NCBI RefSeq assembly: GCF_000234805.1
Contig: NC_016645.1
Coordinates: 248,001 to 312,000, forward strand
Source of the DNA: Pyrobaculum ferrireducens
Lineage (GTDB): Archaea > Thermoproteota > Thermoprotei > Thermoproteales > Thermoproteaceae
Direction of reading: 5' to 3'
Length of the DNA stretch: 64,000 nucleotides
Below, one piece after another: positions 1 to 64,000 of the stretch. Every line of letters begins with the position of its first letter. The stretch's first letter is position 1. The notes under the pieces are model-generated. The model was given only the letters and a program-made list of their open reading frames with translations, ran no database searches and was not told where the DNA came from. Made by a program: the position numbers and the translations under genes.

Positions 1-102
1 GAGGCCGTAGCGCTGAGGCTTGGGAAGACCCCGCGCCCTGTTTATTTTAGCCACTGCCTTTATAAACCCGGCCATGACCTGAAGAAACTCTGGAATTTAT
101 AA
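1..102 (+). CDS. possible 3' end of a gene cut by the window edge
   Basis: The first frame is open from base 1 to a TAA at 100-102 and ends in ...HDLKKLWNL. A T-rich stretch that could act as a terminator follows at 104-110. Thirty-three codons are too few to assign a family. The stretch 103-381 after it holds no convincing gene. The call rests only on the open frame, so it could be chance. Confidence 0.25.
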   Translation, partial: EAVALRLGKTPRPVYFSHCLYKPGHDLKKLWNL

Positions 103-381
103 ACTTTTTCTTGAAAGCGTTAAAAATATCAGTTGATATTATGTACAGTTTGACAAATATCTAAAGGTTTTGGAAAAATCAACGGCGAAAAACCTGTTGT
201 TGCAAATCTGCCTCCGGCAACACGGCCTTTAGATACGCCTCTTCTACCTAGCGAACGGCCACCCGCCGCGCCCCGCAACGCGGGTCCAACTAAAGCCGCT
301 TTTTTCACCGCGGTTGCCCCACTCCTCTGGGCACCGCAACCCGCGTCTGAATAAGCCATCTCGGTGGAGGCGCCGCGTTTC

Positions 382-645
382 TCAGCTCTTCTCCACGGAG
401 CCCCATCCCAGCGCGTCTCTTACGGCCACGCCGCCGGCCCCCTCCTCCACAGTCAACACAATGTAACACCTCTCTGAGATTAGGTGGATGTCCCTCCCAT
501 TTACGTAGGCCTCTCCCCCCAGCGCCTTCTTCAATACAAGCGCCAGCTCAGCCGCGCCCCCCACGTCGGCGACGATAACGCCGCCGCAGACCCACCTACA
601 CCCCTCGACGCACCTCTTCAACTCAGCAACAGACAGCACCCTCAT
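382..645 (-). CDS. small hypothetical protein
   Basis: An 87-residue frame starting at the ATG that gives MRVLSVAELKR; a GTG/ATG further upstream (678) would add 11 Trp/Gly-rich residues that look non-coding. The protein alternates short charged helices with hydrophobic strands (GGVIVADVGG, CYIVLTVEEG), which is typical of small soluble alpha/beta proteins. I do not recognise the family. No TATA box is obvious just upstream, so the start is uncertain. Confidence 0.45.
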   Translation of the reverse strand: MRVLSVAELKRCVEGCRWVCGGVIVADVGGAAELALVLKKALGGEAYVNGRDIHLISERCYIVLTVEEGAGGVAVRDALGWGSVEKS

Positions 646-1164
646 ACCCCACCCCCACGCCACACCCACAGCACACACCCAGCCGCCGCGGCCCCGCCTT
701 GCGGGGCACCCGCCTTGGGAAAAACACTGGTTTTACCCACCCCCCTGCTTTTTGCCCAGCCCATGCCCACCCATGCAGGGGGCTTTAAAAACCTGTTGCA
801 AAACCTACAAATATATACGGCGTACATATGTACAAATTCTATAGACAACCGTGATTTATTGAAAAACAGAAAGTCGGCAGAGGCCAGCCAAAGCCCCTTC
901 ATGTAGCAGAACTTGACGCGGCGGCTTGGTTATTCCAGCGCCGCGCCGACCGCTAAAACAGCTCGGGAAATCCCAACAGTACATAGGGCCCCAGGTCAAA
1001 TCAAACACCTCCTTCACCGGCCGAAGAGTTGGAGTTGACTAGGTATGTTAGGTATGCGGTGGAGTCATGGCCCCACCCCTCAGTCTTCTAGCTACGGATC
1101 CTCCTCTCGGCGCCGGGGCGGCTTTACGTGTTTGTCTCTTCAGCTCTCGGCGTGACGCCGGCTG
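646..1164. other. intergenic stretch, no gene recognised
   Basis: The overlapping open frames here look like shadows with biased composition. The stretch holds AT-rich patches near 785-860 and a perfect 12-base palindrome, GTACATATGTAC, at 822-833. I see no RNA gene or repeat unit. Confidence 0.4.
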
Positions 1165-1392
1165 TTAGTTTAGTCCTTCTAGACAGCGCGCCTCGGTTTG
1201 GTGTTGGTAGTATTGGTAAAGCGCGTGGGGGGTTGGCAACAGCTTGGCGGCGCCTCCCCCGGCGCAGAAGATCTCAACTACGCCGTCCCAGAGGCAGGCT
1301 CTGGAGGCGCGGCACCCGGCCTCACCGGCCTTAGCCAAGGCGCATTCCAGTAGAGAAAGGCCGCCGCAGTCCACCTCTACAAACTCATCCAT
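1165..1392 (-). CDS. small hypothetical protein
   Basis: A 75-residue frame beginning MDEFVEVDCGG. The ATG at 1392 is preferred over the ATG at 1419 because a TATA-like stretch on this strand (1420-1428) lies about 28 bases upstream, as expected for a leaderless transcript. It has several cysteines (CGG, CALA, CRAS, CLWD, CAGG) and no recognised family. It is divergent from the gene at 1446 and shares the same AT-rich promoter island. Confidence 0.4.
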   Translation of the reverse strand: MDEFVEVDCGGLSLLECALAKAGEAGCRASRACLWDGVVEIFCAGGGAAKLLPTPHALYQYYQHQTEARCLEGLN

Positions 1393-1419
1393 GTAGTAGA
1401 GCCACACACCCCCAAACAT

Positions 1420-1440
1420 CTTTAAGTATTAAATATTGAG
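1420..1440. promoter_or_regulatory. shared divergent TATA region
   Basis: The AT-rich block TTTAAGTATTAAATATTG lies between two divergent small genes. It gives a TATA-like element about 20-28 bases upstream of both the GTG at 1446 (plus) and the ATG at 1392 (minus), which fits leaderless transcription in both directions. Confidence 0.5.
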
Positions 1441-1445
1441 GGGGT

Positions 1446-1673
1446 GTGGTGGAGAGAATAGGCCCCTCCGCCTACCGCGTCAAAATAGGCGACAAAACCG
1501 CGGAGGTGCACCTCTTCGAGGTAGGCGCCTTCATCGTGCTAGAAGACAAGACAGTGATTGAGTACGACGGGGAGAGGATATACGTCGACGGGAAGCCGAC
1601 AGAAGACCAGCAGATAAAAGCCCTGGTGGAGGCAACGATAGCGGCAGTTAGGCAATACCCCCACGGCAACTGA
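1446..1673 (+). CDS. small hypothetical protein
   Basis: Seventy-five residues from GTG 1446 (a second GTG at 1449 is equally possible). The N-terminal half reads as an all-beta fold of short strands and turns (YRVKIGDKTAEVHLF, TVIEYDGERIYVDG), followed by a C-terminal helix (QIKALVEATIAAVRQ). It is probably a small soluble protein. The start is supported by the TATA region at 1420-1435. Family not recognised. Confidence 0.6.
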   Translation: MVERIGPSAYRVKIGDKTAEVHLFEVGAFIVLEDKTVIEYDGERIYVDGKPTEDQQIKALVEATIAAVRQYPHGN

Positions 1674-1699
1674 CAAAGCCTCTACGCCCCTCGTCTAGG

Positions 1700-2256
1700 C
1701 CTCTTGCAACGCCGCGGCGGCTCTCTCCACGACGACTCTAGCCTACTCCGGTCGATGGCGGCTTTTCTAGCCCTCCTCCTAAGCAGATCGATCCAGGAGA
1801 GGATCTCGAGGCCGTGTTTTAAAGACGATACAACCAAGATCTTCCTCTTAACTCTGCTGATGGCTACGTTCAGCCGCGCGTAGTTAAGGCGTCGTGTATC
1901 TTATCGGCCACCATGGAGTATATCACAACTCCCTCTCCTGGAAGCTGTCCACGGTGGAGGCTCTGAGGTCTATGAGCTCCTCTAGATGCTCTAGACGCTC
2001 CACCTCCACCGACGCCATAGGCGATCCCACGCCGAATTCCCTAAGCTTCTGTGAGGCGTCGCCTATCCTCAGGATCCCGCGGGCCACCGGCCTCAACAAT
2101 CCACGGGTACTTAACCCTCCCCTTCCTCTCCTCGCCATCCTCGATCACCTCCACTCCCCAGCCACCTCCCAAACCGCCATAAAATACTGACAAAGCTCGG
2201 AACAATCCTCTCAAGTATACCAAAACTTTGAACAACGTTAAGAGCGGCTGAGTCAA
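1700..2256 (-). pseudogene. decayed superfamily 1 (DNA2/NAM7-like) helicase, C-terminal part
   Basis: No single frame is open, but three minus-strand frames read one after another give the end of a superfamily 1 helicase. Near 1931-1954 the frame reads STVDSFQERE, against the usual VDSFQGRE. After a frame change near 1930 it gives VVIYSMVADKIHDAL, like motif V. After another near 1872 it gives LNVAISRVKRKILVVSS, like motif VI (RLNVAISRAKR). The glycine of the FQGRE motif is lost and a TGA interrupts the motif V frame. The upstream part (2256-2041) is open but not clearly alignable. The first two thirds of the gene are missing. It sits just downstream of the defence operon and may be a former member of the same island. 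Confidence 0.7.
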
Positions 2257-2259
2257 GTC

Positions 2260-2586
2260 CTACCTAAGTGAGTATAGCTTTTTAAAAGCCGAAACAGCGA
2301 CTAACCCCTTTCGTCTTATCATAAGCTTCCAATACACAGCTTCAAAGTCGTCAATCTCCTCTCTTAAGACTTTAACAAGGCGATACTTGTCCTCCACGTA
2401 GGGGTATATTTTTGCGAAGACGTACGCCTTGGCTACCTGTGGGAGATTACTCCAGTCATCCCTCAACTCAAGAGTTCCGCCAAAGAGCTCATACCACCAC
2501 TTCACACCCTCTGCGCTAAACGATGCAAGCTTTGTACCCCTCTGCATCAACACAGCCCTGCGACCTACAACTCTCAGCACTATCAT
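2260..2586 (-). CDS. small protein coupled to the DUF499 ATPase
   Basis: A 108-residue protein whose ATG at 2586 overlaps the TGA of the ATPase gene in an ATGA arrangement, so it is probably translationally coupled and belongs to the same operon. A TTG two codons earlier is also open but less likely. It is basic and mixed alpha/beta, with a central stretch rich in Tyr/Lys/Glu (AYVFAKIYPYVEDKYRLVKV). No motif I recognise. By position it may be an accessory factor of the helicase-methylase-ATPase system. Confidence 0.75.
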   Translation of the reverse strand: MIVLRVVGRRAVLMQRGTKLASFSAEGVKWWYELFGGTLELRDDWSNLPQVAKAYVFAKIYPYVEDKYRLVKVLREEIDDFEAVYWKLMIRRKGLVAVSAFKKLYSLR

Positions 2587-5321
2587 GAGCAACTCCTTAC
2601 GCGTGCCAGTATCTTCACATCGTTGTAAATCTTAGCAAGATTCGCCACCGGTTGCGTTATCTCTTTCTCCTTCACATCAACCTCTAGCGAAACACTAGCC
2701 CTACCCCCCTCACTCCCTAAGGTGATTAGATACGACAAAAGCTTCTTTACTGCGGCGAGATCCTTGGCGCTCCATGTAGAAGTGATCCCCTCGTCGCTAA
2801 ACTCCGCAGAGGCGCTGGCGTCTACCACCTCTACCCCCACGGTGGATAGTTGCTCTATCAACAACTTCACCCTATAGACGTCTTCGCCGCTTATACTCAG
2901 GTGGAGTAGAGAGGAGCCCACAGCCTCGCCCAGCGGGACAATTTTCTCTACACACGTAGGCTGCGGCTTTGCTACATCAACAACTTCAACAGGCTTGACG
3001 GCCTTTTTTGCCGTCTCGACACGATCAACCACTTCCTTCGGAGGACTCAGTAGGATGGACTGCGCATCTCTAGGATCACACTCAAGCATCTTTAACGCCT
3101 TCCTAACGATTTCCGAATCTGGCAGACTCCTCAGCTCTTTCTCAGCTTGCGGCCAGTAATACGTGGTACCGCAACTCAGCACGACTTTACCCTCCTCTGC
3201 GAGCCTTTTCAAAACACTATCTATCTCGTCTGGGCTGGTGATGGGGAGGTCGGGATCTCGGTATAAGTCTTCCTTTGCCTCAGATATAAGGACTCTACCA
3301 GCATTTCTTAACCTAGGCTCTAGATAGGTCTGGAAGTAAAACTTGTCATTAAGCGACTCGACGAATTTTGCTATATCCTCCAGCGTCCTCTTTATCTGAG
3401 CTGATAAAAGCTCCCTAAGCTTAACAGCCGCCTTCTCCCCCCTCTCCAACGGCCCCCCGAGCTCCAGCTCAATCTTCTGGAACAAGACATCCCTTCCATA
3501 TGGAATAGCAAGACAGTTAAACGATCTATAGAACGTGATGTAGAAGTCAAGAGCCTTCTTCTCACAGAGCGCCTCTAATCTCCTCAACTGATCACCCTGA
3601 AACCTCTTCTTAAGCGACTCACATGCCACTAGGTACTTAGCCTGGTCAAGCGGGACCCCGCCGTGTAGAAGCACAACGAAGCTATTCCTATACTTCAGGC
3701 GGTCAGCCATACTCACAAGCTCTTCCAAACCTCGATTGCAGTCAACACCGGGGGACCTAGGCGACCATATATAAAGCCGGAACGCCTTCTCGTCCTTAAC
3801 CTCAGAGGGCGCCGTCAAGACGTCTATGTGGAATCTCCACCACTTGAGAGATCTCTTGAGGCGGTCCACCTCCTCTGCCAGCACCTCAAAAGCCTCGTCG
3901 TCCCGCACAGCGTTCTTGCTCTCTTCAAGAACCTTGTTAATATTAGGCTCTGCTTGGAACCAGTACCTATTCCCCTCAGTCTCCATGTACCACAGCCTCT
4001 CCAGCAACTCCTCCACCGCCTTGTCAACCGCTTTTGGATCTGTTAATTTCGGCTTGGCGGCTAGCGTCCTGATGTCGGCAAGAGTCGCACCTGTCTTCTT
4101 CACGTCGCCGCCAATGAGGGAATACACGTATAGCCCAGCCGCGGCGTAGTAATGCAACTCCCCAAGCCGCCGAGCCTCCGCCAAGTCGTGATCTATTATA
4201 CCCGCATACGAAGGCCTCCCTACACCTACCGTAAAGAAGTCCTTAAACTCCCTATCCAGCAGATCCAGATCTCCGGGCAAAATAAAGTCGCGGAACTCCT
4301 TGACGCCAGACAGCTTTTTATAAGCGGCAAGCGACAAGATATATATCAAGTCACGAGTCCTCTGAAACTCCGGTATCGTCGACGTCCTCTCCCACAAAGT
4401 CCTGATAAAAGCTGGGTGAAACGGATAAGCCAGCCTCAGCTCATTAATGCCCACCCACCCGCTATTAAACAACTCACCCCACTTCTTGTAGTAATTGGCG
4501 TATTCAGCAGCCGCGGCCTCGGCATCGGCCTCATCAACCCGTCTAAACAGCCTCCTCTTGATAATCTTATAGACCTCCTCAACACTGGCAATAGGCACAT
4601 GGTCGGTCCCACCCCTTCTAAGCACCTCATACAAATCCGACAGCTTCTTCTTAACCCAATCAGAATAAGGCGCGGAATCATCAGGCATCGACACGACGAG
4701 AATATCGCGGTTTCCAAGAGCGTCAGTAAGCCTACGGAAGAAAAGCAGAGTAGCCGACGCCTCCTGATCCCTTTGCTGGGGCCTCCGCGTCTCCAAAAAC
4801 CTGAAAAACTCACCCAGCTCGTCAACGATAATAACAACAGGCCCCTTGCCCTCAAGAGCTGACTTCAACACATCGGTCTCAGGCACCTCGCGGCCAAGAC
4901 TCCGGTTAAGACAACGCTCTAGAAACAACCACGGCGGCCACAGATTCTCAGCAGACATATCCACCGCGCACACCGAGGCCTCGGGGACACCATATCGGCT
5001 AACAAAACTCCCCACCTCTGTGTTTTCAATACGCCCTAGATCCACCCTGAACAAGTAATACACAGCGGCCAAGATATGCGTCTTACCCCCGCCAAAGCCA
5101 GATTTCAAAATCAAAACCGTATCACCACCCCTCCCAGAAACCCTACCCAACACATTTGATAAAACCTTTTGTAAAGTCTCAGTCAAGTGGGTATATTCAA
5201 AAAACTTGACAGCGTCGTCGTACGGCGGCGGGGCGTTGCCCCTCAAGATCCTCCACAGAGAAACAGCAACGTCCTCCTTAGTAAAGCGCCCAGCTGCGAT
5301 CTCCTCCCTCAACTCAATCAT
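2583..5321 (-). CDS. DUF499-family ATPase (COG1483), defence system component
   Basis: A 912-residue predicted cytoplasmic ATPase. It has a Walker A GFGGGKTH at residues 75-82, following the hydrophobic strand VLILKS, and a Walker B VVIIVDELGEFF at 162-173. These belong to the DUF499/COG1483 family, which is found in defence islands with a DUF1156 methylase and a helicase. The C-terminal third is predicted mixed alpha/beta, with the Pro/Val linker near residues 755-785 separating a last domain. Its ATG overlaps the methylase stop by four bases (ATGA), and the next small gene overlaps its own stop the same way. The biochemical role of DUF499 is not settled; it may couple ATP hydrolysis to control of the methylase and helicase. 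Confidence 0.9.
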   Translation of the reverse strand: MIELREEIAAGRFTKEDVAVSLWRILRGNAPPPYDDAVKFFEYTHLTETLQKVLSNVLGRVSGRGGDTVLILKSGFGGGKTHILAAVYYLFRVDLGRIENTEVGSFVSRYGVPEASVCAVDMSAENLWPPWLFLERCLNRSLGREVPETDVLKSALEGKGPVVIIVDELGEFFRFLETRRPQQRDQEASATLLFFRRLTDALGNRDILVVSMPDDSAPYSDWVKKKLSDLYEVLRRGGTDHVPIASVEEVYKIIKRRLFRRVDEADAEAAAAEYANYYKKWGELFNSGWVGINELRLAYPFHPAFIRTLWERTSTIPEFQRTRDLIYILSLAAYKKLSGVKEFRDFILPGDLDLLDREFKDFFTVGVGRPSYAGIIDHDLAEARRLGELHYYAAAGLYVYSLIGGDVKKTGATLADIRTLAAKPKLTDPKAVDKAVEELLERLWYMETEGNRYWFQAEPNINKVLEESKNAVRDDEAFEVLAEEVDRLKRSLKWWRFHIDVLTAPSEVKDEKAFRLYIWSPRSPGVDCNRGLEELVSMADRLKYRNSFVVLLHGGVPLDQAKYLVACESLKKRFQGDQLRRLEALCEKKALDFYITFYRSFNCLAIPYGRDVLFQKIELELGGPLERGEKAAVKLRELLSAQIKRTLEDIAKFVESLNDKFYFQTYLEPRLRNAGRVLISEAKEDLYRDPDLPITSPDEIDSVLKRLAEEGKVVLSCGTTYYWPQAEKELRSLPDSEIVRKALKMLECDPRDAQSILLSPPKEVVDRVETAKKAVKPVEVVDVAKPQPTCVEKIVPLGEAVGSSLLHLSISGEDVYRVKLLIEQLSTVGVEVVDASASAEFSDEGITSTWSAKDLAAVKKLLSYLITLGSEGGRASVSLEVDVKEKEITQPVANLAKIYNDVKILARVRSCS

Positions 5322-6958
5322 ACAAACTCTAGAACACCCCTATCTTTAAAGACCGATCTACAAAACATAGCGGCGAAGTTATTGACAGTATTCTTGTCAA
5401 CACCCCAGTTCTTGTACACAGCCTCAATAAACCTACACACATCCTGCATGGTAAACGGAAAGTTAGCATTCTGCAGATAGCTATTCACCTCCTGACTACC
5501 TTTGCTCTTGAATTTGCACAACATGGCGTGAACCACGTCGACGAGGGCATTGGGGAACTTACCAGCGACTTTGCACCTATCGGTAAAATCCACCAGCTCA
5601 AACACCTTCTCTTTGGTCTTCTTCCGCTCTCTTATCAGGCCCATTCTCTGAAGCTCTGTGCTGGAGGCAAAGATTTTAGAAAGGAGGTGGAGAGTATCAC
5701 TATCGAAACCTCCAGGATAGTTGTTAACGACGTATACGTAAAACGCTGTGTACTTATCTGGCGCAGATCCCCCATATAGAAACTCCACTACGGCTTTTGC
5801 CGCTATCTCGTCGGCAAAGGTGATTACATTCTCCACCGGGTTCCCCCTAAGAGACTCCAGCCTACCCGCTTGGGTGGCGATTTTAAGCGCCACGCCGTAA
5901 GCCGCAATTGTAAGATCCACCCCCCTGTAGCCCTCCCCCCACAGTTCCCTTACCGTCTTCTTAATTTCGCTCTCCATCGACGGCTTCAGCTTCTCCACGT
6001 AAGCCACAGACTCCTCCAGACGAGGTTTCGCCACTATGATAAGCGACGAAATAAAAGAGGCCTTACCAACAGCTTGCACGTCTGCCTCTGCAAAGGACTT
6101 AATGGGAAAGACGTTCACAACTCTGAAACCCGCCTCTATCAAGGCCTCGAGAATAAAGACCCAAGCCTCTCTCCTAGAGTGGGCGTAATACAGCACAAGT
6201 AGCCCATCGTCTTGTAACACTCTTCTGATTTCCTTAAACGCCAACTTTGTGAGATTCCTAAAGTGTTCCTCGCTTCTCCCGCCACCTACACTTAAGTCCT
6301 CTGCTGAACGGTCGCGCCACAGCGTCAAGAAAGAGAAGGCCTCTGGATACAGATCTCCCACTACTCTCTTAAGCCATACGTACACAAAGTCGTAAGACTC
6401 TGGATACGGTATATTATCGAAATAGGGAGGATCCGTGACGACATACTTAATAGACTTATTGGGAAACGGCAGTCTTAGAGCAGAGCCGAGAACGGCGTCA
6501 AGCCTCCCAGCCCCTTCAGTGGCGCTGTGGAGAAAAGCCACGCCATCAATCACGTCATGCAACGCCCCCCACAGCGATCCAGAACTTAACGAAAATGGAT
6601 TTGTTTCAACATAATCCCAAGACATCCTCAACACCTTATGTGAAAGCGTGTGCCCTACTATTAATTTAGATTTATGCCATGTCGTAAGGAGCGAGTTGTA
6701 GTCTGCTTGTTTGGCCACCAGCCACGCTAGGACAGTCTTAATGTCGCCATCATTTAGAGATTTAATTTTCTCCACTAGTTTATTCAGGTAGTAGTGTTGC
6801 CTCTTATTGAATAAGTCTCCGAACTTCTTGTATCCATATAGAGGCGGAACGACGTTACGTGGATCGTTCGGCGCTATCAGCTCCTCTATTACATCGGTGT
6901 GTGGAACTGCATCGTAGGCCTGTCTGTCTACCGATCTTGCGGGGTAAAACTTTTTATT
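5318..6958 (-). CDS. DNA adenine methylase (DUF1156/COG1743 type), C-terminal part in shifted frame
   Basis: This frame carries the catalytic motif IV VVTDPPYFDNIPY (DPPY about 43 codons-by-three downstream of the internal ATG at 6775, residues 115-118 from there), which belongs with the motif I in the neighbouring N-terminal ORF. An ATG start at 6775 is possible, but the frame is open and protein-like well upstream of it (KFYPARSVDRQAYDAV, then PLYGYKKFGDLFNKR). It joins the N-terminal ORF exactly at the A7 run at 6957-6963. A -1 slip or one added A in the mRNA would give a single protein of about 840 residues, near normal length for the family. The stop overlaps the ATPase start. Confidence 0.85.
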   Translation of the reverse strand, partial: NKKFYPARSVDRQAYDAVPHTDVIEELIAPNDPRNVVPPLYGYKKFGDLFNKRQHYYLNKLVEKIKSLNDGDIKTVLAWLVAKQADYNSLLTTWHKSKLIVGHTLSHKVLRMSWDYVETNPFSLSSGSLWGALHDVIDGVAFLHSATEGAGRLDAVLGSALRLPFPNKSIKYVVTDPPYFDNIPYPESYDFVYVWLKRVVGDLYPEAFSFLTLWRDRSAEDLSVGGGRSEEHFRNLTKLAFKEIRRVLQDDGLLVLYYAHSRREAWVFILEALIEAGFRVVNVFPIKSFAEADVQAVGKASFISSLIIVAKPRLEESVAYVEKLKPSMESEIKKTVRELWGEGYRGVDLTIAAYGVALKIATQAGRLESLRGNPVENVITFADEIAAKAVVEFLYGGSAPDKYTAFYVYVVNNYPGGFDSDTLHLLSKIFASSTELQRMGLIRERKKTKEKVFELVDFTDRCKVAGKFPNALVDVVHAMLCKFKSKGSQEVNSYLQNANFPFTMQDVCRFIEAVYKNWGVDKNTVNNFAAMFCRSVFKDRGVLEFV

Positions 6959-7842
6959 TTTTTATCTTTGGTGATGACTAAGACGAGCCGATCGTTTCCC
7001 TTTATTTTTTCTCTTATGTAGCTGTTGCTTATGGCGGCTCCGCACTTGGGACACTTCCCGTCTCCTTCTCTGATTGTCCCTTCTATATCCTCATTGGTTA
7101 TTTCAACTTCGTAGTCCCCGTCTTTGTAAACGGGCCTCCAATAAACGCCCCGCTTTGAGTCAAGGCCGTAATCCAGCACTAGTGGGACCCACGCTCCGCA
7201 TTTTGGACACCTCACCTGTTTTACCCACAGGTAGTGGGCTACCTCATCCCCGTCATATGGGGGGTAGTACTGCGCCAATTCTTCCTCTAACTCTTTAGCT
7301 ATTCTACACGCCTCTTTGAGCAAGACGCCGGCTTTGTCTACCTGGGGATCGTTGCATAAGGCCTTCATATCTGCTCCGAAGCCCCTTCTGTACCTCTTCT
7401 TTAGCTCTTCCCATACTTTTACGTTGATGAGATCGCGTCTCCTTTGGATTATTTCAATGGTTTTCAGTGCCAGCCACTGTACGGGGTTATAGTCTATAGC
7501 TACAGCATCTGCCCCAAGCCTTATAGCTTCGAGGGGGATGGAGCCCCCTCCGGCGAATGGATCAAGGATTTTGACGCCTTTGAGCCTTTCTTTGATTTCA
7601 GCTGGGGGATTTTTCTCAAAGCCTTCCTCTGGTAGGCCTAACGCCTTCTTTGCCAGTTGGTGATCCAGATCCTCGAAGAGGGCTGTGAGTAGTATGAATC
7701 TGGAGACTATTAGGGGGGCTCGTGCAAGGGAGGTGGCCATTTCGAAGTGAGGGGGTCTGTAACTTCTCTCTTTGACCGCGAGTGCGTCTACTTGTCTCTT
7801 TATTTCTTTCCAGGGTCCTGAAAAAGGTCTCTCAATTATCAT
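6928..7842 (-). CDS. DNA adenine methylase (DUF1156/COG1743 type), N-terminal part
   Basis: Begins at ATG 7842, overlapping the last 11 bases of the helicase gene. The DUF1156-like N-terminus (residues 30-60) is followed by the SAM-binding motif I KILDPFAGGGSIPLEA at 92-106, then two CPKC zinc-ribbon knuckles near residues 216 and 267. That matches the description of COG1743 as an adenine-specific methylase with a zinc ribbon. In the zero frame the protein runs into out-of-frame sequence (KSFTPQDR) and stops at 6928, before the catalytic DPPY motif. Alone it cannot be a complete enzyme. Full function needs frameshifting at the A7 run, or the gene is broken. Confidence 0.85.
   Translation of the reverse strand: MIIERPFSGPWKEIKRQVDALAVKERSYRPPHFEMATSLARAPLIVSRFILLTALFEDLDHQLAKKALGLPEEGFEKNPPAEIKERLKGVKILDPFAGGGSIPLEAIRLGADAVAIDYNPVQWLALKTIEIIQRRRDLINVKVWEELKKRYRRGFGADMKALCNDPQVDKAGVLLKEACRIAKELEEELAQYYPPYDGDEVAHYLWVKQVRCPKCGAWVPLVLDYGLDSKRGVYWRPVYKDGDYEVEITNEDIEGTIREGDGKCPKCGAAISNSYIREKIKGNDRLVLVITKDKKIKSFTPQDR
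6950..6966 (-). other. A7 slippage or frameshift site in the methylase gene
   Basis: On the minus strand the sequence reads GAT AAA AAA ATA AAA AG. A one-base backward slip on AAA AAA, or one extra A added by RNA polymerase, changes the frame from the N-terminal ORF to the C-terminal ORF and restores a continuous methylase. The alternatives are a true inactivating frameshift or a sequencing error in the homopolymer. Confidence 0.7.
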
Positions 7843-10798
7843 ATGGTAGCTCTACTGTTGGTGTTATTAGTTTGGTGAATTCGTTGTAGGGTATTACGTA
7901 TTTCTCTTGTGTTACTTTGTATTTACGTACGTGGTTTGCCAAGTGGGTACAGGGATCGCGGTATTTTTTCACTGTATTGTTGCTTAGGTCTACCACGTAT
8001 AGATACATGTGGTTTTTAAGCGCCTTTGTGTACTGTAGATCTACGAGTAGGGCGGCGCGGCGGGCGCGGTTTGTCTTGCTGGCGCACAGCGCGGCCCACT
8101 CCACTGGCTGAATGTGGATTTTGCTGTCTGGGCCTTTTACCGTCTTTACCTCCACCAGTCTGACTCCGTCGGGGCATACAGCTATGTAGTCGACACCTGT
8201 CATTGGTATGTGTCTCAGATCAACTATGTGGCACCCCTCTTTTCTATCTAGTTCCATGGCTATTTCCTCGCCTTTGGCGCCTTGTTCCATCAAGTCGCTT
8301 CCCCACTCGACTCCTAGCGTGAGGTAGCCTAGTGGCTTGTATATGGCTGTGAATAAGGTTGCCGTCTCTATCTTGGCATTGCCGCATGCCTCTCTCAGCA
8401 TGTTAACTGTTGCCTCTAGTTTCTGTAGGAGCTCTTCTTTTTGGCTGGCTTTTTGTGCTTCTGTTAGGCCCTTTTTCTTGTCTATTGCTTTTAGCATGGA
8501 GGTGTACTCGGCGAGTATGGCGTTTTCCTTGTTTTGACAGAGTTTTTTGACTTGCTCCTGTAGCTTTGCCTTCACTTCACCTAGTGCCTCTTCGGGTGGC
8601 TGTGGGCTTTGTTTTGACTCCTGTATATATATGGGGAGGGTAATAGCGGAGAGTGGGACTTGGCCTTTTTGGCACTGGGTGGTGTTGGGCTGGTAGTAGG
8701 CGGCTACGTGGCTTAGTGTGTATTTTTCTAAGCGGTGTCCTTCGGGAATAGCAACCTCTGCCGTGCCTTTTATGACCCAGAGGTTGCCGTCTGCGTAGCA
8801 CGGCTTGTCTACCTCTGCCAATATGGAGCTTGGGAGTTTTTCTAGGTGGTACTGAATTACTGCCTTGGCGAGGGGGTGTTCTACAGTTATCCTCTCGGGG
8901 CAGTTTGACGAGAGGCCGAAGCCGACTAGGCCTGTGCACGCCCCGCGGCAGAGACTGGCTAGCTCTTTTGGTAGGTATTTTATTCTGAAGCAACCACCTG
9001 CCTCGTCGTATGATCTGGGGTCGAGGGTGTTTAGCGTGCCGAGTACCAGGGTTTGGAGTTCCTCATCCGTGACGTAGTCTATACATCTAGGATCTTTTTG
9101 GAGTCTGACTCGGTCTTTTACTAGCAGGTCCTCTAGATCTTTAAGGGTGGCTTTTGACTGCGCGAGGCGTTCTACTTCTTCTGAGGGGTCTCGGCCTTTC
9201 AGCGCTGCGTCGATTAGCTTGGCGAAGTCTCTCTCGTCGGCGAGGTTTCCTAGGTATTCAAACACTCTGCCGAGCGCTTTTCTTATCTCCTCTAACTTCT
9301 TGAGGAGGAGTTCGTAGACGCGTCCGTCTATGGTGCCGTCGAGTAGGAAGTTGTAGACTAAGACGGGCCTCCTCTGGCCGTATCTGTGCACTCTGCCGAT
9401 TCTCTGATCTATGCGTGTGGGGTTCCACGGGAGGTCGTAGTTGATTAGGAGATTCGCGACTTGGAGGTTGAGGCCTTCTGAGGCGGCGTCTGTTGCCACT
9501 AGGATCTGGCCTTTGTCTCTGAACTCGGCCTCGGCCGCTTTGCGCTCCTCGTCTGACATGCCTCCGTGGAGGAGAACTACGTGGTAGCCGTCTTTTCTTA
9601 GCCTCTCTGCGAGATAGTGCATTGTGTCTCTGTACTGGGTGAAGACGATTATCTTTTCTGAGACCTTTCCCAAGACCTCTCCTAGTACCTTTTTCAATGT
9701 GTTATACTTGGTGTCAGTGGCGAGGGCTTGGCCAAGCTGGTGTAATCTCCTTAGCATTTCAATCTCCTTGTCTAGCTGGGTCTCGTCGACTACGCGTTGT
9801 ATAGCCTCAAGCTCGCTTTTCGGGGTTTCGGTTGGCTTGAGCAGGCCCCTCTTTATGGCTTCTAAGGCTTTTAGTCTTCTCTCGATGGTCCTCATGGCGG
9901 CGTATGTGCTTGAGGACGCTCTCTTTAGGAATACCGTAGCCACGAGGCCTATGGCCGCCCTGCGCTTCCCCTTGTACTTCTGGGCTATTCCGTAGTAGTA
10001 CCGGACGTACTTCTCGACCTCTCCGTAGAACTGCGCCTCGTCAGGTGAGGGGGCTATTTTCAACGTTGTGGAGTGTCTCTCTGGTATGCCGGTTTCGTCG
10101 TGGACGTCCTCTCTTAGTCTCCTAACGACGTACCTCTTAACGGCAAGTCTAAGAGAGTCGTCGTCTGTAACTGAGCGGTCTATGAGCCTTATCCGTGCCA
10201 TGAAGTCTAGCCTATCCCCGTGGTGTGGAGTGGCCGAGAGGAGCAGGACGTTTTTCGTAGCGGAGGCCAGCCTCTCGGCGGCTTGGTACCTCTTGGTGGG
10301 TTCGCGGCCCCTTGCGGTTAGGTTATGTGCCTCGTCGAATACCACGAAGTCCCACCCCTGTTGAAGAAAGTCATCTACCCTCCTTTTCAAGAAATCTATG
10401 GAGACGATGCCGCAGTTGGTATCGCAACGCTCTCTGCAGACTTGGCACTCTATGTCGAATTTCTCCGCCAGTTCTCTCATCCACTGGAAGACCAGCATCT
10501 TCGGCACGACGAGTAGCACCTTCTTTACGTGGCCTCTCATCATTAGCTCTTTTATCAAGAGGCCGGCCATGACGGTTTTGCCGAGGCCGACATCGTCGGC
10601 GAGTAACAGCCTAACTGCCCCCTCCTCGTAGTAGCGACGCAGTCCAAAATTTACAAAATCAAGCTGATACCTAAGAGCATCAACTCTACTATGCGAAGGA
10701 TTTACACACGGCGTGTAGTTACTAAGTAGATGAATCCTCAAGGCAAGCAGTGAAAGCAAGTTATATGGATACGGGGAATATCCCCCGCTAGAGGCCAT
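7832..10798 (-). CDS. SNF2-type superfamily 2 helicase with DUF3883 domain, defence system component
   Basis: A 988-residue ATP-dependent DNA translocase, first gene of the helicase-methylase-ATPase operon. Motifs: I DDVGLGKT (about 68-75), II FDEAH (about 155), III LSATPHHGD, V ATDAASEGLNLQ and VI QRIGRVHRYGQ near 480. A C-terminal DUF3883 region (near 850-930) has GVDYIAVCPDGVRLVEVKT, resembling a restriction-endonuclease-like core. Between motifs Ia and II there is an unusual cysteine cluster, C-x2-C-x3-C-x3-C (residues about 118-129), which could bind a metal. The ATG at 10798 is preferred to the TTG at 10810 because a TATA-like element (10822-10833) lies about 28 bases upstream. Confidence 0.92.
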   Translation of the reverse strand: MASSGGYSPYPYNLLSLLALRIHLLSNYTPCVNPSHSRVDALRYQLDFVNFGLRRYYEEGAVRLLLADDVGLGKTVMAGLLIKELMMRGHVKKVLLVVPKMLVFQWMRELAEKFDIECQVCRERCDTNCGIVSIDFLKRRVDDFLQQGWDFVVFDEAHNLTARGREPTKRYQAAERLASATKNVLLLSATPHHGDRLDFMARIRLIDRSVTDDDSLRLAVKRYVVRRLREDVHDETGIPERHSTTLKIAPSPDEAQFYGEVEKYVRYYYGIAQKYKGKRRAAIGLVATVFLKRASSSTYAAMRTIERRLKALEAIKRGLLKPTETPKSELEAIQRVVDETQLDKEIEMLRRLHQLGQALATDTKYNTLKKVLGEVLGKVSEKIIVFTQYRDTMHYLAERLRKDGYHVVLLHGGMSDEERKAAEAEFRDKGQILVATDAASEGLNLQVANLLINYDLPWNPTRIDQRIGRVHRYGQRRPVLVYNFLLDGTIDGRVYELLLKKLEEIRKALGRVFEYLGNLADERDFAKLIDAALKGRDPSEEVERLAQSKATLKDLEDLLVKDRVRLQKDPRCIDYVTDEELQTLVLGTLNTLDPRSYDEAGGCFRIKYLPKELASLCRGACTGLVGFGLSSNCPERITVEHPLAKAVIQYHLEKLPSSILAEVDKPCYADGNLWVIKGTAEVAIPEGHRLEKYTLSHVAAYYQPNTTQCQKGQVPLSAITLPIYIQESKQSPQPPEEALGEVKAKLQEQVKKLCQNKENAILAEYTSMLKAIDKKKGLTEAQKASQKEELLQKLEATVNMLREACGNAKIETATLFTAIYKPLGYLTLGVEWGSDLMEQGAKGEEIAMELDRKEGCHIVDLRHIPMTGVDYIAVCPDGVRLVEVKTVKGPDSKIHIQPVEWAALCASKTNRARRAALLVDLQYTKALKNHMYLYVVDLSNNTVKKYRDPCTHLANHVRKYKVTQEKYVIPYNEFTKLITPTVELPYDN

Positions 10799-10819
10799 AA
10801 AAACGCGCAAAAACGGACA

Positions 10820-10873
10820 AATTAACTTTATTACGCGTTTATGATCACTCTGTAATTTATGGTCTTATAAATC
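10820..10873. promoter_or_regulatory. divergent promoters between the defence operon and the HEPN-like gene
   Basis: TAATAAAGTTAA on the minus strand (10822-10833) serves the helicase start at 10798. TCTTATAAAT on the plus strand (10863-10872) lies about 25 bases before the ATG at 10892. Both genes would be leaderless. The two boxes are about 40 bases apart, so the two transcription units could be co-regulated. Confidence 0.55.
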
Positions 10874-10891
10874 AGCACGCTCCATCTATAG

Positions 10892-12022
10892 ATGACCCTG
10901 CCCACCAATAGGCATGGAGGATCTGGCCGGCTTACATCATCATCCACTTCAATTGCTGAGTTAAAAGCAACTGCACGTAGATTAAATAATATAAGTGATA
11001 TATCTGAAATAGATGATCTTAGAAATAGAGCTATTATTAGTATAGGTGGATTTGTCTTATTCATAATAATCAGTTTGGTATTTTTGTACACTCATAGTTC
11101 TAGGTTTTCTTCTATCGAAAGACTAAAAGAAGTCGTTGATCGACGCCTTTCGCGTCTCGTTCAGAATTGGGGTGATGAAGGATTAAAGACATTAGCTATG
11201 GAAAATGCGAAGCGCTGGCTTGAAGAGATGTTGCAAATAGCAGGTAGGTATTCTGACGAAGGGGTAGTGAGGCGGGTTATTCGTGAAACCGTTCTCACAT
11301 GGTTGGATAAATATGAGGAGGAAATAATGAAAGGCTATATTTCTGTAGCACGCTACTTGATAAAGATCCACGGGTTAGAAAAATATGTAAAAGGGTTTAA
11401 GTCTCTACTCTCGCCTATCAAACCAGTGGAGCAACATCGAGCTCTATACGTGTATTGGTGGACTGATACAAAGAAATATGTGGCTTGGAGCCTAAGTAGA
11501 GTTGGAATAATTGTACCTCATGGAAGTAGGGTTTTAGTTCCTACGTGGTTTTGGGAACTAGATACATCAGTAAGTGGGGGGAGAGAAATAATACAGATTG
11601 TGGGAGATTTAGGCAAGTGGTTGAGGGACTTGGAGTGCCCAGATAAGTGGAAAAGCTGTGTAATTACTGCAATTGGGGAATACGTGAATGGTCATCTGGA
11701 ATCAGCATTGCAACGGGTGTTAATATGTCTTGACTCGGCTCTTGACAAAGTCGCTAGTCTTCTTGGTGCTTTTAAAGAGAGCGGTGCAAAAGATGGAAAG
11801 AAGCGTATAGACTACGACAGAATTTCTGAGGAGTTGAGGAGAATAGCTGACATTAACGTTGACCCACATGAGTTAGAGAAGATGCGCAAGATGCGGAATT
11901 ATGTGGCTCATACCCCGAAGCCGGATGTAGACTTTGTAGAGGCTAATTCTGTATTTTATCGATCTTTGTATATAATGAAGGGCCTTTGCAAGATTTTAAT
12001 CTCTAAAGAGGAAAAAATTTAG
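10892..12022 (+). CDS. membrane-anchored protein with C-terminal HEPN-like motif
   Basis: A 376-residue protein with one clear membrane segment near residues 47-67 (ISIGGFVLFIIISLVFLY), a helix-rich body and a C-terminal segment with RNYVAH at about 335-340. That R-N-Y-V-A-H pattern in a helical context (MRKMRNYVAHT) matches the R-x4-6-H signature of HEPN ribonuclease domains, common in defence and toxin systems. Codon use is markedly more AT-rich than the neighbours, suggesting recent transfer. It is divergent from the helicase-methylase-ATPase operon and could be a membrane effector or an unrelated passenger. The HEPN call rests on one motif. Confidence 0.65.
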   Translation: MTLPTNRHGGSGRLTSSSTSIAELKATARRLNNISDISEIDDLRNRAIISIGGFVLFIIISLVFLYTHSSRFSSIERLKEVVDRRLSRLVQNWGDEGLKTLAMENAKRWLEEMLQIAGRYSDEGVVRRVIRETVLTWLDKYEEEIMKGYISVARYLIKIHGLEKYVKGFKSLLSPIKPVEQHRALYVYWWTDTKKYVAWSLSRVGIIVPHGSRVLVPTWFWELDTSVSGGREIIQIVGDLGKWLRDLECPDKWKSCVITAIGEYVNGHLESALQRVLICLDSALDKVASLLGAFKESGAKDGKKRIDYDRISEELRRIADINVDPHELEKMRKMRNYVAHTPKPDVDFVEANSVFYRSLYIMKGLCKILISKEEKI

Positions 12023-12101
12023 GGTTGATAATGAAAGTATTGTAGATATATAACTTTGTATTACGCCGGCTTGTGTGTTCCGGTTCCATTTAGGGCTGTG
12101 C

Positions 12102-12284
12102 CTATAGGGTTATCGACGAATCCGTTTGCGATTGTTGATCTGGGCCTAGTCGCCTCATCAGGTCGTTTACCATGTAGCCGCCTCCGTTTACCACGACGGC
12201 TCGGTCTGCGTATTTAGGGAGGTTTTGTATTGTCTTGGTGGGGTCTTTGAAGACTACCGACCCCCCGATCTTTATGACTATCAT
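12102..12284 (-). pseudogene. lysZ: 5' fragment of lysZ (LysW-aminoadipate/glutamate kinase)
   Basis: Starts [15 protein letters not shown] and continues to [18 protein letters not shown], the first two motifs of amino-acid kinases of the acetylglutamate kinase/LysZ family. After about 48 residues the sequence degenerates and stops; a full gene has about 260 codons. The ATG overlaps the TGA of the lysY fragment, as in intact lys operons, so this is a piece of the real operon junction left behind rather than a new gene. Confidence 0.8.
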
Positions 12285-12481
12285 ATGGGGGCGGTGGGTA
12301 TTGTCCTCAGCCCCTCATCCTCTGGGAAGCCCATGGCGATGTTAAAAGCCTGCACAGCCTGGCCTGCGGCGCCTCTAACTAGGATGTCTATCGCGGCAAA
12401 GGCGACTGCCCAGCCGAGGCGGTGGCAGTTCGATTTCTGGCTACGTCGTCGGCGTGAGCTCGGTGCCTGTATGTGTTTCAA
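12281..12481 (-). pseudogene. lysY: 3' fragment of lysY (LysW-aminoadipate-semialdehyde reductase)
   Basis: The last 50 or so residues (GWAVAFAAIDILVRGAAGQ, then [16 protein letters not shown]) match the C-terminus of the ArgC/LysY family, where the G-A-x-G-Q-A-V-Q motif is highly conserved. Upstream of about 12448 the resemblance is lost and the frame becomes Arg/Ser-rich. Only about one seventh of the gene remains. It joins the lysZ fragment with the native overlap. Confidence 0.75.
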
Positions 12482-12499
12482 CTATCTTTGGTCTCCGGC
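12428..12499 (+). repeat. two partial CRISPR-repeat-like sequences in the lysY relic
   Basis: GTTTCAACTATCTTT at 12475-12489 is identical to 15 bases of the reverse complement of the window's CRISPR repeat and continues with weaker similarity to 12498. Upstream at 12428-12440, TTCGATTTCTGG matches 11 of the last 12 bases of the same repeat in the same orientation. Between them are 34 bases. The layout is end-of-repeat, spacer-sized gap, start-of-repeat. It could be a decayed CRISPR unit or coincidence. Confidence 0.35.
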
Positions 12500-12635
12500 G
12501 CCCCCCCTTTCAACAGGGCTACACTCGTAGGGCCTAATTTCCTTTCAACTACCAGATGGCAGGCAGTAGGAAGATGTGGGCATGGAGGGTGTAGATGTAG
12601 TAGTTCATTTAATAATTTGTTAAACCCCACGCCTC

Positions 12636-13499
12636 ATGTCTAGAGGCCGGTATGTATACGAAGACCCCTCGATCGGGGCTATTATTTCAGCTGTCGCCGT
12701 CGTCGACTTTATCTTGGGGGAGAGGCTTTATGAGAGTTATCTAAAACAGACCATCAAGGGTCCTGGGGATTTATCCCTAGTCTACAAAAACGCCAAGGTT
12801 GTAGTAATTGAATTTAAAGCCCCAGAGCTAGCTACGTGCAACTGGAGGAAATGCTGGAGGTATGAAATTGGACAAGTAAGGAGTAGCCTCTTTAACAAAT
12901 ACTTACAGCTAGCCAGTAAAGGGTTGCTGTTCTTAGGTCTGGTACACGGCTTGGTCAAGCCATCCAGAGCCCCGCCTAACGGCGACGCGACATTTCGCTA
13001 CGCGCCTCTAACCACAGCCTTCGTACCTCCAAACGACGCCGGACGATGCCTAACAATGCTAAGTCAAAAGAACACTACGACGTTAAATATAACTAGTGGA
13101 TATATCTGGTTTCGTTATCTATTTCGCGATTGTGATATAGATCCTAGACGTGTTTACTTTGTAGATCTTACACGTGTTACATACCGGCGGGATTTTGTAT
13201 GGCGCTATTTTGCCACTTGTACATGTGAAAGATATGCTTGTAACTACGCCATAGGCAGAATATGGACTCAAGAGTGCGGACAACTAAAAATAATAGATCT
13301 AGCCAATTTGCTTTGTTGTCTAATAAAGTGTAAATTTGGCAAACTGGATGAAGAAGCCAAGGACTTGTTGAAAATGGTAGCGTCTTATTTGCAAGAAGCT
13401 CCACACGAGGCCCCATATCTATATGTCCTAACGTCTACCTTAGAGCTAATTCCACTACGCGACTTCATAGATATGGTGGGAGGAGGAGGGGAGGGGTAA
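12636..13499 (+). CDS. PD-(D/E)xK nuclease-like protein of unknown family
   Basis: A 287-residue protein. Residues about 44-60 read GDLSLVYKNAKVVVIEFKAP, the D...ExK arrangement on a beta-hairpin expected of PD-(D/E)xK nucleases. Downstream is a helix with a conserved-looking Gln and Tyr (GQVRSSLFNKYLQLA). The middle holds a Cys-rich patch (FATCTCERYACNYA). The ATG at 12636 is about 25 bases after a TATA-like TTTAATAA (12609-12616), so it is probably leaderless. It stands alone between the defence operon and the 1379-residue P-loop protein. The nuclease call is an inference from the motif; substrate unknown. Confidence 0.6.
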   Translation: MSRGRYVYEDPSIGAIISAVAVVDFILGERLYESYLKQTIKGPGDLSLVYKNAKVVVIEFKAPELATCNWRKCWRYEIGQVRSSLFNKYLQLASKGLLFLGLVHGLVKPSRAPPNGDATFRYAPLTTAFVPPNDAGRCLTMLSQKNTTTLNITSGYIWFRYLFRDCDIDPRRVYFVDLTRVTYRRDFVWRYFATCTCERYACNYAIGRIWTQECGQLKIIDLANLLCCLIKCKFGKLDEEAKDLLKMVASYLQEAPHEAPYLYVLTSTLELIPLRDFIDMVGGGGEG

Positions 13500-13516
13500 T
13501 CCACCTACACCCCTAG

Positions 13517-13708
13517 ACGTCTAAGCCCCAGATCGCCGGTTTAGAGAAGTGTCTGTTCCTCTTTCCCGCTTTTAGAAGTGGCAGAGGTTTCGAAAATGTA
13601 CTAGTGAACCCCAATCTAAAACCGTGCCAAGACTTCCAAACTCCCACACAATACATATACAGAGAGCTAGAGGCGGCCGCTGTAACAACCCGGCTGAGAG
13701 ATAAGTGA
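13517..13708 (+). pseudogene. open frame without start, possible gene remnant
   Basis: Sixty-three codons are open from 13517 to a TGA at 13706-13708 (for example GLEKCLFLFPAFRSGRGF and YIYRELEAAAVTTRLRDK). The composition is protein-like, but there is no start codon near the beginning. The frame ends just before the TATA box of the next gene. It may be the tail of a lost gene or of a frameshifted end of the preceding gene. Family unknown. Confidence 0.3.
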
Positions 13709-13733
13709 TATATATAAACCCGCCCACATCACC

Positions 13734-16700
13734 GTGGTTGTCGCTGGCGACTTGTTTGCGCCGTATAATAAGGAGAGGGCTGACCGGTACCCCTTCCCCG
13801 CTGTGGTGGTTGGACCGCCTCGTAGCGGCAAGACATTCTTTAGAACTAACTACGGGGTGGAGGCCGGGGAGAAGATCGCCGTCGAGAAGAGCGAACTCGC
13901 CGAGGAGGCGGGTGGGGGGCCGTATAGGCTGGTCTACTACATCCCGTGGGACGACGCGGAGAGATACGCCAGCGGCGACGCAAAGAGGGCCGTCGAGCTA
14001 ATCAAACGGCATTTTACGCCTGTGGAGTACCTCGGGGTAAGATACATGCCGCCTGGCTTCGTGGCTGAGGTGGTGAGGAGGCTGGAGGAGGGCGGCGAGG
14101 GAGCCGCCGTGAAGTACCTAGAAGAGCAACGGGAGGCCTACGAAAAATTCTCCACGTTGCTGGCGCCGGACAAGTGGGATAGGGTACGTGAAGTGTTTAA
14201 GAGAATTGGCTACTTCACCTTGAGGGAGGCGGTGTCGTTTTTGACGGAGGTATTGTGTATCGCCGGCGCTCTCCCCGTTTCTAAATCCGTCCCCCTCGTT
14301 TCTAAATTTCTAGATCTGGTGGCGGCTGTCATAAAAGTCTTCGGCAAAAACTGGATTACGCAGTGGATAGAGCAGGGGGAGAGGTGGAGAGGCCTACACG
14401 AAGACCTGCGGAAGGTGTTGGCGTGGAGAGCCGCCGCGAAGCTGGGAAGAAGCGGAGAGGAGGTGGAGAAGGCGCTGGACGCGCTCTACGGAATAGACAC
14501 CACAAAGCTGGAGGAGGTGGTGAAGAAAATCGAGGAGAAGCTCGCCGAGCTGGAGAGTGGGGTCTCTAGGCTTGAGGATAGGCTCAAGCCCGTCAACGCC
14601 GTCTATACAGAGCCAGAGGAGCTGGGCGTGGAGCGCAGAGACGGCGTGTTGTACGTAATGGGCGCGCCGTACGTAGATCCGGCGCGGCACGGCCTAGCAC
14701 AAGCCGTGGATGAGGTGGAGAGGAAGGTGCGGGAGGTGGTGGAGAGGGGCGGCGTCCTTGCCATAGTCGGCCCAAGAGGAGTCGGCAAGTCCACACTGGC
14801 TAGGGCCATGCTGGCGGAGGTTCTGAGAAGGGCGGCGGTTAGAGGCGTCGTGGACGTGGGGAGGCTGGGGCACAAGGATTTGCCATATGTGGTTGAGAGA
14901 GTAGGCCGTAGCTATGTCCTGTTCTACGATCCCTCTACGCCTAGATTCTACGAGCTGGGTGGTCTTGAAAAGCCACTGGAAGGGCCGAGTCCTGAGGCCC
15001 CCGGCGTAGTGGCTGAGCTTGTCAACTTAGCGCACCGCGGGGGGCGGCACATAGCGTCGGCGGTTTTGGTACTGCCGGTGGACGTCTACAACGCGCTGGG
15101 CGAGGAGGTGAAGAGGCGCATTACTCCCGTCGTTCTTGACTTGAGGAGCGTGGATTTCCTCGCCGAGATAATGAGGCGGTACTCCGGTTGCCAGCTGGAA
15201 GGAGAGAGACTGAGGGCGCTGGCCGAGGAAATTGCGAAATCCGACGAGGGCCACACCCTAATCGCCAGACTAGTCGGCGAGGAGTTGGGCAGGCGGGGCT
15301 GCCAGCTTGAGAAGGTGGAGGAGATGGTGAAGGCGGCCGGGGGGAAGGCCCTTAGGTTTATGCTTATTTACGTCAACGAGATGTTGAGAGTTAGGTGGAG
15401 GGATCCCTCCGGCACGTATGAAGACGAGGATGTGGCCGAGATTTTTTCACAAATTCTAGCGGCGAGGCAATACTACAGCCGAGACCTAGGCCCGGGGCGC
15501 GTGGTCGCGCCGCCGCTTCTCTTGGAGAGATGGGCTAGGTGGAGATGTGCCAAGTTATTTAAGAGCGAGAGATGTCCCAGAGAGCTCCCGCCCAAAGAGG
15601 TGTACAGCTGGCTCTCCCGGAGGCACCACGACCTGATAGAAACCGCACTGACTCTAGCCGCGTATGCAAATCTGTTAGAAAAAGCGGATAGAGAAGACGT
15701 CCGTAAAATAGTTGAAGACGCGGAGGTGGAGTTGAGAGTTTGGAAAAGGGCGAAGACAAGCCCCTACACCGTTGTCCACTTTCTTGTAGAATACGGCCCC
15801 GATTTAGAAAGGGAGTGGGAGGGGGCCACCTGTCTAGAGAAATTTGCATTGATGCTCGGCGCCGCCATCGCTGACCAACCATACAAGCCATTTGCCGAAG
15901 CGGCAGAGGAGGCTGAAGAAGACCTAAAGGACGCCGCCGAAAGGATAGGGAGGAGGTGTGTGATAGACGGCTATCTGCTGGCCGACGGCGAGCTGACGCC
16001 ATTCACCCGCGAGCTTCTGCGGGCAATGGCCTTAGAAGGCAAGATGCCGAAGCCCTTCGCAAGCCAACACGGCAAAGCTCTGGAGGAGGTGGAGAAGCTG
16101 GTAAAGACGTGGAGGGAGAGGGGAGGCTTCAAGCGGTGGGAGGCTATCTACGGTCTTGGCTTGGCCGCAGTGGTTGCGAGGGCGGAGGCGCTGGATAGAG
16201 ATGCGGCTGAAAAGGCGCTGGAGGCGGCTGTGCCAGCTGTGCAACGGGCGGGATCTCCGATCGCTGTTGGTGTTATTCTCGACGTGCTTTCGCAGTTGAA
16301 GGAACACGCGCCGAGCTGGTGGGTCGCCGTGCTTTACGCCGCGGCTACGCCGGCTGTGGTTGAGCAAAAGGAACTGGCAGAACGTATTTTAGAAGAGGTT
16401 GAGTGGGCTAAGGAGCGTGTGGAAGAAGACTGGGCAAGAGCGCTACTCGCCGTTGCCTATGCAACAGTGCCTACAAAATATACCGGGTCTGAGGAATCAC
16501 GTGGAGATTTATGTCGGCTTCTAGGCGGTATTCATGACCCTGATTTAAAAACTCTGGCAGAGATAAATACGCTTATGCCCCTTGCCGAGGGAGGCCTCTC
16601 ACCGTGTGGTGTCGACATGTGTACAGAAGAGGCAAGAGAGGGCTGTATGGAGTTTCTGGAAAAGGCGTTTGAAAGGAAGAAAGGCGAGCTGTTGTCAAAA

Positions 16701-17873
16701 CTGGAGGAGCTGAGGGAAAAAGTGAAGAAAAACAAACTAAGCCCGGAACTGGAGAAGTACCTAGCCGCCTTATCTCTAGCGAGGCCACCAGTGGCGATTC
16801 AGATAGTGCTGTCAGTGGCTGAGGCTACGCTGTACCACAGCTTTGCGAGGGTCAAACTATATGCTGGCAAGCTAGAAGAGGCAAAGAAATACTATACCAT
16901 GGCGGCTGAACTTTATAAAAAGCTGGGGCAGTGGGAAAACTACTTAGTTGCTTCTTCTTTGGCCGCTAGAGCCGGTGTGTTGAAAGCTGTTGACCTTCTT
17001 AACGCCGCTGAGATTTTTGAAAAACTGTGGAAAGAAACGAAAGAGCACATAGAGCCGACTGCTGGTATGATGTATGTTGCCTCTGGCGTATTAGCTAAGT
17101 ATCTTGTCTACCTGGCGGCTTCCGGCAGTATAGAAAAGGCGGCTGAGGCGTTAAGAGAACTCGGTTGGTTGCTTAGTTATAGAAGCGATGCACACATCGC
17201 AACTCTCTATATGTTGAGATTGTTAGGCGTTGTGGCGGAGGCGCCAGACACCGGCGAGCTGTTAAAGGCGTTGGAAAGATACGCCCATCCGCTTCTTAAG
17301 CCAGCTCTAGCGGCTTCGCTTGGCGCTCCGCCAAAGCCCATAGATGTAGCGTCGATGTGTGCTGAAGCCGCCGAGGTGACACCCGATTTGTACAAACGTG
17401 TGATTGAAACTACAGAGGGGGATGTTGACCTGTCTCAACTGGGGGAATACGCTTGGCCTTTCGCGTTTTGTCTCGACGCCTACAAAGCCGTTACAGGCGA
17501 CATGGAGGCGCTTAACCGAATACGTGAGCGTGTAAAAGAGTGGTTAATGGAAGGGTCAGAGCTCCTTTCTGTACTAGATCGGCTTGATGCTGTGGGGCTG
17601 GTGCAAGTGTTAGCGCCTATACGCTCACGTGGCCGGCTTATTCTTCTGCTTAGGACCCTCGACGAGGCTAGAGGCGCCGAGGGCGCAGAGCGGGAGAGGC
17701 TTCTCGAGCTGGCGCGGACACACGCGCTGGCAGGCAAATATGAGTATAGGGGGACTATAGGCGAGACGCTTTTCGGCTGGGTAGCCGATGCTGTTAAGAA
17801 ATGCGGCGGCTATACGAACAACTGCGAGGACTTAAAGCTGGCGTTGCTCAAGCTCTACTACCTTCACATCTAG
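13734..17873 (+). CDS. 1379-residue protein with two P-loops and helical repeats (STAND-like)
   Basis: The N-terminal P-loop VVVGPPRSGKTF lies at residues 24-35. A helical and coiled-coil stretch follows (about 225-285), then a second P-loop AIVGPRGVGKST at 343-354 with a following Walker B-like YVLFYDPS. The C-terminal half (about 750-1379) is almost all helix, with TPR-like pairs such as EEAKKYYTMAAELYKKLGQW near residue 1050. P-loop NTPase plus helical repeats is the build of STAND-type sensors, but the two nucleotide sites are unusual. GTG 13734 is about 23 bases after a TATATATAAA box, so it is leaderless. Function unknown; a defence or regulatory role is a guess from layout and context. 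Confidence 0.8.
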   Translation: MVVAGDLFAPYNKERADRYPFPAVVVGPPRSGKTFFRTNYGVEAGEKIAVEKSELAEEAGGGPYRLVYYIPWDDAERYASGDAKRAVELIKRHFTPVEYLGVRYMPPGFVAEVVRRLEEGGEGAAVKYLEEQREAYEKFSTLLAPDKWDRVREVFKRIGYFTLREAVSFLTEVLCIAGALPVSKSVPLVSKFLDLVAAVIKVFGKNWITQWIEQGERWRGLHEDLRKVLAWRAAAKLGRSGEEVEKALDALYGIDTTKLEEVVKKIEEKLAELESGVSRLEDRLKPVNAVYTEPEELGVERRDGVLYVMGAPYVDPARHGLAQAVDEVERKVREVVERGGVLAIVGPRGVGKSTLARAMLAEVLRRAAVRGVVDVGRLGHKDLPYVVERVGRSYVLFYDPSTPRFYELGGLEKPLEGPSPEAPGVVAELVNLAHRGGRHIASAVLVLPVDVYNALGEEVKRRITPVVLDLRSVDFLAEIMRRYSGCQLEGERLRALAEEIAKSDEGHTLIARLVGEELGRRGCQLEKVEEMVKAAGGKALRFMLIYVNEMLRVRWRDPSGTYEDEDVAEIFSQILAARQYYSRDLGPGRVVAPPLLLERWARWRCAKLFKSERCPRELPPKEVYSWLSRRHHDLIETALTLAAYANLLEKADREDVRKIVEDAEVELRVWKRAKTSPYTVVHFLVEYGPDLEREWEGATCLEKFALMLGAAIADQPYKPFAEAAEEAEEDLKDAAERIGRRCVIDGYLLADGELTPFTRELLRAMALEGKMPKPFASQHGKALEEVEKLVKTWRERGGFKRWEAIYGLGLAAVVARAEALDRDAAEKALEAAVPAVQRAGSPIAVGVILDVLSQLKEHAPSWWVAVLYAAATPAVVEQKELAERILEEVEWAKERVEEDWARALLAVAYATVPTKYTGSEESRGDLCRLLGGIHDPDLKTLAEINTLMPLAEGGLSPCGVDMCTEEAREGCMEFLEKAFERKKGELLSKLEELREKVKKNKLSPELEKYLAALSLARPPVAIQIVLSVAEATLYHSFARVKLYAGKLEEAKKYYTMAAELYKKLGQWENYLVASSLAARAGVLKAVDLLNAAEIFEKLWKETKEHIEPTAGMMYVASGVLAKYLVYLAASGSIEKAAEALRELGWLLSYRSDAHIATLYMLRLLGVVAEAPDTGELLKALERYAHPLLKPALAASLGAPPKPIDVASMCAEAAEVTPDLYKRVIETTEGDVDLSQLGEYAWPFAFCLDAYKAVTGDMEALNRIRERVKEWLMEGSELLSVLDRLDAVGLVQVLAPIRSRGRLILLLRTLDEARGAEGAERERLLELARTHALAGKYEYRGTIGETLFGWVADAVKKCGGYTNNCEDLKLALLKLYYLHI

Positions 17874-17959
17874 TCGGCCGAAGCTGGTGGATAGCTGGCA
17901 GAGGCGTCTTTAGACTACCCCGCCTCACCACAGCGGTTAATAAGCCTCGCTGGGTGGAG

Positions 17960-18517
17960 CTATGCCTGGACCAGCCACTTCTCCAGCCCTCTGGCACACC
18001 TGACCGCTCTCTCCGCCGCCTTCTTCAACTTGTCGTACATCTCCCTTCTGTCTTCTCCGCATGCCTCGGCCAGCTTCTCGGCCAGAGACAGCAGAGCCGA
18101 CGGGCTGTAGCCGACGGCGTAGGAGCCGAGTGGGGTTCTGATCAACAAACGGCCCCTCCTCACCTCCGCCTCCACGGGGCACCGGTCCATTGTCATGTCT
18201 ATCATCTCGATGGCCCTCTTCGTGAGGCGGTAGACGACGCGTGTCCTCCCGCCCCTCTCAACCCTCGTCCACTTGAGGAGGCATAGCTCCTGGGCCTTCT
18301 CCAACACGTAGACAGCATCCCCGCCGAAGGCCCTGTGCAGATCCCAGTAAGACACCTCGCCGCCCAGCCCAACGGCGATTTTCACCGCACGCCAGACCTT
18401 GCCAAGCTCCACAAAATCCACTCCGTATGTATAGCACCGCCAAAAATCCCCATCAGGTATTTTACACAGGTAGAGGGGTGGACCGAAACTAAAAACACGC
18501 CTTTCCCCTATAAACAC
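17960..18517 (-). CDS. winged-helix DNA-binding protein
   Basis: A 185-residue protein. Residues about 35-105 look like a winged helix: helix VWRAVKIAVGLGG, a helix-turn-helix around SYWDLHRAFGG and YVLEKAQELCLLKW, then a wing with VERGGRTRVVYRLT. The C-terminus (130-185) is helical. It is convergent with the large P-loop gene and divergent from the ParA operon, whose promoter region starts right at its 5' end, so it may regulate that operon. A decayed copy lies at 58640-58860 next to a second PaREP2b gene, which argues that this gene belongs to the mobile element. Confidence 0.75.
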   Translation of the reverse strand: MFIGERRVFSFGPPLYLCKIPDGDFWRCYTYGVDFVELGKVWRAVKIAVGLGGEVSYWDLHRAFGGDAVYVLEKAQELCLLKWTRVERGGRTRVVYRLTKRAIEMIDMTMDRCPVEAEVRRGRLLIRTPLGSYAVGYSPSALLSLAEKLAEACGEDRREMYDKLKKAAERAVRCARGLEKWLVQA

Positions 18518-18811
18518 TGAGTGGGGGAAAGTAAAGCGGGGCGCCGGGGGTCGACAGCGGACTTAATTAACAGCCGCGTATTTAGGCGCCTGCCCACGGG
18601 CTGGGAGAGGGCATTGGGTGCGGACTCGGCCAGCCTGCCCTTTGACCTCTCGTTGCCCAGTCCTCGCCGGAGTTTTGGCTGGGCCGTCAGAAGGGGGCAT
18701 CCGCCGGCTGTGGAGGGGCCTTTTGGAGTCTTCCGCCGCGTTTAGCTGTTTTTAAACGGCTTGTTAGACGTGGTGTGTGTTGAGTCGAAGCCGGCGTGTG
18801 CGGAGCGGCGG

Positions 18812-18866
18812 TTTGTACAAATTTTGAGAGGCGCCGAGTTTTTGTACAATACGCCGTGTCGTACAA
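18812..18866. promoter_or_regulatory. three TTGTACAA operator-like palindromes
   Basis: TTTGTACAAA (18812-18821), TTGTACAA (18842-18849) and TCGTACAA (18859-18866) lie just upstream of the ParA-like gene. Centres are 29 and 17 bases apart. Two are perfect palindromes, the third has one mismatch. The third ends six bases before the GTG start, so a bound protein would block transcription or translation start. The rest of 18518-18811 holds no convincing gene. Confidence 0.6.
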
Positions 18867-18872
18867 GGGGAG

Positions 18873-19577
18873 GTGAGGCCGGTTAAAACTGTGGTTGTCT
18901 ACTCCCTAGACGGAGGGGTGGGGAGGACCACCTTGTCCGCTGTCCTTTCTGTGGCTAGGGGGTATGTCCTCATGGTTGATATGGACTGGGAGAGGGCTGG
19001 GCTGTCTCAGCTCTTCAAAGCGCCTAGGAGGCCGGGTTGGCTTGCGCCGTATTTAGGCGCGGGGGTGCCGTATGTACACCGCGTCTCCCCAACGCTTTAC
19101 CTAATACCGGGCTACGAGGCGGCTCTTCTCTACACGAGGCGTGGGGAGGACTTCGCCAGAGAGGTGGAGGAGGCTTTTCTCGACTTCGCCGAGCGCCTCC
19201 CCGCGCTGGCTCAGAGGCTGGGAATCCCCGTAGACCTCGTGGTAATCGACACCGCGGCGGCGCTGCGGCTGGGGATTCTGGCAGAGATGCGGAAGATGGG
19301 GGTCTACGGCGTGTTTGTGGGAGACCGCCGCCTCGTCTCAAAAATTTCAGAGGCGAAGGCTGAGCAGTACCGCCGGTACCTGGCCTACTCCTCGGTGGCT
19401 GTGTTGAATCTTTTGGAGAGGGACGAGTTGAAAATCGCGAGGAAGTTGACGCCCGCGGCTATTAAGAGGGTTGCCGTCGGAGACCGCCGCGGCGTGTCCG
19501 TCGCCGAAGCCGTGTTGAGAGATAGAGAAAACCGCAAGTCGATAGACTACGTGCTCGCCGCGTTAAAAACGTCGTGA
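18873..19577 (+). CDS. ParA/MinD-like ATPase
   Basis: A 234-residue cytoplasmic ATPase. The deviant Walker A SLDGGVGRTT at residues 10-19 replaces the usual KGGxGKT lysine pair with GG...R, and is followed by VLMVDMDWERAGL (Walker A' type aspartate). LVVIDTAAALRLG is the Walker B strand. ParA-like proteins position or partition DNA or protein complexes. It is first in a tightly packed operon of DNA-transfer-like genes. GTG 18873 lies within GGGGAGGTGAGG, so the exact start is unclear; GTG 18891 is an alternative. Confidence 0.8.
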   Translation: MRPVKTVVVYSLDGGVGRTTLSAVLSVARGYVLMVDMDWERAGLSQLFKAPRRPGWLAPYLGAGVPYVHRVSPTLYLIPGYEAALLYTRRGEDFAREVEEAFLDFAERLPALAQRLGIPVDLVVIDTAAALRLGILAEMRKMGVYGVFVGDRRLVSKISEAKAEQYRRYLAYSSVAVLNLLERDELKIARKLTPAAIKRVAVGDRRGVSVAEAVLRDRENRKSIDYVLAALKTS

Positions 19578-19640
19578 TGAGGGGCGGCCGGCGTGCGGCT
19601 GGAGGCGGAGGGGGCTCCGCGGGAGCGGCGTGTGTGTAGA

Positions 19641-19652
19641 AAGTTTTTCCCC
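19641..19652 (+). promoter_or_regulatory. shared AAGTTTTTCCCC box
   Basis: This box lies about 31 bases before the GTG at 19672. Near-identical boxes lie at 27190 and 31197 at similar distances from starts of other genes of this element, suggesting an element-specific promoter or regulator site. Confidence 0.35.
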
Positions 19653-19665
19653 CCGCCAGGCGCAG

Positions 19666-20145
19666 GTGGGCGTGAAGTCTGTGGCCGTCGTGGGGCCTCC
19701 CGGCGCTGGCAAGACGCTGGTGGCCACGTCGCTGGCGCTTTACCTACACCTAGCCACCGCCGGCGTGGCTTATGTAGACAAGTCTGTTACGAAGGCGGGC
19801 GCCGGCTTGGTGAAGAGCTACCTGCCACTGGCCGCCGACGTGGAGGAGGCGGCGGAGCTGGGCGTTGACTACGTCGTCATCGACGCGGCCCCCTACGACG
19901 TGCCCCCGGCGGATGTATACATCTTCGTCTTAGAGCCCACAGACCTCAGATACTTCACGGGGGAGGGGGTGTACGTGGTGGTGAACAAAACCTCGCGGTG
20001 GTCTCTAAGAGGGATACCTTTCGACAGCAGAATCTCCTGGGCTATGCAGGCGGGCGTGCCGCCCGTGGTCGCAGACATCAAGGGCTTCGAGAGGACTAGG
20101 AAGAGAATTGTGAAGGTGGTGAAGGAGATCGGGGATGGGCTATGA
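19666..20145 (+). CDS. small P-loop ATPase, ParA/CobQ-like
   Basis: About 159 residues with VAVVGPPGAGKTLVATSLAL, a Walker A near the N-terminus, then VAYVDKSV and the Walker B DYVVIDAAPYD. The order and strand pattern fit the ParA/CobQ/CobB group, but the Walker A is of the classical GxxGxGKT kind, and the protein is short, with a NKTSRW segment like the NK.D region of these folds. GTG 19666 or 19672 is chosen because upstream codons from 19630 look non-coding. It is followed by a gene overlapping its stop (ATGA). Confidence 0.7.
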   Translation: MGVKSVAVVGPPGAGKTLVATSLALYLHLATAGVAYVDKSVTKAGAGLVKSYLPLAADVEEAAELGVDYVVIDAAPYDVPPADVYIFVLEPTDLRYFTGEGVYVVVNKTSRWSLRGIPFDSRISWAMQAGVPPVVADIKGFERTRKRIVKVVKEIGDGL

Positions 20146-20564
20146 GGCGGGGGGAGGCGGGCTACTTAGAGCTTAGGCGGGAGCTTAAGAGGAAGATGGA
20201 GGAGTTGGGGAAGGCGGCGAGGGGCGTCAGAGTGTTGCCGGATCCCAAGCCGCCTGGGTTGAAAATCGGCGTCTTGCCGGCGGAGGCCTGGCCCAGGGCG
20301 TTGCGGGTGAGGCCGAGGAATCCTGAGGCTTGGGATCTCTGTGTAAATTTCCTGGGGGATTTGGACTGCTACCACAAGGCGGTTAAGCTGTGGGGCAACA
20401 AGGACGCCTACGCCCTGGTGCTGAGAGCCGTTATGTTCGGCGCCGACGTCAAGGCGGTGGTGGACGCGCTGAGCCGCGGCGATTTTCAGAAGGCTAGGGA
20501 GCTCGTCTACAGAGGCAGGGCTCCCGCGCAACAAATAGACGAGCTTGTGGCGGGGCGGAGATGA
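20142..20564 (+). CDS. hypothetical protein in the DNA-transfer operon
   Basis: A 140-residue, basic, helical protein; the ATG overlaps the previous TGA, and its own TGA overlaps the next ATG. The N-terminal 30 residues are a charged amphipathic helix (LELRRELKRKMEELGKAA). The rest contains two predicted helical pairs with one Cys pair (DLCVNFLGDLDCY). No family recognised. Position directly before the VirB4-like ATPase suggests a partner protein. Confidence 0.7.
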   Translation: MRRGEAGYLELRRELKRKMEELGKAARGVRVLPDPKPPGLKIGVLPAEAWPRALRVRPRNPEAWDLCVNFLGDLDCYHKAVKLWGNKDAYALVLRAVMFGADVKAVVDALSRGDFQKARELVYRGRAPAQQIDELVAGRR

Positions 20565-22543
20565 AGTTCTACAGCCGGGTGTTGCTCTACTTCGCCGGGG
20601 GGCTGTTTTTCGTAGCCCTCCTCGCCCCGCAGTGGCCTCCGGCGGCGCTTCTGCTCCTGCCGCTTGTCTACATACACGGAGAGGATCTCTTAGTGTGGCT
20701 CTACTCTAGATTCGCCCCGATTGAGCCGGTTAGAGTCAGACATCCAGACGACGAGAGATGCGCCTACGACCCCCGCCGCGGGCTGTACCACTGGCTTTGG
20801 AGAGTGGAGCCTAACCGCAGTCTATTCGGGGTGGAGAGCGCCGAGGCTGTGCACGAGTTTTACAATAAGCTGTCTCTGCAGAGGGGGGAGTGGCTGACGT
20901 TTGTTGTAATTGGCGACGAGAAGTTTATACGGTTCACCTCGCGGAGGTTCGACCCCGCCCGGGTCAGCCAGGTGGAGGCGGTGTTGCAGGAGTTCTACGT
21001 CGCCACGAGAGAGGGGGCTTGGGTCGGTTGGGGGAGGCCTGTGGATAGGAGGGTATACGCCACCGCCTTCTTCTGGCTTTTCTACAGCGCCTTCGCCGGG
21101 CCTTGGGCGCTGGCGGTGGTGCTCCCCGTCTGGCTCTGGGTTGTGCGTAGATTCGCCAGGGGGTATCTGGAGGTGCCCCTCATGGTGAGGTTCACCCACA
21201 GATCCACGGCCGAGAGCTGGCCGGCCTCTAGGCAGGTTTTGGAGCTTCTGTCGGGGCCCGACGCGAGGGTGTATGCCAACATGCCCCGCTGGGCTGTGGC
21301 GGTGGCCGACAGGCCGCCGCTGGAGGTGGTGAAGAAGTTTCAACGTATCTACGAGGGGAGGGACACCGGGAAGAGGCTGGTGAGGCTTGGGGAGCTGGCC
21401 CCGGTGCTTGAACGCGTTTCGCAACACAACGAGAGGCCTGTGTTGCTGTACCCCTTCGGCACCGCGGACGTCCACACACAAAACGTCTCCCACGACCTTC
21501 TGGCGCAGGCGGAGTTGTGGCGGCTGAGAGACGGAGTTAAGGCCCTCACTGGGGATCTCATGCGCTTCCCCATATTCTACGGAGGGCAGCTCCTGGGTAG
21601 GGGGAGGTACGTCACGTTGGCGTATGACAGATTTGGGAGGCCCGTGGCGGTGCCCATAGACTCTCTGCCTAACGCACACGGCGTTATTATCGGCCCGTCG
21701 GGTATGGGCAAGTCGTGGACAGTCGGGTCGTGGCTAAACGCCCTTGTCCGTAGCGGCGTTGTTATCACCGTCGTCGACCCGCACGGGGACTTCCGCCGCT
21801 GGGCTAAGCTAAACGGCGCGGTGGTAGTTGAGGTGCCCCGGCAACTGCCTGCCGACTTCGCCGAGGTGCTCGCCGCCAGTCTAGACTTCCAGAGGGTGGC
21901 CAGGGCGTACGGCTTTGAGGTGGCGGGGGCCGAGTCGGCGAGGTCGGCCGTGGAGAGGGTGGCATCGCTGGTGGGCGCGGCGCCGCAGTACATCCAGTGG
22001 GACGGCTCCAGCCACACGGTCTTCGTCCTGCGGTCTATTAGAGAGGCGTATGACGTAGCCGCCTTCTTCACGGCGGCTCTCATGCTCTACCTATTCCGCA
22101 AGTTCAAGGCGCCGGAGGAGGAGCCTCCTGAGATGCTCCGGAGGATAATTGTAATCGACGAGGCTAGGCTCGTCGGCGACCCGAGAAACCCGGCCTCCGG
22201 CGAGCTTGTGAGGGCGCTGCTCGAGCTGGTGCAGGGGGGCCGTAAGGAGGGGTACGCCGCGTGGTTTATTATACAGCTAGAAACTCAGCTGGAGCGCGAC
22301 CTGCTGAGAAGCGCCTCTCTGGTTCTGGTGCTGGGGGGCACCTCCCGGGCAATTAGAGGCGCCGCGGAGATACTAGGCCTCAGCCAGTCAGACCTCGCGT
22401 ATCTCACAAGCGCCCTCACGCCCTACGAGGCTTCGCTGGGAGGGAGGCCGTACGCCACGGGCGTCCTGTTGCTGGCCCCCAGGGAGATTAAATACCAGGT
22501 GAAAATCCCCCTAGACCCGGAGCTGAAGCCGCGGAGAAAATGA
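20561..22543 (+). CDS. VirB4/HerA-like ATPase of a DNA-transfer machine
   Basis: A 660-residue membrane-associated motor ATPase. N-terminal membrane segments (about 5-45, LLYFAGGLFFVALLAP then ALLLLPLVYIH) and a further pair near 165-195 (FFWLFYSAFAGPWALAVVLP) precede the ATPase core. Walker A GVIIGPSGMGKSWTVG is at about 374-389, VVDPHGDF follows, and Walker B RIIVIDEARLVGD is at about 526. The PHGD sequence and the overall layout fit the HerA/FtsK/VirB4 group, like CedB/TedB of crenarchaeal DNA import or type IV secretion VirB4. Context supports this: pilin-like and VirB6-like genes follow in the same block. Confidence 0.82.
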   Translation: MKFYSRVLLYFAGGLFFVALLAPQWPPAALLLLPLVYIHGEDLLVWLYSRFAPIEPVRVRHPDDERCAYDPRRGLYHWLWRVEPNRSLFGVESAEAVHEFYNKLSLQRGEWLTFVVIGDEKFIRFTSRRFDPARVSQVEAVLQEFYVATREGAWVGWGRPVDRRVYATAFFWLFYSAFAGPWALAVVLPVWLWVVRRFARGYLEVPLMVRFTHRSTAESWPASRQVLELLSGPDARVYANMPRWAVAVADRPPLEVVKKFQRIYEGRDTGKRLVRLGELAPVLERVSQHNERPVLLYPFGTADVHTQNVSHDLLAQAELWRLRDGVKALTGDLMRFPIFYGGQLLGRGRYVTLAYDRFGRPVAVPIDSLPNAHGVIIGPSGMGKSWTVGSWLNALVRSGVVITVVDPHGDFRRWAKLNGAVVVEVPRQLPADFAEVLAASLDFQRVARAYGFEVAGAESARSAVERVASLVGAAPQYIQWDGSSHTVFVLRSIREAYDVAAFFTAALMLYLFRKFKAPEEEPPEMLRRIIVIDEARLVGDPRNPASGELVRALLELVQGGRKEGYAAWFIIQLETQLERDLLRSASLVLVLGGTSRAIRGAAEILGLSQSDLAYLTSALTPYEASLGGRPYATGVLLLAPREIKYQVKIPLDPELKPRRK

Positions 22544-23253
22544 CTGAGATCTGTACAAAAAGGCCAGATCTCTGCGACCCCCAAGGCCTGGCCAGAGAGG
22601 AGCCCCGCGCCGCGGGCCCCGGCGCGGCGGAGGCGGCCAGAGAGCTACTCGGACACCCCCCCGGGCCGGAGTTGCCCGCGGCGCCGGGCCCGCCCCCCGT
22701 CCCCGCCCCTCCGTTGCCGACGCCTCTCCACTTCCAGTGGGAGGCGCCGATAAGGGTGAGGAGAATTTTCAACACGTATTGGCGCCTCGTCAACACTCCG
22801 TTTGCCCAGCTGGGGGACGTGGTGGTGGTGAAGAGCCCCCAGGAGGCGTACGTCTTGAGGCGTGAGAAAAAGGCGGAGAGGTGGCTGGAGCCGCCGGGCT
22901 CTCTCTACATCCAGGGCCGTGTTGAAAAACAGTACTGCATCTACGGCTTCATACTACGCGGCTCTGTCGAGCTAATAGCCCAGCTATTCCGCTCCGGCAT
23001 GTACGCCATCGTGCTGGGTTGCGACCGCCGCGCCGTTGTTAAGCCCCCCCGCAGTTTTGAACTACAGCAAATATGGCGCCACGAGGGCTACATCGTCAAC
23101 GCCTCTCCGGCTAGGCTGGCGGTGGTCCGCCTCGGCGGCGGTGCGAAGCCCAGGATAGCGCTGAGTTTCTTCAACAAGGGCTGTCCCATATACAGCCTCT
23201 GGGCAAACCAGCTGTTGCAACTGATAGGAGTTTCAATTCAGCTAGTTTGTTAA
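22540..23253 (+). CDS. hypothetical protein with proline-rich N-terminus
   Basis: A 237-residue protein, start overlapping the ATPase stop (ATGA). Residues about 18-60 are Pro/Ala-rich (HPPGPELPAAPGPPPVP), a likely flexible linker. The remaining 170 residues form an alpha/beta domain with four cysteines scattered. No membrane segment and no motif recognised. Its place between two ATPases of the operon suggests a structural or adaptor role in the same complex. Confidence 0.65.
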   Translation: MTEICTKRPDLCDPQGLAREEPRAAGPGAAEAARELLGHPPGPELPAAPGPPPVPAPPLPTPLHFQWEAPIRVRRIFNTYWRLVNTPFAQLGDVVVVKSPQEAYVLRREKKAERWLEPPGSLYIQGRVEKQYCIYGFILRGSVELIAQLFRSGMYAIVLGCDRRAVVKPPRSFELQQIWRHEGYIVNASPARLAVVRLGGGAKPRIALSFFNKGCPIYSLWANQLLQLIGVSIQLVC

Positions 23254-24030
23254 ATGCTGGAGATTGTCGTAGGCGGCCTCGCAGATCCGCCTCCCGCAGA
23301 GATGCGGTACACCATCTGCCCGGCGGATCGCGTAAGCGGCCTCGGCTTTGAGCTGACGCCGGGGGGCGCCGCCGCGTTAATTACAATTTTTGTTAGATAC
23401 AACAGCCCCATCCCCCTCCCCCGCCACACCTCTGAGCTGGCTCAGTGCTCGGCGCCGCTGTGTCTATTGTTTAGATTTGTCGACTATTCTAAACTCGCGG
23501 AGGGGCCGGGCCGGTACCAGCTGAGGATAGCCCTGGCCGACCCTGTGCAACTAGCCCTCGGCCTCGCCCTGGCCCACCACCTAGATTCAAAATACGGCGG
23601 GGGGTGGGCCGTGGAGGTGTACAGCGACGTGTGGCCTCAGTTCACTGACGTACTAGCCGCGGCCAAGGCGCTGGGGGGAGTTCTCCGAATTTACACCTCT
23701 GTATACGACCAGCGGGCGTTGGTGGCAGACCGCGTCGTCATGGCCGCCTCCTCTCTGACGTACGAGGCCCTCGCGGTGAAGAGGCAGTGGGCCGGCGCCC
23801 CGCTGTGCAGGACCTCCGTACCTGAGCCAGTTGTGGAGATTAGAGACGGGGAGGTGTTGGAGTTGTTGAAGACTATTTGGGAGTCTGGGGGCTTCCTATC
23901 GCTTAAATACGCCCTGGAGAGGCACGGCCGGGCTGTGGTTAGGGCTAGTCAAATGGGGCTTGTGAAGATAGACGCCCTCACCCTCACTGTTAGGATTACG
24001 GATTTAGGTCTTAGGGCGCTGGGGGCGTGA
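23254..24030 (+). CDS. hypothetical protein with C-terminal winged-helix-like end
   Basis: A 258-residue protein starting three bases after the previous stop. The body is alpha/beta. The final 60 residues (EVLELLKTIWESGGFLSLKY, then ALERHGRAVVRASQMGLVKI and TLTVRITDLGLRALGA) look like a winged helix with a typical terminal TDLGxRAL helix, so it may bind DNA or a partner protein. The rest is unrecognised. Its stop overlaps the next GTG. Confidence 0.6.
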   Translation: MLEIVVGGLADPPPAEMRYTICPADRVSGLGFELTPGGAAALITIFVRYNSPIPLPRHTSELAQCSAPLCLLFRFVDYSKLAEGPGRYQLRIALADPVQLALGLALAHHLDSKYGGGWAVEVYSDVWPQFTDVLAAAKALGGVLRIYTSVYDQRALVADRVVMAASSLTYEALAVKRQWAGAPLCRTSVPEPVVEIRDGEVLELLKTIWESGGFLSLKYALERHGRAVVRASQMGLVKIDALTLTVRITDLGLRALGA

Positions 24031-24938
24031 TACACCGCTACCTATTCCGCCTAGTGGCCTCCGCGGAGGGAAACGCCTTAATTACTGGGTTGCCGGGGAG
24101 CGGCAAGACTTCTCTCGTCAAGTGGAGCCTGGGAGACCTCCCCCCGGACTACGCCGTTGTTGTATACGACACCGCCGGTGACTTCCAGCAACACGGCCTC
24201 TGCGACTACCACGGCCGCTTTCCGGTAAACCCCCTGGACCTCCCGGCGCCTAGGGTTGTTGAAATTCTTGAGGAGAGCCTCACTGCCACTTACGGGGAGT
24301 ATCCGTATCTGCTCACTCCGGCGATGGCTGAGCTGTTGCTACGTAGCGTTGAGAGGGGGATGAAGACGCTTGGCGAAATCCGGCGCCGCGTTGTGGAGGT
24401 GGCGGAGGCCCACGAGGTGGACACGGCCTATGCAGTGCGCCGTAGATTAGCCCATTTTGATACGCAACAGTTCGAAAAGACGGAGGCGCCTCTCGAGGTC
24501 GGCCGCTCTACTTGTATTGACATCAGCGGGCTAGACCGCGTGGGGAGGCTGGCCTACGTGCTGGCGCATTTAGAACTAACCCGCGGTGTCAAAAACGTGA
24601 TATATGTGGTGGACGAGGCGCATAGATTTTTGATGTTCGTGAATCGGTACAGCCTATTGACAGACCACATGCGCACCGGCCGCGCTTCGGGGCGCTTCTT
24701 CGTGCTTATTAGCCACAGCTTTCGCGAATTCCAGAGGCACCTAGGCTACGTCAAGCTCATTATCCGATTCCCAGACTGGGACCTAGACGAGTCCAAAACA
24801 ACGCCGCTACAGCCCTCGGAGGCCTTGGTGGTTGTCAGAGCGGCCTCCGTCAAGGCGATGGAGGCCCTCTCTAGGCTCGTGCCGCTGAGAGGCACGTGGG
24901 GCCAGTTTAGAATAACCGTGCCTCCCTATGCGCCGTGA
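24027..24938 (+). CDS. HerA/TraG-like P-loop ATPase
   Basis: A 303-residue ATPase. Walker A LITGLPGSGKTSLVKW near residues 18-33, then VVYDTAGDFQQHG (an aspartate-strand like the PHGD strand of HerA proteins), Walker B NVIYVVDEAHRFLMF near 190-204, and a downstream HMRTGRASGRFFVLISHS, which resembles the arginine-finger region with R-x-x-G. This set is typical of HerA-type and coupling-protein ATPases. With the VirB4-like gene it makes two motors in one operon. GTG overlaps the previous stop. Confidence 0.8.
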   Translation: MIHRYLFRLVASAEGNALITGLPGSGKTSLVKWSLGDLPPDYAVVVYDTAGDFQQHGLCDYHGRFPVNPLDLPAPRVVEILEESLTATYGEYPYLLTPAMAELLLRSVERGMKTLGEIRRRVVEVAEAHEVDTAYAVRRRLAHFDTQQFEKTEAPLEVGRSTCIDISGLDRVGRLAYVLAHLELTRGVKNVIYVVDEAHRFLMFVNRYSLLTDHMRTGRASGRFFVLISHSFREFQRHLGYVKLIIRFPDWDLDESKTTPLQPSEALVVVRAASVKAMEALSRLVPLRGTWGQFRITVPPYAP

Positions 24939-25494
24939 CCCCCTTAGAGACGCCGTGGAGAAGCTGAGGCGCGACTTCCCAGGCAAGTCCCACAGCTGGA
25001 TTAAAAGGGCCTTGCTGAGGCTCGGCGACGTGAGAGAGGTGAGGGACGGCCTCTACCTCGTCGAAGGCCGTAGAGAGCTCGGCGATTGGAAGCCTCTGTA
25101 TCAAGTCTGGTTTTCCAACGCCGACAGGAGGTGGTACTGCAGTTGTTACCTTACGCAATTCGGCCTCCGCAGAAGGCGGGATATATGCACCCACGTAGCC
25201 GCTGTGCTTCTCTTTAGGCGCTACAAGAAAGCATTGGAGAGGGTTCAACATAGGCGGGTCTACATCGCCGAGGCTGAGGTGGAGCGCCGGCAGAAAATCG
25301 CCGCCAACGGAGAGCTCTACCTAAAGCCTGTGAGAAGCCTCCCCCTCTTCGCCAGCCCCCGCTACCGCGTATTTGTCATATCAGAGGAGAGGCGTATTGT
25401 CATTAAATGCGGCGGCTACGTCGTAGCGGAGGCCGAGGGGGAGGAAGTCCCCCTGGCCACCGCCAAATTCCTGGCGGAGAGTTATGAGAGTTAA
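24928..25494 (+). CDS. SWIM zinc-finger protein
   Basis: A 188-residue protein. The segment WYCSCYLTQFGLRRRRDICT followed by H gives the C-x-C-x(n)-C-x-H signature of SWIM zinc fingers (Cys at about 70 and 72, Cys-x-His about 87-89). SWIM domains bind DNA or proteins and are often found near recombinases or helicases. Flanks are basic. It overlaps the ATPase gene by 11 bases and the next gene by 11, so it is co-translated. Its partner might be the RadA paralogue two genes downstream. Confidence 0.78.
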   Translation: MRRDPLRDAVEKLRRDFPGKSHSWIKRALLRLGDVREVRDGLYLVEGRRELGDWKPLYQVWFSNADRRWYCSCYLTQFGLRRRRDICTHVAAVLLFRRYKKALERVQHRRVYIAEAEVERRQKIAANGELYLKPVRSLPLFASPRYRVFVISEERRIVIKCGGYVVAEAEGEEVPLATAKFLAESYES

Positions 25495-25921
25495 GACGAG
25501 GAAGGGAGTCTTTGAGTTAGTGCCAGACGCCTGGCAGAGGTACCGCCGCCTTTACGTAGACGTCTTCTCCATAGCGGCGGCGCTGAGCCAGCCTGAAGAG
25601 CTTTTTAAGTCGGCGGCTGAGGCGGGGCTCGACGCCGTCTTCGTGGTAGACGCCTGGAGCGAGACCCACATGCCCCTTGCAAGGCGCTTCCTCGAGCTGT
25701 GCCGTAGACACAGCGTAGACTGCCGCCTCTCTGAGCAGAAGCCCGCCGAGCTCTACGCCGTTGAGCTCTGCGAGGCGGAGTGCGGGGTGGGGTGCGCAGT
25801 TTTGACTAGGGATTACGACGCGGCTCTTAGGGCGGGGAAATGCGCCGTGTTGCTACTCCGCAGAGGCCGCATGTGGAGGGTAAGGTATTTCCCCCCGGGC
25901 GCTGGCGGTAGCCGTGCCTAA
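25484..25921 (+). CDS. PIN-like hypothetical protein
   Basis: A 145-residue protein with an alpha/beta layout. YVDVFSIAAAL, VFVVDAWSETHM and VLTRDYDAALRAGKCAVLLL resemble PIN-domain strands with acidic residues near strand ends (Asp near 26 and 52, Asp near 112). Four cysteines near residues 83-101 (LCEAECGVGC) are unusual. The PIN assignment is tentative. Overlaps its neighbours on both sides by 8-11 bases. Confidence 0.5.
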   Translation: MRVKTRKGVFELVPDAWQRYRRLYVDVFSIAAALSQPEELFKSAAEAGLDAVFVVDAWSETHMPLARRFLELCRRHSVDCRLSEQKPAELYAVELCEAECGVGCAVLTRDYDAALRAGKCAVLLLRRGRMWRVRYFPPGAGGSRA

Positions 25922-26849
25922 GAGGGCTAACGCGCCGGAGGAGTGTAGGTGGGTGTTTGACGTCTTTAGTGGAGAAAAGGCTGAGAGGGCTGTGGAGCTG
26001 TGCCTCCGGGGCTATACGCTTAGGAAAATGGCGTTGTTGACGCCGATGGAGCTGGCAGATCTTCTGGGCTACGACGAGGTGACTGACGCGGAGAAGGCGG
26101 CTAGGAGGCTGAGAGAGGCGGCCGGCGTCGACTCCCGGCCGGTGACCCTTGCCCAGCTGAGGCAGAGACAAGACCGCGTTTTAAAAACCGGCGTTGAGGA
26201 GTTCGATTCTAAAACCCCTTGGAGGGGGGTGAAATTCGGCCTCATATATGGATTCGCCGGGGAGTACGGCACTGGCAAGTCGTTATTCGCTAAGCAGATT
26301 TCGGCGGTTGCGCTGGCGGGAGGGCTTAAAGTGGCTTATTTCGACACAGAAGGCACCTTCGACGTGGATTCCGCCACAATAGAAAACCTCTTTAAAAGAT
26401 TCGGCGTCTCTAACGAGGCTGTTACCCAGTTTTATCTCTACCGCCCCACAGACTCCTTCCAGTTGATAGAACAAATTAGGGAGCTTCCAGAGGACGTGGA
26501 CGTGATAGTGGTAGACTCCCTAGTGGCCCCGTTCCGCGCGGAGTACCGGGGGAGGCAGTTGCTAGCCCCTAGGCAACAAGCCATGCTCTACGCCTTGAAT
26601 ATTTTACAGCGCTATACGAGACTGGGCAAGTTGGCTATTGTCACTGACCAAGTTATGGACGTGCCCACTATGTTTTCTACAAAAAGACCCGCCGGAGGCA
26701 ACGTACTGCTACATACCGTCCACGCGTTGTTTATGATGGAGAGGCCATCTAAACAGAAGCTTAAGGGAAAGATGTGGCCTCTAGACGTGCCCGGGATGTC
26801 TCCAGATACAGAAATTGAGTATGAAATACGGAGCGACGGCCTCTACTAA
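25914..26849 (+). CDS. RecA/RadA-family recombinase paralogue
   Basis: A 311-residue ATPase. An N-terminal helical domain (residues 1-90) with an HhH-like stretch (TPMELADLLGYDEVTDAEKA) precedes a RecA core: LKTGVEEFDSKTPWRGVKFG, Walker A FAGEYGTGKSLFAKQ at about 112-127, VAYFDTEGTFD, and Walker B VDVIVVDSLVAPFRAEYRG near 193. These match archaeal RadA, although the usual GGGIETG motif is replaced and the C-terminus is shorter. It is last in the DNA-transfer operon and may handle imported single-stranded DNA. GTG start overlaps the previous gene. Confidence 0.85.
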   Translation: MPKRANAPEECRWVFDVFSGEKAERAVELCLRGYTLRKMALLTPMELADLLGYDEVTDAEKAARRLREAAGVDSRPVTLAQLRQRQDRVLKTGVEEFDSKTPWRGVKFGLIYGFAGEYGTGKSLFAKQISAVALAGGLKVAYFDTEGTFDVDSATIENLFKRFGVSNEAVTQFYLYRPTDSFQLIEQIRELPEDVDVIVVDSLVAPFRAEYRGRQLLAPRQQAMLYALNILQRYTRLGKLAIVTDQVMDVPTMFSTKRPAGGNVLLHTVHALFMMERPSKQKLKGKMWPLDVPGMSPDTEIEYEIRSDGLY

Positions 26850-26881
26850 CCGCCGCGCCTCCGGCTGGTTGGCAGTGTTTA

Positions 26882-27008
26882 TTTACACAGGAGCCGGGAC
26901 GCGTTTTGTGCCGCGTGTACGCCCGGCGACCTGTTTACACTCAGCCTAGATGCGGCGTTTCTGCCGCCGGGTATAAACTGGGGAGGAGACACGGCGCACA
27001 GTTTACAC
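26882..27008. repeat. iteron-like cluster of TTTACAC motifs
   Basis: TTTACAC at 26882-26888, GTTTACAC at 26933-26940 and 27001-27008, and an inverted GTATAAAC at 26971-26978. Two of the units are followed by C/G-rich CCCGGCG-like sequence. The cluster lies in the 373-base gap between the recombinase gene and the pilin gene; no gene is seen in the gap. It may be an operator array, partition site or replication-type iterons. Confidence 0.4.
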
Positions 27009-27189
27009 CCGGCGGAATTCTAGGCGGCCGCAGTACATGGCATCAGAACAGCTGTCGCAACGCCTCCACGTCCACGCTTTGAAAAACGCCGCGGGGGCTC
27101 TACGTGTACCCATAAGGCCCCACGGCAGATCTCATATACTAGAGGCTGGGAGGGTAGAGAGGCGGTCTGGAGCGTTTATGAGATCTTTC

Positions 27190-27201
27190 TAAGGTTTTTC
27201 C
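27190..27201 (+). promoter_or_regulatory. shared TAAGGTTTTTCC box upstream of the pilin gene
   Basis: Identical 12-base box to 31197-31208. Its first base lies 33 bases before the ATG at 27223, against 35 before the GTG at 31232 in the other case. Likely a promoter element common to genes of this mobile block. Confidence 0.45.
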
Positions 27202-27222
27202 GCTCACTGGTTGGGGTTCTAC

Positions 27223-27750
27223 ATGCCTTTGAAAAAACCCAAGGAGGAGCCCAAAGCCGAAAAGGAGGAGGGGAGGACTGGGAGGGCTGTGGTGGCGGCG
27301 GCGCTGTTTTTGTTGATGGTGCTGGCGCCCGCCGCGCTGGCTCAGCAAGGCGGCAATAAGACCGGCGGCGCCGGCGGCGGTGTCTACAACTTCCCATTTA
27401 AGGAGCAGGTGCAACAAGCCGTAAAGAACCTGGCGGCGGCCTACGCCCTCATATTCTGGACCGTCGTGGTGCTTCTGGCGATCTACGCCGCAGTTAGCTG
27501 GATAGCAAGCCCCACTACCTGGGCGCGTTGGTCGGCTATTGTGACCATCGTCGACCACTACAAATCGATACTAATCGGCCTGGCGGCGGTACCCTTTATC
27601 CTAGCCGCGGTGATATTCGCCGCCAATCTAATCACCACGGGCTACGGCGCGGGGAGCATCGCAGACGCCGGCAGAACAGCTCTGGACTTTCTAAACGGGC
27701 TGTTAGTAAAATCGCTGGTGGACGCATTTGGGAATCTAAAGTTTTGGTGA
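27223..27750 (+). CDS. VirB2-like conjugative pilin candidate
   Basis: A 175-residue secreted membrane protein. A charged N-terminus (KKPKEEPKAEKEEGR) is followed by a hydrophobic stretch (VVAAALFLLMVLAPAALA) with an ALA|QQ signal-peptidase-like site near residue 40. A Gly-rich linker precedes two membrane helices (about 70-95 and 118-140) joined by a short polar loop. A long signal plus a two-helix hairpin is the layout of VirB2/TraA pilins and of archaeal CedA1/TedC. ATG 27223 is preferred to the TTG at 27211. The next gene overlaps its stop. Confidence 0.6.
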   Translation: MPLKKPKEEPKAEKEEGRTGRAVVAAALFLLMVLAPAALAQQGGNKTGGAGGGVYNFPFKEQVQQAVKNLAAAYALIFWTVVVLLAIYAAVSWIASPTTWARWSAIVTIVDHYKSILIGLAAVPFILAAVIFAANLITTGYGAGSIADAGRTALDFLNGLLVKSLVDAFGNLKFW

Positions 27751-28592
27751 TGTTCGACCTCCCCCCACACCTCTTTTTCCCCCTCGCCGTCCTCTCCGCC
27801 TACTTGCTGTACGGCGCCGTCTTGTACTCCTTCGGCGGCACCCACGGCAAGGAGAGGGCTCTCGACGTGTGGCATAGAGGAGGCGTCGGGTTTTTACTCT
27901 TCGCCGCCGCCACGGTGATCACCATCGCCCTAGGCGCCGCGGTGACTTTTTTCATAAGCCAGGCCTCCGCCGCCTTCAAGACGCCGCAGGTGGCGGGGGA
28001 GTTTAAACCCGTGTGTCTCTCCCACTTTACAGATAGAGACTACCTCCGCGCCGTGGAGAAGGCTTATCAATGCGCCGTCGGGGTCTACAGGCGTTATTTC
28101 GACGCCATAGCCAGCGGCTACGGCTCTATATTCACAGCCACGGCGCTGACGGGGGTGTTGGTAATAACTGGGGGCTACTCCATGGGCCTCTCCCAAGCCG
28201 CCATGCCCTACAGCTCCGCCGCCACAAGCGCGTTGCTAGCCCTAGCCGCCGCCGTGGCGGCCACATACGTCACATACGGCTTTGTCTTATTAATGGGCCT
28301 AGGCGCCGTTCTAGTCGCTGAAGAAAAAACTAGACACCTCGGCGCGTTGATACTAGGAGTCGCCGCGGGCTTCCCCCCGGCGCTGGCGGGAGGGGCAGAC
28401 GTCCTACAAACTATAAAAGTGCCGGAGGTAGACTGGAGTAAGTACATACTCTTCAGCTCACTGATAGGCGTCGCCGCAGACGCCGCGGCGGTAGCCGCCG
28501 TGACGGTGACAGCGCTATCAGTAGCCGCAGCCGCCGCCTACGCCATATCTAGAATATTCGACCACGCCGGGGCGCATTTAGCAATAGAGTAA
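27750..28592 (+). CDS. polytopic membrane protein, VirB6/CedA-like candidate
   Basis: A 280-residue membrane protein with about six hydrophobic segments (near 8-26, 45-68, 125-150, 160-190, 195-215 and 235-265) and one larger loop (70-120) containing two Cys. Size and topology fit the VirB6/CedA inner-membrane channel component of type IV secretion-derived DNA-import systems. Assignment is by position after the pilin and ATPases, not by a recognised motif. ATG 27750 uses the last base of the pilin stop (TGATG). Confidence 0.6.
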   Translation: MFDLPPHLFFPLAVLSAYLLYGAVLYSFGGTHGKERALDVWHRGGVGFLLFAAATVITIALGAAVTFFISQASAAFKTPQVAGEFKPVCLSHFTDRDYLRAVEKAYQCAVGVYRRYFDAIASGYGSIFTATALTGVLVITGGYSMGLSQAAMPYSSAATSALLALAAAVAATYVTYGFVLLMGLGAVLVAEEKTRHLGALILGVAAGFPPALAGGADVLQTIKVPEVDWSKYILFSSLIGVAADAAAVAAVTVTALSVAAAAAYAISRIFDHAGAHLAIE

Positions 28593-28831
28593 ACCCCCCT
28601 CCGCCGCGCCTCCGCCCTCTCTGCGCCAGCCCCGCGCGCCGGCGCCGAGCTGTCAGCGTTTGTATTTAACACTCTTCCTGTTAAGAAATACGACGACGGG
28701 TAAGGAAAAACATAGACGAGGTTGAAAGACGTATCTGCGCCGAAGATTTGGGCTTGGCCTGCGCCCTCCGCAGCCGCCTGGCGCCGATATTTTGCTACCT
28801 CCGCCTGGCAATCTGCCCCGCGGGGCTTCTC

Positions 28832-29200
28832 TCACCAGCGTCTTTTCCAAAATACTCTCGCCGTGGGGGGCCAGGCGTTTACAACTGCGGAGATCGCCTC
28901 GTCGATGAGGGCTAGGGCTTCCCAGGTTCTTATCCTCCACCTCGGGCTGTCCCGGCAGCGCTCCGCCACGTAACGCGCCGCGGCCAGCGCCCTGGCCACT
29001 GTATACGCCAGCCTCCTCACGTCAACCAGCCTGGGGGCTAGGCGCCTAATCCGCAGAGCCACGGAGAGGGGGTCAGAGAGGTTGCCTAGATAGACCGTGT
29101 CGCTGGGACGCCACCCCAGCTTCACGTAAAGCCTCAACCCCAAAACCCACATATAGCCAGAGACGCCGCCGATATCAACCCTCCCTATGTATAGGTACAT
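28832..29200 (-). CDS. hypothetical protein
   Basis: A 122-residue basic protein starting MYLYIGRVDIGGVSG; an upstream ATG at 29221 adds seven residues. The first half alternates strands (YMWVLGLRLYVKLGW), the second is helical with many Arg. It lies opposite in direction to the pilin operon and just left of the CRISPR leader. Family unknown. The small overlapping frames on the other strand look like shadows. Confidence 0.5.
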   Translation of the reverse strand: MYLYIGRVDIGGVSGYMWVLGLRLYVKLGWRPSDTVYLGNLSDPLSVALRIRRLAPRLVDVRRLAYTVARALAAARYVAERCRDSPRWRIRTWEALALIDEAISAVVNAWPPTARVFWKRRW

Positions 29201-29489
29201 ACCGCCCCGTACCGACAGCATGCGCCTTCAGCCTCCGCAACAACCCGCGCCTTCTGAGCCGCTGTCTCCAACACCCTCGCTCTAATCTCCCTAAACATAC
29301 CCCCCTGGGAGCCCCGGCATTTAACCATTTTTACAAGTCCAGAACCCCATTTACAAACATATAAACATGTGCACGGCGCGGCGAAGAACGGCGCTGGGTC
29401 TCGGCTTTCTCTACACCTCTGGCCCGCCGCCTCTGCGAAGAATGGCGATCGGCAAGCCTGAAAAGAGACATGTATGAATGTAAAGCGTG

Positions 29490-29564
29490 GCGGAAAAGCG
29501 TCCACCGAAGAAGCAAAAAACAGACGAAAAACTTAAAAACCCACAAAAACAATCAAAACCAGCC
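29490..29564 (+). promoter_or_regulatory. CRISPR leader with promoter
   Basis: A-rich sequence just before the first repeat. ACTTAAAAAC at 29531-29540 is the same ten bases as the TATA element of the tRNA-Met gene in this window, and would place the transcript start near 29559, six bases before the first repeat. The degenerate repeat at the other end agrees that this is the leader side. Confidence 0.6.
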
Positions 29565-30749
29565 CCAGAAATCAAAAGATAGTTGAAACATATATCTAAC
29601 GGATCGGCGTGGGGGTGTGGGTTTGCTCGCCCAGAAATCAAAAGATAGTTGAAACTTATTTTGGGGGAGGGAGTTAGGCGGTGGTGGGGGGCGGCCGACC
29701 AGAAATCAAAAGATAGTTGAAACGCGAGTATCTCGGCGGTTGCCAATCGGAGGGTTACAGTGGCCAGAAATCAAAAGATAGTTGAAACTGATCTCTTCTT
29801 TCGCCAGGAAAGATACTAGCTTGGCTATCCACCAGAAATCAAAAGATAGTTGAAACGCATACTGACTGTCTTTAATCCACACAAACGCAGACGGACCAGA
29901 AATCAAAAGATAGTTGAAACGCCAGAGCGCACGCCACAGCGCTGTCGCGCCCCCCGGAAAACCAGCAGCCAGAAATCAAAAGATAGTTGAAACTGATGAT
30001 GGGATCCTCAGTCATAATCCCGGCGCTTCAGTTTTTTACCCAGAAATCAAAAGATAGTTGAAACGAAAAGAATATTGGCGCGTATGACTTGCCCGTGCCA
30101 GGTGGGCCGCCAGAAATCAAAAGATAGTTGAAACAATACCTTTGCGCAGGTAGGTACATGTCCAAGGCAACCAACCTAACCAGAAATCAAAAGATAGTTG
30201 AAACGTCCACCATGAAGTTCAATGTGTAGTAAGCCTCTGTAGACGTCCAGAAATCAAAAGATAGTTGAAACGGCCTCTGCACCTGCCACGTGGTTGCTGG
30301 CACCTGCGTCGCCCCAGAAATCAAAAGATAGTTGAAACAGATTTTCAAGCAGAAGCTTGGGTAAATCTGGAATCTTGCTCCAGAAATCAAAAGATAGTTG
30401 AAACGTAGAGCAACTTCATAGGCTGGCAGTGATCCCTCAGCCATCTCCCAGAAATCAAAAGATAGTTGAAACGCGTGCTCTATGACGTCTCTCGCCTCCC
30501 GCAGGAGGGTGTCGTGGCCAGAAATCAAAAGATAGTTGAAACGCAATGGGGTTGCCCGGCGGTATGCCCGCGTGCTCCGTCTTTCCAGAAATCAAAAGAT
30601 AGTTGAAACTCGTACTTACCACCGGTAGTGTAGACCATCTCTATAGACGCCACCCAGAAATCAAAAGATAGTTGAAACCCCACCAGCGATGTCCCAGTGT
30701 AGTCCAGCAGGAGATCGGGGGCGCCCGGAAATCAAAAGATAGTTGAAAC
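29565..30749 (+). CRISPR. CRISPR array, 18 repeats and 17 spacers
   Basis: The 25-base repeat starts CCAGAAATC and ends GATAGTTGAAAC. It occurs 18 times, at 29565, 29631, 29699, 29764, 29832, 29896, 29969, 30040, 30110, 30180, 30247, 30314, 30380, 30448, 30518, 30585, 30654 and 30725. Spacers are 39-48 bases. All repeats are identical except the last, which reads CCGG instead of CCAG, marking the leader-distal end. Transcription rightward gives the 8-base crRNA handle GTTGAAAC, typical of Cas6-processed class 1 systems. No cas gene is present in this window, so Cas proteins must act in trans. The array lies between the VirB6-like gene and the giant membrane ORF. Confidence 0.98.
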
Positions 30750-31196
30750 TAGTTGTTATGAAAAAAAGGAGTGAGTAGGGATTTCGACGTGCGGCGCGCG
30801 GACGTGCCGCTGGCCGTTGGGGGCATATACTTAAGCTGGCCTCGCGCGCTCAACGGCGGAGTCCGCGGCTCCGGCCAGCAGTTGCAATCTACCTCCACAT
30901 GCGCCGCCGGGAGAGGCGTATGGGGTAGAGGCTGGGGTTGTGAAGCCCCTGGACTCCGACCTCAAGGCTGGTCGTAGTAGCTGTAGTGCTCCCAGCACTC
31001 CTCCCCACCCCCTCTCCTGCTAGTAAAGCGCCTCTCTGCGGACATACAGCCGGCCGCCAGGGTAGGGATGTGGTAATCTGTACGGCGTTCTGGGACGGCG
31101 CCGTAGATGGGACGGCCCCCTTTTCCTAGACTCCCAACTACTCCACTCCTCCCCGCGCTCCGAGCCCCCTTCACGGCCTCTCTTCTGAGGCTCTGG
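30750..31196. other. intergenic stretch after the CRISPR array, nothing recognised
   Basis: The frames seen on either strand are short and compositionally odd. No further repeat, RNA gene or clear promoter other than the box at 31197. Confidence 0.4.
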
Positions 31197-31208
31197 TAAG
31201 GTTTTTCC
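31197..31208 (+). promoter_or_regulatory. shared TAAGGTTTTTCC box upstream of the giant membrane gene
   Basis: Identical to the box at 27190-27201 and similarly spaced from the start codon (GTG 31232). Confidence 0.45.
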
Positions 31209-31231
31209 CGCCTCGTGGGGGGCCTCGCTTC

Positions 31232-34200
31232 GTGTCTGACTGGGTTGCGGCTCTCCACCTGGCGGCTGCCTTGTCTGCTCTGTATCTACTGTTGTGGAGG
31301 GGGGATGAGGAGTGGTATTTTCCCATATTTGCAGTTGTCACTGTGGTGTGGGCTGTGCCGCTGGTGACGGGCTTTGTGCTTCAGTTCTCCGCCCCCTACG
31401 TCCCGAACCCCCTCTACATCTACGGCTTCTACGAGGCGCCTGGGGGGTGGGCGGAGAGAATTAGAGCCACCGCCGAGGCGGCAAGGCTGGCGGCTGAGGC
31501 GGCGGCCTCCGCGTTGGAGGGGGCGGCGGTGGCCTCTTCTGTACTACAGACTTTGATGTTCCTCGGCGCGGTGGCGGCGGCTCCGCTCACCGGCGGGGGG
31601 TCTCTGGCGGCGGCTGTCTTCGCGCTCGCCGCCTGGCGCTACATGGACCCGGTGTTTCAGTTGGCCAACGCGGCGTATCAAGCGGCCGTTGGGGTGTATA
31701 TGGTGTTCCACTTGCTAGAGATACTCGCCTCCTGGGCTGAGAAGTGGTTTGGCCTCTTAATGGCGGCTGGGCTATTCCTCCTGCTGTTCCCCCGCGTGAG
31801 GACTTGGGGCGCCTTTCTCACGGCGCTGGCGCTGGCGTTATACACAGCCGCCGCGGTGGGCGCCTACCTCTCGCCGTTAGGGCTGGCGGTGGCCCAGTGG
31901 GCGGAGGAGACGGCAGAATGGGCTAAGTCGGCCCCCAGCTCCACGGGCTCTCTCTCGTATCTCGCAACGCGGGGGGAGGGGGTCGCCCTCCTCCGCTACC
32001 ACAACTACTTCTCACGCCGCTGGCTTGTGGAGGAGCTTAACAAAACCTGGACCTCTCTAAACCTCTCTAGGGGGGTTCCCAGATTTGACCTCCTCAGCGG
32101 CGTGAAGATACTGGCGGTTAACGGTAGTGACTGGGCGGCGGCGGGGCCGGGGGCGCCTGCCGTGCTCTACGTGGGGAGGAAGAACTTCACAGGGCTGGGG
32201 GCTGGCTCCCCATACGCCGTCTACGTCTGGCTGGACTACCCAGCCTCTATTACAAACGCCTCCCTCTGCCTCAACTACCCGGAGACCCCCCTGCCCAACG
32301 GCACGATGCCCTCCGGAGAGAGCGGCGAGCGGTGGCTTAGGAGGGCTAGGGCTGAGGAGTGCCGACTGCTGTCGGCGCTTTACCCCCTCTACGTTGTAGA
32401 CACCTCTAAGCCCAGCCATTGGCGGTTGCTACACGCCGGGGTCAACGCCACGGTGACATACGGCGGTGAGTTAGAAAGGGGGGAGAGGAGAGGCGCCGTC
32501 GGGGTCTGGGGCTGGGTTGTTAAGCCGGATGTCGAGGCGTGCGGCGTCGGCAACGCCGCTGGGGACTGCCGCGCGCTAGACGTCGCCGAGAGGCCAGGCC
32601 AGTTGAAATACGACGTAGGCTGGGACAGGCTGGAGTGGAGGAGGCCAGTTTTAAACACGGCGTGGTCAAACTTCTCTATTCTTCTGCCCAACGCCCCCAG
32701 ACCTGTAAAAGACGGCTCTATAGACTTCTACAAGTGGAGGCGGACTTGTGAGTGGTGTTGCCGCTACGTCAACGGCACGTGTGTAGAGCGGTGTTCCTCA
32801 ACTAGAGAGGAGTGGCAGGAGCCGCGGTACCGCAAGAAGCTGGAAACCCGCCAGCTACAGATAGCTACTATACACCTAGGTAAGCCCTGGGAGCCCTTGG
32901 AGGTGCGGAACGGCGCAGAGATCCCGAAGGTGGACGCGGCTATGCCCTACACCTATAGAGACTGGGAGGTTTGGCACGAGGTGAAATACGGCGATTGGGA
33001 GGGAGACGGGGAGCCTCCCCCCGCCGCCTACTGCTACGTACACGACAACCGCACCTATATGAGAATTAGGTTTTGGGACGTCCAACGCGCCGCTAGATAC
33101 GTCTACGGTTTTGTCTGGATGCGGGGGGTCGCCGTGGAGGTGGACGACCGCCGCTCCGCGCTTCCAGATGAATACGGAGACGCGCCGGTTGCCGACGGCG
33201 ACGGGGTGGCGGTGGTGAATCTCCTCCGCGGCGCGGAGTACGACCAAGAGTGCCACGTGGCTTACTACGGCGCAGATGAGCCAAATTGGCGCCACGTGCC
33301 CATGGCGGCTGGAAACATGTCTAAAACCTCCCGGGACTACTTCCTATCTGTCCTCGCAGGTGGGAACTACAGCCGTAGATACGTAGAGGCCCTCTCCCGG
33401 CTGATTCCGCCGAATACCTCAAGCCCGGTGGCTGAGGCGGCGGGGGGCGAGCTGGGGTACTTCGCGTCTATTGCCCCGAGGCTCTTCTTCCCAATGCCTG
33501 ACCTAGAGCCGAGGAGTTATAAAGCCGGGCAGTTTAAAATACTCTGCGCCCGCTTCGCCTGGGATAACAACGGCGAGGGCGGCAAAGCCGCCTGGGGGAG
33601 GCTCCTCCTGCACCCGGGGGAGGAGGTGTGGCTCTTCGGCTACTCCCTGGGGGATTCCAGAGCCACGAGGGAGTCTATCTCAGCCCTGGCGGAGAGGTGG
33701 AGGTGGATGCTGGCGCACCCGCCCCCTCCCCCGCCCGCCTCGTTGGCGCCTCGCTGGCCCATTCCCTGGAATAACTGGACCTCCCTCCCATACAAGCCGG
33801 CGGACGCGCCCCCAATGCCGCCGCCCGACCCCAGGTGGGGCGTGTCTATGTGGGACGTGGGGCTTGTTCTAAACCCCATCGAGCTCTTCGGCACGTTGCT
33901 GGGTAGGCTCTGGTGGAGTATCTACGTGGCGTTGCTGACGCCGGTTTTTGTCTTCGAGGCGTTGGCGGCGGTGTTCGGCTTCCCCTCCGCCTCTCGCTAT
34001 CTGCTTTACATAGTTATAAACGTAATTCAAGACCTCACCTACTGGCTGGGCATTAGGCTGTTTCTCAAGGCGAGGCTGGCGTATAGGCTGGGCAGGGCCG
34101 CCGGCTCCCCAGTCAAGAGGGCCTCCGCCAGGCTGGTTAGGAGGCTCGCCCACAGGGGGTGGGCTAAGTACAGAGAGAGGCCGGGGGAGCGGGCTGTTAG

Positions 34201-37132
34201 ACGCAGATTCGAGGCCTACATAGAGGAGAGGATACACGAGAGGATAGGGAAGGTGGTGGAGAAGGCGTTTACGAGGGCCGAGAGGGCTGTGGAGAGGGGG
34301 GTCGCGGTTGCGGCTGAGGCGGGGAGGTGGGCGTATGAGCTGTACAAGAGGGCGCAGCCCTACACCGAGATGGACGCGTTGCAGTGGCTGAGACAGCTCT
34401 GGCCGCAGTTCGACGCGAGGTTTGAGCAGTGGATGCGCGAGGTAGCCCAGAGACGTCCCGCGGCCTACTCCCTATTTCTATCGCAGATAGACGACAAGCC
34501 CCGCTGGATTGCCCTAATCAACCCTGCTTATCTCCACAGACTGCTGGCTGAGGGGAGGATTAGCCAAGAGCAGTACCAACAGCTCATGGAGCTTAGGCGG
34601 TACGTAGCCGCGGCTAGGGCGGCTCAGTGGGCGAAGTACGTAAGGGAGAGAGTCGACGAGGTGGCCGCCCTCCGCGCCGCCGTGGAGCTACACGAAAGAG
34701 CTGTGAGGCAGTCCACCGGGGCCTTCTACGCCCTTCTATACGACTTGGCGGTGCTGGAGGCCTCAGATCTAAAGACGGCTGTGGAGCGGGTGGAGGCTAG
34801 GCTGAGGGCTGTCTACCAGCCTGTTGCCAGAATGCACCCCAGGGCCTTCGACAGACTGCACCAGGTGTTTCTAGGCGCCGGGGCGCCTAGGGAGATCAGC
34901 GGGCCGAGGGAGCTGGCCCAGTGGCTTGTGGAGAATAGGGAGAGGGTTCTGGAGGCTGGGGGGAGGTTGCTGGAGGCGTGGAGAGATGTGTGGATTGCCC
35001 ACTGGAGCTCGGCCAAGACGCCCTACTCAGCCCACAGATATGCAGAGGCGGAGGCGTTGCGCCGAATGCATCTAGAACTGCCGACGCTGTACGTAGTGGG
35101 GCTGGCCAGGGGGCTTGTGCTGGGCGCCCGCTCTCTGGAGGAGGGTAAGAGGGTTTTGGAGACAAAGACGGCGCGGGTTAAGTCTGTGGAGGTGGTGGCT
35201 GTGAGGCCTGGCGAGGCCGTCGGGCCGTCTTTCTTCGGCGAGGGCGCGGCGGAGCTGGGCCGCGTCAAGGCTGGCGAGGTGGAGCTGGTGAGAGTGGAGA
35301 GAGTTAGAGAACTCCACGAGGCGGAGGGGAGGGCCCTGCGGCTTTTGGAAAAAGCTGTGAGGGCTGTGGAGGAGGCGCAGAGGGCGGGGGGAGGCGGAGG
35401 GGCCGTGGAGAAGGCGCTTGAGAGGCTGGAGGAGGTGAGGAGGGAGGTTCTTGAAGAGAGCTGGCGCTGGTTTAGAGAATTTGGCGAGCGGTACCTCTGG
35501 GTTAAGTACGTCGGCGAGAGGATATACGCCGTCGAGAGGCCCGGCGCGGCTGAGATGCGGAGAGCCTTCGACGAGGCGTTGAGAGTGTTTGTAGAGAGGG
35601 GGAGGGAGGAGGCAATTCGAATTCTACACGAGAGAGCCGGGGAGCTACGCGTGTTTTATCAACAACGCGGCGGCGTCGACGAGGTTAAGACCGTGGAGAG
35701 GCTGGAGAGGGAGTACGCCAAGCTGTTAGAGAAGTTGCCTACAGACGTCGCCAAGAAGATGGCCTCTGTAGACGTGGTGAAGCCGGGGGAGAGGGCGGCC
35801 GCGCTTAGAGAGCTGTTGGAGAAAACCGCCGACGTGGAGACCGCCAAGAGGGCTCTTGAGCTGTATGCAAGAGGCGAGGGGCATCTGGCAGAGGCGGCCT
35901 GGGCGGCGAGGCGCGTCTTAGTAGAGGTGGAGAACACGCTAGCCGAGCTGGAGAGGGTGGCGCGGGAACACGCGGCGTTGAGAAGGCAGGCGGAGGAGGA
36001 GCTGGCTAGGTTTGAACAACACAAGATGAGCCTGAGACGGGCCTTGGAGGAGTATCTAAAGTGGAGGAGGGAGGTGGCGGAGGCCGAGGCTGAGTACAAG
36101 AGGCTGAAGGCGGAGTTCGACAGGATCAGCGAAGAGGTGGAGAAGTGGAGGAGGGAGCTGTCGAGGCGCGTTGAGGAGTTGGAAAGGCTGGCGGAGAGGG
36201 CTGTGGAGGCCGGGGGGTTTGCCGAGGCGGAGAGGCTTAGGCAAGAGGCCGAGTATCTAAAAGCCACCGCCTCCCTCAACCCGGAGAGGCTTGTACACGC
36301 CGAGAGGGCGTTGAGAGAGGCGGAGGCTAGGCTGGCGAGGGCGGAGGGGGAGGCGCGTAGAGCCGAGGCGTATTTAAAAGCGGTGGGGGCCGAGGCGGCC
36401 CTCTCCGCGGCTAGGCTGAGGGAGTTGGTTAGACAGATGCAGGTTTTAGAAAAGGCGGAGGAGGCGCCCATGGCCCTTTACTACATCCGCGACCTCCAAG
36501 GCGCCGGGGTGGAGGAGCTGGGTAGGTTGTTGTACAGAGCTGTGTATGCGGAGGAGAGCGGTGGGTATCTCCCAGATCCTCTGCTGTATCTTGTCGCCGT
36601 TGCGTTAAGAGAGCGGTGGGAGGCGGCCCGCGCCAGCGGCGACGTGGGGAAGATAAAAGCTGAAGCTGAGGCGCTGTGGGAGTTGGTAAGGGAGAGGAGG
36701 GGGGAGTTCCTCTCCGTGTTGAGAGAGGTGTATAGAGGCAGGGAGCTGGAGGTGAAGCTGGGCGTAGTGCGGGTGGATGAAGACGCCCTAGGCGCCTTGG
36801 CCGAGGCTTTTAAGACCGCGGAGAGGGTAGTCCAGCTGGAGAGAGACGTGGAGAGGGCGAGGAGGGAGGCCCGCGCCGCGGAGAGGCGGGCGAGGGAGGT
36901 GGAGAGGCTTGTGAAAAAAGCTGTAAAACAGCTGAGGCCGCCCGACGTTGAGAAAACTGCCAAGCTGGCGGAGGAACACGCCTCTCTCGTAAAGACGCTC
37001 TCGCAGACGGTGGCCGGGGTAGAGGAGGCGATGGCGAGGGGGGAGTGGGGGCTGGCGGCGAGGAGCTGGCGGCTGAGGCCGTCTACAGGGCGCTCGGCAG
37101 GTGGGCCGAGGTGTCGAGAGATGTCTATATGA
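31232..37132 (+). CDS. giant membrane/extracellular/coiled-coil protein of the element
   Basis: A 1966-residue ORF. Residues 1-215 hold about six membrane segments (for example VLQTLMFLGAVAAAPL and WFGLLMAAGLFLLLFP). About 215-880 is a large, likely extracellular domain rich in Trp/Tyr with many N-x-S/T sites and Cys pairs (CEWCCRYVNGTCVERC). A Pro-rich stretch comes next, then two or three more membrane segments (about 885-960). About 960-1950 is a very long charged helical, coiled-coil tail rich in Glu/Arg/Ala. The last 20 or so residues (RSWRLRPSTGRS...) look out of frame. Topology suggests a cell-surface or channel-spanning component of the DNA-transfer machine. Family not recognised. Confidence 0.75.
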   Translation: MSDWVAALHLAAALSALYLLLWRGDEEWYFPIFAVVTVVWAVPLVTGFVLQFSAPYVPNPLYIYGFYEAPGGWAERIRATAEAARLAAEAAASALEGAAVASSVLQTLMFLGAVAAAPLTGGGSLAAAVFALAAWRYMDPVFQLANAAYQAAVGVYMVFHLLEILASWAEKWFGLLMAAGLFLLLFPRVRTWGAFLTALALALYTAAAVGAYLSPLGLAVAQWAEETAEWAKSAPSSTGSLSYLATRGEGVALLRYHNYFSRRWLVEELNKTWTSLNLSRGVPRFDLLSGVKILAVNGSDWAAAGPGAPAVLYVGRKNFTGLGAGSPYAVYVWLDYPASITNASLCLNYPETPLPNGTMPSGESGERWLRRARAEECRLLSALYPLYVVDTSKPSHWRLLHAGVNATVTYGGELERGERRGAVGVWGWVVKPDVEACGVGNAAGDCRALDVAERPGQLKYDVGWDRLEWRRPVLNTAWSNFSILLPNAPRPVKDGSIDFYKWRRTCEWCCRYVNGTCVERCSSTREEWQEPRYRKKLETRQLQIATIHLGKPWEPLEVRNGAEIPKVDAAMPYTYRDWEVWHEVKYGDWEGDGEPPPAAYCYVHDNRTYMRIRFWDVQRAARYVYGFVWMRGVAVEVDDRRSALPDEYGDAPVADGDGVAVVNLLRGAEYDQECHVAYYGADEPNWRHVPMAAGNMSKTSRDYFLSVLAGGNYSRRYVEALSRLIPPNTSSPVAEAAGGELGYFASIAPRLFFPMPDLEPRSYKAGQFKILCARFAWDNNGEGGKAAWGRLLLHPGEEVWLFGYSLGDSRATRESISALAERWRWMLAHPPPPPPASLAPRWPIPWNNWTSLPYKPADAPPMPPPDPRWGVSMWDVGLVLNPIELFGTLLGRLWWSIYVALLTPVFVFEALAAVFGFPSASRYLLYIVINVIQDLTYWLGIRLFLKARLAYRLGRAAGSPVKRASARLVRRLAHRGWAKYRERPGERAVRRRFEAYIEERIHERIGKVVEKAFTRAERAVERGVAVAAEAGRWAYELYKRAQPYTEMDALQWLRQLWPQFDARFEQWMREVAQRRPAAYSLFLSQIDDKPRWIALINPAYLHRLLAEGRISQEQYQQLMELRRYVAAARAAQWAKYVRERVDEVAALRAAVELHERAVRQSTGAFYALLYDLAVLEASDLKTAVERVEARLRAVYQPVARMHPRAFDRLHQVFLGAGAPREISGPRELAQWLVENRERVLEAGGRLLEAWRDVWIAHWSSAKTPYSAHRYAEAEALRRMHLELPTLYVVGLARGLVLGARSLEEGKRVLETKTARVKSVEVVAVRPGEAVGPSFFGEGAAELGRVKAGEVELVRVERVRELHEAEGRALRLLEKAVRAVEEAQRAGGGGGAVEKALERLEEVRREVLEESWRWFREFGERYLWVKYVGERIYAVERPGAAEMRRAFDEALRVFVERGREEAIRILHERAGELRVFYQQRGGVDEVKTVERLEREYAKLLEKLPTDVAKKMASVDVVKPGERAAALRELLEKTADVETAKRALELYARGEGHLAEAAWAARRVLVEVENTLAELERVAREHAALRRQAEEELARFEQHKMSLRRALEEYLKWRREVAEAEAEYKRLKAEFDRISEEVEKWRRELSRRVEELERLAERAVEAGGFAEAERLRQEAEYLKATASLNPERLVHAERALREAEARLARAEGEARRAEAYLKAVGAEAALSAARLRELVRQMQVLEKAEEAPMALYYIRDLQGAGVEELGRLLYRAVYAEESGGYLPDPLLYLVAVALRERWEAARASGDVGKIKAEAEALWELVRERRGEFLSVLREVYRGRELEVKLGVVRVDEDALGALAEAFKTAERVVQLERDVERARREARAAERRAREVERLVKKAVKQLRPPDVEKTAKLAEEHASLVKTLSQTVAGVEEAMARGEWGLAARSWRLRPSTGRSAGGPRCREMSI
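37036..37060 (+). other. G-rich frameshift or slippage region joining the two giant ORFs
   Basis: The tract contains G6 (37038-37043) and G5 (37047-37051). A -1 shift here leaves the 1966-residue ORF, whose tail beyond this point looks non-coding, and enters the next ORF in a stretch (EELAAEAVYRALGRWAEV) that looks coding well before its ATG at 37129. The two ORFs may be one gene split by a frameshift. Confidence 0.5.
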
Positions 37133-40100
37133 AGTATTTAGAGAGGGGCCGGGCCCCCGTCCCCGAGGGCCTCGCGGTGGTGTTTATGGCCAAGTCGCTG
37201 AGGGCGTTGCGTAGGCTTGTGGCGGCGCCGGCGCTGGTGGCGGGGGAGGAGGGGGCCGCGGTGCGTTTCTTTGTCTACCACCCGGCGCTGGGGGAGGTGG
37301 TGGAGCGCCTCTTGGGGATGGCCGCCGCCGGCGGCTTGAGGCATCTGGGCATCGCGCCGAGGGAGTTTCTACACACACTGGGGGTTCCGGGGGAGGTGGA
37401 GGGGGCGGTCGAGGCGTTCCGTAGCGTAGTAGATAGAGTTTTTGAAATCGCGAGGCATGCGCCTAGGCTGGGGGAGTATAGGCCCTCTGTGGGGAGGGAG
37501 CTGAGGCTTTTGTTAAACTACGGGCTGTACAAGTGGGTAGAGGCGCAGGAGAGGTACAAGCCGGTGGTTGAGTTGCTAAAAGGCGACGAGGGGGTTGAGG
37601 CCAGGGGCGAGTGGTGGAGGGTGGTAGAGGCGGCGGTGGGCTACGAGGTTGGGAGGAGGCTTGTGGAGTTGTGGAGGAGGGAGGCCGGCAGAGACAGATC
37701 TGTGTTGTGGGAGTGGTTTGTAGACCCGCCTATCGCCCCGGGAGTCCTCCTGGCGGTTGCGGAGAACATCGCAGAGAGAAACGCCGCGGAGGCTCAGTAC
37801 AAGCTAGAGGTGTTAAAAGCCTTTCTTAAATGGCTGGCCTCCCCCAGCCAGCTGGCCCCCGAGACGGACCCCAGCCAGTGGAGGACAGACAACCCGCTGT
37901 TTCAAACCGCGGTGAGGATATACGCAGAGGCGACGGGAAGGAGGTTTGACGCCGCGTGGGGCGAGGCGGTGAGGAGGTTAAGAGAAATACAGCCCCCAGC
38001 GCTTAGGGAGGAGGAGAGGGGAAAAACCACAGAGGCGCACGCGGCTAAGTCCGTTGAGAAGCCCGCCCAGGCGTCTAGAGACGCCGGGAGGGCGGAGGCG
38101 GCCGGGGGGCGGGAAGGGGCCGCGGCGGTGGTCGTCGGCGTTATTCCGCCTAGGCTTAGGGATGTGGAGGCGGCTGAGTGGCTCGCCGGGCGTATGGGCC
38201 GGGGGGAGCTGGGGGAGGTGTTTAAGAGGAGGGCTGACAGGGCGGTGGAGAGGGTAAAGGCGAGGTATGGGGAGAGGTTGAGGAGAGGCGGCGAGGCTCT
38301 TCTTGAGCTTGCTGAGCAGGCGGCGCGGTGGGCGTACGACGCCGCGCTGGCTGTGGCAAGCTCGCGGGGGGCGGTTGCCTACGTGTTAGAGCTACTGGAC
38401 GCGGCGGAGGGCCCAGTCTTCGGCCTCAAGCCGAGGACGCCGATGGAGGCAGACGCGTCGAAGATCTTCGCAAAGGTGGGGGAGTATGTGAGGAGGGCAG
38501 AGGCGGAGTTCGGCGAGGGGTTGCTTGTGTGGAGCTTTGCAAGAGCTGTGGCGGAGGCCGTCCTTAAGGAGGCCCAGAGGCTGTGGGACGAGGCGTATAG
38601 AGGAGTGGCCTCTGTGGAGAGGGCCCTGGCGGCGGCCGCCGCAACGGCCGCGGGGGCCGCGGCGCTGGCGGCTACACACGACGCCCTGCTCTCAACGGCG
38701 GTGGTTTCAGCCACAGCCGCCGCCATAGCCCTGGCCAAAGAAGGCGCCTACGACAAGGCAGTTGAACACGTAAAGAAAGCCGCCGAGACTGCCTACGAGG
38801 CTCTGCGGGAGTGGCTGGAGAGGGCTAAAATCGCGTTGGAGAGGGTGTATGAGCTGTTTGTAGAGGTTGTCGCCAGGGTAGTAGCCTGGATTGATGAGCA
38901 CAGGGCTTGGCTGTTTTTGGCGGCGGCCGCCTCCGCCGGCATCATCGCGTGGACCTTCGCCCACGACGTCTTCGGCTCGGTGCAACTCGGCAAGCTGGCT
39001 GAGGCTGTCAGCGTAGCGCCTCTCTTTGCCCGGGAGGCGCCGGCTAGGCCGGAGAGGGTGAAGAGGGAGGTGGCGGAGGCATGGGTGGAGAGGGGCGAGC
39101 CTTTGCTTAGGGAGAGGGAAAAGCTCTACGAAGCTGTTAAGGAGGGGAAGGCTGGGCCGGAAGAGTTGCGTAGCCTCGGTAGCCCCGAGAGGGCGGCGGC
39201 TGTGTTGGTGGCCCACGCCTTTAGGAAGGCGGCTGAGGCGTATCTGAGGGAGGGGTCGGAGAGGGCTGTGGTTGTGTTTAAGCAAGAGCTGAACGTCGTG
39301 AGGGAGGGCCTCAAAAAGATCATAAAGAAGGAGCCTTGGGGTGGCGGGTTTATCCAGCAGGTTTTGCAACAGCTTGAGATAGACGAGGGAAGGGTTGAGG
39401 CTTTGGCTTACGGAAATCGTAACGTGGTGAGGGGGCTGGAGGGCGCCACAGCCGCAGAGAAGGCTCTGGCGGCTCTGCACACGCTGGAGGCGGGAGGCGC
39501 CTACACAAAGGCGGTGGCCGGCGCCCTGCACTTGCACAAATTCGTAGAGCTTCTGGAGACGGAGCCAAAGACGGCCTACGAGAGGTATTATGAAAATTGG
39601 CGCGGCACAGTCCAAAACCTCATAGAAAAGGTTAAGCTCGAAAGACGGCTAGCCCCCGGCTTCGCCGAGGAGGAGTTGCAAAAGGAGCTGGAGAGGGCGG
39701 CCGCCGAAGCGGCCAACAAAAAAGAGGCCGCTAAAAGAGTCGGGGAGATACTGCAGAGCCGCCTTAGAGGGGTGGAGAAGGCGCCGGTTAACGTGCTGGC
39801 TCTCGCCGGCCTGCTGGCTACAGACGTAACTTTCGAGAAGGAGAATAGGGCGGTGAAGTTGAGTACTACGCATCTGGGTATGGCGGAGCTGTTTGTGAGG
39901 GTGTTCGGTCTCTCCAGCATCTCGGTCAACTTCAGGGAGACGAGGCACGGCGGGAGGCCTCAGATGGAGCTGAGGGCCGAGCCGCCACAGGAGTTGCTTC
40001 AACAATACGGCCGCGTGCTGAAGTGGCTGGCGGAGGAAGGCGGCTGGGAACAGCTCAGGAATATAGTGAAGGAAGGCGTCGAGATGCTGAAGAAGGCTGT

Positions 40101-41898
40101 GGGTGAGGGGGACGGCGAGGTGCGGAAAGTAGATCCGCGGAGGGTGGCTGAGGAGGTGGTGCATGAGTTGAGGAAGGTCTACGAGGAGGCGGTGAAAGAA
40201 GTCGGCGAGACTCTAGACCGCTACACACAGCCAGAGGAGTACTGGGCCGGGGTGGCGCGGGAAATGGCCTTCGAAAACGCGTCGCTGACCCGCTACTTCC
40301 TCTCGTGGCTCTCCGCCTACCTCTGGGCGGCGGAGGGTAGGGAGGAGAGAGCCGTGGCTGACTTCCTCACCGCCAATAAGGCGGTGGCGGAGTACCTCAC
40401 CGCCGCCGTCATGGGCGACGGGAGTATACAGACTAGAGAGGTGACGCTGGCGGTGGGCAGATTCTCCGCGGATGAGGAGAAGACCGGGTCCGTAACCCAC
40501 GTCCACAAGGCGGCGCTGGCGCTGGGCGTCTTGGCAAGGGCGGGCTATGCGCCGGAGAGGGTGTACGCCAAGGTTGAGGGGAAGAGCCGGTGGTTTGAGC
40601 TGGCGTGGGGCGTCGACGCGGCCAAGAGCTTTCTGTCTAACGCCTCTCTCTGGCTGTACGCGGTGGAGCTGGCTGGCGGAAACGACAACATAAAACAAAA
40701 ATTCCAGAAGGCACTGGAGGTCGTGGGCGTAGAAGCGAGGCTAGAGGACTTCACCGCGAAGGGAAAGAGGCCGAGTGCCAGCCTGGTGGTGAGGCTCGGC
40801 GGAGAGGAGGTTGAGTTCCCAATACGCCTCAGTAAAAGCAACGCCGTACAGCTTCTCTTCGAAACCACCGACCGCGAGGAGGCTGAGCGTAGGGCGGCGG
40901 TGCTTAAGGCTGTGGGGGTGAGGGCTGAGGTAGGTAAACACTATGAGAAATCTCGCAACCGCGACAAGTGGCACATAGTCGCAACCACCAACGCCCTAGC
41001 CGCCGACTCCGTACACGAAGCTGTTAGAAAAGCCGTGGCTGAGTTCCTTCAGCGGTGCAGAGAGGTGGGGGGATTGGCAGAAGACACCTACAGACGCCTA
41101 GCCGCGAAGTTCGAGAGGGGTGTGCCGGAGTGGGGCGATCTAAGGTTCTCCATATGGCTGACAAAAGACGGCGTCGTGGATGTAAAATTTGAACCCAGAG
41201 ATCCCCAGTCCTTCACAAAGGCGGTGGAGCTTCTACGGGGACTTGGCATGAGGGATAGCTGTGAGGGCGACTGGTGCATCGTCCACTTCACCGCTAGGGA
41301 GCCGGAGGGCGGCAGACAGGGATACATCCGTATCACCGTAGACGGCCTTAGGTACATCGGCTGGCTCGCCCTACACGGCGACGAGAAGGCCCAGCGGCTG
41401 AAAGAAATGTTGCTAAAGGAAGCCGAGGCAAAGGGCGTGGAAGTGCGTGAACGGCTGGAGGAGTACTTCCGCGAAGGCGAGATGTGGGGCTCCGTAAAGC
41501 CGCCGATAGAGAAGGAAGTCGACGTAGACGGCAAGCGGCTGAAGGTACGCGTCGAGGAGGTGGAGGCCGGCGTTGAACGCGGGGAGACAAAAGAGCTCCT
41601 AGTCATCAAGATAAAGGCAAAGGTGATTGAAGGGAACAGCGAAGTAGCGGTGGAGAAGGAGGCGAGGTTTTACAAAGAGAGACATGGCGCTGTGAGAGGC
41701 TACGTTAACATACACGGTGATACCGAAGAGACGCGCGAGGCTGACTACATGAGAACGGCCGCAGTGCTTAAGACCCTCGGCGTGGAGAAATGGCGCAGAG
41801 AGGAAAGACGGATACGCCTCACAGGCGGCGCCCTAGACGCCTTCATGCGCCTAGGGCCAGTGTGCGCTACTTTAGGCATATACCAGAAGAAAACTTAA
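37045..41898 (+). CDS. PaREP2b-like giant protein
   Basis: Up to 1617 residues. The N-terminal 600 are charged and helical, followed by hydrophobic patches near 530-570 and 620-650 (WLFLAAAASAGIIAWTFA). Residues about 650-1300 match, segment by segment, the shorter gene at 59261 and have the character of the PaREP2b family described from Pyrobaculum aerophilum, whose function is unknown. The segment YLTAAVMGDGSI near residue 1120 resembles the core motif of LAGLIDADG endonucleases. The frame is protein-like from 37045, but an ATG at 37129 overlaps the previous stop (ATGA) and could be the real start. It ends 22 bases before a tRNA gene. Confidence 0.8.
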   Translation: MGAGGEELAAEAVYRALGRWAEVSRDVYMKYLERGRAPVPEGLAVVFMAKSLRALRRLVAAPALVAGEEGAAVRFFVYHPALGEVVERLLGMAAAGGLRHLGIAPREFLHTLGVPGEVEGAVEAFRSVVDRVFEIARHAPRLGEYRPSVGRELRLLLNYGLYKWVEAQERYKPVVELLKGDEGVEARGEWWRVVEAAVGYEVGRRLVELWRREAGRDRSVLWEWFVDPPIAPGVLLAVAENIAERNAAEAQYKLEVLKAFLKWLASPSQLAPETDPSQWRTDNPLFQTAVRIYAEATGRRFDAAWGEAVRRLREIQPPALREEERGKTTEAHAAKSVEKPAQASRDAGRAEAAGGREGAAAVVVGVIPPRLRDVEAAEWLAGRMGRGELGEVFKRRADRAVERVKARYGERLRRGGEALLELAEQAARWAYDAALAVASSRGAVAYVLELLDAAEGPVFGLKPRTPMEADASKIFAKVGEYVRRAEAEFGEGLLVWSFARAVAEAVLKEAQRLWDEAYRGVASVERALAAAAATAAGAAALAATHDALLSTAVVSATAAAIALAKEGAYDKAVEHVKKAAETAYEALREWLERAKIALERVYELFVEVVARVVAWIDEHRAWLFLAAAASAGIIAWTFAHDVFGSVQLGKLAEAVSVAPLFAREAPARPERVKREVAEAWVERGEPLLREREKLYEAVKEGKAGPEELRSLGSPERAAAVLVAHAFRKAAEAYLREGSERAVVVFKQELNVVREGLKKIIKKEPWGGGFIQQVLQQLEIDEGRVEALAYGNRNVVRGLEGATAAEKALAALHTLEAGGAYTKAVAGALHLHKFVELLETEPKTAYERYYENWRGTVQNLIEKVKLERRLAPGFAEEELQKELERAAAEAANKKEAAKRVGEILQSRLRGVEKAPVNVLALAGLLATDVTFEKENRAVKLSTTHLGMAELFVRVFGLSSISVNFRETRHGGRPQMELRAEPPQELLQQYGRVLKWLAEEGGWEQLRNIVKEGVEMLKKAVGEGDGEVRKVDPRRVAEEVVHELRKVYEEAVKEVGETLDRYTQPEEYWAGVAREMAFENASLTRYFLSWLSAYLWAAEGREERAVADFLTANKAVAEYLTAAVMGDGSIQTREVTLAVGRFSADEEKTGSVTHVHKAALALGVLARAGYAPERVYAKVEGKSRWFELAWGVDAAKSFLSNASLWLYAVELAGGNDNIKQKFQKALEVVGVEARLEDFTAKGKRPSASLVVRLGGEEVEFPIRLSKSNAVQLLFETTDREEAERRAAVLKAVGVRAEVGKHYEKSRNRDKWHIVATTNALAADSVHEAVRKAVAEFLQRCREVGGLAEDTYRRLAAKFERGVPEWGDLRFSIWLTKDGVVDVKFEPRDPQSFTKAVELLRGLGMRDSCEGDWCIVHFTAREPEGGRQGYIRITVDGLRYIGWLALHGDEKAQRLKEMLLKEAEAKGVEVRERLEEYFREGEMWGSVKPPIEKEVDVDGKRLKVRVEEVEAGVERGETKELLVIKIKAKVIEGNSEVAVEKEARFYKERHGAVRGYVNIHGDTEETREADYMRTAAVLKTLGVEKWRREERRIRLTGGALDAFMRLGPVCATLGIYQKKT

Positions 41899-41902
41899 AA
41901 AC
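41893..41902 (+). promoter_or_regulatory. TATA element of the tRNA-Met gene
   Basis: ACTTAAAAAC starts 28 bases before the tRNA. The same spacing holds for ACTTAAAATT (42168) before tRNA-Leu and ACTTATAAAC (61071) before tRNA-Asp, and for the CRISPR promoter at 29531. Confidence 0.6.
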
Positions 41903-41920
41903 ATACAAATATATAGAAAC

Positions 41921-42047
41921 GCCGCCGTTGCACAGCCTGGTTAGTGCGCCCTGGGGCGGCGCCCCGTGTATGGCTCATAACCGGGAGGTCCCGTCAAGCC
42001 CCCGCCAGGGGGCTTGGGATAAGGTTCAAATCCCGGCGGCGGCACCA
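41921..42047 (+). tRNA. tRNA-Met (CAT), elongator, with two introns
   Basis: Acceptor GCCGCCG pairs with CGGCGGC, D-stem GCAC/GTGC, anticodon loop CTCATAA, T-loop TTCAAAT, CCA encoded. The tRNA folds only if two inserts are removed. One is 20 bases at 41952-41971, between positions 29 and 30 of the anticodon stem (CCC + GG pairs with CCGGG). The other is 29 bases at 41994-42022, between positions 51 and 52 of the T-stem (CCG + GG pairs with CCCGG); this one contains an 8-bp hairpin. The lack of the GGG/CCC stem of initiators suggests an elongator tRNA-Met, or tRNA-Ile2 with modified C34. Exact splice points could shift by a base. Confidence 0.88.
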
Positions 42048-42197
42048 TTTCTGCGCTTGAGTTAAGGTTTTGGAGCAGTGAGTGGTTGTAGCAGTGATGC
42101 TTTCTTATGTCGTCACAAAGCCACCGGCAACGAGTAGTTGCGCTAGGGCGCCGCCACGGGGAGTAAAACTTAAAATTCTGTATCCATTTGGCATTGG

Positions 42198-42285
42198 GCG
42201 GGGGTGCCCGAGCCAGGTCAAAGGGGCAGGGTTCAGGTCCCTGTGGCGTAGGCCTGCGTGGGTTCAAATCCCACCCCCCGCACCA
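42198..42285 (+). tRNA. tRNA-Leu (CAG)
   Basis: Acceptor GCGGGGG pairs with CCCCCGC, anticodon stem-loop CAGGG-TTCAGGT-CCCTG, a long variable arm (TGGCGTAGGCCTGC region) and T-arm GTGGG-TTCAAAT-CCCAC; encoded CCA. A class II tRNA with no intron. Confidence 0.93.
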
Positions 42286-42299
42286 CTTCGCCTTTGTTC

Positions 42300-42760
42300 T
42301 CTGCTTTAGGGCGGGGTTTGTGTCTTCCTGTATCTGGGGGTGGCCGGGCTAGTGCCTTGCCTTCGGGGGGTTACGTGGGGGTTCTTGGCCGTTGCCGGTC
42401 TGGCTTCTTGTCGGCTCAACATGTGGGTTGTTGTGGCCTGTGTTTCTCAGATGTGGCTTATGATTAGCGGTGTGGTGTTTTGTTTTGAGGGTGTTCTTTC
42501 TTTTGGCGTTGCGGTGCTAGGTGTGGCGACGCCTTTGTGTGGGTGTTTGTCGTCTGGCTGATGTGGTGTTTTGTTTTATGGCTGTGTTGTGTGACGTGGG
42601 CGTCTGTCTTGAGTATCTAGCACCTGCCTGTTTTGTATATCGTGTGGGTTTATTTAGTGGTGTCTGTTTCGTGGATGTGATGAGGGCGTCGGGACACTAT
42701 GGATTGGTGATAGCCACCTGGAGGGCTGACGTATTGTAGGGGGCTCTTCTTTGTGTTGTT
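42300..42760 (+). other. T/G-skewed stretch without recognised gene
   Basis: About 460 bases in which the plus strand is strongly enriched in T and G (for example GTGTTTGTCGTCTGGC). The open frames here have Cys/Trp/Val-rich low-complexity products and no recognisable family. It lies between tRNA-Leu and a transporter fragment. Confidence 0.4.
42675..42731 (+). ncRNA. candidate C/D box small RNA
   Basis: GTGATGA (42677-42683, box C), GTGATAG (42707-42713, box C'-like) and CTGA (42726-42729, box D) in order, with exactly 12 bases between C' and D. A D' box is not clear. The stretch fits the size of archaeal methylation guide RNAs, but the motifs are short and could be chance. Confidence 0.2.
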
Positions 42761-42789
42761 AGTGGTGCGGGTGGACGTCGGCTCTGGGG

Positions 42790-43122
42790 GAGTTTTTTAA
42801 ACCCCTAACCCAGGCCGCGGCTGGTTTGGGCAGAGAGGCTTTGTACGTTTTTGACTTGATGTCCGCTGTAGCAGACAACGCCACATTAGTAGCCGCGCTG
42901 ATAAACGGAGATATTGCAGTTGACGCCTTGAGGAGTTTTGTAGTGTCGATAGTCATATCGGGGGGCTTCACAATACCTGGGAACGCGCCTAACATAGTGC
43001 TGGCGAATGTCTTGAAAATAAGTTTTAGAGAGTGGATGAAGCTGGCACTGCCAATAGGCATCATGATTTTCATAGCCGCTGGCATATATGTATTATGGCT
43101 CGTTCCATATCCCTTACTTTAG
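42790..43122 (+). pseudogene. C-terminal fragment of a DUF1646 membrane transporter
   Basis: The segment VFDLMSAVADNATLVAALI, then SGGFTIPGNAPNIVLANVLK and SFREWMKLALPIGIMIFIA, matches the end of the DUF1646 family of predicted ion transporters (about 350 residues when complete). Only about 98-110 residues remain, with two membrane segments. A GTG or ATG start may exist (42826), but the essential N-terminal two thirds are missing, so it is most likely a relic. Confidence 0.7.
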
Positions 43123-43357
43123 ATTTTTGTATTATTTTTGATTTCGTGGCCTTATGATTATTAGTGATTTTGTCTCTAGAGATCTGTATTGACTTTTGTT
43201 AGCCTAGTTTTCCTAGCCCTATAGAGATGTTTTATTTCTGCGGTTTTATATTGGCAGAAGTTTATAAATTTCTTTAGTGGTGAAGTGCCATCGCTTCAAT
43301 AAATATAAAGAGTTCAACGAGGTCAATATTTAATAATGTCGAATTTGTATAGGGAGC
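43123..43357. promoter_or_regulatory. promoter region of the TAXI-TRAP operon
   Basis: AT-rich stretch with TATTTAATA at 43326-43334 about 26 bases before the ATG at 43358. No gene seen. Confidence 0.5.
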
Positions 43358-44446
43358 ATGAGGACCACACTATTGATGATTGGTGTTGTGGTGGTTCTAG
43401 CAATTATAGCAATATTGGTGGCTACTATTGGGCAGAACGTAGCTCCTCCCACTACACAGACGCGTACCGGGTCCACACAGACGGCGCAGACCCAGACGTC
43501 TCAGCCACAGCAGAAGGCGCCTGCTAGCTACAGCGTGATTATAGCCACGGGGGGCACAGGAGGCGTCTATTATTACTACGGCGGCGTAGTTGCGGGCATG
43601 CTCAAAAACTTCACAAATATCGACGCGACGTCGATACAAACAGCGGCTTCTATAGACAACTTGCTCTTGATTAGAGACAAGTCTGATCCCACGAAGGGGA
43701 TATACTACTGCGCCACAGTTCTGCCTGACTCGGCCTACCTGGCCTACACGGGCCAGGACAGTAGATTCAAGGACAGGAGGGCGCCGATTGCGATAATGTG
43801 GGCTATGTATCCAAACTATCTACATATAGTTACTAGGAGCGACACGGGCATCAAGACGGTGTACGACCTCAAGGGCAAGCGCGTATCTACCGGGGCGCCG
43901 GGGAGCGGGACTGAGGTAGAGGCTCTCCTACTGTTGCAGGTGTTGGGCATAGACCCGGCGAAGGACTTCTCCAAGTGGGAGAGGCTGGGCGCGGCTGAAA
44001 GCGCCAACGCTCTTAAGGACGGCGCTATAGATGCCTACTTCTGGAGCGGGGGCCTCCCGACGTCTTCAATAGTGGAGCTGGCAGCCGCGTTGAAGCAACG
44101 TGGGGGCATAGTGCTGGTGGAGGTGCCGGACGATGCGATAAACGCCTTTACCCAAAAATTCCCGGGTCTAGCTACTAAGGGCGTGATTCCTAAAAACGTT
44201 TATGGTACTGATAAGGATGTGCAGACTTTGTCCTTCTGGAATATGTTTGTATGCCACAAGGACATGCCAGATGAATTAGCCTACCAGATAACAAAGACAG
44301 TTTTTGAACACCTTGACATACTCCAAAAATCGGTCGCCGCGGCTAAAGACACCACGCTTAAGAACGCTTTGCTCTACTACGGAGGCACCATACCCTATCA
44401 CCCCGGCGCGCTCCGCTACTACAAGGAGGTTGGGGCTCTAAAGTGA
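43358..44446 (+). CDS. TAXI-family TRAP transporter solute-binding protein
   Basis: A 362-residue extracellular binding protein. The N-terminal hydrophobic anchor (MIGVVVVLAIIAILVATIG) is followed by a Thr/Gln/Ser-rich linker (about 30-55), typical of membrane-tethered archaeal binding proteins, then VIIATGGTGGVYYYYGGVVAG, the TAXI-family signature start. GKRVSTGAPGSGTEVEALLL is the second conserved segment. TAXI proteins bind carboxylates such as glutamate or 2-oxoglutarate. It is the first gene of an operon with the permease and a CoA-transferase; the next GTG overlaps its stop. Confidence 0.93.
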   Translation: MRTTLLMIGVVVVLAIIAILVATIGQNVAPPTTQTRTGSTQTAQTQTSQPQQKAPASYSVIIATGGTGGVYYYYGGVVAGMLKNFTNIDATSIQTAASIDNLLLIRDKSDPTKGIYYCATVLPDSAYLAYTGQDSRFKDRRAPIAIMWAMYPNYLHIVTRSDTGIKTVYDLKGKRVSTGAPGSGTEVEALLLLQVLGIDPAKDFSKWERLGAAESANALKDGAIDAYFWSGGLPTSSIVELAAALKQRGGIVLVEVPDDAINAFTQKFPGLATKGVIPKNVYGTDKDVQTLSFWNMFVCHKDMPDELAYQITKTVFEHLDILQKSVAAAKDTTLKNALLYYGGTIPYHPGALRYYKEVGALK

Positions 44447-44859
44447 TTGAGATATTAGTTTTACTGAATAACACATTAATTTTTTCTTATAAAATATATA
44501 CAATACAGATTTATTTTGTAAATTCTGTAACATTGTCACCTGTGATTCTCAATTTTGACGTATCGCCAGACGGCTTCGTGCCCTGGATGATGACAGATGA
44601 AAAAACTTATGACTACTACACATCTGGGCTGTACCAACTGGGTAGCGTAGCGATTTCTACAAGATTAAATAGAGTATATTTCTGTAGCTCGCTAGAATAT
44701 GACGTTGCAATTCGTATAGATAGTGGAGTGATTAAGTTTAAACGTATAAAAGACTGCCTAATAGCGGTTATATGGAGAAGTCAAAGCTTCTCCAGTACTA
44801 TCTGGCAGTTGCCTCTGTTTACCACCTCTACCTATTCTTCCACCCATACACTCCCCTAA
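44443..44859 (+). CDS. DUF1850-like small protein of the TAXI-TRAP operon
   Basis: A 138-residue frame starting GTG 44443 over the previous stop. The N-terminus is hydrophobic (ILVLLNNTLIFSYKIYTI). IYFVNSVTLSPVILNFDV resembles the HSV...SPV segment of DUF1850, a family usually found beside TAXI-TRAP permeases. The last 29 codons overlap the permease gene in another frame and look non-coding, so the ORF may be slightly overextended by loss of its original stop. Function of DUF1850 unknown. Confidence 0.6.
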   Translation: MIEILVLLNNTLIFSYKIYTIQIYFVNSVTLSPVILNFDVSPDGFVPWMMTDEKTYDYYTSGLYQLGSVAISTRLNRVYFCSSLEYDVAIRIDSGVIKFKRIKDCLIAVIWRSQSFSSTIWQLPLFTTSTYSSTHTLP

Positions 44860-46826
44860 GCTATGTAGCCAGGATACCAATTTTTGACCTCACTCAGGTC
44901 GTTAGAGCTACGCACGTGTGGTTTATAGTCACCGCTGGGTATCTCCACTCATATGTATATCCGCCGCGGCCATCCCCATTCGCAGGGTATTTAATAGCGG
45001 TGCTTGCGTTGATACCGACGCTTTACCTAATACCGCATATTGGGCCTCTTGAGATCTTATTCGTGTTCCTCGCCTATATCATAGCCGTGGGGCCGCTGAC
45101 TGCTAGATACAAGAAGGAACTGGATTTGGTGGGGGCGGCCATGGCGTTCTTGCCGTATGTATATCTAGTCGTTAATTACGAGCAGTTGATTTATAGGGCG
45201 GTCACGCCGGAGCCTTGGGATCTAGCAATGGGCTGGGGTCTCACTCTGTTGCTAATGGGCGTGGTTTACAGATTTGTGGGTGGCGTGTTGTCAATACTCG
45301 CGTTAATTTTCATGCTTTATAACATGTTTGGCTTCATATTTCCTCCGCCTTGGAAGATACCCGGCTTCGGCGTCGACTTCCTGATTGGCAAAACTTATAT
45401 CGAGACTGAGGCAGCACTCTTTGGCACCGTCACCGACGTGTCGGTTTCTTACATAGTTTATTTTGCCATATTCGGCGCGTTGCTGTCCTCTCTGAAGCTC
45501 GGCGATAAGCTGGCTAGGGGAGTATTTGCGGTATTGGGCAGAAGGCCTCAGAGTGTTGGCCGCGCCGCGGCTATTATGGGCGTTGTGCAGGGCATGGTGT
45601 CTGGGTCAGGTGCTGCTGATGCGGCGTATGTAGGCAATGCCTTGAAAGATGCCTTTAGAAAAGCCGGCTATGATGACGTCACAGCCGCTGGGCTTGTGGC
45701 TAATGTTGGAACTGTGGCGTTGATCACGCCGCCGATTCTTGGAGCTGTAGCCTTTGTAATGGCTGAGATACTAGCTATACCATACGCTTGGATTATGGTA
45801 ATGTCAGTACCGGTAATTATACTCTACATAACTTCTATTCTGCTTTATAATGAGTATTACGTCGCAAAGGTTGGTCTGAGAGAGCTGGATATTGAAAAAG
45901 AGAGGTTGCTTGACTGGTTTAAAAACGATGGCTGGGCCGGCGTTCTGCCTATCATTTCAGTTCTTGCCATATTGTTTCTAGGCTATACTATCACAGCTGC
46001 GGTGGTTATTTCTACAATTATATCAATTATTATAGCGTTTTTTACTAAGACGAAGCCAAGTGGAGGCGCGATTATAGAGGGGCTGGCTAATGGATTTAAA
46101 CTCCTTATCTCAGTCGGTAGCTCGATAGTCGTGGCCAACTTCATAATGTCTATGGTAGTCGTCTCTGGATTAGGGACTACTTTCTCAGTTTTTCTGATGA
46201 ATCTCGCGAAGTCTCTCTACGTCGCTCTGTTATTTGTAGCAGTGTTTTCTCTAATACTAGGCATGGGGGTACCGCCGACCGCTACCTATATCACTGCCTC
46301 GCTACTGACCGCGCCTGCGGTTATAAGATTCGCCACGGCCTCGGGTATGCCGGAGCAGGCTGCTGTACTCGCTACCCACATGTTCCTGTTTTACTACGCT
46401 GTGTTAGCCGACATTACGCCCCCGGTGGGACTCTCAAACTTCGCAGCGGCCTCGGTCTTTGGGACCAATCCAATTGATGTTGGTATAAAAGCCGCCAAGG
46501 TGGCGCTTCCTAAGTACATAGTGGTGGCGCTGTTCCTAACAAGCTACGAGTCTACGGCGATTTTAATAATGCCTACTCTACTCACAACCGGCGTACAGTT
46601 TACCATAACTATGTTCACTATGAAGATGTTGTTAACGCTAGGTGCTATATGGGCTTTTACAATTGCTAATGTTGGGTGGGTGGCTGGCAGGGATATAGGG
46701 ACTTTGTATAGATTGCTCGCGCTTTTCACCGGCGTTTTGTTAATCGCGCCGAGCTGGGTGCTGAACGCCGTGGGCGCAGTAGCATTGGCAGTGTTTTACC
46801 TATTGGCTAGGTTTAGGTTACTATGA
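44772..46826 (+). CDS. TRAP transporter fused permease (4TM-12TM)
   Basis: A 684-residue integral membrane protein with about 17 hydrophobic segments. The first four correspond to the small DctQ-type subunit, the rest to DctM. Signature stretches include MGVVQGMVSGSGAADAAYVG and LGMGVPPTATYITASLLTAP, which are characteristic of DctM permeases. With the TAXI binding protein it forms a sodium- or proton-driven uptake system for an organic anion. The ATG at 44772 falls inside the preceding frame. Stop overlaps the CoA-transferase start. Confidence 0.94.
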   Translation: MEKSKLLQYYLAVASVYHLYLFFHPYTPLSYVARIPIFDLTQVVRATHVWFIVTAGYLHSYVYPPRPSPFAGYLIAVLALIPTLYLIPHIGPLEILFVFLAYIIAVGPLTARYKKELDLVGAAMAFLPYVYLVVNYEQLIYRAVTPEPWDLAMGWGLTLLLMGVVYRFVGGVLSILALIFMLYNMFGFIFPPPWKIPGFGVDFLIGKTYIETEAALFGTVTDVSVSYIVYFAIFGALLSSLKLGDKLARGVFAVLGRRPQSVGRAAAIMGVVQGMVSGSGAADAAYVGNALKDAFRKAGYDDVTAAGLVANVGTVALITPPILGAVAFVMAEILAIPYAWIMVMSVPVIILYITSILLYNEYYVAKVGLRELDIEKERLLDWFKNDGWAGVLPIISVLAILFLGYTITAAVVISTIISIIIAFFTKTKPSGGAIIEGLANGFKLLISVGSSIVVANFIMSMVVVSGLGTTFSVFLMNLAKSLYVALLFVAVFSLILGMGVPPTATYITASLLTAPAVIRFATASGMPEQAAVLATHMFLFYYAVLADITPPVGLSNFAAASVFGTNPIDVGIKAAKVALPKYIVVALFLTSYESTAILIMPTLLTTGVQFTITMFTMKMLLTLGAIWAFTIANVGWVAGRDIGTLYRLLALFTGVLLIAPSWVLNAVGAVALAVFYLLARFRLL

Positions 46827-48013
46827 GCAGACCGCTTTCAGGTGTTAGGGTTTTGGATTTCACAGCTGCGATGGCAGGTCCCTTCGCCACTATGCTTTTG
46901 GCAGATCTTGGCGCCGACGTGATTAAGATAGAGCCCCCGGAGGGGGATCACGCCAGAGACTGGGGGCCGCCCTCCTATGGGGAGAAGTACAGCGCGTATT
47001 TCGCAAGTGTTAACAGAGGTAAGAAGTCTGTTGTTCTAGACTTGAAGAGGAGCGAGGGTAGGGAGGTGGTGTACCGCTTGGTAAAGACGGCGCGTGTAGT
47101 TGTGGAAAACTTCAGACCTGGCGTGGCTGAGAAGTTAGGTGTTGATTACAACACATTAAAGAGACACAACCCCAATATTGTCTACTGCTCTATCTCGGGG
47201 TTCGGGGAGGGGCCCTATAGGGAGCTACCGGCCTACGATCTAGTGGCTTTGGCTATGTCTGGCTTGATGGACTTAACAGGTGAGCCAGATGGCCCACCTG
47301 TAAAATTTGCCGTCCCTATTACCGACATAGCCGCGGGCTTCTACTGTGCCCTAGCGGTGACGGCGGCTGTCCTCAGCAACCTTCATGGTTTCATTGAGAT
47401 TCCGCTGATAGAGGTAGCGGTTTCGTTACTAACACACCAAGCTGGCTACTACTTCGCCAGTGGGGAGGTGCCAAGGCGCATGGGAAGTGCTCACCCCACC
47501 ATAGTGCCGTATCAAGCCTTTAAGGCAAAAGACGGATACTTCATACTCGCTGTTGGTAGTGACCATATATGGCGGCGGTTTTGCGATGCAATAGGCAGGC
47601 CCGATCTCGCCGAGGACCCGCGCTTCAAGACAAATACGGACAGAGTAAGAAATAGGGAGTTGCTAGTGAAAATACTAGAGCAGTTATTTGCAGATAGGGA
47701 GGTTAGTTACTGGGTTAAGTTATTATGGAGTAGCGGGGTCCCAGCGGCTCCGGTGTACAACCTTGCACAAGTTTTTTCAGATCCCCATATGCTTTATAGG
47801 GGGGTTGTAATAGAGCGGCGGGGTCCTCACGGCGTAGTAAAGATGTTGAGATCGCCGATAAATACCCACTCCATGGAGGTAGGCAACTACACACCTCCGC
47901 CGGCCTTGGGCCAGCACACAGAAGAAGTACTAAGAGAGTTGGGGTACACCGACGACGACATAAAGACGCTCGCCGAAAAAGGCGTCATAGCTACGCACAA
48001 GCCGCCGCCGTAG
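46823..48013 (+). CDS. class III CoA-transferase (CaiB/BaiF family)
   Basis: A 396-residue enzyme that moves CoA between carboxylic acids. It begins LSGVRVLDFTAAMAGPFAT, followed by LADLGADVIKIEPPEGDHAR and NRGKKSVVLDLK, all classic for the family. The catalytic aspartate is probably in PITDIAAGFY (about residue 170). Co-translation with the TRAP permease (ATGA) suggests that an imported acid is activated as a CoA thioester. The acyl-CoA dehydrogenase nearby (48817) may act on the product. Confidence 0.94.
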   Translation: MSRPLSGVRVLDFTAAMAGPFATMLLADLGADVIKIEPPEGDHARDWGPPSYGEKYSAYFASVNRGKKSVVLDLKRSEGREVVYRLVKTARVVVENFRPGVAEKLGVDYNTLKRHNPNIVYCSISGFGEGPYRELPAYDLVALAMSGLMDLTGEPDGPPVKFAVPITDIAAGFYCALAVTAAVLSNLHGFIEIPLIEVAVSLLTHQAGYYFASGEVPRRMGSAHPTIVPYQAFKAKDGYFILAVGSDHIWRRFCDAIGRPDLAEDPRFKTNTDRVRNRELLVKILEQLFADREVSYWVKLLWSSGVPAAPVYNLAQVFSDPHMLYRGVVIERRGPHGVVKMLRSPINTHSMEVGNYTPPPALGQHTEEVLRELGYTDDDIKTLAEKGVIATHKPPP

Positions 48014-48179
48014 TTATCCTGATAAACCTCCTCAGACTCGACACTTCTAGCTCCGTCTACTTTTTAAAGATCCTGTGTGCAGACCCGTAGCTCATACATT
48101 GATTTGGTGCGTTAGGTAGCGGGCGACAGTAGGAAAGATCTACAGAAGCCGCCGTTGCTATCTTTCGCGGCTTCGACGT

Positions 48180-48791
48180 TCATGAGGTCTGGCTTTCTCT
48201 CTGGTGCGCAATGACGCAATCCGCGTCTAATAGTGGCGTTAGGGGGGCCTCTGCCACTCCCTCGTCTATGGCCCAGGTGGCTGTGTGTAGGGCGGCTCTG
48301 GAGGTGGGGCCTAGGGGGATGGGGGTGTCTATGGGCTGTGGGTCGTGGGTGTAGTCTGCCTGGGGGCAGTCTCCTCCGTATCTCGACGCTATTAGGGTGA
48401 GGTCTGGGGCGTGTTCTCTCGCTCTTTTGGCTAGGGCGCGCGCCAGGGGCTTGTCTGCGCAGGGTATTACCAGCGCGTCTGCCGAGGGGGTCTGTGCCAT
48501 TATTCTGTCGGCTAGGTGGTTGTAGTACGCCTCCTCCAGCACCTTGTCTATGTCGGCGCCTGCTGGGGATTGTCTGCATTGCCAGTTGCATGCGATTTCG
48601 ATTATTCTCGCCGCGTGGGGGTTGTCGTGTCTGAACTCTGTTATCCCCGCCTCCGCCAGCCTCTTGGCTACGTACGGCGCGACGTGTTGTATGTAGTGGA
48701 GTGTGGGGGTTGTATATAGTGCTATGGTGGGTATTTTCCGGCCTTTGTAGTAGATGGCGAAGCTGTCTTGGTACAGCTGGTAGAGCATCAT
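48180..48791 (-). CDS. hypothetical protein
   Basis: A 203-residue protein, start ATG 48791 or 48788. It alternates strands and helices (IPTIALYTTPTLHYIQHV, ADALVIPCADKPLARALA, DLTLIASRYGGDC), an alpha/beta layout with Cys near strand ends (CNWQC, IPCADK, GGDC). The pattern is loosely like racemase or Asp/Glu-type hydrolase folds, but no specific signature is seen. Divergent from the acyl-CoA dehydrogenase, with a CATATATT stretch about 20-25 bases upstream on its strand. Confidence 0.6.
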   Translation of the reverse strand: MMLYQLYQDSFAIYYKGRKIPTIALYTTPTLHYIQHVAPYVAKRLAEAGITEFRHDNPHAARIIEIACNWQCRQSPAGADIDKVLEEAYYNHLADRIMAQTPSADALVIPCADKPLARALAKRAREHAPDLTLIASRYGGDCPQADYTHDPQPIDTPIPLGPTSRAALHTATWAIDEGVAEAPLTPLLDADCVIAHQRESQTS

Positions 48792-48816
48792 TTAAATAGA
48801 GTATGTAGTGGAATAT

Positions 48817-50037
48817 ATGGACTTCGGCTTGTCGAGGGAGGACAAGCTTTTTCTAGAGTCGGTTAGGGCTTTTGCGGAGAGGGTTATTGCCCCCCGGTGG
48901 GTTGAGATTGACGAGAGGAAGTGGCCTATTGAGGAGGTGGCGGCGAGGCTTGGGGAGGTGGGCCTGTTGGGGATTCCTCTGAGTTCTAAATACGGGGGTC
49001 AGGACGGCACGTTTCTCCAAGCCGCCTTGGCGGCTGAGGAGCTGGCTTACGCGGATCCCTCCCTCGCCACCGCTGTCTACATGTTGCTGGAGACTGCGTG
49101 GCCTTACGTGGTTCAGCGCTATGGTAGGGAGGAGGTGAAGGGCGAGGTTCTGCCGGAGGTGGCCAGGGGCCGCGCGTTTATCGGCATAGGCTCCACAGAG
49201 CCGCAGGGGGGTAGCGACGTGGCTTCTGTGCAGACGAAGGCTGTGAGGGAGGATGGCGGCGTCTGGAGGCTCTACGGGGAGAAGAACATGGTTACGGGGG
49301 TGTCCACTATCCTAAACCTGCCGTACGGCGGGGGCGTGGTGGCTATTACGCGGACAGGCAGACCCGAGGAGAAGCACAGGGGGGTGACGGTGTTCCTCGC
49401 CATGTTGAAGAGGAGGGGGAGGGTGAGCCCGGGCTTCAGCCACAGGGACTGGGAGGAGGTGGGGAGGCACGGCCTGCCCACTGGCTACCTCATGTTGGAG
49501 GGGCTGCCGGTGGAGGAGGTTTTTATGCTGGGTGAGCTGAATGGGGGGTTTAAGGTGGCGATGGAGGGCTTCAACCTGGCGAGAACCATCATAGGGGCCG
49601 CCTCCATCGGGGCGGCGAGGTGGCTTATGGACCGGGCGCTGGAGTGGATTAAGCAGAGAGTTGTCTTCGGGAGGCCCATCGCCTCCTACCAGGCGGTGTC
49701 GTTTAAATTCGCCGAGCTGTACGCGAGGCTGGAGGCGGCTAGGCTCGCGGTCTATAAAGCGGCGTGGGTGGCGGATAGGCACTACGGCGGGGACCCCGCC
49801 TTCTCGATGCAGGAGGTCGCCACCGCGGGGGCCTCGGCTAAATTCCTGGCTGTCAGCCTGGCGGTGGAGGTGGGGCTGGAGGTTATGAAGTGGTTCGGCG
49901 GCGCCTCTTATTTCAAGGAGACGAACGTGGCGAGGTCCCTCCTCGGGGTGCTGTCCTACTACGTGGGGGCGGAAGGTGCTGAAAATATCCTTAAGCTAAT
50001 CATCGCGAGGAATGTGGTAGGCAGGGAATTTGTTTAA
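48817..50037 (+). CDS. acyl-CoA dehydrogenase
   Basis: A 406-residue FAD enzyme that oxidises acyl-CoA to enoyl-CoA. MDFGLSREDKLFLESVRAFA is the usual N-terminus. The FAD/substrate signature FIGIGSTEPQGGSDVASVQT is near 120-140, and QRVVFGRPIASYQAVSFKFA and the C-terminal GAEGAENILKLIIARNVVGR are conserved. ATG 48817 is preferred to GTG 48808 because TTTAAATA at 48794-48801 lies about 20-25 bases upstream. Likely works with CoA-thioester metabolism of the neighbouring operon. Confidence 0.93.
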   Translation: MDFGLSREDKLFLESVRAFAERVIAPRWVEIDERKWPIEEVAARLGEVGLLGIPLSSKYGGQDGTFLQAALAAEELAYADPSLATAVYMLLETAWPYVVQRYGREEVKGEVLPEVARGRAFIGIGSTEPQGGSDVASVQTKAVREDGGVWRLYGEKNMVTGVSTILNLPYGGGVVAITRTGRPEEKHRGVTVFLAMLKRRGRVSPGFSHRDWEEVGRHGLPTGYLMLEGLPVEEVFMLGELNGGFKVAMEGFNLARTIIGAASIGAARWLMDRALEWIKQRVVFGRPIASYQAVSFKFAELYARLEAARLAVYKAAWVADRHYGGDPAFSMQEVATAGASAKFLAVSLAVEVGLEVMKWFGGASYFKETNVARSLLGVLSYYVGAEGAENILKLIIARNVVGREFV

Positions 50038-50752
50038 TTTCTCCCAGTGTTTGGTGTATGTGAAGCGGATTGAGGGGGTGAGGACACAGCTGGACGCCGT
50101 TGGCTACTTGAAGTCCGTCAAGGGCCTGCTGGGGGTGACCTACAGGGAGCTGTCCGCCGTGCTGGACATACCCGAGAGCGTCTTATCCCGCTACGTCACT
50201 GGCGATATGCTTCCATCTGTGGAGACTGCGGGGGAGATTTTGGCGAGGTTGAGGGAGAGGTATCCAATAACTGAGGTTGTTAGGGCGAGGTTCCGGATGT
50301 ACGACACGTATGTCGACATGTCGTTTGTAAACACGCCGGACTTCTGGCGCCTCTACGAGATCTACCTCACGTGGAGGTTCCCCGATGTGGAGGTGGACGT
50401 GGTGCTCACGGCGGCGGCAGACGGCATACCCCTCGCCGTGGCGGCGGCGTCGAGGTTTGAGGCGCCGCTGGTGGTGGCTAAGACGTATAGGGAGCCGGGG
50501 GTGGAGAACTACGAATATACATACCTCAGGGAGGGCAGGCCTGTGACTCTCTACGTGCCCGCCGCCCAGCTGAGGCGCGGCGATGCGGTGTTCATAGTCG
50601 ACGACATCGCGCGGACTGGCAAGACGCTGAGAGCCCTGGCGGGCCTCGCCGCCAAGGCGGGGGCACGCGTCGTGGGGGCCTCTGTGCTGGTGGCGAGGAG
50701 CGGGCTGAATATAGATCTGGGGTTTCCCGTCGATGTGCTTTACACGTATTAA
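50030..50752 (+). CDS. HTH-phosphoribosyltransferase regulator (GfcR-like)
   Basis: Up to 240 residues. The N-terminal helix-turn-helix (about 28-70, LLGVTYRELSAVLDIPESVL) is joined to a phosphoribosyltransferase domain with the PRPP loop AVFIVDDIARTGKTLRALAG (about 190). This is the build of archaeal GfcR-type regulators and orotate-phosphoribosyltransferase-like proteins, which control gene expression in response to a phosphorylated ligand. A TTG at 50030 overlaps the dehydrogenase gene; GTG at 50054 or 50060 are possible starts. Confidence 0.85.
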   Translation: MFNFSQCLVYVKRIEGVRTQLDAVGYLKSVKGLLGVTYRELSAVLDIPESVLSRYVTGDMLPSVETAGEILARLRERYPITEVVRARFRMYDTYVDMSFVNTPDFWRLYEIYLTWRFPDVEVDVVLTAAADGIPLAVAAASRFEAPLVVAKTYREPGVENYEYTYLREGRPVTLYVPAAQLRRGDAVFIVDDIARTGKTLRALAGLAAKAGARVVGASVLVARSGLNIDLGFPVDVLYTY

Positions 50753-50782
50753 AGTATATAAACAAAGGGACATGTTGTGTAT

Positions 50783-51199
50783 ATGTTGGCAGTCAGAGAT
50801 CTTCTAAAGAGGCCCGCTGTCTCTCTTCCGGAGATGGCCACGATTAGGGAGGTCGCTGTGGAGCTGGCGAAGAACAGGGTGGGGCTTGCCGTGCTTACTG
50901 CTAGGGATAATCCTAAAAAGCCTGTGGCGGTGGTCTCCGAGCGAGATGTCTTGAGGGCCGTGGCGCAGAGGCTGGATCTCGACGGCCCCGCCTCGTCGAT
51001 AGCTAACCCGCCGATTACGGTGCTGGACACGGACCCGGTCCGCGTCGCCGCGGAGAAGATGAGGCGGCACAATATTAGGCACGTGGTGGTGGTGGATAGA
51101 AACGGCGATCTTGTAGGCGTCTTGTCAATACGCGATCTCTGTTTTGAAAGGGCAATCCTTATCGAGCTGGCCGCCGCCGAGGCGCCCGCGACGCCGTGA
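50783..51199 (+). CDS. two-CBS-domain protein
   Basis: A 138-residue protein with two CBS repeats ([20 protein letters not shown]... and [20 protein letters not shown]...[10 protein letters not shown]). CBS pairs bind adenosine nucleotides and act as sensors. Leaderless: TATATAAA at 50755-50762 lies about 25 bases before ATG 50783, so the GTG at 50777 is not the start. The next gene (queC) begins in the last bases (GTGA), so they are co-transcribed. Confidence 0.93.
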
Positions 51200-51999
51200 T
51201 TATTGAAAAGCCTTGTAAAGCCGTCGCGGTGGTCTCAGGCGGGCCTGACAGCACCTGCTACACGGCGCTGTGGCTGAGGAGGGGTTGCGACGTCCACGCC
51301 CTCTCCTTCCTCTACGGCCAGAAGGCCGTTGTCGAGGTTGAGAGGGCGCAGGTCCTCCTCCGGAGGCTCGACGAGGTGGCGGCGGGGAGGGGCTGGGGCC
51401 GCGTGGTGGAGCACAGAGTGGTAGACCTCTCATCGCTGAGGGAGCTTTGGCGCGGCACTCAGCTTACAGACGCCGCGGTGAACGTGGAGGCGAGCTACAC
51501 CCCAACGGTCGTGGTGCCCATCAGGAACGTGGTGATGGCCGCCGTGGCCGCGGCCTACGCCTACACCGTGGGGAGGGGAGTGAAGACCTATGTAATACTG
51601 GGCTCCCACTACGACGACGTGAGGCCTCGGGAGGATACATGGGAGCCTCTGTACCCCGACTGCTCGCCCGAATGTGTAGAGGCTCTGCAGGCCGCCCTGC
51701 GCATCTGCCACTTCCGCGCCGAGCGTACGGTAGAGATTTGGACACCATCCAGAGAGGGGCTCAGGAAGTCGCAACTGCTTAAGATGTGTTACGACGAGGT
51801 CGGCGACTTGGTGTACGAGACCTGGTCGTGCTACAAATCTGGCGAGGCCCACTGCGGGGAGTGCGAGAGCTGTAGGAATAGACACGCCGCGTTTCTAGAG
51901 GCGGGGATCCCTGACTGCACTACATATGCCAAGCCCCCCGGCCAGGGTTTCGAGAGGCGGGGACAGTTTTATATCCATATAAGCTGTAAACGGCGGTGA
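51196..51999 (+). CDS. queC: QueC-like 7-cyano-7-deazaguanine (preQ0) synthase
   Basis: A 267-residue ATP-dependent enzyme of the deazaguanine pathway. In archaea preQ0 is the precursor of archaeosine at position 15 of tRNA. PP-loop VSGGPDSTC near residues 14-22 (SGGxDS), and near the C-terminus a Cys4 zinc site in [18 protein letters not shown]. The central stretch [20 protein letters not shown] is unusually long for bacterial QueC but plausible for archaea. Start overlaps the CBS gene. Confidence 0.88.
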
Positions 52000-52052
52000 T
52001 GAGCTCTTCGCTGCTAGGAGCGGTGATAATTCCGGCGGAGCTGATCAGCTAA

Positions 52053-52868
52053 TCAAGCCTTCGCCACCTGTCGGCCGTTCCCATGTTCATCACAGCCGCA
52101 GGTCCTCTTGTAGAGGTGGGGCTTCCTGAGATTTAAAACTGGCACCGTCCTCCTCGCCTCCTCCACCAGGCTGGGGTCGACCTCCACTACTCTAAACCTC
52201 TCGCCTATCCCCAGCTCGGCCTCCACCACGCCGAAGGGGTTGACCACCAGCGAGCGGCCGGTGAAGCGCTGGCTGTACGATGCGGCCACCGCCACATATA
52301 CGCCGTTCTCAATGGCCCGGGCCCGTGCCAGGATGTGTAGGGTCTCTTCCTTCAGTGGCCCCGAGTACCACGCGGCGGGGACAGCCACCAGCTGGGCGCC
52401 CCCCAGGGCCAGCTCTCTAAACACCTCGGGGAACCTCAGCTCGAAGCACACGGCGAAGCCCACCTTTACCCCCCTCACGTCGTATATCTGAGAAAGCTCG
52501 GCGCCCGGCTCCACCACGTCGGACTCCCTGTAGCCGTATGCGTCGAAGAGGTGGGTTTTTCTATAGAGGCCGACGACCCCGCCGCCAGGCTCCACGAGCA
52601 CGGTGGTGTTGTACACCCTCGGCCGCGGCCCCCTTTCGAGAAACGCGCCAGCCACATAGGCCCCGGTCTCAGCGGCGATTTTAGCCAGCCCCTCGGCGAA
52701 TTTATCCAGCGCCGAGGCGTTGCTCCACACCTCCTCCGGCCCCATCCCCGTGGGGTCGAAGAGAGAATACTCCGGCAGTATGATTAGGTCAGCCCTGGCC
52801 CCAGCCACCATGTCCACAACCTTCTCCACAGGACCCGGCGCCCTCTGCACAATCCCAAGCCTAAACAT
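52053..52868 (-). CDS. nitrilase-superfamily carbon-nitrogen hydrolase
   Basis: A 271-residue cytoplasmic amidohydrolase. The catalytic triad is visible: Glu in LIILPEYSLFDP (about residue 39), Lys in LYRKTHLFDAYG (about 108), Cys in FAVCFELRFPEV (about 142). The substrate is unknown; family members cleave amides, nitriles or carbamoyl groups. A TATA-like GCTTTTAAAAAAG lies about 25 bases upstream. Nearby genes give no clear pathway. Confidence 0.93.
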   Translation of the reverse strand: MFRLGIVQRAPGPVEKVVDMVAGARADLIILPEYSLFDPTGMGPEEVWSNASALDKFAEGLAKIAAETGAYVAGAFLERGPRPRVYNTTVLVEPGGGVVGLYRKTHLFDAYGYRESDVVEPGAELSQIYDVRGVKVGFAVCFELRFPEVFRELALGGAQLVAVPAAWYSGPLKEETLHILARARAIENGVYVAVAASYSQRFTGRSLVVNPFGVVEAELGIGERFRVVEVDPSLVEEARRTVPVLNLRKPHLYKRTCGCDEHGNGRQVAKA

Positions 52869-52897
52869 GTCGGTTTAAAAAAGGCCTTTTTTAAAAG

Positions 52898-53704
52898 CTA
52901 TAGATCCAGCACCAGGCCGGCCCCGCCCTGCCTCGCGGCGCCGGGCAGCGCCGCTTGGAGCGCGGCGATGCCGGAAATGCCGGTGCAGTGCGTGCCCACC
53001 ACTAGGCCTGGGCTCCTCTTCTTTAGGTACTCCGCGACTTCGCGAATTCTGGCTTCTGGAAGGCCTATGAGGTGGAGGCCGCCGATTATGGCATAGAGCC
53101 TCTCCGCCCCGGTCACCTCCAGGCCGTGCTCCACTATGTTCTCAACCCCCGCGTGGCCGCAGCCGGTCAACGCAACCAGCCCGCGGGGGTGCTTAACGTA
53201 GAGAGCCATGTCGTCCGGGACGGGGTCCGCCACGGCGCCGGTGTGGCTCGGCCCCCAGCGCCTCGGAATCTCGCCCGAGGCCCATACCCCCTCCGCCACT
53301 TTATACGGCCCCTTTACCAGGATGAGCTTTGCCCTCCTCGACTCTAGAAAGTCTTTTGTAAAGTCGACGCCTATCTCCACCTCCCCCATGTCGTCCTTGG
53401 CGTAGGCCTTCGCGAAGAGATTTTCATGTGCTATGATGGTGAGGGGCTTGCTCCTGGCATTGAGCAGGGCTTTTAGCCCGCCCGTGTGGTCAATATGGCG
53501 GTGGCTAAACACCAGCACCTCCGGCTCGTCTGGCCCGATCCCGAGGGCCTGCATATTGTTGAGAAGGGCCTTGCCGGAGAGGCCGGTGTCGTATAGAATT
53601 CTGTAGTCGTAGAGATACGCCGCGAAGCCCCACTCGGCCAACAGCCTAAGCCTGAGGGTGGTGAGGTTTGTTAAGTAGTTATCTACTAATACCGCAACCC
53701 GCAT
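52898..53704 (-). CDS. metallo-beta-lactamase-fold hydrolase
   Basis: A 268-residue enzyme with the zinc-binding motif FSHRHIDHTGGLKALL (H-x-H-x-D-H) near residue 67, followed by ALTGCGHAGVENIV (third His) and GTHCTG. The order matches the subgroup related to dihydropterin/RFAP-type enzymes, but the substrate cannot be read from sequence. Leaderless, with the TATA TTTTAATAG at 53724-53732 on this strand. That box sits inside the first of two direct repeats (53719 and 53745) between this gene and the divergent LysE gene. Confidence 0.9.
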   Translation of the reverse strand: MRVAVLVDNYLTNLTTLRLRLLAEWGFAAYLYDYRILYDTGLSGKALLNNMQALGIGPDEPEVLVFSHRHIDHTGGLKALLNARSKPLTIIAHENLFAKAYAKDDMGEVEIGVDFTKDFLESRRAKLILVKGPYKVAEGVWASGEIPRRWGPSHTGAVADPVPDDMALYVKHPRGLVALTGCGHAGVENIVEHGLEVTGAERLYAIIGGLHLIGLPEARIREVAEYLKKRSPGLVVGTHCTGISGIAALQAALPGAARQGGAGLVLDL

Positions 53705-53718
53705 ATATATGCTCCGAT

Positions 53719-53758
53719 TGCTCTATTAAAACATATACAACGACTGCTCTATTGAAAC
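53719..53758. promoter_or_regulatory. two direct repeats in the divergent promoter region
   Basis: TGCTCTATTAAAAC at 53719-53732 and TGCTCTATTGAAAC at 53745-53758, 26 bases apart, one mismatch. The first covers the TATA box of the metallo-hydrolase gene. The second lies 10 bases before the LysE promoter's TATAATA (53771-53777). Likely binding sites for a regulator of both genes. Confidence 0.55.
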
Positions 53759-53795
53759 CGTAGCGAAAGATATAATAGCAATATATCTAGTGGTC

Positions 53796-54431
53796 ATGGA
53801 CGCGCTTCCCCTGGTCATCTCGGTTATGGCCATCACCCCCTCGGGGGCCTTTTCCCCCGGCCCCCTAACCGCCTCTGCTGTGGCCCTGGGCTCTGCGAGG
53901 GGGTGGAGGGCGGGGCTGTTGATTGCCCTGGGCCACATGGCTTTTGAACTGCCCTACGTAGCCGCGTTGGCCTACATCCTAAAGCAGATAGACGTGGGGG
54001 GCTACAAAATCCCCATGGCGCTGGCCGCCGTCTTCTTCATAGCCTACTTCTCATACCTCCTGCTGAGAGACGCCTGGGCCATAGCGAGGGGGGTCCCGCC
54101 GTCGTTGCCGGCCTCCCGGTTTGCGAACCCCCTCGTCGCTGGCCTCGCGCTGACCGCCCTAAACCCCTATTTCCTAATCTGGTGGGTCACCGTGGCTCTG
54201 CCCGTAGTCACCGCCCTCTCGGCGCAGCCCCTCCACGTCTTTGCGGTTGTATACGCCGCGCACGTCTGGATGGACTACTTCTGGCTGACCCTAATGGCCT
54301 CCCTAGGCCGCGCCGCGGCCCGCCTGCTCTCTGCCAGGCTGTACGCCGTGTTCCTCGCGGCGCTGGCGGCGCTCCTTATGTACTTCGGCGCGGAGCTAAT
54401 AGCGGGCGTACTCGCCCCGCAGAAGAGCTAG
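53796..54431 (+). CDS. LysE-family amino-acid exporter
   Basis: A 211-residue membrane protein with about six hydrophobic segments. The N-terminus has the family signature SPGPLTASAVALGSARGWRA, and VALPVVTALSAQPLHV and LTALNPYFLIWWVTVA are conserved segments. It probably exports amino acids or related compounds. ATG 53796 is about 23 bases after TATAATA. It ends 36 bases inside the convergent DUF72 gene. Confidence 0.92.
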   Translation: MDALPLVISVMAITPSGAFSPGPLTASAVALGSARGWRAGLLIALGHMAFELPYVAALAYILKQIDVGGYKIPMALAAVFFIAYFSYLLLRDAWAIARGVPPSLPASRFANPLVAGLALTALNPYFLIWWVTVALPVVTALSAQPLHVFAVVYAAHVWMDYFWLTLMASLGRAAARLLSARLYAVFLAALAALLMYFGAELIAGVLAPQKS

Positions 54432-55097
54432 CATAGACCTCGCGTTTTCAAGCATGGCGTGGTTGTTGTTGAAAAAGATGTACACCCTGCGGGGGCGGAG
54501 GGCGGCTACCCTCTCCGCGACCTCCCTAAGCTCCTCAGCCTCGTAGTAGTGGGAGTACCAGAAAGTCCTCCCGTGCATCCTCAAATACACGACGCCGCCT
54601 GTGGACACGACCCACGACGCGTCGGGCGAATCCACAGACACTAAGGTGACGCCGATTCGCTCAGCCCACTCCACCACGTCCTCAACAAACCAAGAGGGGT
54701 GTCTAAACTCGAAGGCGGCCCTCCCGCCCAGGAGGGAGGCCACCCTCTCCACCCTGGACATGTTGACGCCGCTTCTCCGGAACGCGGGCGGCATCTGGAA
54801 TAGGTAGAAATCCACCAGCCCCTCCATGGGCTCGGACAGCGCAAGAAACCGCCTTAGAAGCTCCATCGACCTCTCTGAGAGCTTGCCGAAGTGGGTGACG
54901 CCCCGGAACACCTTCACAGACCACCTCAACCCGCGCCCCACCTCAGCCCAGCCCCTCACCTGCCTCGCCGTCGGCATTCTGTAGAAACTGGCGTTGAGCT
55001 CCACCGCGTTGAGGCCCGAGTTCTCCACATACCACCTCAGCGACCTCCCCAAATTCCACGAATACAGCCAGCCGGAGGTCCCCACGTAAACCTCCAC
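54396..55097 (-). CDS. DUF72 protein (YecE-like)
   Basis: About 233 residues from GTG 55097. VYVGTSGWLYSWNLG and LNAVELNASFYRMP near the N-terminus, then WSVKVFRGVTHFGK and VVYLRMHGRTFWYSHYY, are typical of the DUF72 family, a TIM-barrel fold of unknown function. The start is chosen because a TTTTTTAAG TATA-like box lies about 24 bases upstream; the longer frame to 55175 adds a Cys-rich stretch and crosses the divergent gene. 3' ends of this and the LysE gene overlap. Confidence 0.9.
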   Translation of the reverse strand: MEVYVGTSGWLYSWNLGRSLRWYVENSGLNAVELNASFYRMPTARQVRGWAEVGRGLRWSVKVFRGVTHFGKLSERSMELLRRFLALSEPMEGLVDFYLFQMPPAFRRSGVNMSRVERVASLLGGRAAFEFRHPSWFVEDVVEWAERIGVTLVSVDSPDASWVVSTGGVVYLRMHGRTFWYSHYYEAEELREVAERVAALRPRRVYIFFNNNHAMLENARSMLALLRGEYARY

Positions 55098-55173
55098 ACA
55101 ACGCCCAGCCCCCGGCCTTAAAAAACTCACCAAAAGTGAGTCCACTTTATAAACCGCGGCACAACCCACACCC

Positions 55174-55692
55174 ATGAAGGCGCGAACAGCGGCGCTGGCG
55201 GTGGCCGCGGCGCTCGTAATCGCCGCGGCCGCGCTGGCCTACGCCCAAAACACGGCCAACACGGCACAGGTGGCCGCGGAAAAATCCACGGTCAAGCACT
55301 GGTGGCACGGAGCCAAGAGCGGCTGGACCGCCGCCGGCCGTTGCGGAGGGTGGGGGGCCAACGCCACCCTATACGCGGCCAGTAGAAAGCTTACCATGAG
55401 CGGAGACGGCATAAACGTCAGCCTAGACGTAGACGTGGTAAACGCCAACGCCACGTCGCCCTACGGCAGGGTTGTATACGGCACAGGCACCGTCCAGCTA
55501 GGCGGCAACACATACACGGCCAAGAGCGTGTACGGCGCCGTCGGCCCCCGCGGAGCCCGCCTAACCATCTACACCGGCAACGCCTTGATATCCCTCCACT
55601 ACTACAACGGGCAGTACCGCGCCGTGGTCAAGACACTAGGCCAGCCCGGCTACGCTACATACAACGGCACAGCCACGCTCCAAATATCCTAA
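55174..55692 (+). CDS. secreted beta-rich protein
   Basis: A 172-residue protein with a classical signal peptide (LAVAAALVIAAAALAYAQ, cleavage near residue 24). The mature part is rich in Gly, Thr, Ala and Asn, with strands (YGRVVYGTGTVQLGGNTY) and N-x-S/T sites, probably a glycosylated extracellular domain. Leaderless: TTTATAAA at 55146-55153 lies about 25 bases before ATG 55174. Family not recognised. Confidence 0.75.
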   Translation: MKARTAALAVAAALVIAAAALAYAQNTANTAQVAAEKSTVKHWWHGAKSGWTAAGRCGGWGANATLYAASRKLTMSGDGINVSLDVDVVNANATSPYGRVVYGTGTVQLGGNTYTAKSVYGAVGPRGARLTIYTGNALISLHYYNGQYRAVVKTLGQPGYATYNGTATLQIS

Positions 55693-55854
55693 AAGCCCGG
55701 TTTTTTCCTCCCCTCCACACTTTAGTCTTTCTTCTGTATCTCAGCTAGCACCTTATTAGGCCACTTCACTATTAGACGGGGTGTAGCTACGTCTTGTACT
55801 AAGTTGTCAAAACTCAAATGCATCAAGGCTGTATCCGAGATTAGAATGTTTTTA

Positions 55855-55872
55855 AGTTCGTAATTTCGAACT
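55855..55872. promoter_or_regulatory. AGTTCG-TAATTT-CGAACT inverted repeat
   Basis: A perfect inverted repeat of two 6-base arms around a 6-base AT core. It lies between the TATA (TTTTTAAG, 55849-55856) and the GTG start at 55876 of the HTH regulator gene, so it overlaps the transcript start. Most likely an autoregulatory operator. Confidence 0.7.
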
Positions 55873-55875
55873 GGC

Positions 55876-57420
55876 GTGGATAATTCGCTGGGGAGAAGGA
55901 TTTCTGAATTGAGAGAGAGGAGGGGGCTGAGCATTACTCAATTGGCGAAGCTGGCCGGCGTGTCGAAATCTACTCTGTGGGATATTGAAAACGGCAAGAT
56001 TATGCCAACCATAACCACTTTGTGGAGCATCGCCAACGCGTTGGGGGTCACCTTTGGCGAACTGGCGCCCTACGATATTGTAGTCAAAGACGGCGGCATC
56101 GAGGTTCGTCTTATAGAACGTAGACACGGCCGGGAGGTGTATCTAATGAAGCTAGGCCGCGGCGGCTACAGGAGGGCTGCGCCCCACGGGGGCAATCCCC
56201 TTGAGGAGGTGTATGTGGTGGAGGGGGCGATGGTTACGGGATGTGTAGAGAATCCCCAGTTCGTACGGCGGGGGAAGAGGGCAGTTTTTAATGGAGGTCT
56301 AGAACATATATACCTGGGGGTGGCCGGCGAAACGGTCGCCCTTGTCGTAATGAGATACGGCGAGAGGTTTGAGGAATCTCCACCGCCCGCGAGGCGTGCC
56401 GCTCCACACTTCCCGCGTTATAGAGATCTCATAGATGACGTGGTCAGCAACGAGCTACTCTCTGACTTGGTGAGTGCAGTCAACACCCGGCAGCGGCCGG
56501 AGCGCGAAAGTCTAGCCGGCGATATATTAACCGCAGAGTTAGAGACGCTGTCGGGGAGGCTTGCGGTGCCCCAGGTGGTGGCTGACAACTTTAAAAAAGT
56601 CAAAGGGGCCGGGATCGAGAGGGGGAGCTCGACGTTTGAGTCTAATATCGATGCAGTTCGGTATTTCGTATATGAGCCTCTGCACCCGGGCTACGCCGAG
56701 CAGGTGGTGTACGTGGCCTACGAGCTGTACCGCCGCGGCGTAGATAGGGCAGTCAGCGTGGGGTGCGGCCCCGGGATACGCGAGGCGGCGCTCAGGGAAA
56801 TACTCGGAATTGAAATCTTATGCGTAGAGCCCACCGCCGTGTTTAGGGCTCTCTCCGGCTATAAAACAGTGGACGAGATACCCAGCGGGGCCGGCGCCGT
56901 TATTTCATTCGGCGCCTCTCACCACATACCAAATTTCCTTGGAGAGGTAAGTAGCCGCCTAAGAGAGGGGGGCATTCTAATAGTATCCGACGAATTTATC
57001 GGAGAGCACCACGACGAGAAGAGCAGAGCGCTGAGCCTCATACAGCACCACCTCACCTACCTCCTAGACATACCTATTAAGTGTTGCCGCGAAGCTCTCG
57101 AATTCGCCTACTTCTACGCGTCAAGGGGTCGGCTAAGGCCAGCGCTTGCATTTACAGCTAAGGCGTATATAGAAGTATATGAAAAAATCGGAGATCTGAG
57201 CATCGGCGTAGAAGAGGCGTTTCTTAACTTCTTCTACCTAGAACTCTCGGCGTTATTATTAGGCGTCGCCAACATAGAGGAGAGGAAGACCTCAGTAGCG
57301 AGGTTTATAGATGAGGCGGCAGAGCACGGGCTGAGGTTGTTGAGCCACTATAAGGTCTACTCCACGGGGCCTGGGAAGTGGGGGAGCGGAACCCACGTCC
57401 TTGTCTTCAAGAAGGTATGA
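55876..57420 (+). CDS. HTH-cupin-methyltransferase fusion protein
   Basis: A 514-residue three-part protein. Residues 5-65 are an XRE-type helix-turn-helix (LSITQLAKLAGVSKSTLWDI). About 95-160 looks like a cupin (HGREVYLMKLGRGG..., NPLEEVYVVEGAM). About 260-510 is a SAM-methyltransferase-like domain with AVSVGCGPGIREAALREI and the following strand EILCVEP. The XRE-cupin pair is a common regulator; the added methyltransferase is unusual. The leaderless GTG at 55876 follows a palindromic operator. Its stop overlaps the EamA transporter start, so both are one operon. The regulated substrate may be what the transporter carries. Confidence 0.85.
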   Translation: MDNSLGRRISELRERRGLSITQLAKLAGVSKSTLWDIENGKIMPTITTLWSIANALGVTFGELAPYDIVVKDGGIEVRLIERRHGREVYLMKLGRGGYRRAAPHGGNPLEEVYVVEGAMVTGCVENPQFVRRGKRAVFNGGLEHIYLGVAGETVALVVMRYGERFEESPPPARRAAPHFPRYRDLIDDVVSNELLSDLVSAVNTRQRPERESLAGDILTAELETLSGRLAVPQVVADNFKKVKGAGIERGSSTFESNIDAVRYFVYEPLHPGYAEQVVYVAYELYRRGVDRAVSVGCGPGIREAALREILGIEILCVEPTAVFRALSGYKTVDEIPSGAGAVISFGASHHIPNFLGEVSSRLREGGILIVSDEFIGEHHDEKSRALSLIQHHLTYLLDIPIKCCREALEFAYFYASRGRLRPALAFTAKAYIEVYEKIGDLSIGVEEAFLNFFYLELSALLLGVANIEERKTSVARFIDEAAEHGLRLLSHYKVYSTGPGKWGSGTHVLVFKKV

Positions 57421-58226
57421 AGCTGGGGGTTCTTGAGATGGTTGTGGTAACCGCCCTGTGGGGGAGCGTCCCCGTAGTGGCTATATACTCGGGACTGCCC
57501 GCGCCTGTCTTCGTCTTCTTTAGAGTATCTATAGCCGCGTGTGTTCTCTGGCTCCTGCTAAAGGCGCGGCTCGTTTTAGATCTCCACGTGGCGTTGTCCG
57601 GCGTCTTCCTAGCCCTCAACTGGGTCCTGCTGTTCTACGCGGTGAGGCTGGTAACAGTGTCGGAGGCGGTTCTGCTCTACTACACAGGGCCCATCTTCGC
57701 GATGTTGATCGCACACCTCCTAGGCATGAGGCTGACGCAGGCTAAGGCGCTGGCCGCCGCGCTGGCTTTTACAGGCGTCGCGCTAACAGTCGCCCCCAGC
57801 TTCAGCAACGCCGGCGCGGGGGCGGCCGTCGCCTTGGCGAGCGGCGCCGCCTACGGCGGGCTGATCGTCACAAATAAATACGCCTCCGCCAAGACTAGGC
57901 CCCTAGATCTGGTATTCAACCAAGCGGTATACGCCTCCGTCATCACGTCGCCGTTCCTCGTAATTACACACATAGACATAACCCCCACGGCGCTGGCCGC
58001 GGCCATATTCGCATCGATTGTAAATACCTTGCTGGCGCTGGCCCTCTGGTACGACGCCTTGAAAAAACTAGACATACACCTAGCCGCAGTGCTGAGCTAC
58101 CTAGACCCAGTATTCGCCACAGTATTCGGATACATATTCCTCGGCCAGACGCCGCCCCCGGGCGCGTTGCTAGGAGGCGCCTTGATAATCGCGGCTGGCG
58201 CCATTTCAACAATCGAAGGGAGATAG
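57417..58226 (+). CDS. EamA/DMT-family transporter
   Basis: A 269-residue membrane protein with about ten hydrophobic segments in two similar halves, as usual for the DMT superfamily (for example AVLLYYTGPIFAMLIAHLLG and VLSYLDPVFATVFGYIFLG, the paired EamA ends). It exports small metabolites or amino acids. ATG 57417 overlaps the upstream stop. It is likely co-regulated with the HTH-cupin-methyltransferase protein. Confidence 0.92.
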   Translation: MKLGVLEMVVVTALWGSVPVVAIYSGLPAPVFVFFRVSIAACVLWLLLKARLVLDLHVALSGVFLALNWVLLFYAVRLVTVSEAVLLYYTGPIFAMLIAHLLGMRLTQAKALAAALAFTGVALTVAPSFSNAGAGAAVALASGAAYGGLIVTNKYASAKTRPLDLVFNQAVYASVITSPFLVITHIDITPTALAAAIFASIVNTLLALALWYDALKKLDIHLAAVLSYLDPVFATVFGYIFLGQTPPPGALLGGALIIAAGAISTIEGR

Positions 58227-58267
58227 CGTCTCATTCAGCGAACGTAATTTTTGATTAGGTTGAGAAG

Positions 58268-58459
58268 GTGGAAAATGTGGAGTCTATCAAGGTGAGGGGC
58301 GACACGAAGCGCCGACTCATCCAGTTCAGAGTCAAGCTGGAGGCCAGGCTGGGGCGCAGGGTGTCGCTAGCCGTCAGCTACCTCCTAGACAGCGCCGAGA
58401 GCCCCGACGTCGAGGGGCTGGCCGCGGCCGTGGCTGAGGCGGGGCGTATCCCAGGATGA
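58268..58459 (+). CDS. vapB: VapB-type antitoxin
   Basis: A 63-residue protein with a ribbon-helix-helix type N-terminus (ESIKVRGDTKRRLIQFRVKL), which fits a DNA-binding antitoxin, and a C-terminal tail that would wrap a toxin. GTG 58268 or 58277 start. Its stop overlaps the ATG of a PIN-toxin fragment in the usual ATGA arrangement of vapBC operons. Confidence 0.75.
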   Translation: MENVESIKVRGDTKRRLIQFRVKLEARLGRRVSLAVSYLLDSAESPDVEGLAAAVAEAGRIPG

Positions 58460-58503
58460 GGCTGGCAGTTGACACTTCTGTATTTTTCCGACGTATGCGC
58501 TAA
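58456..58503 (+). pseudogene. vapC: VapC toxin fragment
   Basis: MRLAVDTSVF, the first strand of a PIN domain with its catalytic aspartate, then FRRMR and a stop. A complete VapC has about 130 residues. No continuation was found in other frames downstream. The toxin is therefore inactive here. Confidence 0.7.
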
Positions 58504-58639
58504 TATTTGGTCGTTCTCTACAGCTCCAACTAAGCCAGATGGACTTGACCTATCACGGCCTATCACGGCTCATGTTTATTAGCTTCAGTCCATATATTGG
58601 CATTACATATTCTCTGAGTCAATGGGACGTCTATTTTTC

Positions 58640-58860
58640 GATGTCGAACACATTAGCCGTCCGCCTGGCGAGGTGGTCTACCTCCTTAGTCTCGCCTCCC
58701 CTCTCCACCCTAGTCCACTTGAGTAGGCCAAGTCACTGGGCCGCCTTCAGCATAGAAACCCCCCTCCAAATGACTTGTGGAGGTCTCTCTACGAAACCTC
58801 CTCACCAAAGTCACGGCGATTTTCACGACATACAACACTTCACCCAACTCTACAGGAGGT
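58640..58860 (-). pseudogene. decayed copy of the winged-helix gene at 17960
   Basis: The minus strand reads VELGEVLYVVKIAVTLV, against VELGKVWRAVKIAVGLG in the intact gene. Further on, the DNA keeps stretches such as CCTCTCCACCCTAGTCCACT, which pair with CTCTCAACCCTCGTCCACTT of the intact gene (18260-18280). Frameshifts and stop codons interrupt the rest. It lies on the same side of a PaREP2b gene as the intact copy does. Confidence 0.75.
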
Positions 58861-58879
58861 ATTGACGTCGCTAGTTGAG

Positions 58880-59260
58880 TTTTCGCGCAGTAGCTGGTTT
58901 TTAAGAGGTGTATACTGTGTGGATGTAGATGTAAGCCATGGATCAGACATCTCCGCTATGGCTTGTACGAGAAAATCTTCCCTCCAGAAACATGGCGACT
59001 TAGATAATCTGCATGATTGGAAAATGTATATAGTAACCAAAGCCGATGCTCTGCATGAATCGATGTTGTTAGGCGGAGGTTTCTGGAAATTTTCTCTCAG
59101 TGGATACATGTGCATGGCCATGGAATCAGTAGCTGTGGCTGGGCCACAGAGCGCTAGCAATATCTCAATTTTGCCGTTTCTCTGTCTACAGCTGGGGTTT
59201 ACCAAGTCGGCATTTATGGACGCCACATTGGACAAGACTTATGCGGAGTTTGTAGGCTAA
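58880..59260. other. stretch between the decayed winged-helix gene and the PaREP2b fragment
   Basis: Open frames on both strands exist, but partly cross the decayed gene and have no recognised family. AT content is higher than in the rest of the window. Probably degenerate element sequence. Confidence 0.4.
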
Positions 59261-60943
59261 ATGGCGCCACTAGCCACAGATATCGCAAAAGCTAGGGTGG
59301 CTCCGGCGAGGCCGGTGAGGGTGAGGAGGGAGGTGGTGGAGGAGTGGCTGAGGCGGGGAGAGCCGCTACTAGGACAGGTTAAGAGGCTGTATGAAGCCGT
59401 AAGGACAGGCGATTTAAAAGGTGTAAAGCTTGATGAAGACACAGCACTGGGCTCTAAACACATCGCGGCTATGCTAGTCGCCCATGCTCTTAAGGGGGCG
59501 GTTGAGGTGTATCTGCGAGAGGGGTGGAGAGAGGTGGAGAGGTGGCTAAGACTCGAGCTTGACGACGTGAGAAGAGGTCTTGAGAGGCTGAGGAAGAAAC
59601 TGGAGGGCAGTCCGTCAAATATACGGCAGTTTATCGACGAGGCGATTAAACAATTAGAGCTTGATGAGGAGAGAGCTAAGACTTTGGCTAACGCTAATAG
59701 AGATGAGCTTTCTCAATATGGTGGTGTTACTGTGGCTGAGAAGGGCATGGCTGTTATTCATACGCTAATGAGGGGTGGAGCCTACGCGAAGGCTGTGGCG
59801 GGTGCCTTTTATAAGGGTGAGCTCGTACACTTATTAAGAGTGGCGCCCTACACAGCTTATAGCAGATACGCCAGCTATGGACAAAGCTATATTGAAAAAG
59901 TTAAGCTAGGTGTTAAGCTGGCGCCTGGCTTGGCTGTTGAAGATCTTCAAAGAAGGCTAGAAGAGGCCGTCGCAAGAGTAGAACAAGAAGTTCTTGAAAA
60001 GACAAATAAGATTATACGTATTAAACTAAAGGAAATTCTTAATGAAGAAATTGAAAAGATAGAGAGAATATACAACTTGCCAGCGCTTATGGGCTTTATT
60101 GCAACAGATTTTTCCTTTGACAAAGACAGTAAATCTCTGAGAGTAACTACGACGCAACTGGGGTTGGTCGAGCTTTTCGTGAAATTAGCTGGCTTTAAAC
60201 ACTTCTACATAGGGGGGTTCATACACACGGATAAGGGCGAGAGACCACAGATGGTAGTCAAGGTAAAGCTATCCTCTGAAATAGTTTCTGAGTATAGCCG
60301 TGTGTTGAGGTGGCTTAGGGAGGGTGGCACAGAGGAGGTTAAGGAGCTTGTTAGGAATGGTATGAAGTTATTACGAGAGAAAGCCAGTGGAAGAGGGGCT
60401 GACGAGTTGAGAAAAGTGGAGCCTAGTGAGGTAGCCGCCGACATGTACACTTCATTGAAAAGATACATAGAAGAAGGTGGCGCTCTAGAGGATAAGATAT
60501 TTGGACATCGCTTAGTGAGTAGATTATTTTTACCGTGGATAATGGCGTATCTATGGGCTAAGGAGGGAAATAATAGGGCTGTTGCAGACTTTATAACCGC
60601 TACGATAGTAGGAGATGGGACAATTGGGAATGACGTGAGATTGGCCATAGGTGAGTCGTCCACAGAGGAGGGGGATGCGCTAAGGATGAGCCACATTCAC
60701 AAGACGGCGCTAGTACTTGGGATTCTCCAAGCTATCAACAAGGCGCCGGTGGCCATATATGCTAAAGTTGGTAAGACAGGTAAGTGGTTTGAACTAAAGT
60801 GGGATCTAGAGGGGGCAAGGGAGATCTTTTCCAACGCCACGCTTCACCTATACTCCACAAAGCTAGGCGGTAGTGAAGACGAGATAAAGAAGAAGCACCT
60901 CGGCATACTTGAAATCTTGAAGAGCGGGCATAAGACCGGCTAA
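59261..60943 (+). pseudogene. truncated PaREP2b gene copy
   Basis: A 560-residue frame that aligns with about residues 650-1220 of the protein at 37045. Both have a VxxREVxEEW/AEAW-type start, EKVKLxxxLAPG, and YLWA...ERAVADF/NRAVADF followed by a GDG motif (IVGDGTI here, VMGDGSI there). The first 650 and last 390 residues are missing, and codon use is more AT-rich, so it is an old copy. It may still be translated from ATG 59261. It ends 156 bases before a tRNA gene. Confidence 0.8.
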
Positions 60944-61099
60944 GAGTGACGACCATCTTATGGTGGGGTTTATTGCTCTAGTCAATGAGAAAAGCCGCTA
61001 TGTTGTTGCAATGATGGAGTCCCGCGAGGATCACAGGCGCGTCAGCTAGTATTATTTACAGACACAAAAAACTTATAAACAACCAAATTGGGCAACACA

Positions 61100-61219
61100 G
61101 CCCCGCCTGAAACATGGGGAGCCGCGGCGTGCCGGCCGCTCCAACCGGTAGTCTAGTCTGGTCTAGGATGCGGGCCTGTCGAGCCCGTGACCCGGGTTCA
61201 AATCCCGGCCGGGGCGCCA
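61100..61219 (+). tRNA. tRNA-Asp (GTC) with intron in the acceptor stem
   Basis: The 3' part is clear: anticodon stem CGGGC-CTGTCGA-GCCCG (GTC), T-arm CCGGG-TTCAAAT-CCCGG, acceptor CCGGGGC, discriminator G, CCA. The matching 5' acceptor GCCCCGG is not contiguous. GCCCC(G) is at 61100-61105 and (G)G at 61147-61148, so an insert of about 42 bases splits the stem near positions 5/6 or 6/7. TATA ACTTATAAAC at 61071 lies 29 bases before 61100, the same spacing as the other tRNA genes here, which supports the 5' end. An alternative is a GCC at 61121-61123 with a shorter intron. Confidence 0.8.
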
Positions 61220-61240
61220 CACTCTTCACTTCTCGTTGCG

Positions 61241-61675
61241 TTAATTATCCTCACGAGTGTCTGATGGCCGCTTGGTGGAGGTTTGTTGTTTTTGGCGCTG
61301 TGTCTCTTCTTCGTGTTCTGATATGATACACATAAAGAAGCTAATCATGAAGGTGAGAAGTGCGTATCCAAGTATGTAATTGATAGTGTTAACTATGTGG
61401 AATATCTGAGCGTAGTTATTTATGGAGCTGTATACAGCGGTTGCGAAAGCCAGTATCATGATCAGTAGCGTAAGGGAAATGTATCGCTGATTGGATAGCT
61501 TGCACAGCACTTCCCTTACTCTGTAGTTGTGTGTTTTGCGTATGTAGATGCTGTAGCCGAGCGCGGCTAGGGCCGCTAGTGAAGCTGAGAGAAGACCCCG
61601 CTCGCCGGTGGCTACGGCCAGGGCTAGGTATAGGTATATTGCGAGTCCAAGAGTCGCCGATAGATATCTAGTCAC
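61241..61675 (-). CDS. small polytopic membrane protein of the liv operon
   Basis: A 144-residue membrane protein with about four hydrophobic segments (LAIYLYLALAVATG, LLSASLAALAALGYSIYI, ISLTLLIMILAFATAVYS, YILGYALLTFMISFFMCI) and a charged C-terminal tail. GTG 61675 overlaps the livF stop (GTGA), so it is translated with the ABC transporter. Too small to be a standard LivH/LivM permease. Function unknown. Confidence 0.75.
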   Translation of the reverse strand: MTRYLSATLGLAIYLYLALAVATGERGLLSASLAALAALGYSIYIRKTHNYRVREVLCKLSNQRYISLTLLIMILAFATAVYSSINNYAQIFHIVNTINYILGYALLTFMISFFMCIISEHEEETQRQKQQTSTKRPSDTREDN

Positions 61676-62379
61676 GGCTTGACTAGGCCTAGGTAGAGTC
61701 TGCCTAGCTCTTTGTTGTTTAGTAGATCGCCGGCGGGTCCTGCGTAGTTTACGCGTCCTGATACCAGTAGGTAGGCTTTGTCGGAGATTTCGAGTGCCTT
61801 TTTGGCGTTTTGCTCTGCGAGTATTATGGTGTGGCCCATGTCTCTGAGTTTCTGGATGAGGGTTAGGATGTCTGCGGCGAATTTGGGGGATAGCTGGGCG
61901 GTGGGTTCGTCGAATAGGAAGTATCTGGCGTCTCTCATCAAGGCCATTGCCACAGCCACCATCTGCCTCCAGCCTCCGCTGAGTTCGCGGGCTGGTCTGT
62001 TTAGGTAGGGTTTTATAGGGACTATCTCCAGCACCTCCTCCAGCTTGTCTCTGAACCTCTCGGCGTCTAGGGTGTAGGCGGCCATTCTGAGGTTTTCTAG
62101 TACTGTGAGGTTTTGGAAGACGTTTTTTGTCTGCTGTAGGTAGGCTAGGCCGAGCCTGGCCCGTTCATGTGCGGGCATCTTGGTGGCGTCTCTGTCTCCT
62201 ATGTAGACGCGGCCTCCGAAGATCTTTGCGATACCTGCGATGGCTTTGAGGAGGGTGGATTTACCGCTTCCGTTTGGCCCCACGACTGCGGTTATCTCGC
62301 CGGGCCTAGCTTCGAGATCCACCTCGTAGAGTATCTGCAACTTTCCGTAGCCCGCGTTGAGGGATTTCGCGGCGATCAT
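61672..62379 (-). CDS. livF: branched-chain amino-acid-type ABC transporter ATPase LivF
   Basis: A 235-residue ATPase with Walker A AVVGPNGSGKST (about 32-43), signature RELSGGWRQMVAVAMALM (C-motif with GW instead of the usual GQ), Walker B YFLFDEPTAQLSP, and the short LivF-type C-terminus (LVSGRVNYAGPAGDLL). It powers uptake with LivG and two permeases. Overlaps LivG (ATGA) upstream and the small membrane gene downstream. Confidence 0.93.
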   Translation of the reverse strand: MIAAKSLNAGYGKLQILYEVDLEARPGEITAVVGPNGSGKSTLLKAIAGIAKIFGGRVYIGDRDATKMPAHERARLGLAYLQQTKNVFQNLTVLENLRMAAYTLDAERFRDKLEEVLEIVPIKPYLNRPARELSGGWRQMVAVAMALMRDARYFLFDEPTAQLSPKFAADILTLIQKLRDMGHTIILAEQNAKKALEISDKAYLLVSGRVNYAGPAGDLLNNKELGRLYLGLVKP

Positions 62380-63119
62380 TCCCCTAGGTATATCTGGGCT
62401 ACTAGGGGGTTTGTGAAGACTTGCTGGGGCGGCCCCTCGAGCACTACTTTACCTTCGTGCATGAAGTAGGCGTAGTCAGCGTAGTCTATGGCTAGGTCGA
62501 GCCGGTGCTCCACGACTAGGAGCGCCACGCCGCTCTTGGCCAGATCTCTGAGCCTCTTGAAGAGGTCTAGGGCGAGGCTCGGGTTTAGCCCCGCCGCCGG
62601 TTCGTCTAGTAGGAGGACCTCCGCCCCTGACATCACCGCCCGGGCCAGCTCAAGTAGCTTCATCTGGCCGCCGCTGAGCTCCCCCGCGGGCCTGTCCCAC
62701 ATGTGGTCTAGCCCCACTAGTTTCAGCAACTGGAGGGCCCTCTCGGCGAGTTCCCTCTCCCCCCTCTGCCACCCGCCGAGGGTCGGCCTCTCCTGCTGGA
62801 GGTGGCCCACCACCACGTTGTCTAGGACTGTGAGCCTATGCGCAATGCGGGGGGTCTGGAAGGTTCTGAATATGCCGAGCCTCCTCCGCTCGTGGGGCGG
62901 CACCTTTGTTATATCCCTCCCGCCGTAGTATATCCTCCCCCCGTCTGGGGGGATTACGCCGGTGATTACGTTTATGAGTGTCGTCTTCCCAGAGCCGTTT
63001 GGCCCGGCTAGGAGGGTGAAAAAACCTGGTTTTACCTCGACGGTGGCCCCGTCGAGGGCCTTGACCCCACCGAAGCGCTTGACTACCTGCTCAGCTCTTA
63101 GTAATGGCCCAGATTTCAT
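62376..63119 (-). CDS. livG: branched-chain amino-acid-type ABC transporter ATPase LivG
   Basis: A 247-residue ATPase. Walker A LAGPNGSGKTTLINVI (about 37-52), signature ELSGGQMKLLELARAVM and Walker B VLLLDEPAAGLNP, and the LivG-type end with VALLVVEHRLDLAIDYADYA. Its ATG at 63119 lies 29 bases inside the binding-protein gene, so the two are tightly coupled. No LivH/LivM permease gene follows or lies within this window. Confidence 0.93.
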   Translation of the reverse strand: MKSGPLLRAEQVVKRFGGVKALDGATVEVKPGFFTLLAGPNGSGKTTLINVITGVIPPDGGRIYYGGRDITKVPPHERRRLGIFRTFQTPRIAHRLTVLDNVVVGHLQQERPTLGGWQRGERELAERALQLLKLVGLDHMWDRPAGELSGGQMKLLELARAVMSGAEVLLLDEPAAGLNPSLALDLFKRLRDLAKSGVALLVVEHRLDLAIDYADYAYFMHEGKVVLEGPPQQVFTNPLVAQIYLGE

Positions 63120-64000
63120 AATCGGCGCTGTCTCTGTCCCCCGCCTCGTTTAGCTTGGTGTATCCCGAGGCGCCGAAGTACCTGCCGGCGACTTCGGGGA
63201 ATATCTGCTGTATCTTCTGGGTGTCTGTGGTGCCGGCTTGTAGTATGGAGTATGTGATTAGCCAGATGGCGTCGTAGGCGTTGTATGCATAGGAGTCTGG
63301 CTCTCTGTTGTAGTTCTGGAGTATGTAGTTGCGGACTCTGTCGTAGTAGGGGCTGCGGGCCGGGGCGAACTTGGGGCTGACAAACCCGCCGACCACCGCG
63401 GCGAACTCGGCGGCGTCGGGGACTAGCAACTCTTTGAGTCCGGTGGAGCCGTCTGCGCCGTACCATTTGACTTGCCTCAGCTCGGGGTATTTGGCGGCGG
63501 TGATGAATATGGTCTGCAACTCGGCGAATCCAAAGGCGGCGACGGCTACCTTATCTGCGCCGTATTTAGACACGGCGTCTCTAACCCTCTGGGCCAAGAC
63601 GCTTACCTCAGTGGAGAACTCGCCTTTCTGGGGGTCGTAAGTCGCGGCGCGGACCACCTCGAAGCCTCTGGACTGGACTAGGGACTCCAGGCCCTTAACG
63701 AGGCCGTTGCCCCAGTCGTCGTTGCGCCATATCACCACGACGGCCTTCACCCCCGCGTCCTGTAGAATCTTAGATATGGCCCTCACCTGTTTGTTGTCGT
63801 CTGGCGGGAGTCTGAATATGTAGTCGTTAGGTATCGCCAGCGCCGGCGCCGTGGAGGATATGGATATTGTGACCAGCTTATTCTCGTCGGCGTAGGGCTT
63901 CATGGTCCTAACCTCGCCGGAGGTCCTCACCACGTAGAACTTCACGCCTCTGCTGTGGAGAGCCTTCATCTGGTCAAGGGCCTTTGTGGGGTCGGCCGCC
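63091..64000 (-). CDS. ABC transporter substrate-binding protein (LivK-like), 5' end beyond the window
   Basis: At least 303 residues, open to the window edge, so the N-terminus, including any signal peptide, is missing. The type I periplasmic-binding fold is seen in VKAVVVIWRNDDWGNGLVKG, KVAVAAFGFAELQTIFITAA and YAYNAYDAIWLITYSILQAG. Members bind branched-chain amino acids, amides or aromatic compounds. Followed directly by livG and livF. Confidence 0.9.
   Translation of the reverse strand, partial: AADPTKALDQMKALHSRGVKFYVVRTSGEVRTMKPYADENKLVTISISSTAPALAIPNDYIFRLPPDDNKQVRAISKILQDAGVKAVVVIWRNDDWGNGLVKGLESLVQSRGFEVVRAATYDPQKGEFSTEVSVLAQRVRDAVSKYGADKVAVAAFGFAELQTIFITAAKYPELRQVKWYGADGSTGLKELLVPDAAEFAAVVGGFVSPKFAPARSPYYDRVRNYILQNYNREPDSYAYNAYDAIWLITYSILQAGTTDTQKIQQIFPEVAGRYFGASGYTKLNEAGDRDSADYEIWAITKS

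Follow-up and report, generated by a model that had tools for sequence, protein, structure and literature searches.

A small gene coupled to the DUF499 ATPase gene of a Pyrobaculum Hma operon is a probable fourth component of these defence systems

The window analyzed here, a stretch of 64,000 nucleotides from Pyrobaculum ferrireducens (contig NC_016645.1, positions 248,001 to 312,000), carries a compact run of genes on its minus strand between positions 10798 and 2260. The first encodes a helicase, the next two a DUF1156 methylase and a DUF499 ATPase, and the last is a 108-residue open reading frame (ORF); successive genes share 11, 4 and 4 bases. The helicase gene begins with ATG at 10798 and stops at 7832, 11 bases into the methylase gene, which starts at 7842. 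The DUF499 gene (5321-2583) overlaps the methylase stop (5318) by 4 bases, and the small ORF starts with ATG at 2586, in an ATGA overlap with the DUF499 stop (2583), and ends at 2260. The features are as follows, with G003 denoting another genome of the same genus.

7832..10798, minus strand: HmaA-like SNF2 helicase with a C-terminal PD-(D/E)XK-type (NERD/DUF3883-like) nuclease domain (PADLOC, Pfam, motifs)
6928..7842, minus strand: N-terminal part of HmaB (DUF1156 adenine methylase) with the AdoMet motif DPFAGGG, a zinc-ribbon-like segment and a premature stop (PADLOC, G003 alignment)
about 6949..6969, minus strand: HmaB frameshift site in GATAAAAAAATAAAAAG (A7-T-A5) (frame change between the pieces; no A run in G003)
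5318..6960 (upper end approximate), minus strand: C-terminal part of HmaB in another frame, with the catalytic DPPY; first start codon GTG at 6775 (PADLOC, G003 alignment)
6226..7302, minus strand: central HmaB segment (target-recognition/MTase core) differing from G003 (synonymous sites saturated; amino acid identity 61-85%)
2583..5321, minus strand: HmaC (DUF499 AAA+ ATPase), deep-branching (PADLOC, Pfam, trees)
2260..2586, minus strand: small gene S (108 aa), ATGA-coupled to HmaC; putative diverged S-family member (DUF7680-like; topology as DUF3780) (slot, profile, predicted fold)

Sequence comparison supports the assignment of this operon to the Hma defence systems, as HmaA, HmaB and HmaC are all present in overlapping genes. 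Among the Hma parts, the best PADLOC models are HmaA for the helicase (E 2.3e-95), HmaB for both methylase pieces (E 2.7e-17 for the N-terminal and 2.2e-32 for the C-terminal piece) and HmaC for the ATPase (E 3.7e-57), which also matches Pfam DUF499 (E 2.4e-29). Pfam recognizes SNF2-rel_dom, Helicase_C and a weak, sub-threshold NERD domain (E 9e-4) in HmaA. Its helicase core begins near residue 48, the SNF2 motifs are intact (DDVGLGKT, DEAH, QRIGRVHR), and the C-terminus carries the D...EVK motif of a PD-(D/E)XK nuclease (DYIAVCPDGVRLVEVK) near residue 870; Pfam gives no PLD match for an HKD/phospholipase D nuclease at the N-terminus. The same four genes occur in G003, where the helicase, ATPase and small protein are 97-98% identical to those of the window, so the arrangement is not due to chance. 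An earlier note on this DNA had described a helicase-methylase-ATPase defence operon, which the PADLOC models bear out. It had also described four gene units overlapping by 4-11 bases; the overlaps hold, but the methylase is frameshifted and not a single gene.

Beyond the operon, a 376-aa gene (10892-12022) is divergent from hmaA, as is its 373-aa counterpart in G003; it has no Pfam or PADLOC match. Another locus, L038 in genome G015, contains a short HmaC remnant (L038:7275-7439; 63-70% identity) and, near it, an apparent homologue (L038:11739-15830) of the 1379-aa AAA/nSTAND protein of the window (13734-17873); a TmtA-like HATPase-NOV_C gene separates the two. This locus looks like a decayed Hma system in an island similar to that of the window.

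Because the methylase is interrupted in this genome, the system as sequenced is probably non-methylating, and it may be inactive. The N-terminal piece is 75% identical to residues 1-305 of the intact G003 HmaB, a single open frame of 841 aa, and the C-terminal piece is 80% identical to residues 294-841. Both pieces are free of further stops; thus, the frame change is recent, an assembly error or suppressed. We give somewhat less than an even chance to the reading that the interruption is only a sequencing or assembly error, or is bypassed by slippage, with the system fully active. The position of the break in an A7-T-A5 run, the two open halves and a dN/dS of about 0.09 in the N-terminal half of HmaB agree with it, but the frame-0 codons GAT AAA AAA ATA do not form a canonical -1 heptamer and G003 has no such A run. 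Programmed frameshifting is disfavoured on the same grounds, that is, the absence of a canonical slippery heptamer in frame and of conservation of the run.

Comparison of the two Pyrobaculum sequences suggests that the centre of HmaB has been exchanged. Synonymous divergence (dS) between the window and G003 is 0.06-0.10 in HmaA, HmaC and S, whereas in HmaB it is 0.2-0.8 at the gene ends and saturated from about 7302 to 6226. In this saturated segment, G+C is 47% against 35% in the window/G003 comparison. The segment spans from the AdoMet motif to just beyond DPPY; methylases of the DUF1156-type class carry a target-recognition insert after core strand 2 (PMC12839542). Recombination altering specificity would be the simplest reading, and an exchanged methylase centre in two close genomes hints at how Hma and BREX-related (BR) systems switch DNA specificity.

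Small genes of one family, here called S, repeatedly occupy the position directly 3' of HmaC in Thermoproteota. HmaC genes were collected from 398 Thermoproteota genomes and their loci were then read; 49 genes were assessable, i.e., not found through S, not cut by contig ends and not the window's own. An S-family gene lies directly 3' of HmaC in 33 of these 49, with gaps between -19 and +13 bases in 28 of the 33 and a 4-base overlap in eight. The S-family proteins have 117-236 aa (median 148). The order of the other genes varies: A-B-C-S is found in the window and G003, B-C-S-A and C-S-B-A elsewhere, and HmaB can also stand on the strand opposite to C-S. Through these changes in the position and strand of HmaA and HmaB, the C-S adjacency is preserved. 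The S profile alone, run against the 398 genomes, gave 28 matches, and almost all of these occupied the slot 3' of HmaC. Those outside comprise a relic (L150), one weak, broken match and L151, in which the S gene belongs to a Sulfolobales operon encoding an nSTAND ATPase and a DEAD helicase. Of the eight ORFs that scored at the borderline in the first profile search, seven were likewise directly 3' of HmaC. The earlier note had taken the small gene for a fourth part outside the usual description, a proposal to be doubted if homologues lay mostly away from DUF499. The occupancy of the slot upholds this proposal, and 36 of 39 S genes sit in it, leaving three elsewhere. About one third of HmaC genes have no recognizable S, which suggests that S is dispensable in some systems.

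Several loci in the survey contain other genes of interest. In about 16 Thermoproteota loci, a gene of the metallo-beta-lactamase fold (Lactamase_B + RMMBL, about 425 aa) directly follows HmaA on its 3' side (L040:3890-5137, L041:15362-16627, L074:2799-4100 and other B-C-S-A loci). PMC12839542 does not mention this gene in its main text; it might encode an additional nuclease component of the B-C-S-A branch. In the Sulfolobales operon (L151:5020-11645, on G324:C1), the S-family gene is flanked on one side by a gene for a 1015-aa nSTAND-like ATPase plus a 358-aa gene and on the other by one for a DEAD-box helicase. There is no methylase in it, and it is a different defence-like operon sharing S. 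In one three-gene Hma locus, the post-HmaC slot is held by a DUF2196 + Swt1-like HEPN gene (L104:11533-12177) instead of S. On one branch of the HmaC tree, the slot contains ORFs of 146-184 aa (L089:6582-7022, L090:6802-7356, L092:12995-13453); no S profile recognizes them, and they may be further diverged S genes.

With moderate confidence, we regard the small protein of the window as a diverged member of the S family, as slot, coupling and predicted fold agree with a weak sequence similarity. The profile search that the earlier note had suggested gave a divided result. No library match (PADLOC, Pfam, NCBIfam) was above the cut-off, and there was no match to DUF7680 (PF24728) in Pfam or to DUF3780 (PF12635) in Pfam or NCBIfam. 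A profile of 46 other S proteins did match weakly (E 0.049), scoring the window protein above all other ORFs tested except one S relic, and 1 of 5000 shuffles reached its score. Profile comparison by hhalign (E 0.0035, probability 9%) aligned the C-terminal half with the C-termini in register (window DDFEAVYWKLM...AVSAFKKLYSLR against S E-E--FWYS-F...VAKAFR-LY). The C-terminal signature of the family, an aromatic-W in the penultimate helix and A-[FLW]-[KR]-x-[LF]-[YL] in the last helix, is carried by the window protein as EAVYWK...SAFKKLYSLR, and its W86 is invariant in a 30-sequence alignment. The AF2 model (pLDDT 90.5) has the element order bbb-a-(b)-aaaa; built from an alignment that already assumes kinship, it speaks for the fold but is no proof of descent. 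No convincing match came from fold searches with this model against the PDB (VIA-align Z no higher than 4.3) and BFVD. Alternatively, the small ORF could have an unrelated origin, as a lineage-specific gene that happens to be coupled to HmaC in two genomes of a single genus; the YW/AFKKLY similarity would then be fortuitous. The sub-significant profile scores and the low hhalign probability fit this origin, as does the occurrence of the only recognizable close homologue in G003, with none otherwise in the genome and viral contigs searched. We consider it improbable, given the rank of the match among all ORFs, its rarity among shuffles, its register up to the C-terminus and the presence of S in the same slot of most relatives.

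The S family extends beyond Thermoproteota. S proteins of Bathyarchaeia and methanogens give weak matches to Pfam DUF7680, and profile-profile comparison (hhalign) of the DUF7680-like group with Thermoproteota S gives E 3.5e-7 and a probability of 93, by which sequence measure DUF7680 is homologous to the Thermoproteota S family. When 246 Halobacteriota genomes were searched with the DUF7680 profile, each of the 10 matches immediately followed DUF499 on its 3' side, with C-S-B-A as the prevailing gene order; the tenth (G405) is locus L147 of the HmaC/S locus set. DUF3780 lies directly 3' of DUF499 in all eight bacterial genes examined (one genome, the only one in the first DUF3780 genome searches, and seven plasmids), often with a 4-base overlap; in one of these loci, a split DUF499/FN3 pair precedes it. 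The sequence similarity between DUF3780 and S is not significant (best E 0.013, probability 3), so the case for their kinship is made by slot, topology and the HmaC tree. The AlphaFold model of DUF3780 (pLDDT 83.8) has the order bbb-a-b-aaaa plus a low-confidence tail helix. Its core thus repeats the element order of the window S model (three strands, helix, strand, four helices), and both models have a conserved W in the penultimate helix of this core. A BFVD fold search with the DUF3780 model gave no credible match. DUF3780 probably belongs to the S family.

The HmaC tree helps to place the small gene in the history of these systems. Outside the genus, no sampled HmaC is more than 29% identical to that of the window (504 columns compared). 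The DUF3780, DUF7680 and S2 branches group together (support 89/94), three changes only are enough to account for the presence or absence of a small gene, and the three-gene Hma branch has S carriers as its sister. Given the few changes and this sister position, loss of S in three-gene Hma is the simplest history on this unrooted tree, with gain as the less probable alternative. We lean slightly toward a scenario in which four parts are ancestral to DUF499 systems, the DUF499 ATPase working with a single superfamily of small subunits (window S, Thermoproteota S, DUF7680 and DUF3780) across archaea and in many bacteria, and in which three-gene Hma is derived by loss.

Overall, the operon is in our judgment quite likely an Hma system (Type-1-like, DUF499 BREX-related) in which S is a genuine fourth subunit, forming a family with DUF7680 and probably DUF3780, ancestral and lost in the classical three-gene Hma. 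Judging from known families, HmaB would mark self DNA by adenine methylation (PMC12839542, PMC8565338). By the same reasoning, HmaC, an ORC/Cdc6-like AAA+ ATPase, would assemble a scanning complex on DNA, and HmaA would translocate and cut unmarked invader DNA. Translation of S would be coupled to that of HmaC on a shared message. Where two overlapping genes are conserved as a pair, their products are usually partners, and the C-S adjacency persists through rearrangements; hence, S most likely binds HmaC, acting as an adaptor or reader between this ATPase and either the methylase or the helicase-nuclease. Regulators are sometimes found among the small coupled genes of defence operons, and S could instead be an operon regulator or safety gene (e.g., a small transcriptional regulator or anti-suicide protein) rather than a subunit. 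This role would suit a protein for which no enzymatic motif and no solved relative were found. It is nevertheless unlikely, since S stays beside HmaC through rearrangements and not at the operon start, library searches find no DNA-binding domain in it, and the DUF3780 branch has reported fusions to DNA-modification reader domains (PMC12839542). Rakesh and Krishnan have proposed a modification-reader role for DUF3780. A subunit that contacts HmaC is the role we prefer for S.

A conserved, ATPase-coupled fourth subunit would, if true, change the annotation of Hma/BR systems. These systems have been reported from thousands of taxa, and the detection tools require three genes only. To our knowledge, hardly any experimental work has addressed their mechanism. 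With such a subunit, possible failures in reconstituting archaeal versions from three genes would be explained, DUF7680 would gain a context and be united with DUF3780, and HmaC-S would become a defined pair for biochemistry.

Hma, the BR types and a small fourth gene in one branch (DUF3780, Type-2 BR; PMC12839542) are already known. Like the Hma system of PADLOC (PMC8565338), the window has contiguous HmaA, HmaB and HmaC genes matching the PADLOC models, but it differs in the extra ATGA-coupled small gene, the frameshifted HmaB and the deep-branching HmaC. The Type-1 DUF499-centred BR system has been described with three genes only, for the ATPase, methylase and helicase (PMC12839542). The window shares with it the SNF2 helicase with a C-terminal PD-(D/E)XK nuclease, the DUF1156 N6-methylase and the DUF499 ATPase, whereas the window and many archaeal relatives add a fourth small gene after DUF499. 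No marker of Type-3 BR, i.e., PglZ or inactive STAND genes, is present in the four-gene operon, and there is no PglZ among the neighbours at 10892-17873. In Type-2 BR, DUF3780 is the fourth gene (PMC12839542); as in the window, it lies directly 3' of DUF499, and its product has the same predicted secondary-structure order, but the window helicase has no HKD nuclease match and the window S lacks a DUF3780 profile match. Haloarchaeal DUF7680 (PF24728) occupies the same slot 3' of DUF499 and shares the C-terminal YW...KALR signature with the window S, although it is about 200 aa long compared to 108 aa and its profile does not match the window protein. No published note on DUF7680, or on a small DUF499-adjacent gene in Type-1 systems, was found in the main texts of the open-access literature. 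Together, these comparisons support the S family as a previously unrecognized, widespread fourth component; in most of the sampled archaeal relatives of this system, its gene comes directly after that of the ATPase.

What the first reader, a model, noticed from the sequence alone, without database searches (positions are those of the whole stretch)
6928..7010. A7 run splits the methylase and could be a programmed slip
Motif I and the zinc ribbons are in one frame, DPPY in the other. The -1 frame is open and protein-like right from the A7 run, far upstream of its first ATG. A single slip on AAA AAA restores a protein of about 840 residues. Programmed frameshifting or transcript slippage in a defence methylase would act as an expression control; a random mutation would instead disable the methylase while leaving the helicase and ATPase intact.
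Basis: seen in the sequence. Interest (0 to 1): 0.75.

Follow-up and report, generated by a model that had tools for sequence, protein, structure and literature searches.

The report
Frame-broken methylase in archaeal defence operon
In the heat-loving archaeon Pyrobaculum sp. 1860, the DNA-methylase gene of a three-gene virus-defence operon is cut into two reading frames at a run of seven A's; this is most likely a recent one-base slip (or a miscounted base) in an otherwise well-kept gene, not a dedicated frameshift signal.

Summary
On the minus strand, HmaB (the DUF1156-type adenine methylase of an Hma / "Type-1 BREX-related" operon) is split at A7 (6957-6963). ORF1 (7842-6928) carries motif I and the Zn-ribbon cysteines; the -1 frame (to 5318) carries DPPY. 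One -1 slip restores 841 codons, the length of the intact orthologue in the sister species.

The genome is Pyrobaculum sp. 1860. The sister (~95-96% identical) has the same operon with HmaB intact, and every other homologue carrying both halves is a single frame. Constraint is strong on both sides of the run (dN/dS ~0.09-0.10) and no second lesion exists, so the break is recent or bypassed.

Programmed slippage is not supported. The run is absent from the sister and out of phase for tandem -1 slippage; no stimulatory RNA fold; HmaB is the only clean mid-gene transition among 79 A7 tracts in 1.8 Mb. Best reading: replication slippage in a Lys-rich loop of the target-recognition insert, possibly switchable as in pglX; then a miscounted base; then transcript or ribosome slippage.

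By-products: the HmaB centre is ~60% identical while flanks are ~97% (specificity-region replacement). An A8 frame transition in a membrane HTH gene, shared by both species, is a better recoding candidate.

The parts
6957..6963 (-). A7 run (T7 on the + strand), the frame-transition site; 0-frame codons GAT AAA AAA ATA
6928..7842 (-). HmaB ORF1: N-terminal part with motif I (DPFAGGG) and Zn-ribbon cysteines of the TRD insert; ends 9 codons after the run
   Evidence: PADLOC HmaB 2.7e-17
5318..6961 (-). HmaB -1 frame: rest of the TRD insert, DPPY motif IV and C-terminal domains; no usual start codon until GTG 6775
   Evidence: PADLOC HmaB 1.4e-37
7832..10810 (-). HmaA, Swi2/Snf2 helicase with a C-terminal nuclease-like region (weak NERD hit); intact
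   Evidence: HmaA 2.3e-95
2583..5321 (-). HmaC, DUF499 AAA+ ATPase, start overlaps HmaB stop as ATGA (5321-5318); intact
   Evidence: DUF499 2.4e-29; HmaC 3.7e-57
6080..7370 (-). Centre of HmaB (most of the predicted TRD insert plus motif IV region): about 60-65% DNA identity to the sister species while the flanking genes are about 97% identical

Best explanation
The operon is an Hma (Type-1 BREX-related) defence system inherited in working order. In the sequenced clone its methylase HmaB carries a one-base length change in a run of A's that encodes a lysine-rich, poorly conserved loop of the target-recognition insert. The change arose recently by DNA slippage during replication, so ordinary translation now ends 9 codons past the run and yields a 304-residue fragment without motif IV. 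Because the run can gain or lose a base again, the switch may be reversible, giving methylase-on and methylase-off cells, as known for the G-tract in pglX. Shown: the split, its position, the intact relatives, constraint on both halves, absence of other lesions. Inferred: that the base is really missing in the DNA, that the change came from replication slippage, and any reversibility.
For: All homologues with both halves are a single open frame: sister G003 844 codons, own paralogue 998, and the others 791-1054 codons. Constraint on both halves against the sister: dN/dS 0.088 (N part) and 0.104 (C part), against 0.097 and 0.149 for HmaA and HmaC. HmaA and HmaC are intact, with synonymous divergence of 0.08-0.10. 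No second stop or indel breaks HmaB. The run lies in a loop that varies in length between alleles: VITKDKKNKKFYPAR against LITEDKSFYPAK. Frame breaks at A7 are rare here: HmaB is the only clean mid-gene case among 79 A7 tracts in 1.8 Mb. Precedent: phase variation through a G-tract in pglX of the related Pgl/BREX systems (PMC4365076; PMC6326788).
Against: No second strain or reads with the same HmaB allele were available, so a missing base cannot be told from a miscounted one. The constraint was measured over the whole divergence from the sister and does not date the break. Seven A's is short for a phase-variable tract, and homopolymer lengths are nearly always the same in the two species. An effector with a nuclease-like domain is still encoded while the protecting methylase is lost, which would be costly unless HmaB is also needed for attack.
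Confidence: 0.45

Rival explanations
1. Sequencing artefact: the true run is A8 (or another in-frame length) and the gene is whole; a base-caller miscounted the homopolymer.
For: Intact relatives, strong constraint and no other lesion are what an error predicts. The strain is Pyrobaculum sp. 1860 (a protein 100% identical to PDB 4H73), published in 2012 (reference). From memory, not verified, it was sequenced by 454, which miscounts homopolymers; P. oguniense of the same year was 454-based.
Against: Where the sister can be compared, nearly all A/T tracts of 7-8 agree in length (1 of 14 differs, in front of a start codon). Only 5 frame changes were found in 387 comparable genes and one clean case among 79 A7 tracts, so the assembly is not error-rich.
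Confidence: 0.28
2. Slippage decoding: RNA polymerase or the ribosome slips on A7 often enough to make useful amounts of the 841-residue methylase, by design or as tolerated rescue.
For: One -1 slip restores exactly the sister length. Archaeal -1 frameshifting on A_AAA_AAU is established for S. solfataricus fucA1 (PMC8211752), and bacterial A-runs can rescue genes by transcript slippage (PMC1088944). In this same genome and its sister, an A8 run splits a membrane HTH gene at the same place, and the -1 frame downstream looks constrained (pN/pS 0.39).
Against: The run and the split are not conserved in the sister or elsewhere. The phase is non-canonical: the HTH gene reads A_AAA_AAA, this one T_AAA_AAA then AUA. 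No downstream structure. In many bacteria avoidance of runs starts at nine (PMC1088944). Other A7 tracts are ordinary coding.
Confidence: 0.2
3. Functional two-piece methylase: both fragments are made separately and assemble.
For: Split enzymes exist in principle, and both pieces are long.
Against: ORF2 has no ATG/GTG/TTG for 62 codons, and a start at GTG 6775 would drop the conserved LFNxRQ segment. The break is inside the target-recognition insert. No relative is split.
Confidence: 0.03
4. Older pseudogene: the defence operon is being lost and the frame break is one sign of it.
For: The 0 frame encodes only a truncated methylase.
Against: No other stop or frame break in any of the three genes, and low dN/dS throughout.
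Confidence: 0.04

Closest known systems
Hma system (PADLOC, PMC8565338), now also 'Type-1 BR' (DUF499-centred BREX-related) systems (PMC12839542)
   Same: Helicase, DUF1156-type N6-methylase and DUF499 ATPase in one operon; TRD insert with Zn cysteines between motif I and DPPY
   Different: HmaB is split in two frames here; HmaA carries only a weak NERD-type nuclease hit at its C-terminus
Phase variation of pglX (Pgl / BREX) through a homopolymer tract
   Same: A one-base length change in a homopolymer inside the methylase gene of a related defence system breaks the frame
   Different: A7 rather than a G tract; no evidence of switching; only one genome
S. solfataricus fucA1 programmed -1 frameshift (A_AAA_AAU)
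   Same: Archaeal gene in two ORFs joined by a -1 shift on an A-run
   Different: fucA1 has a canonical heptamer with a putative stem-loop, seen in two strains and tested; here the phase is wrong, no structure stands out and the site is not conserved
Genes rescued by transcriptional slippage on A-runs (bacteria, IS elements)
   Same: A frame break at an A-run which a slipped transcript would restore
   Different: Those runs are mostly eight to nine or more bases; this one is seven

Membership tests
Hma / Type-1 BREX-related system | Adjacent helicase, methylase and DUF499 ATPase genes | tested here: met
   PADLOC HmaA 2.3e-95, HmaB 1.4e-37 and 2.7e-17, HmaC 3.7e-57 in one operon
Hma / Type-1 BREX-related system | N6-methylase with TRD insert bearing Zn-finger cysteines between motif I and DPPY | tested here: met
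   Motif order DPFAGGG, CPKC..CPKC, DPPY across the two frames; conserved in the alignment; architecture as in PMC12839542. Fold not modelled
Hma / Type-1 BREX-related system | Methylase encoded as one open frame (usual in relatives, not part of the formal definition) | tested here: not met
   Split at 6957-6963; single frame in all homologues with both halves
Hma / Type-1 BREX-related system | C-terminal active PD-(D/E)XK nuclease on the helicase (79% of taxa) | tested here: inconclusive
   Weak NERD hit at residues 844-899 (8.6e-4, below cut-off) with D...VEVK-like motif
Programmed -1 ribosomal frameshifting | Slippery heptamer X_XXY_YYZ in the 0 frame | tested here: not met
   0 frame reads T_AAA_AAA then A_AAA_AUA
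Programmed -1 ribosomal frameshifting | Stimulatory RNA structure 5-9 nt downstream | tested here: not met
   Fold z = -0.79, no pairing within 12 nt of the run; 37 C parameters only
Programmed -1 ribosomal frameshifting | Site and split conserved among relatives | tested here: not met
   Sister and all others in one frame, no run in the sister
Programmed -1 ribosomal frameshifting | Fusion protein made in the cell | not testable with these tools
   needs mass spectrometry
Transcriptional slippage | Homopolymer long enough for the organism's RNA polymerase to slip, with heterogeneous mRNA | not testable with these tools
   A7 present; needs cDNA; Pyrobaculum threshold unknown
Phase-variable methylase gene | Homopolymer inside the coding region whose length change moves the frame | tested here: met
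   A7 in HmaB
Phase-variable methylase gene | Length polymorphism among cells or strains | not testable with these tools
   one genome per species held, no reads; the sister allele is replaced in this region

The most novel reading that the evidence does not exclude
Pyrobaculum sp. 1860 makes its HmaB methylase only through slippage on A7 (by RNA polymerase at very high temperature, or by the ribosome), so that self-protection and hence the whole Hma defence is dosed by slippage. To my knowledge this would be the first recoded defence methylase in archaea, with the conserved A8 split of a membrane HTH gene as a second case in the same cell.
Probability: 0.12. Interest if true: 0.7.

Novelty: new member of a known kind. 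Interest (0 to 1): 0.33.

Why it matters
If the break is a real switchable slip, homopolymer on/off control, known for BREX/Pgl methylases in bacteria, would extend to the DUF499-centred Hma systems and to hyperthermophilic archaea. If it is recoding, it would add to the very few archaeal cases. If it is a miscounted base, it warns against annotating this methylase as a pseudogene. The comparison also shows replacement of the target-recognition region of an Hma methylase between sister species, a concrete lead on how these systems change specificity.

Tried and rejected
Searched for other carriers of the same allele: 61 genomes of relatives, GTDB contigs (two distant bacterial hits), IMG/VR (none), plasmids (only below 60% identity). 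Only the sister is close, and its centre is a different allele, so the run's history could not be read. Widespread sequencing error: rejected as a general feature of this assembly, not for this one site. A general A7 recoding habit: rejected; the other two A7 flags look like gene starts or overlaps next to the run (one reads M-K-K into a ParA-like ATPase), not mid-gene breaks. RNA structure or Rfam element at the site: none. HMA block as a recent transfer because it is 97% identical: dropped, since the two genomes are about 95-96% identical overall. The 2012 genome paper is not held, so the sequencing platform is from memory. One search was a mistaken call and is not used.

Full report
WHAT IS THERE. 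The minus strand of window 2583-10810 holds three tightly packed genes: helicase (7832-10810), methylase in two frames (6928-7842 and 5318-6961) and DUF499 ATPase (2583-5321). HmaA's end overlaps HmaB's start, and the HmaB stop overlaps the HmaC start as ATGA. PADLOC models call them HmaA (2.3e-95), HmaB (both halves, 2.7e-17 and 1.4e-37) and HmaC (3.7e-57). Hma was named as a candidate system in PMC8565338; PMC12839542 places it as the DUF499-centred 'Type-1 BREX-related' system, with an N6-methylase whose target-recognition domain (TRD) is a large insert after core strand 2, and describes a four-cysteine Zn finger in that type of insert.

THE FRAME BREAK. The run is A7 at 6957-6963 (- strand), read GAT AAA AAA ATA in frame 0; the frame ends at TAG 6928-6930. 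The -1 frame is open from inside the run; the TAA that closes it upstream is made by the start of the run itself. Sister-species homology continues without loss across the run (ITEDK-SFYPAK in the sister; ITKDK in frame 0 and FYPAR in frame -1 here). Reading through with one -1 slip gives 841 codons, the length of the sister protein. The -1 frame has no ATG, GTG or TTG for 62 codons, so a separate start would miss the conserved LFNxRQ segment.

WHOSE GENOME. An aldehyde dehydrogenase in the same chromosome (G000, 2,467,972 bp) is 100% identical over 448 residues to PDB 4H73, which is AlDHPyr1147 of Pyrobaculum sp. 1860 (PMC5121451). The genome paper is J. Bacteriol. 2012, 194:727 (reference); it is not held. 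From memory it used 454 sequencing; I could not verify this.

RELATIVES. The sister species G003 is about 95-96% identical across collinear blocks. It has the same operon, about 97% identical in HmaA and HmaC, with HmaB whole (844 codons stop to stop). In 61 genomes every homologue that carries both halves is a single open frame of 791-1054 codons, including a second methylase in the same genome (998 codons). The break is unique to the window. The sister has no run at that place.

CONSTRAINT. Against the sister, dN/dS is 0.088 for the N part, 0.104 for the C part, 0.097 for HmaA and 0.149 for HmaC. No other stop or indel breaks any of the three genes. So the break is recent relative to the divergence, is bypassed in expression, or is not in the DNA. 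The measure averages over both lineages and cannot separate these.

IS THE RUN SPECIAL? In 600 kb, 13 A7+ runs lie inside ORFs, about what a synonymous-codon shuffle gives (mean 15), so the organism does not clearly avoid A7. In 1.8 Mb (73% of the genome) there are 79 A7 and one A8 tracts; a coding-potential scan flags three A7 tracts, two of which look like gene starts or overlaps beside the run, leaving HmaB as the only clean mid-gene case. That scan missed the A8 case described below, so it is not fully sensitive. Tract lengths agree between the two species at 13 of 14 A/T tracts of 7-8, and only 5 frame changes appear in 387 comparable genes. Neither sequencing error nor slippage decoding is common at A7 here; one event in about 80 tracts fits a single rare mutation or error.

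PROGRAMMED SIGNALS. The known archaeal -1 site (fucA1) is A_AAA_AAU with a putative stem-loop (PMC8211752). HmaB has T_AAA_AAA followed by AUA, so neither position allows both tRNAs to re-pair; only single-tRNA slippage is possible. The stretch after the run folds no better than shuffles (z = -0.79; parameters at 37 C, while the organism lives far hotter). Bacterial genomes commonly avoid A/T runs from about nine (PMC1088944); the threshold in Pyrobaculum is unknown.

MECHANISM. I rank replication slippage in a Lys-rich, length-variable loop of the TRD insert first (0.45), because runs of this kind are ordinary mutational targets and because the related pglX genes are switched by such tracts (PMC4365076; PMC6326788). 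A miscounted base comes second (0.28). Useful transcript or ribosome slippage comes third (0.20), helped by the HTH case below. A functional two-piece enzyme and an old pseudogene are unlikely (0.03 and 0.04). As encoded, the fragment lacks DPPY and should not methylate; what that does to defence depends on whether HmaB is needed for attack as well as for self-protection, which is inferred in the literature, not shown here.

SIDE RESULT 1: TRD REPLACEMENT. HmaA and HmaC are about 97% identical between the sisters, but the middle of HmaB (about 7370-6080) falls to roughly 60-65% DNA identity with saturated synonymous sites while amino-acid change stays low. The sister's centre has GC3 of 0.2-0.28 against about 0.5-0.7 at its ends. 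This looks like replacement of the specificity region by recombination, most likely in the sister, and explains why the run's history cannot be read from it.

SIDE RESULT 2: A CONSERVED A8 TRANSITION. At G000 696120-696127 an A8 run ends the 0 frame (..VLKKRK*) while the -1 frame continues into an HTH domain. In the sister the DNA around the run is nearly the same, with the same A8 and the same split, while most other Pyrobaculum genomes have the two parts in one frame. The 0-frame reading A_AAA_AAA is a canonical slippery heptamer. Downstream, the -1 frame shows pN/pS 0.39 with 6 synonymous and 7 non-synonymous changes, against 2.6 in frame 0. Small numbers, but two independent assemblies agree, so this is the better recoding candidate.

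VERDICT. A real, correctly located frame break in an Hma methylase; the programmed-slip reading is possible but not supported. Interest is modest unless reads, cDNA or peptides show switching or recoding.

Noticed in passing
G000:C1:696120-696127 (locus L113, near base 1498) and the sister locus L114: A8 run splits a membrane-anchored HTH regulator gene into 0 and -1 frames in both Pyrobaculum sp. 1860 and its sister species; most other Pyrobaculum genomes have one frame. Canonical A_AAA_AAA phase and a constrained -1 frame downstream make it a candidate for -1 frameshifting or transcript slippage.
   Followed up: partly
window 6080-7370, compared with locus L029: Centre of HmaB is about 60-65% identical between sister species whose flanking Hma genes are about 97% identical; the sister's centre is AT-rich (GC3 0.2-0.28). 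Looks like replacement of the target-recognition region.
   Followed up: partly
G000:C1 about 247,000-296,000 (the window begins at 248,001): About 49 kb including the Hma operon is missing from the matching place of the sister's contig C1; there the Hma block lies on another contig (C4) next to sequence not found in the 1.8 Mb of this genome examined. Suggests a mobile or relocated defence island.
   Followed up: partly
window 13734-26849: Run of plus-strand genes next to the Hma operon with a HerA/DUF87-like ATPase (20561-22543) and a 1379-residue protein with a weak mad8 hit; possibly an integrated element or another defence module.
   Followed up: no
G000:C1:2441438-2444062 (locus L020): Second, intact HmaB-like methylase (998 codons) in the same genome, with a likely orthologue in the sister (L021).
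   Followed up: no
G000:C1 160001-760000: Homopolymer counts drop sharply after length 7 (G/C: 668 of six, 73 of seven, 1 of eight; A/T: 239, 22, 1), which may reflect selection against long runs or undercounting.
   Followed up: no
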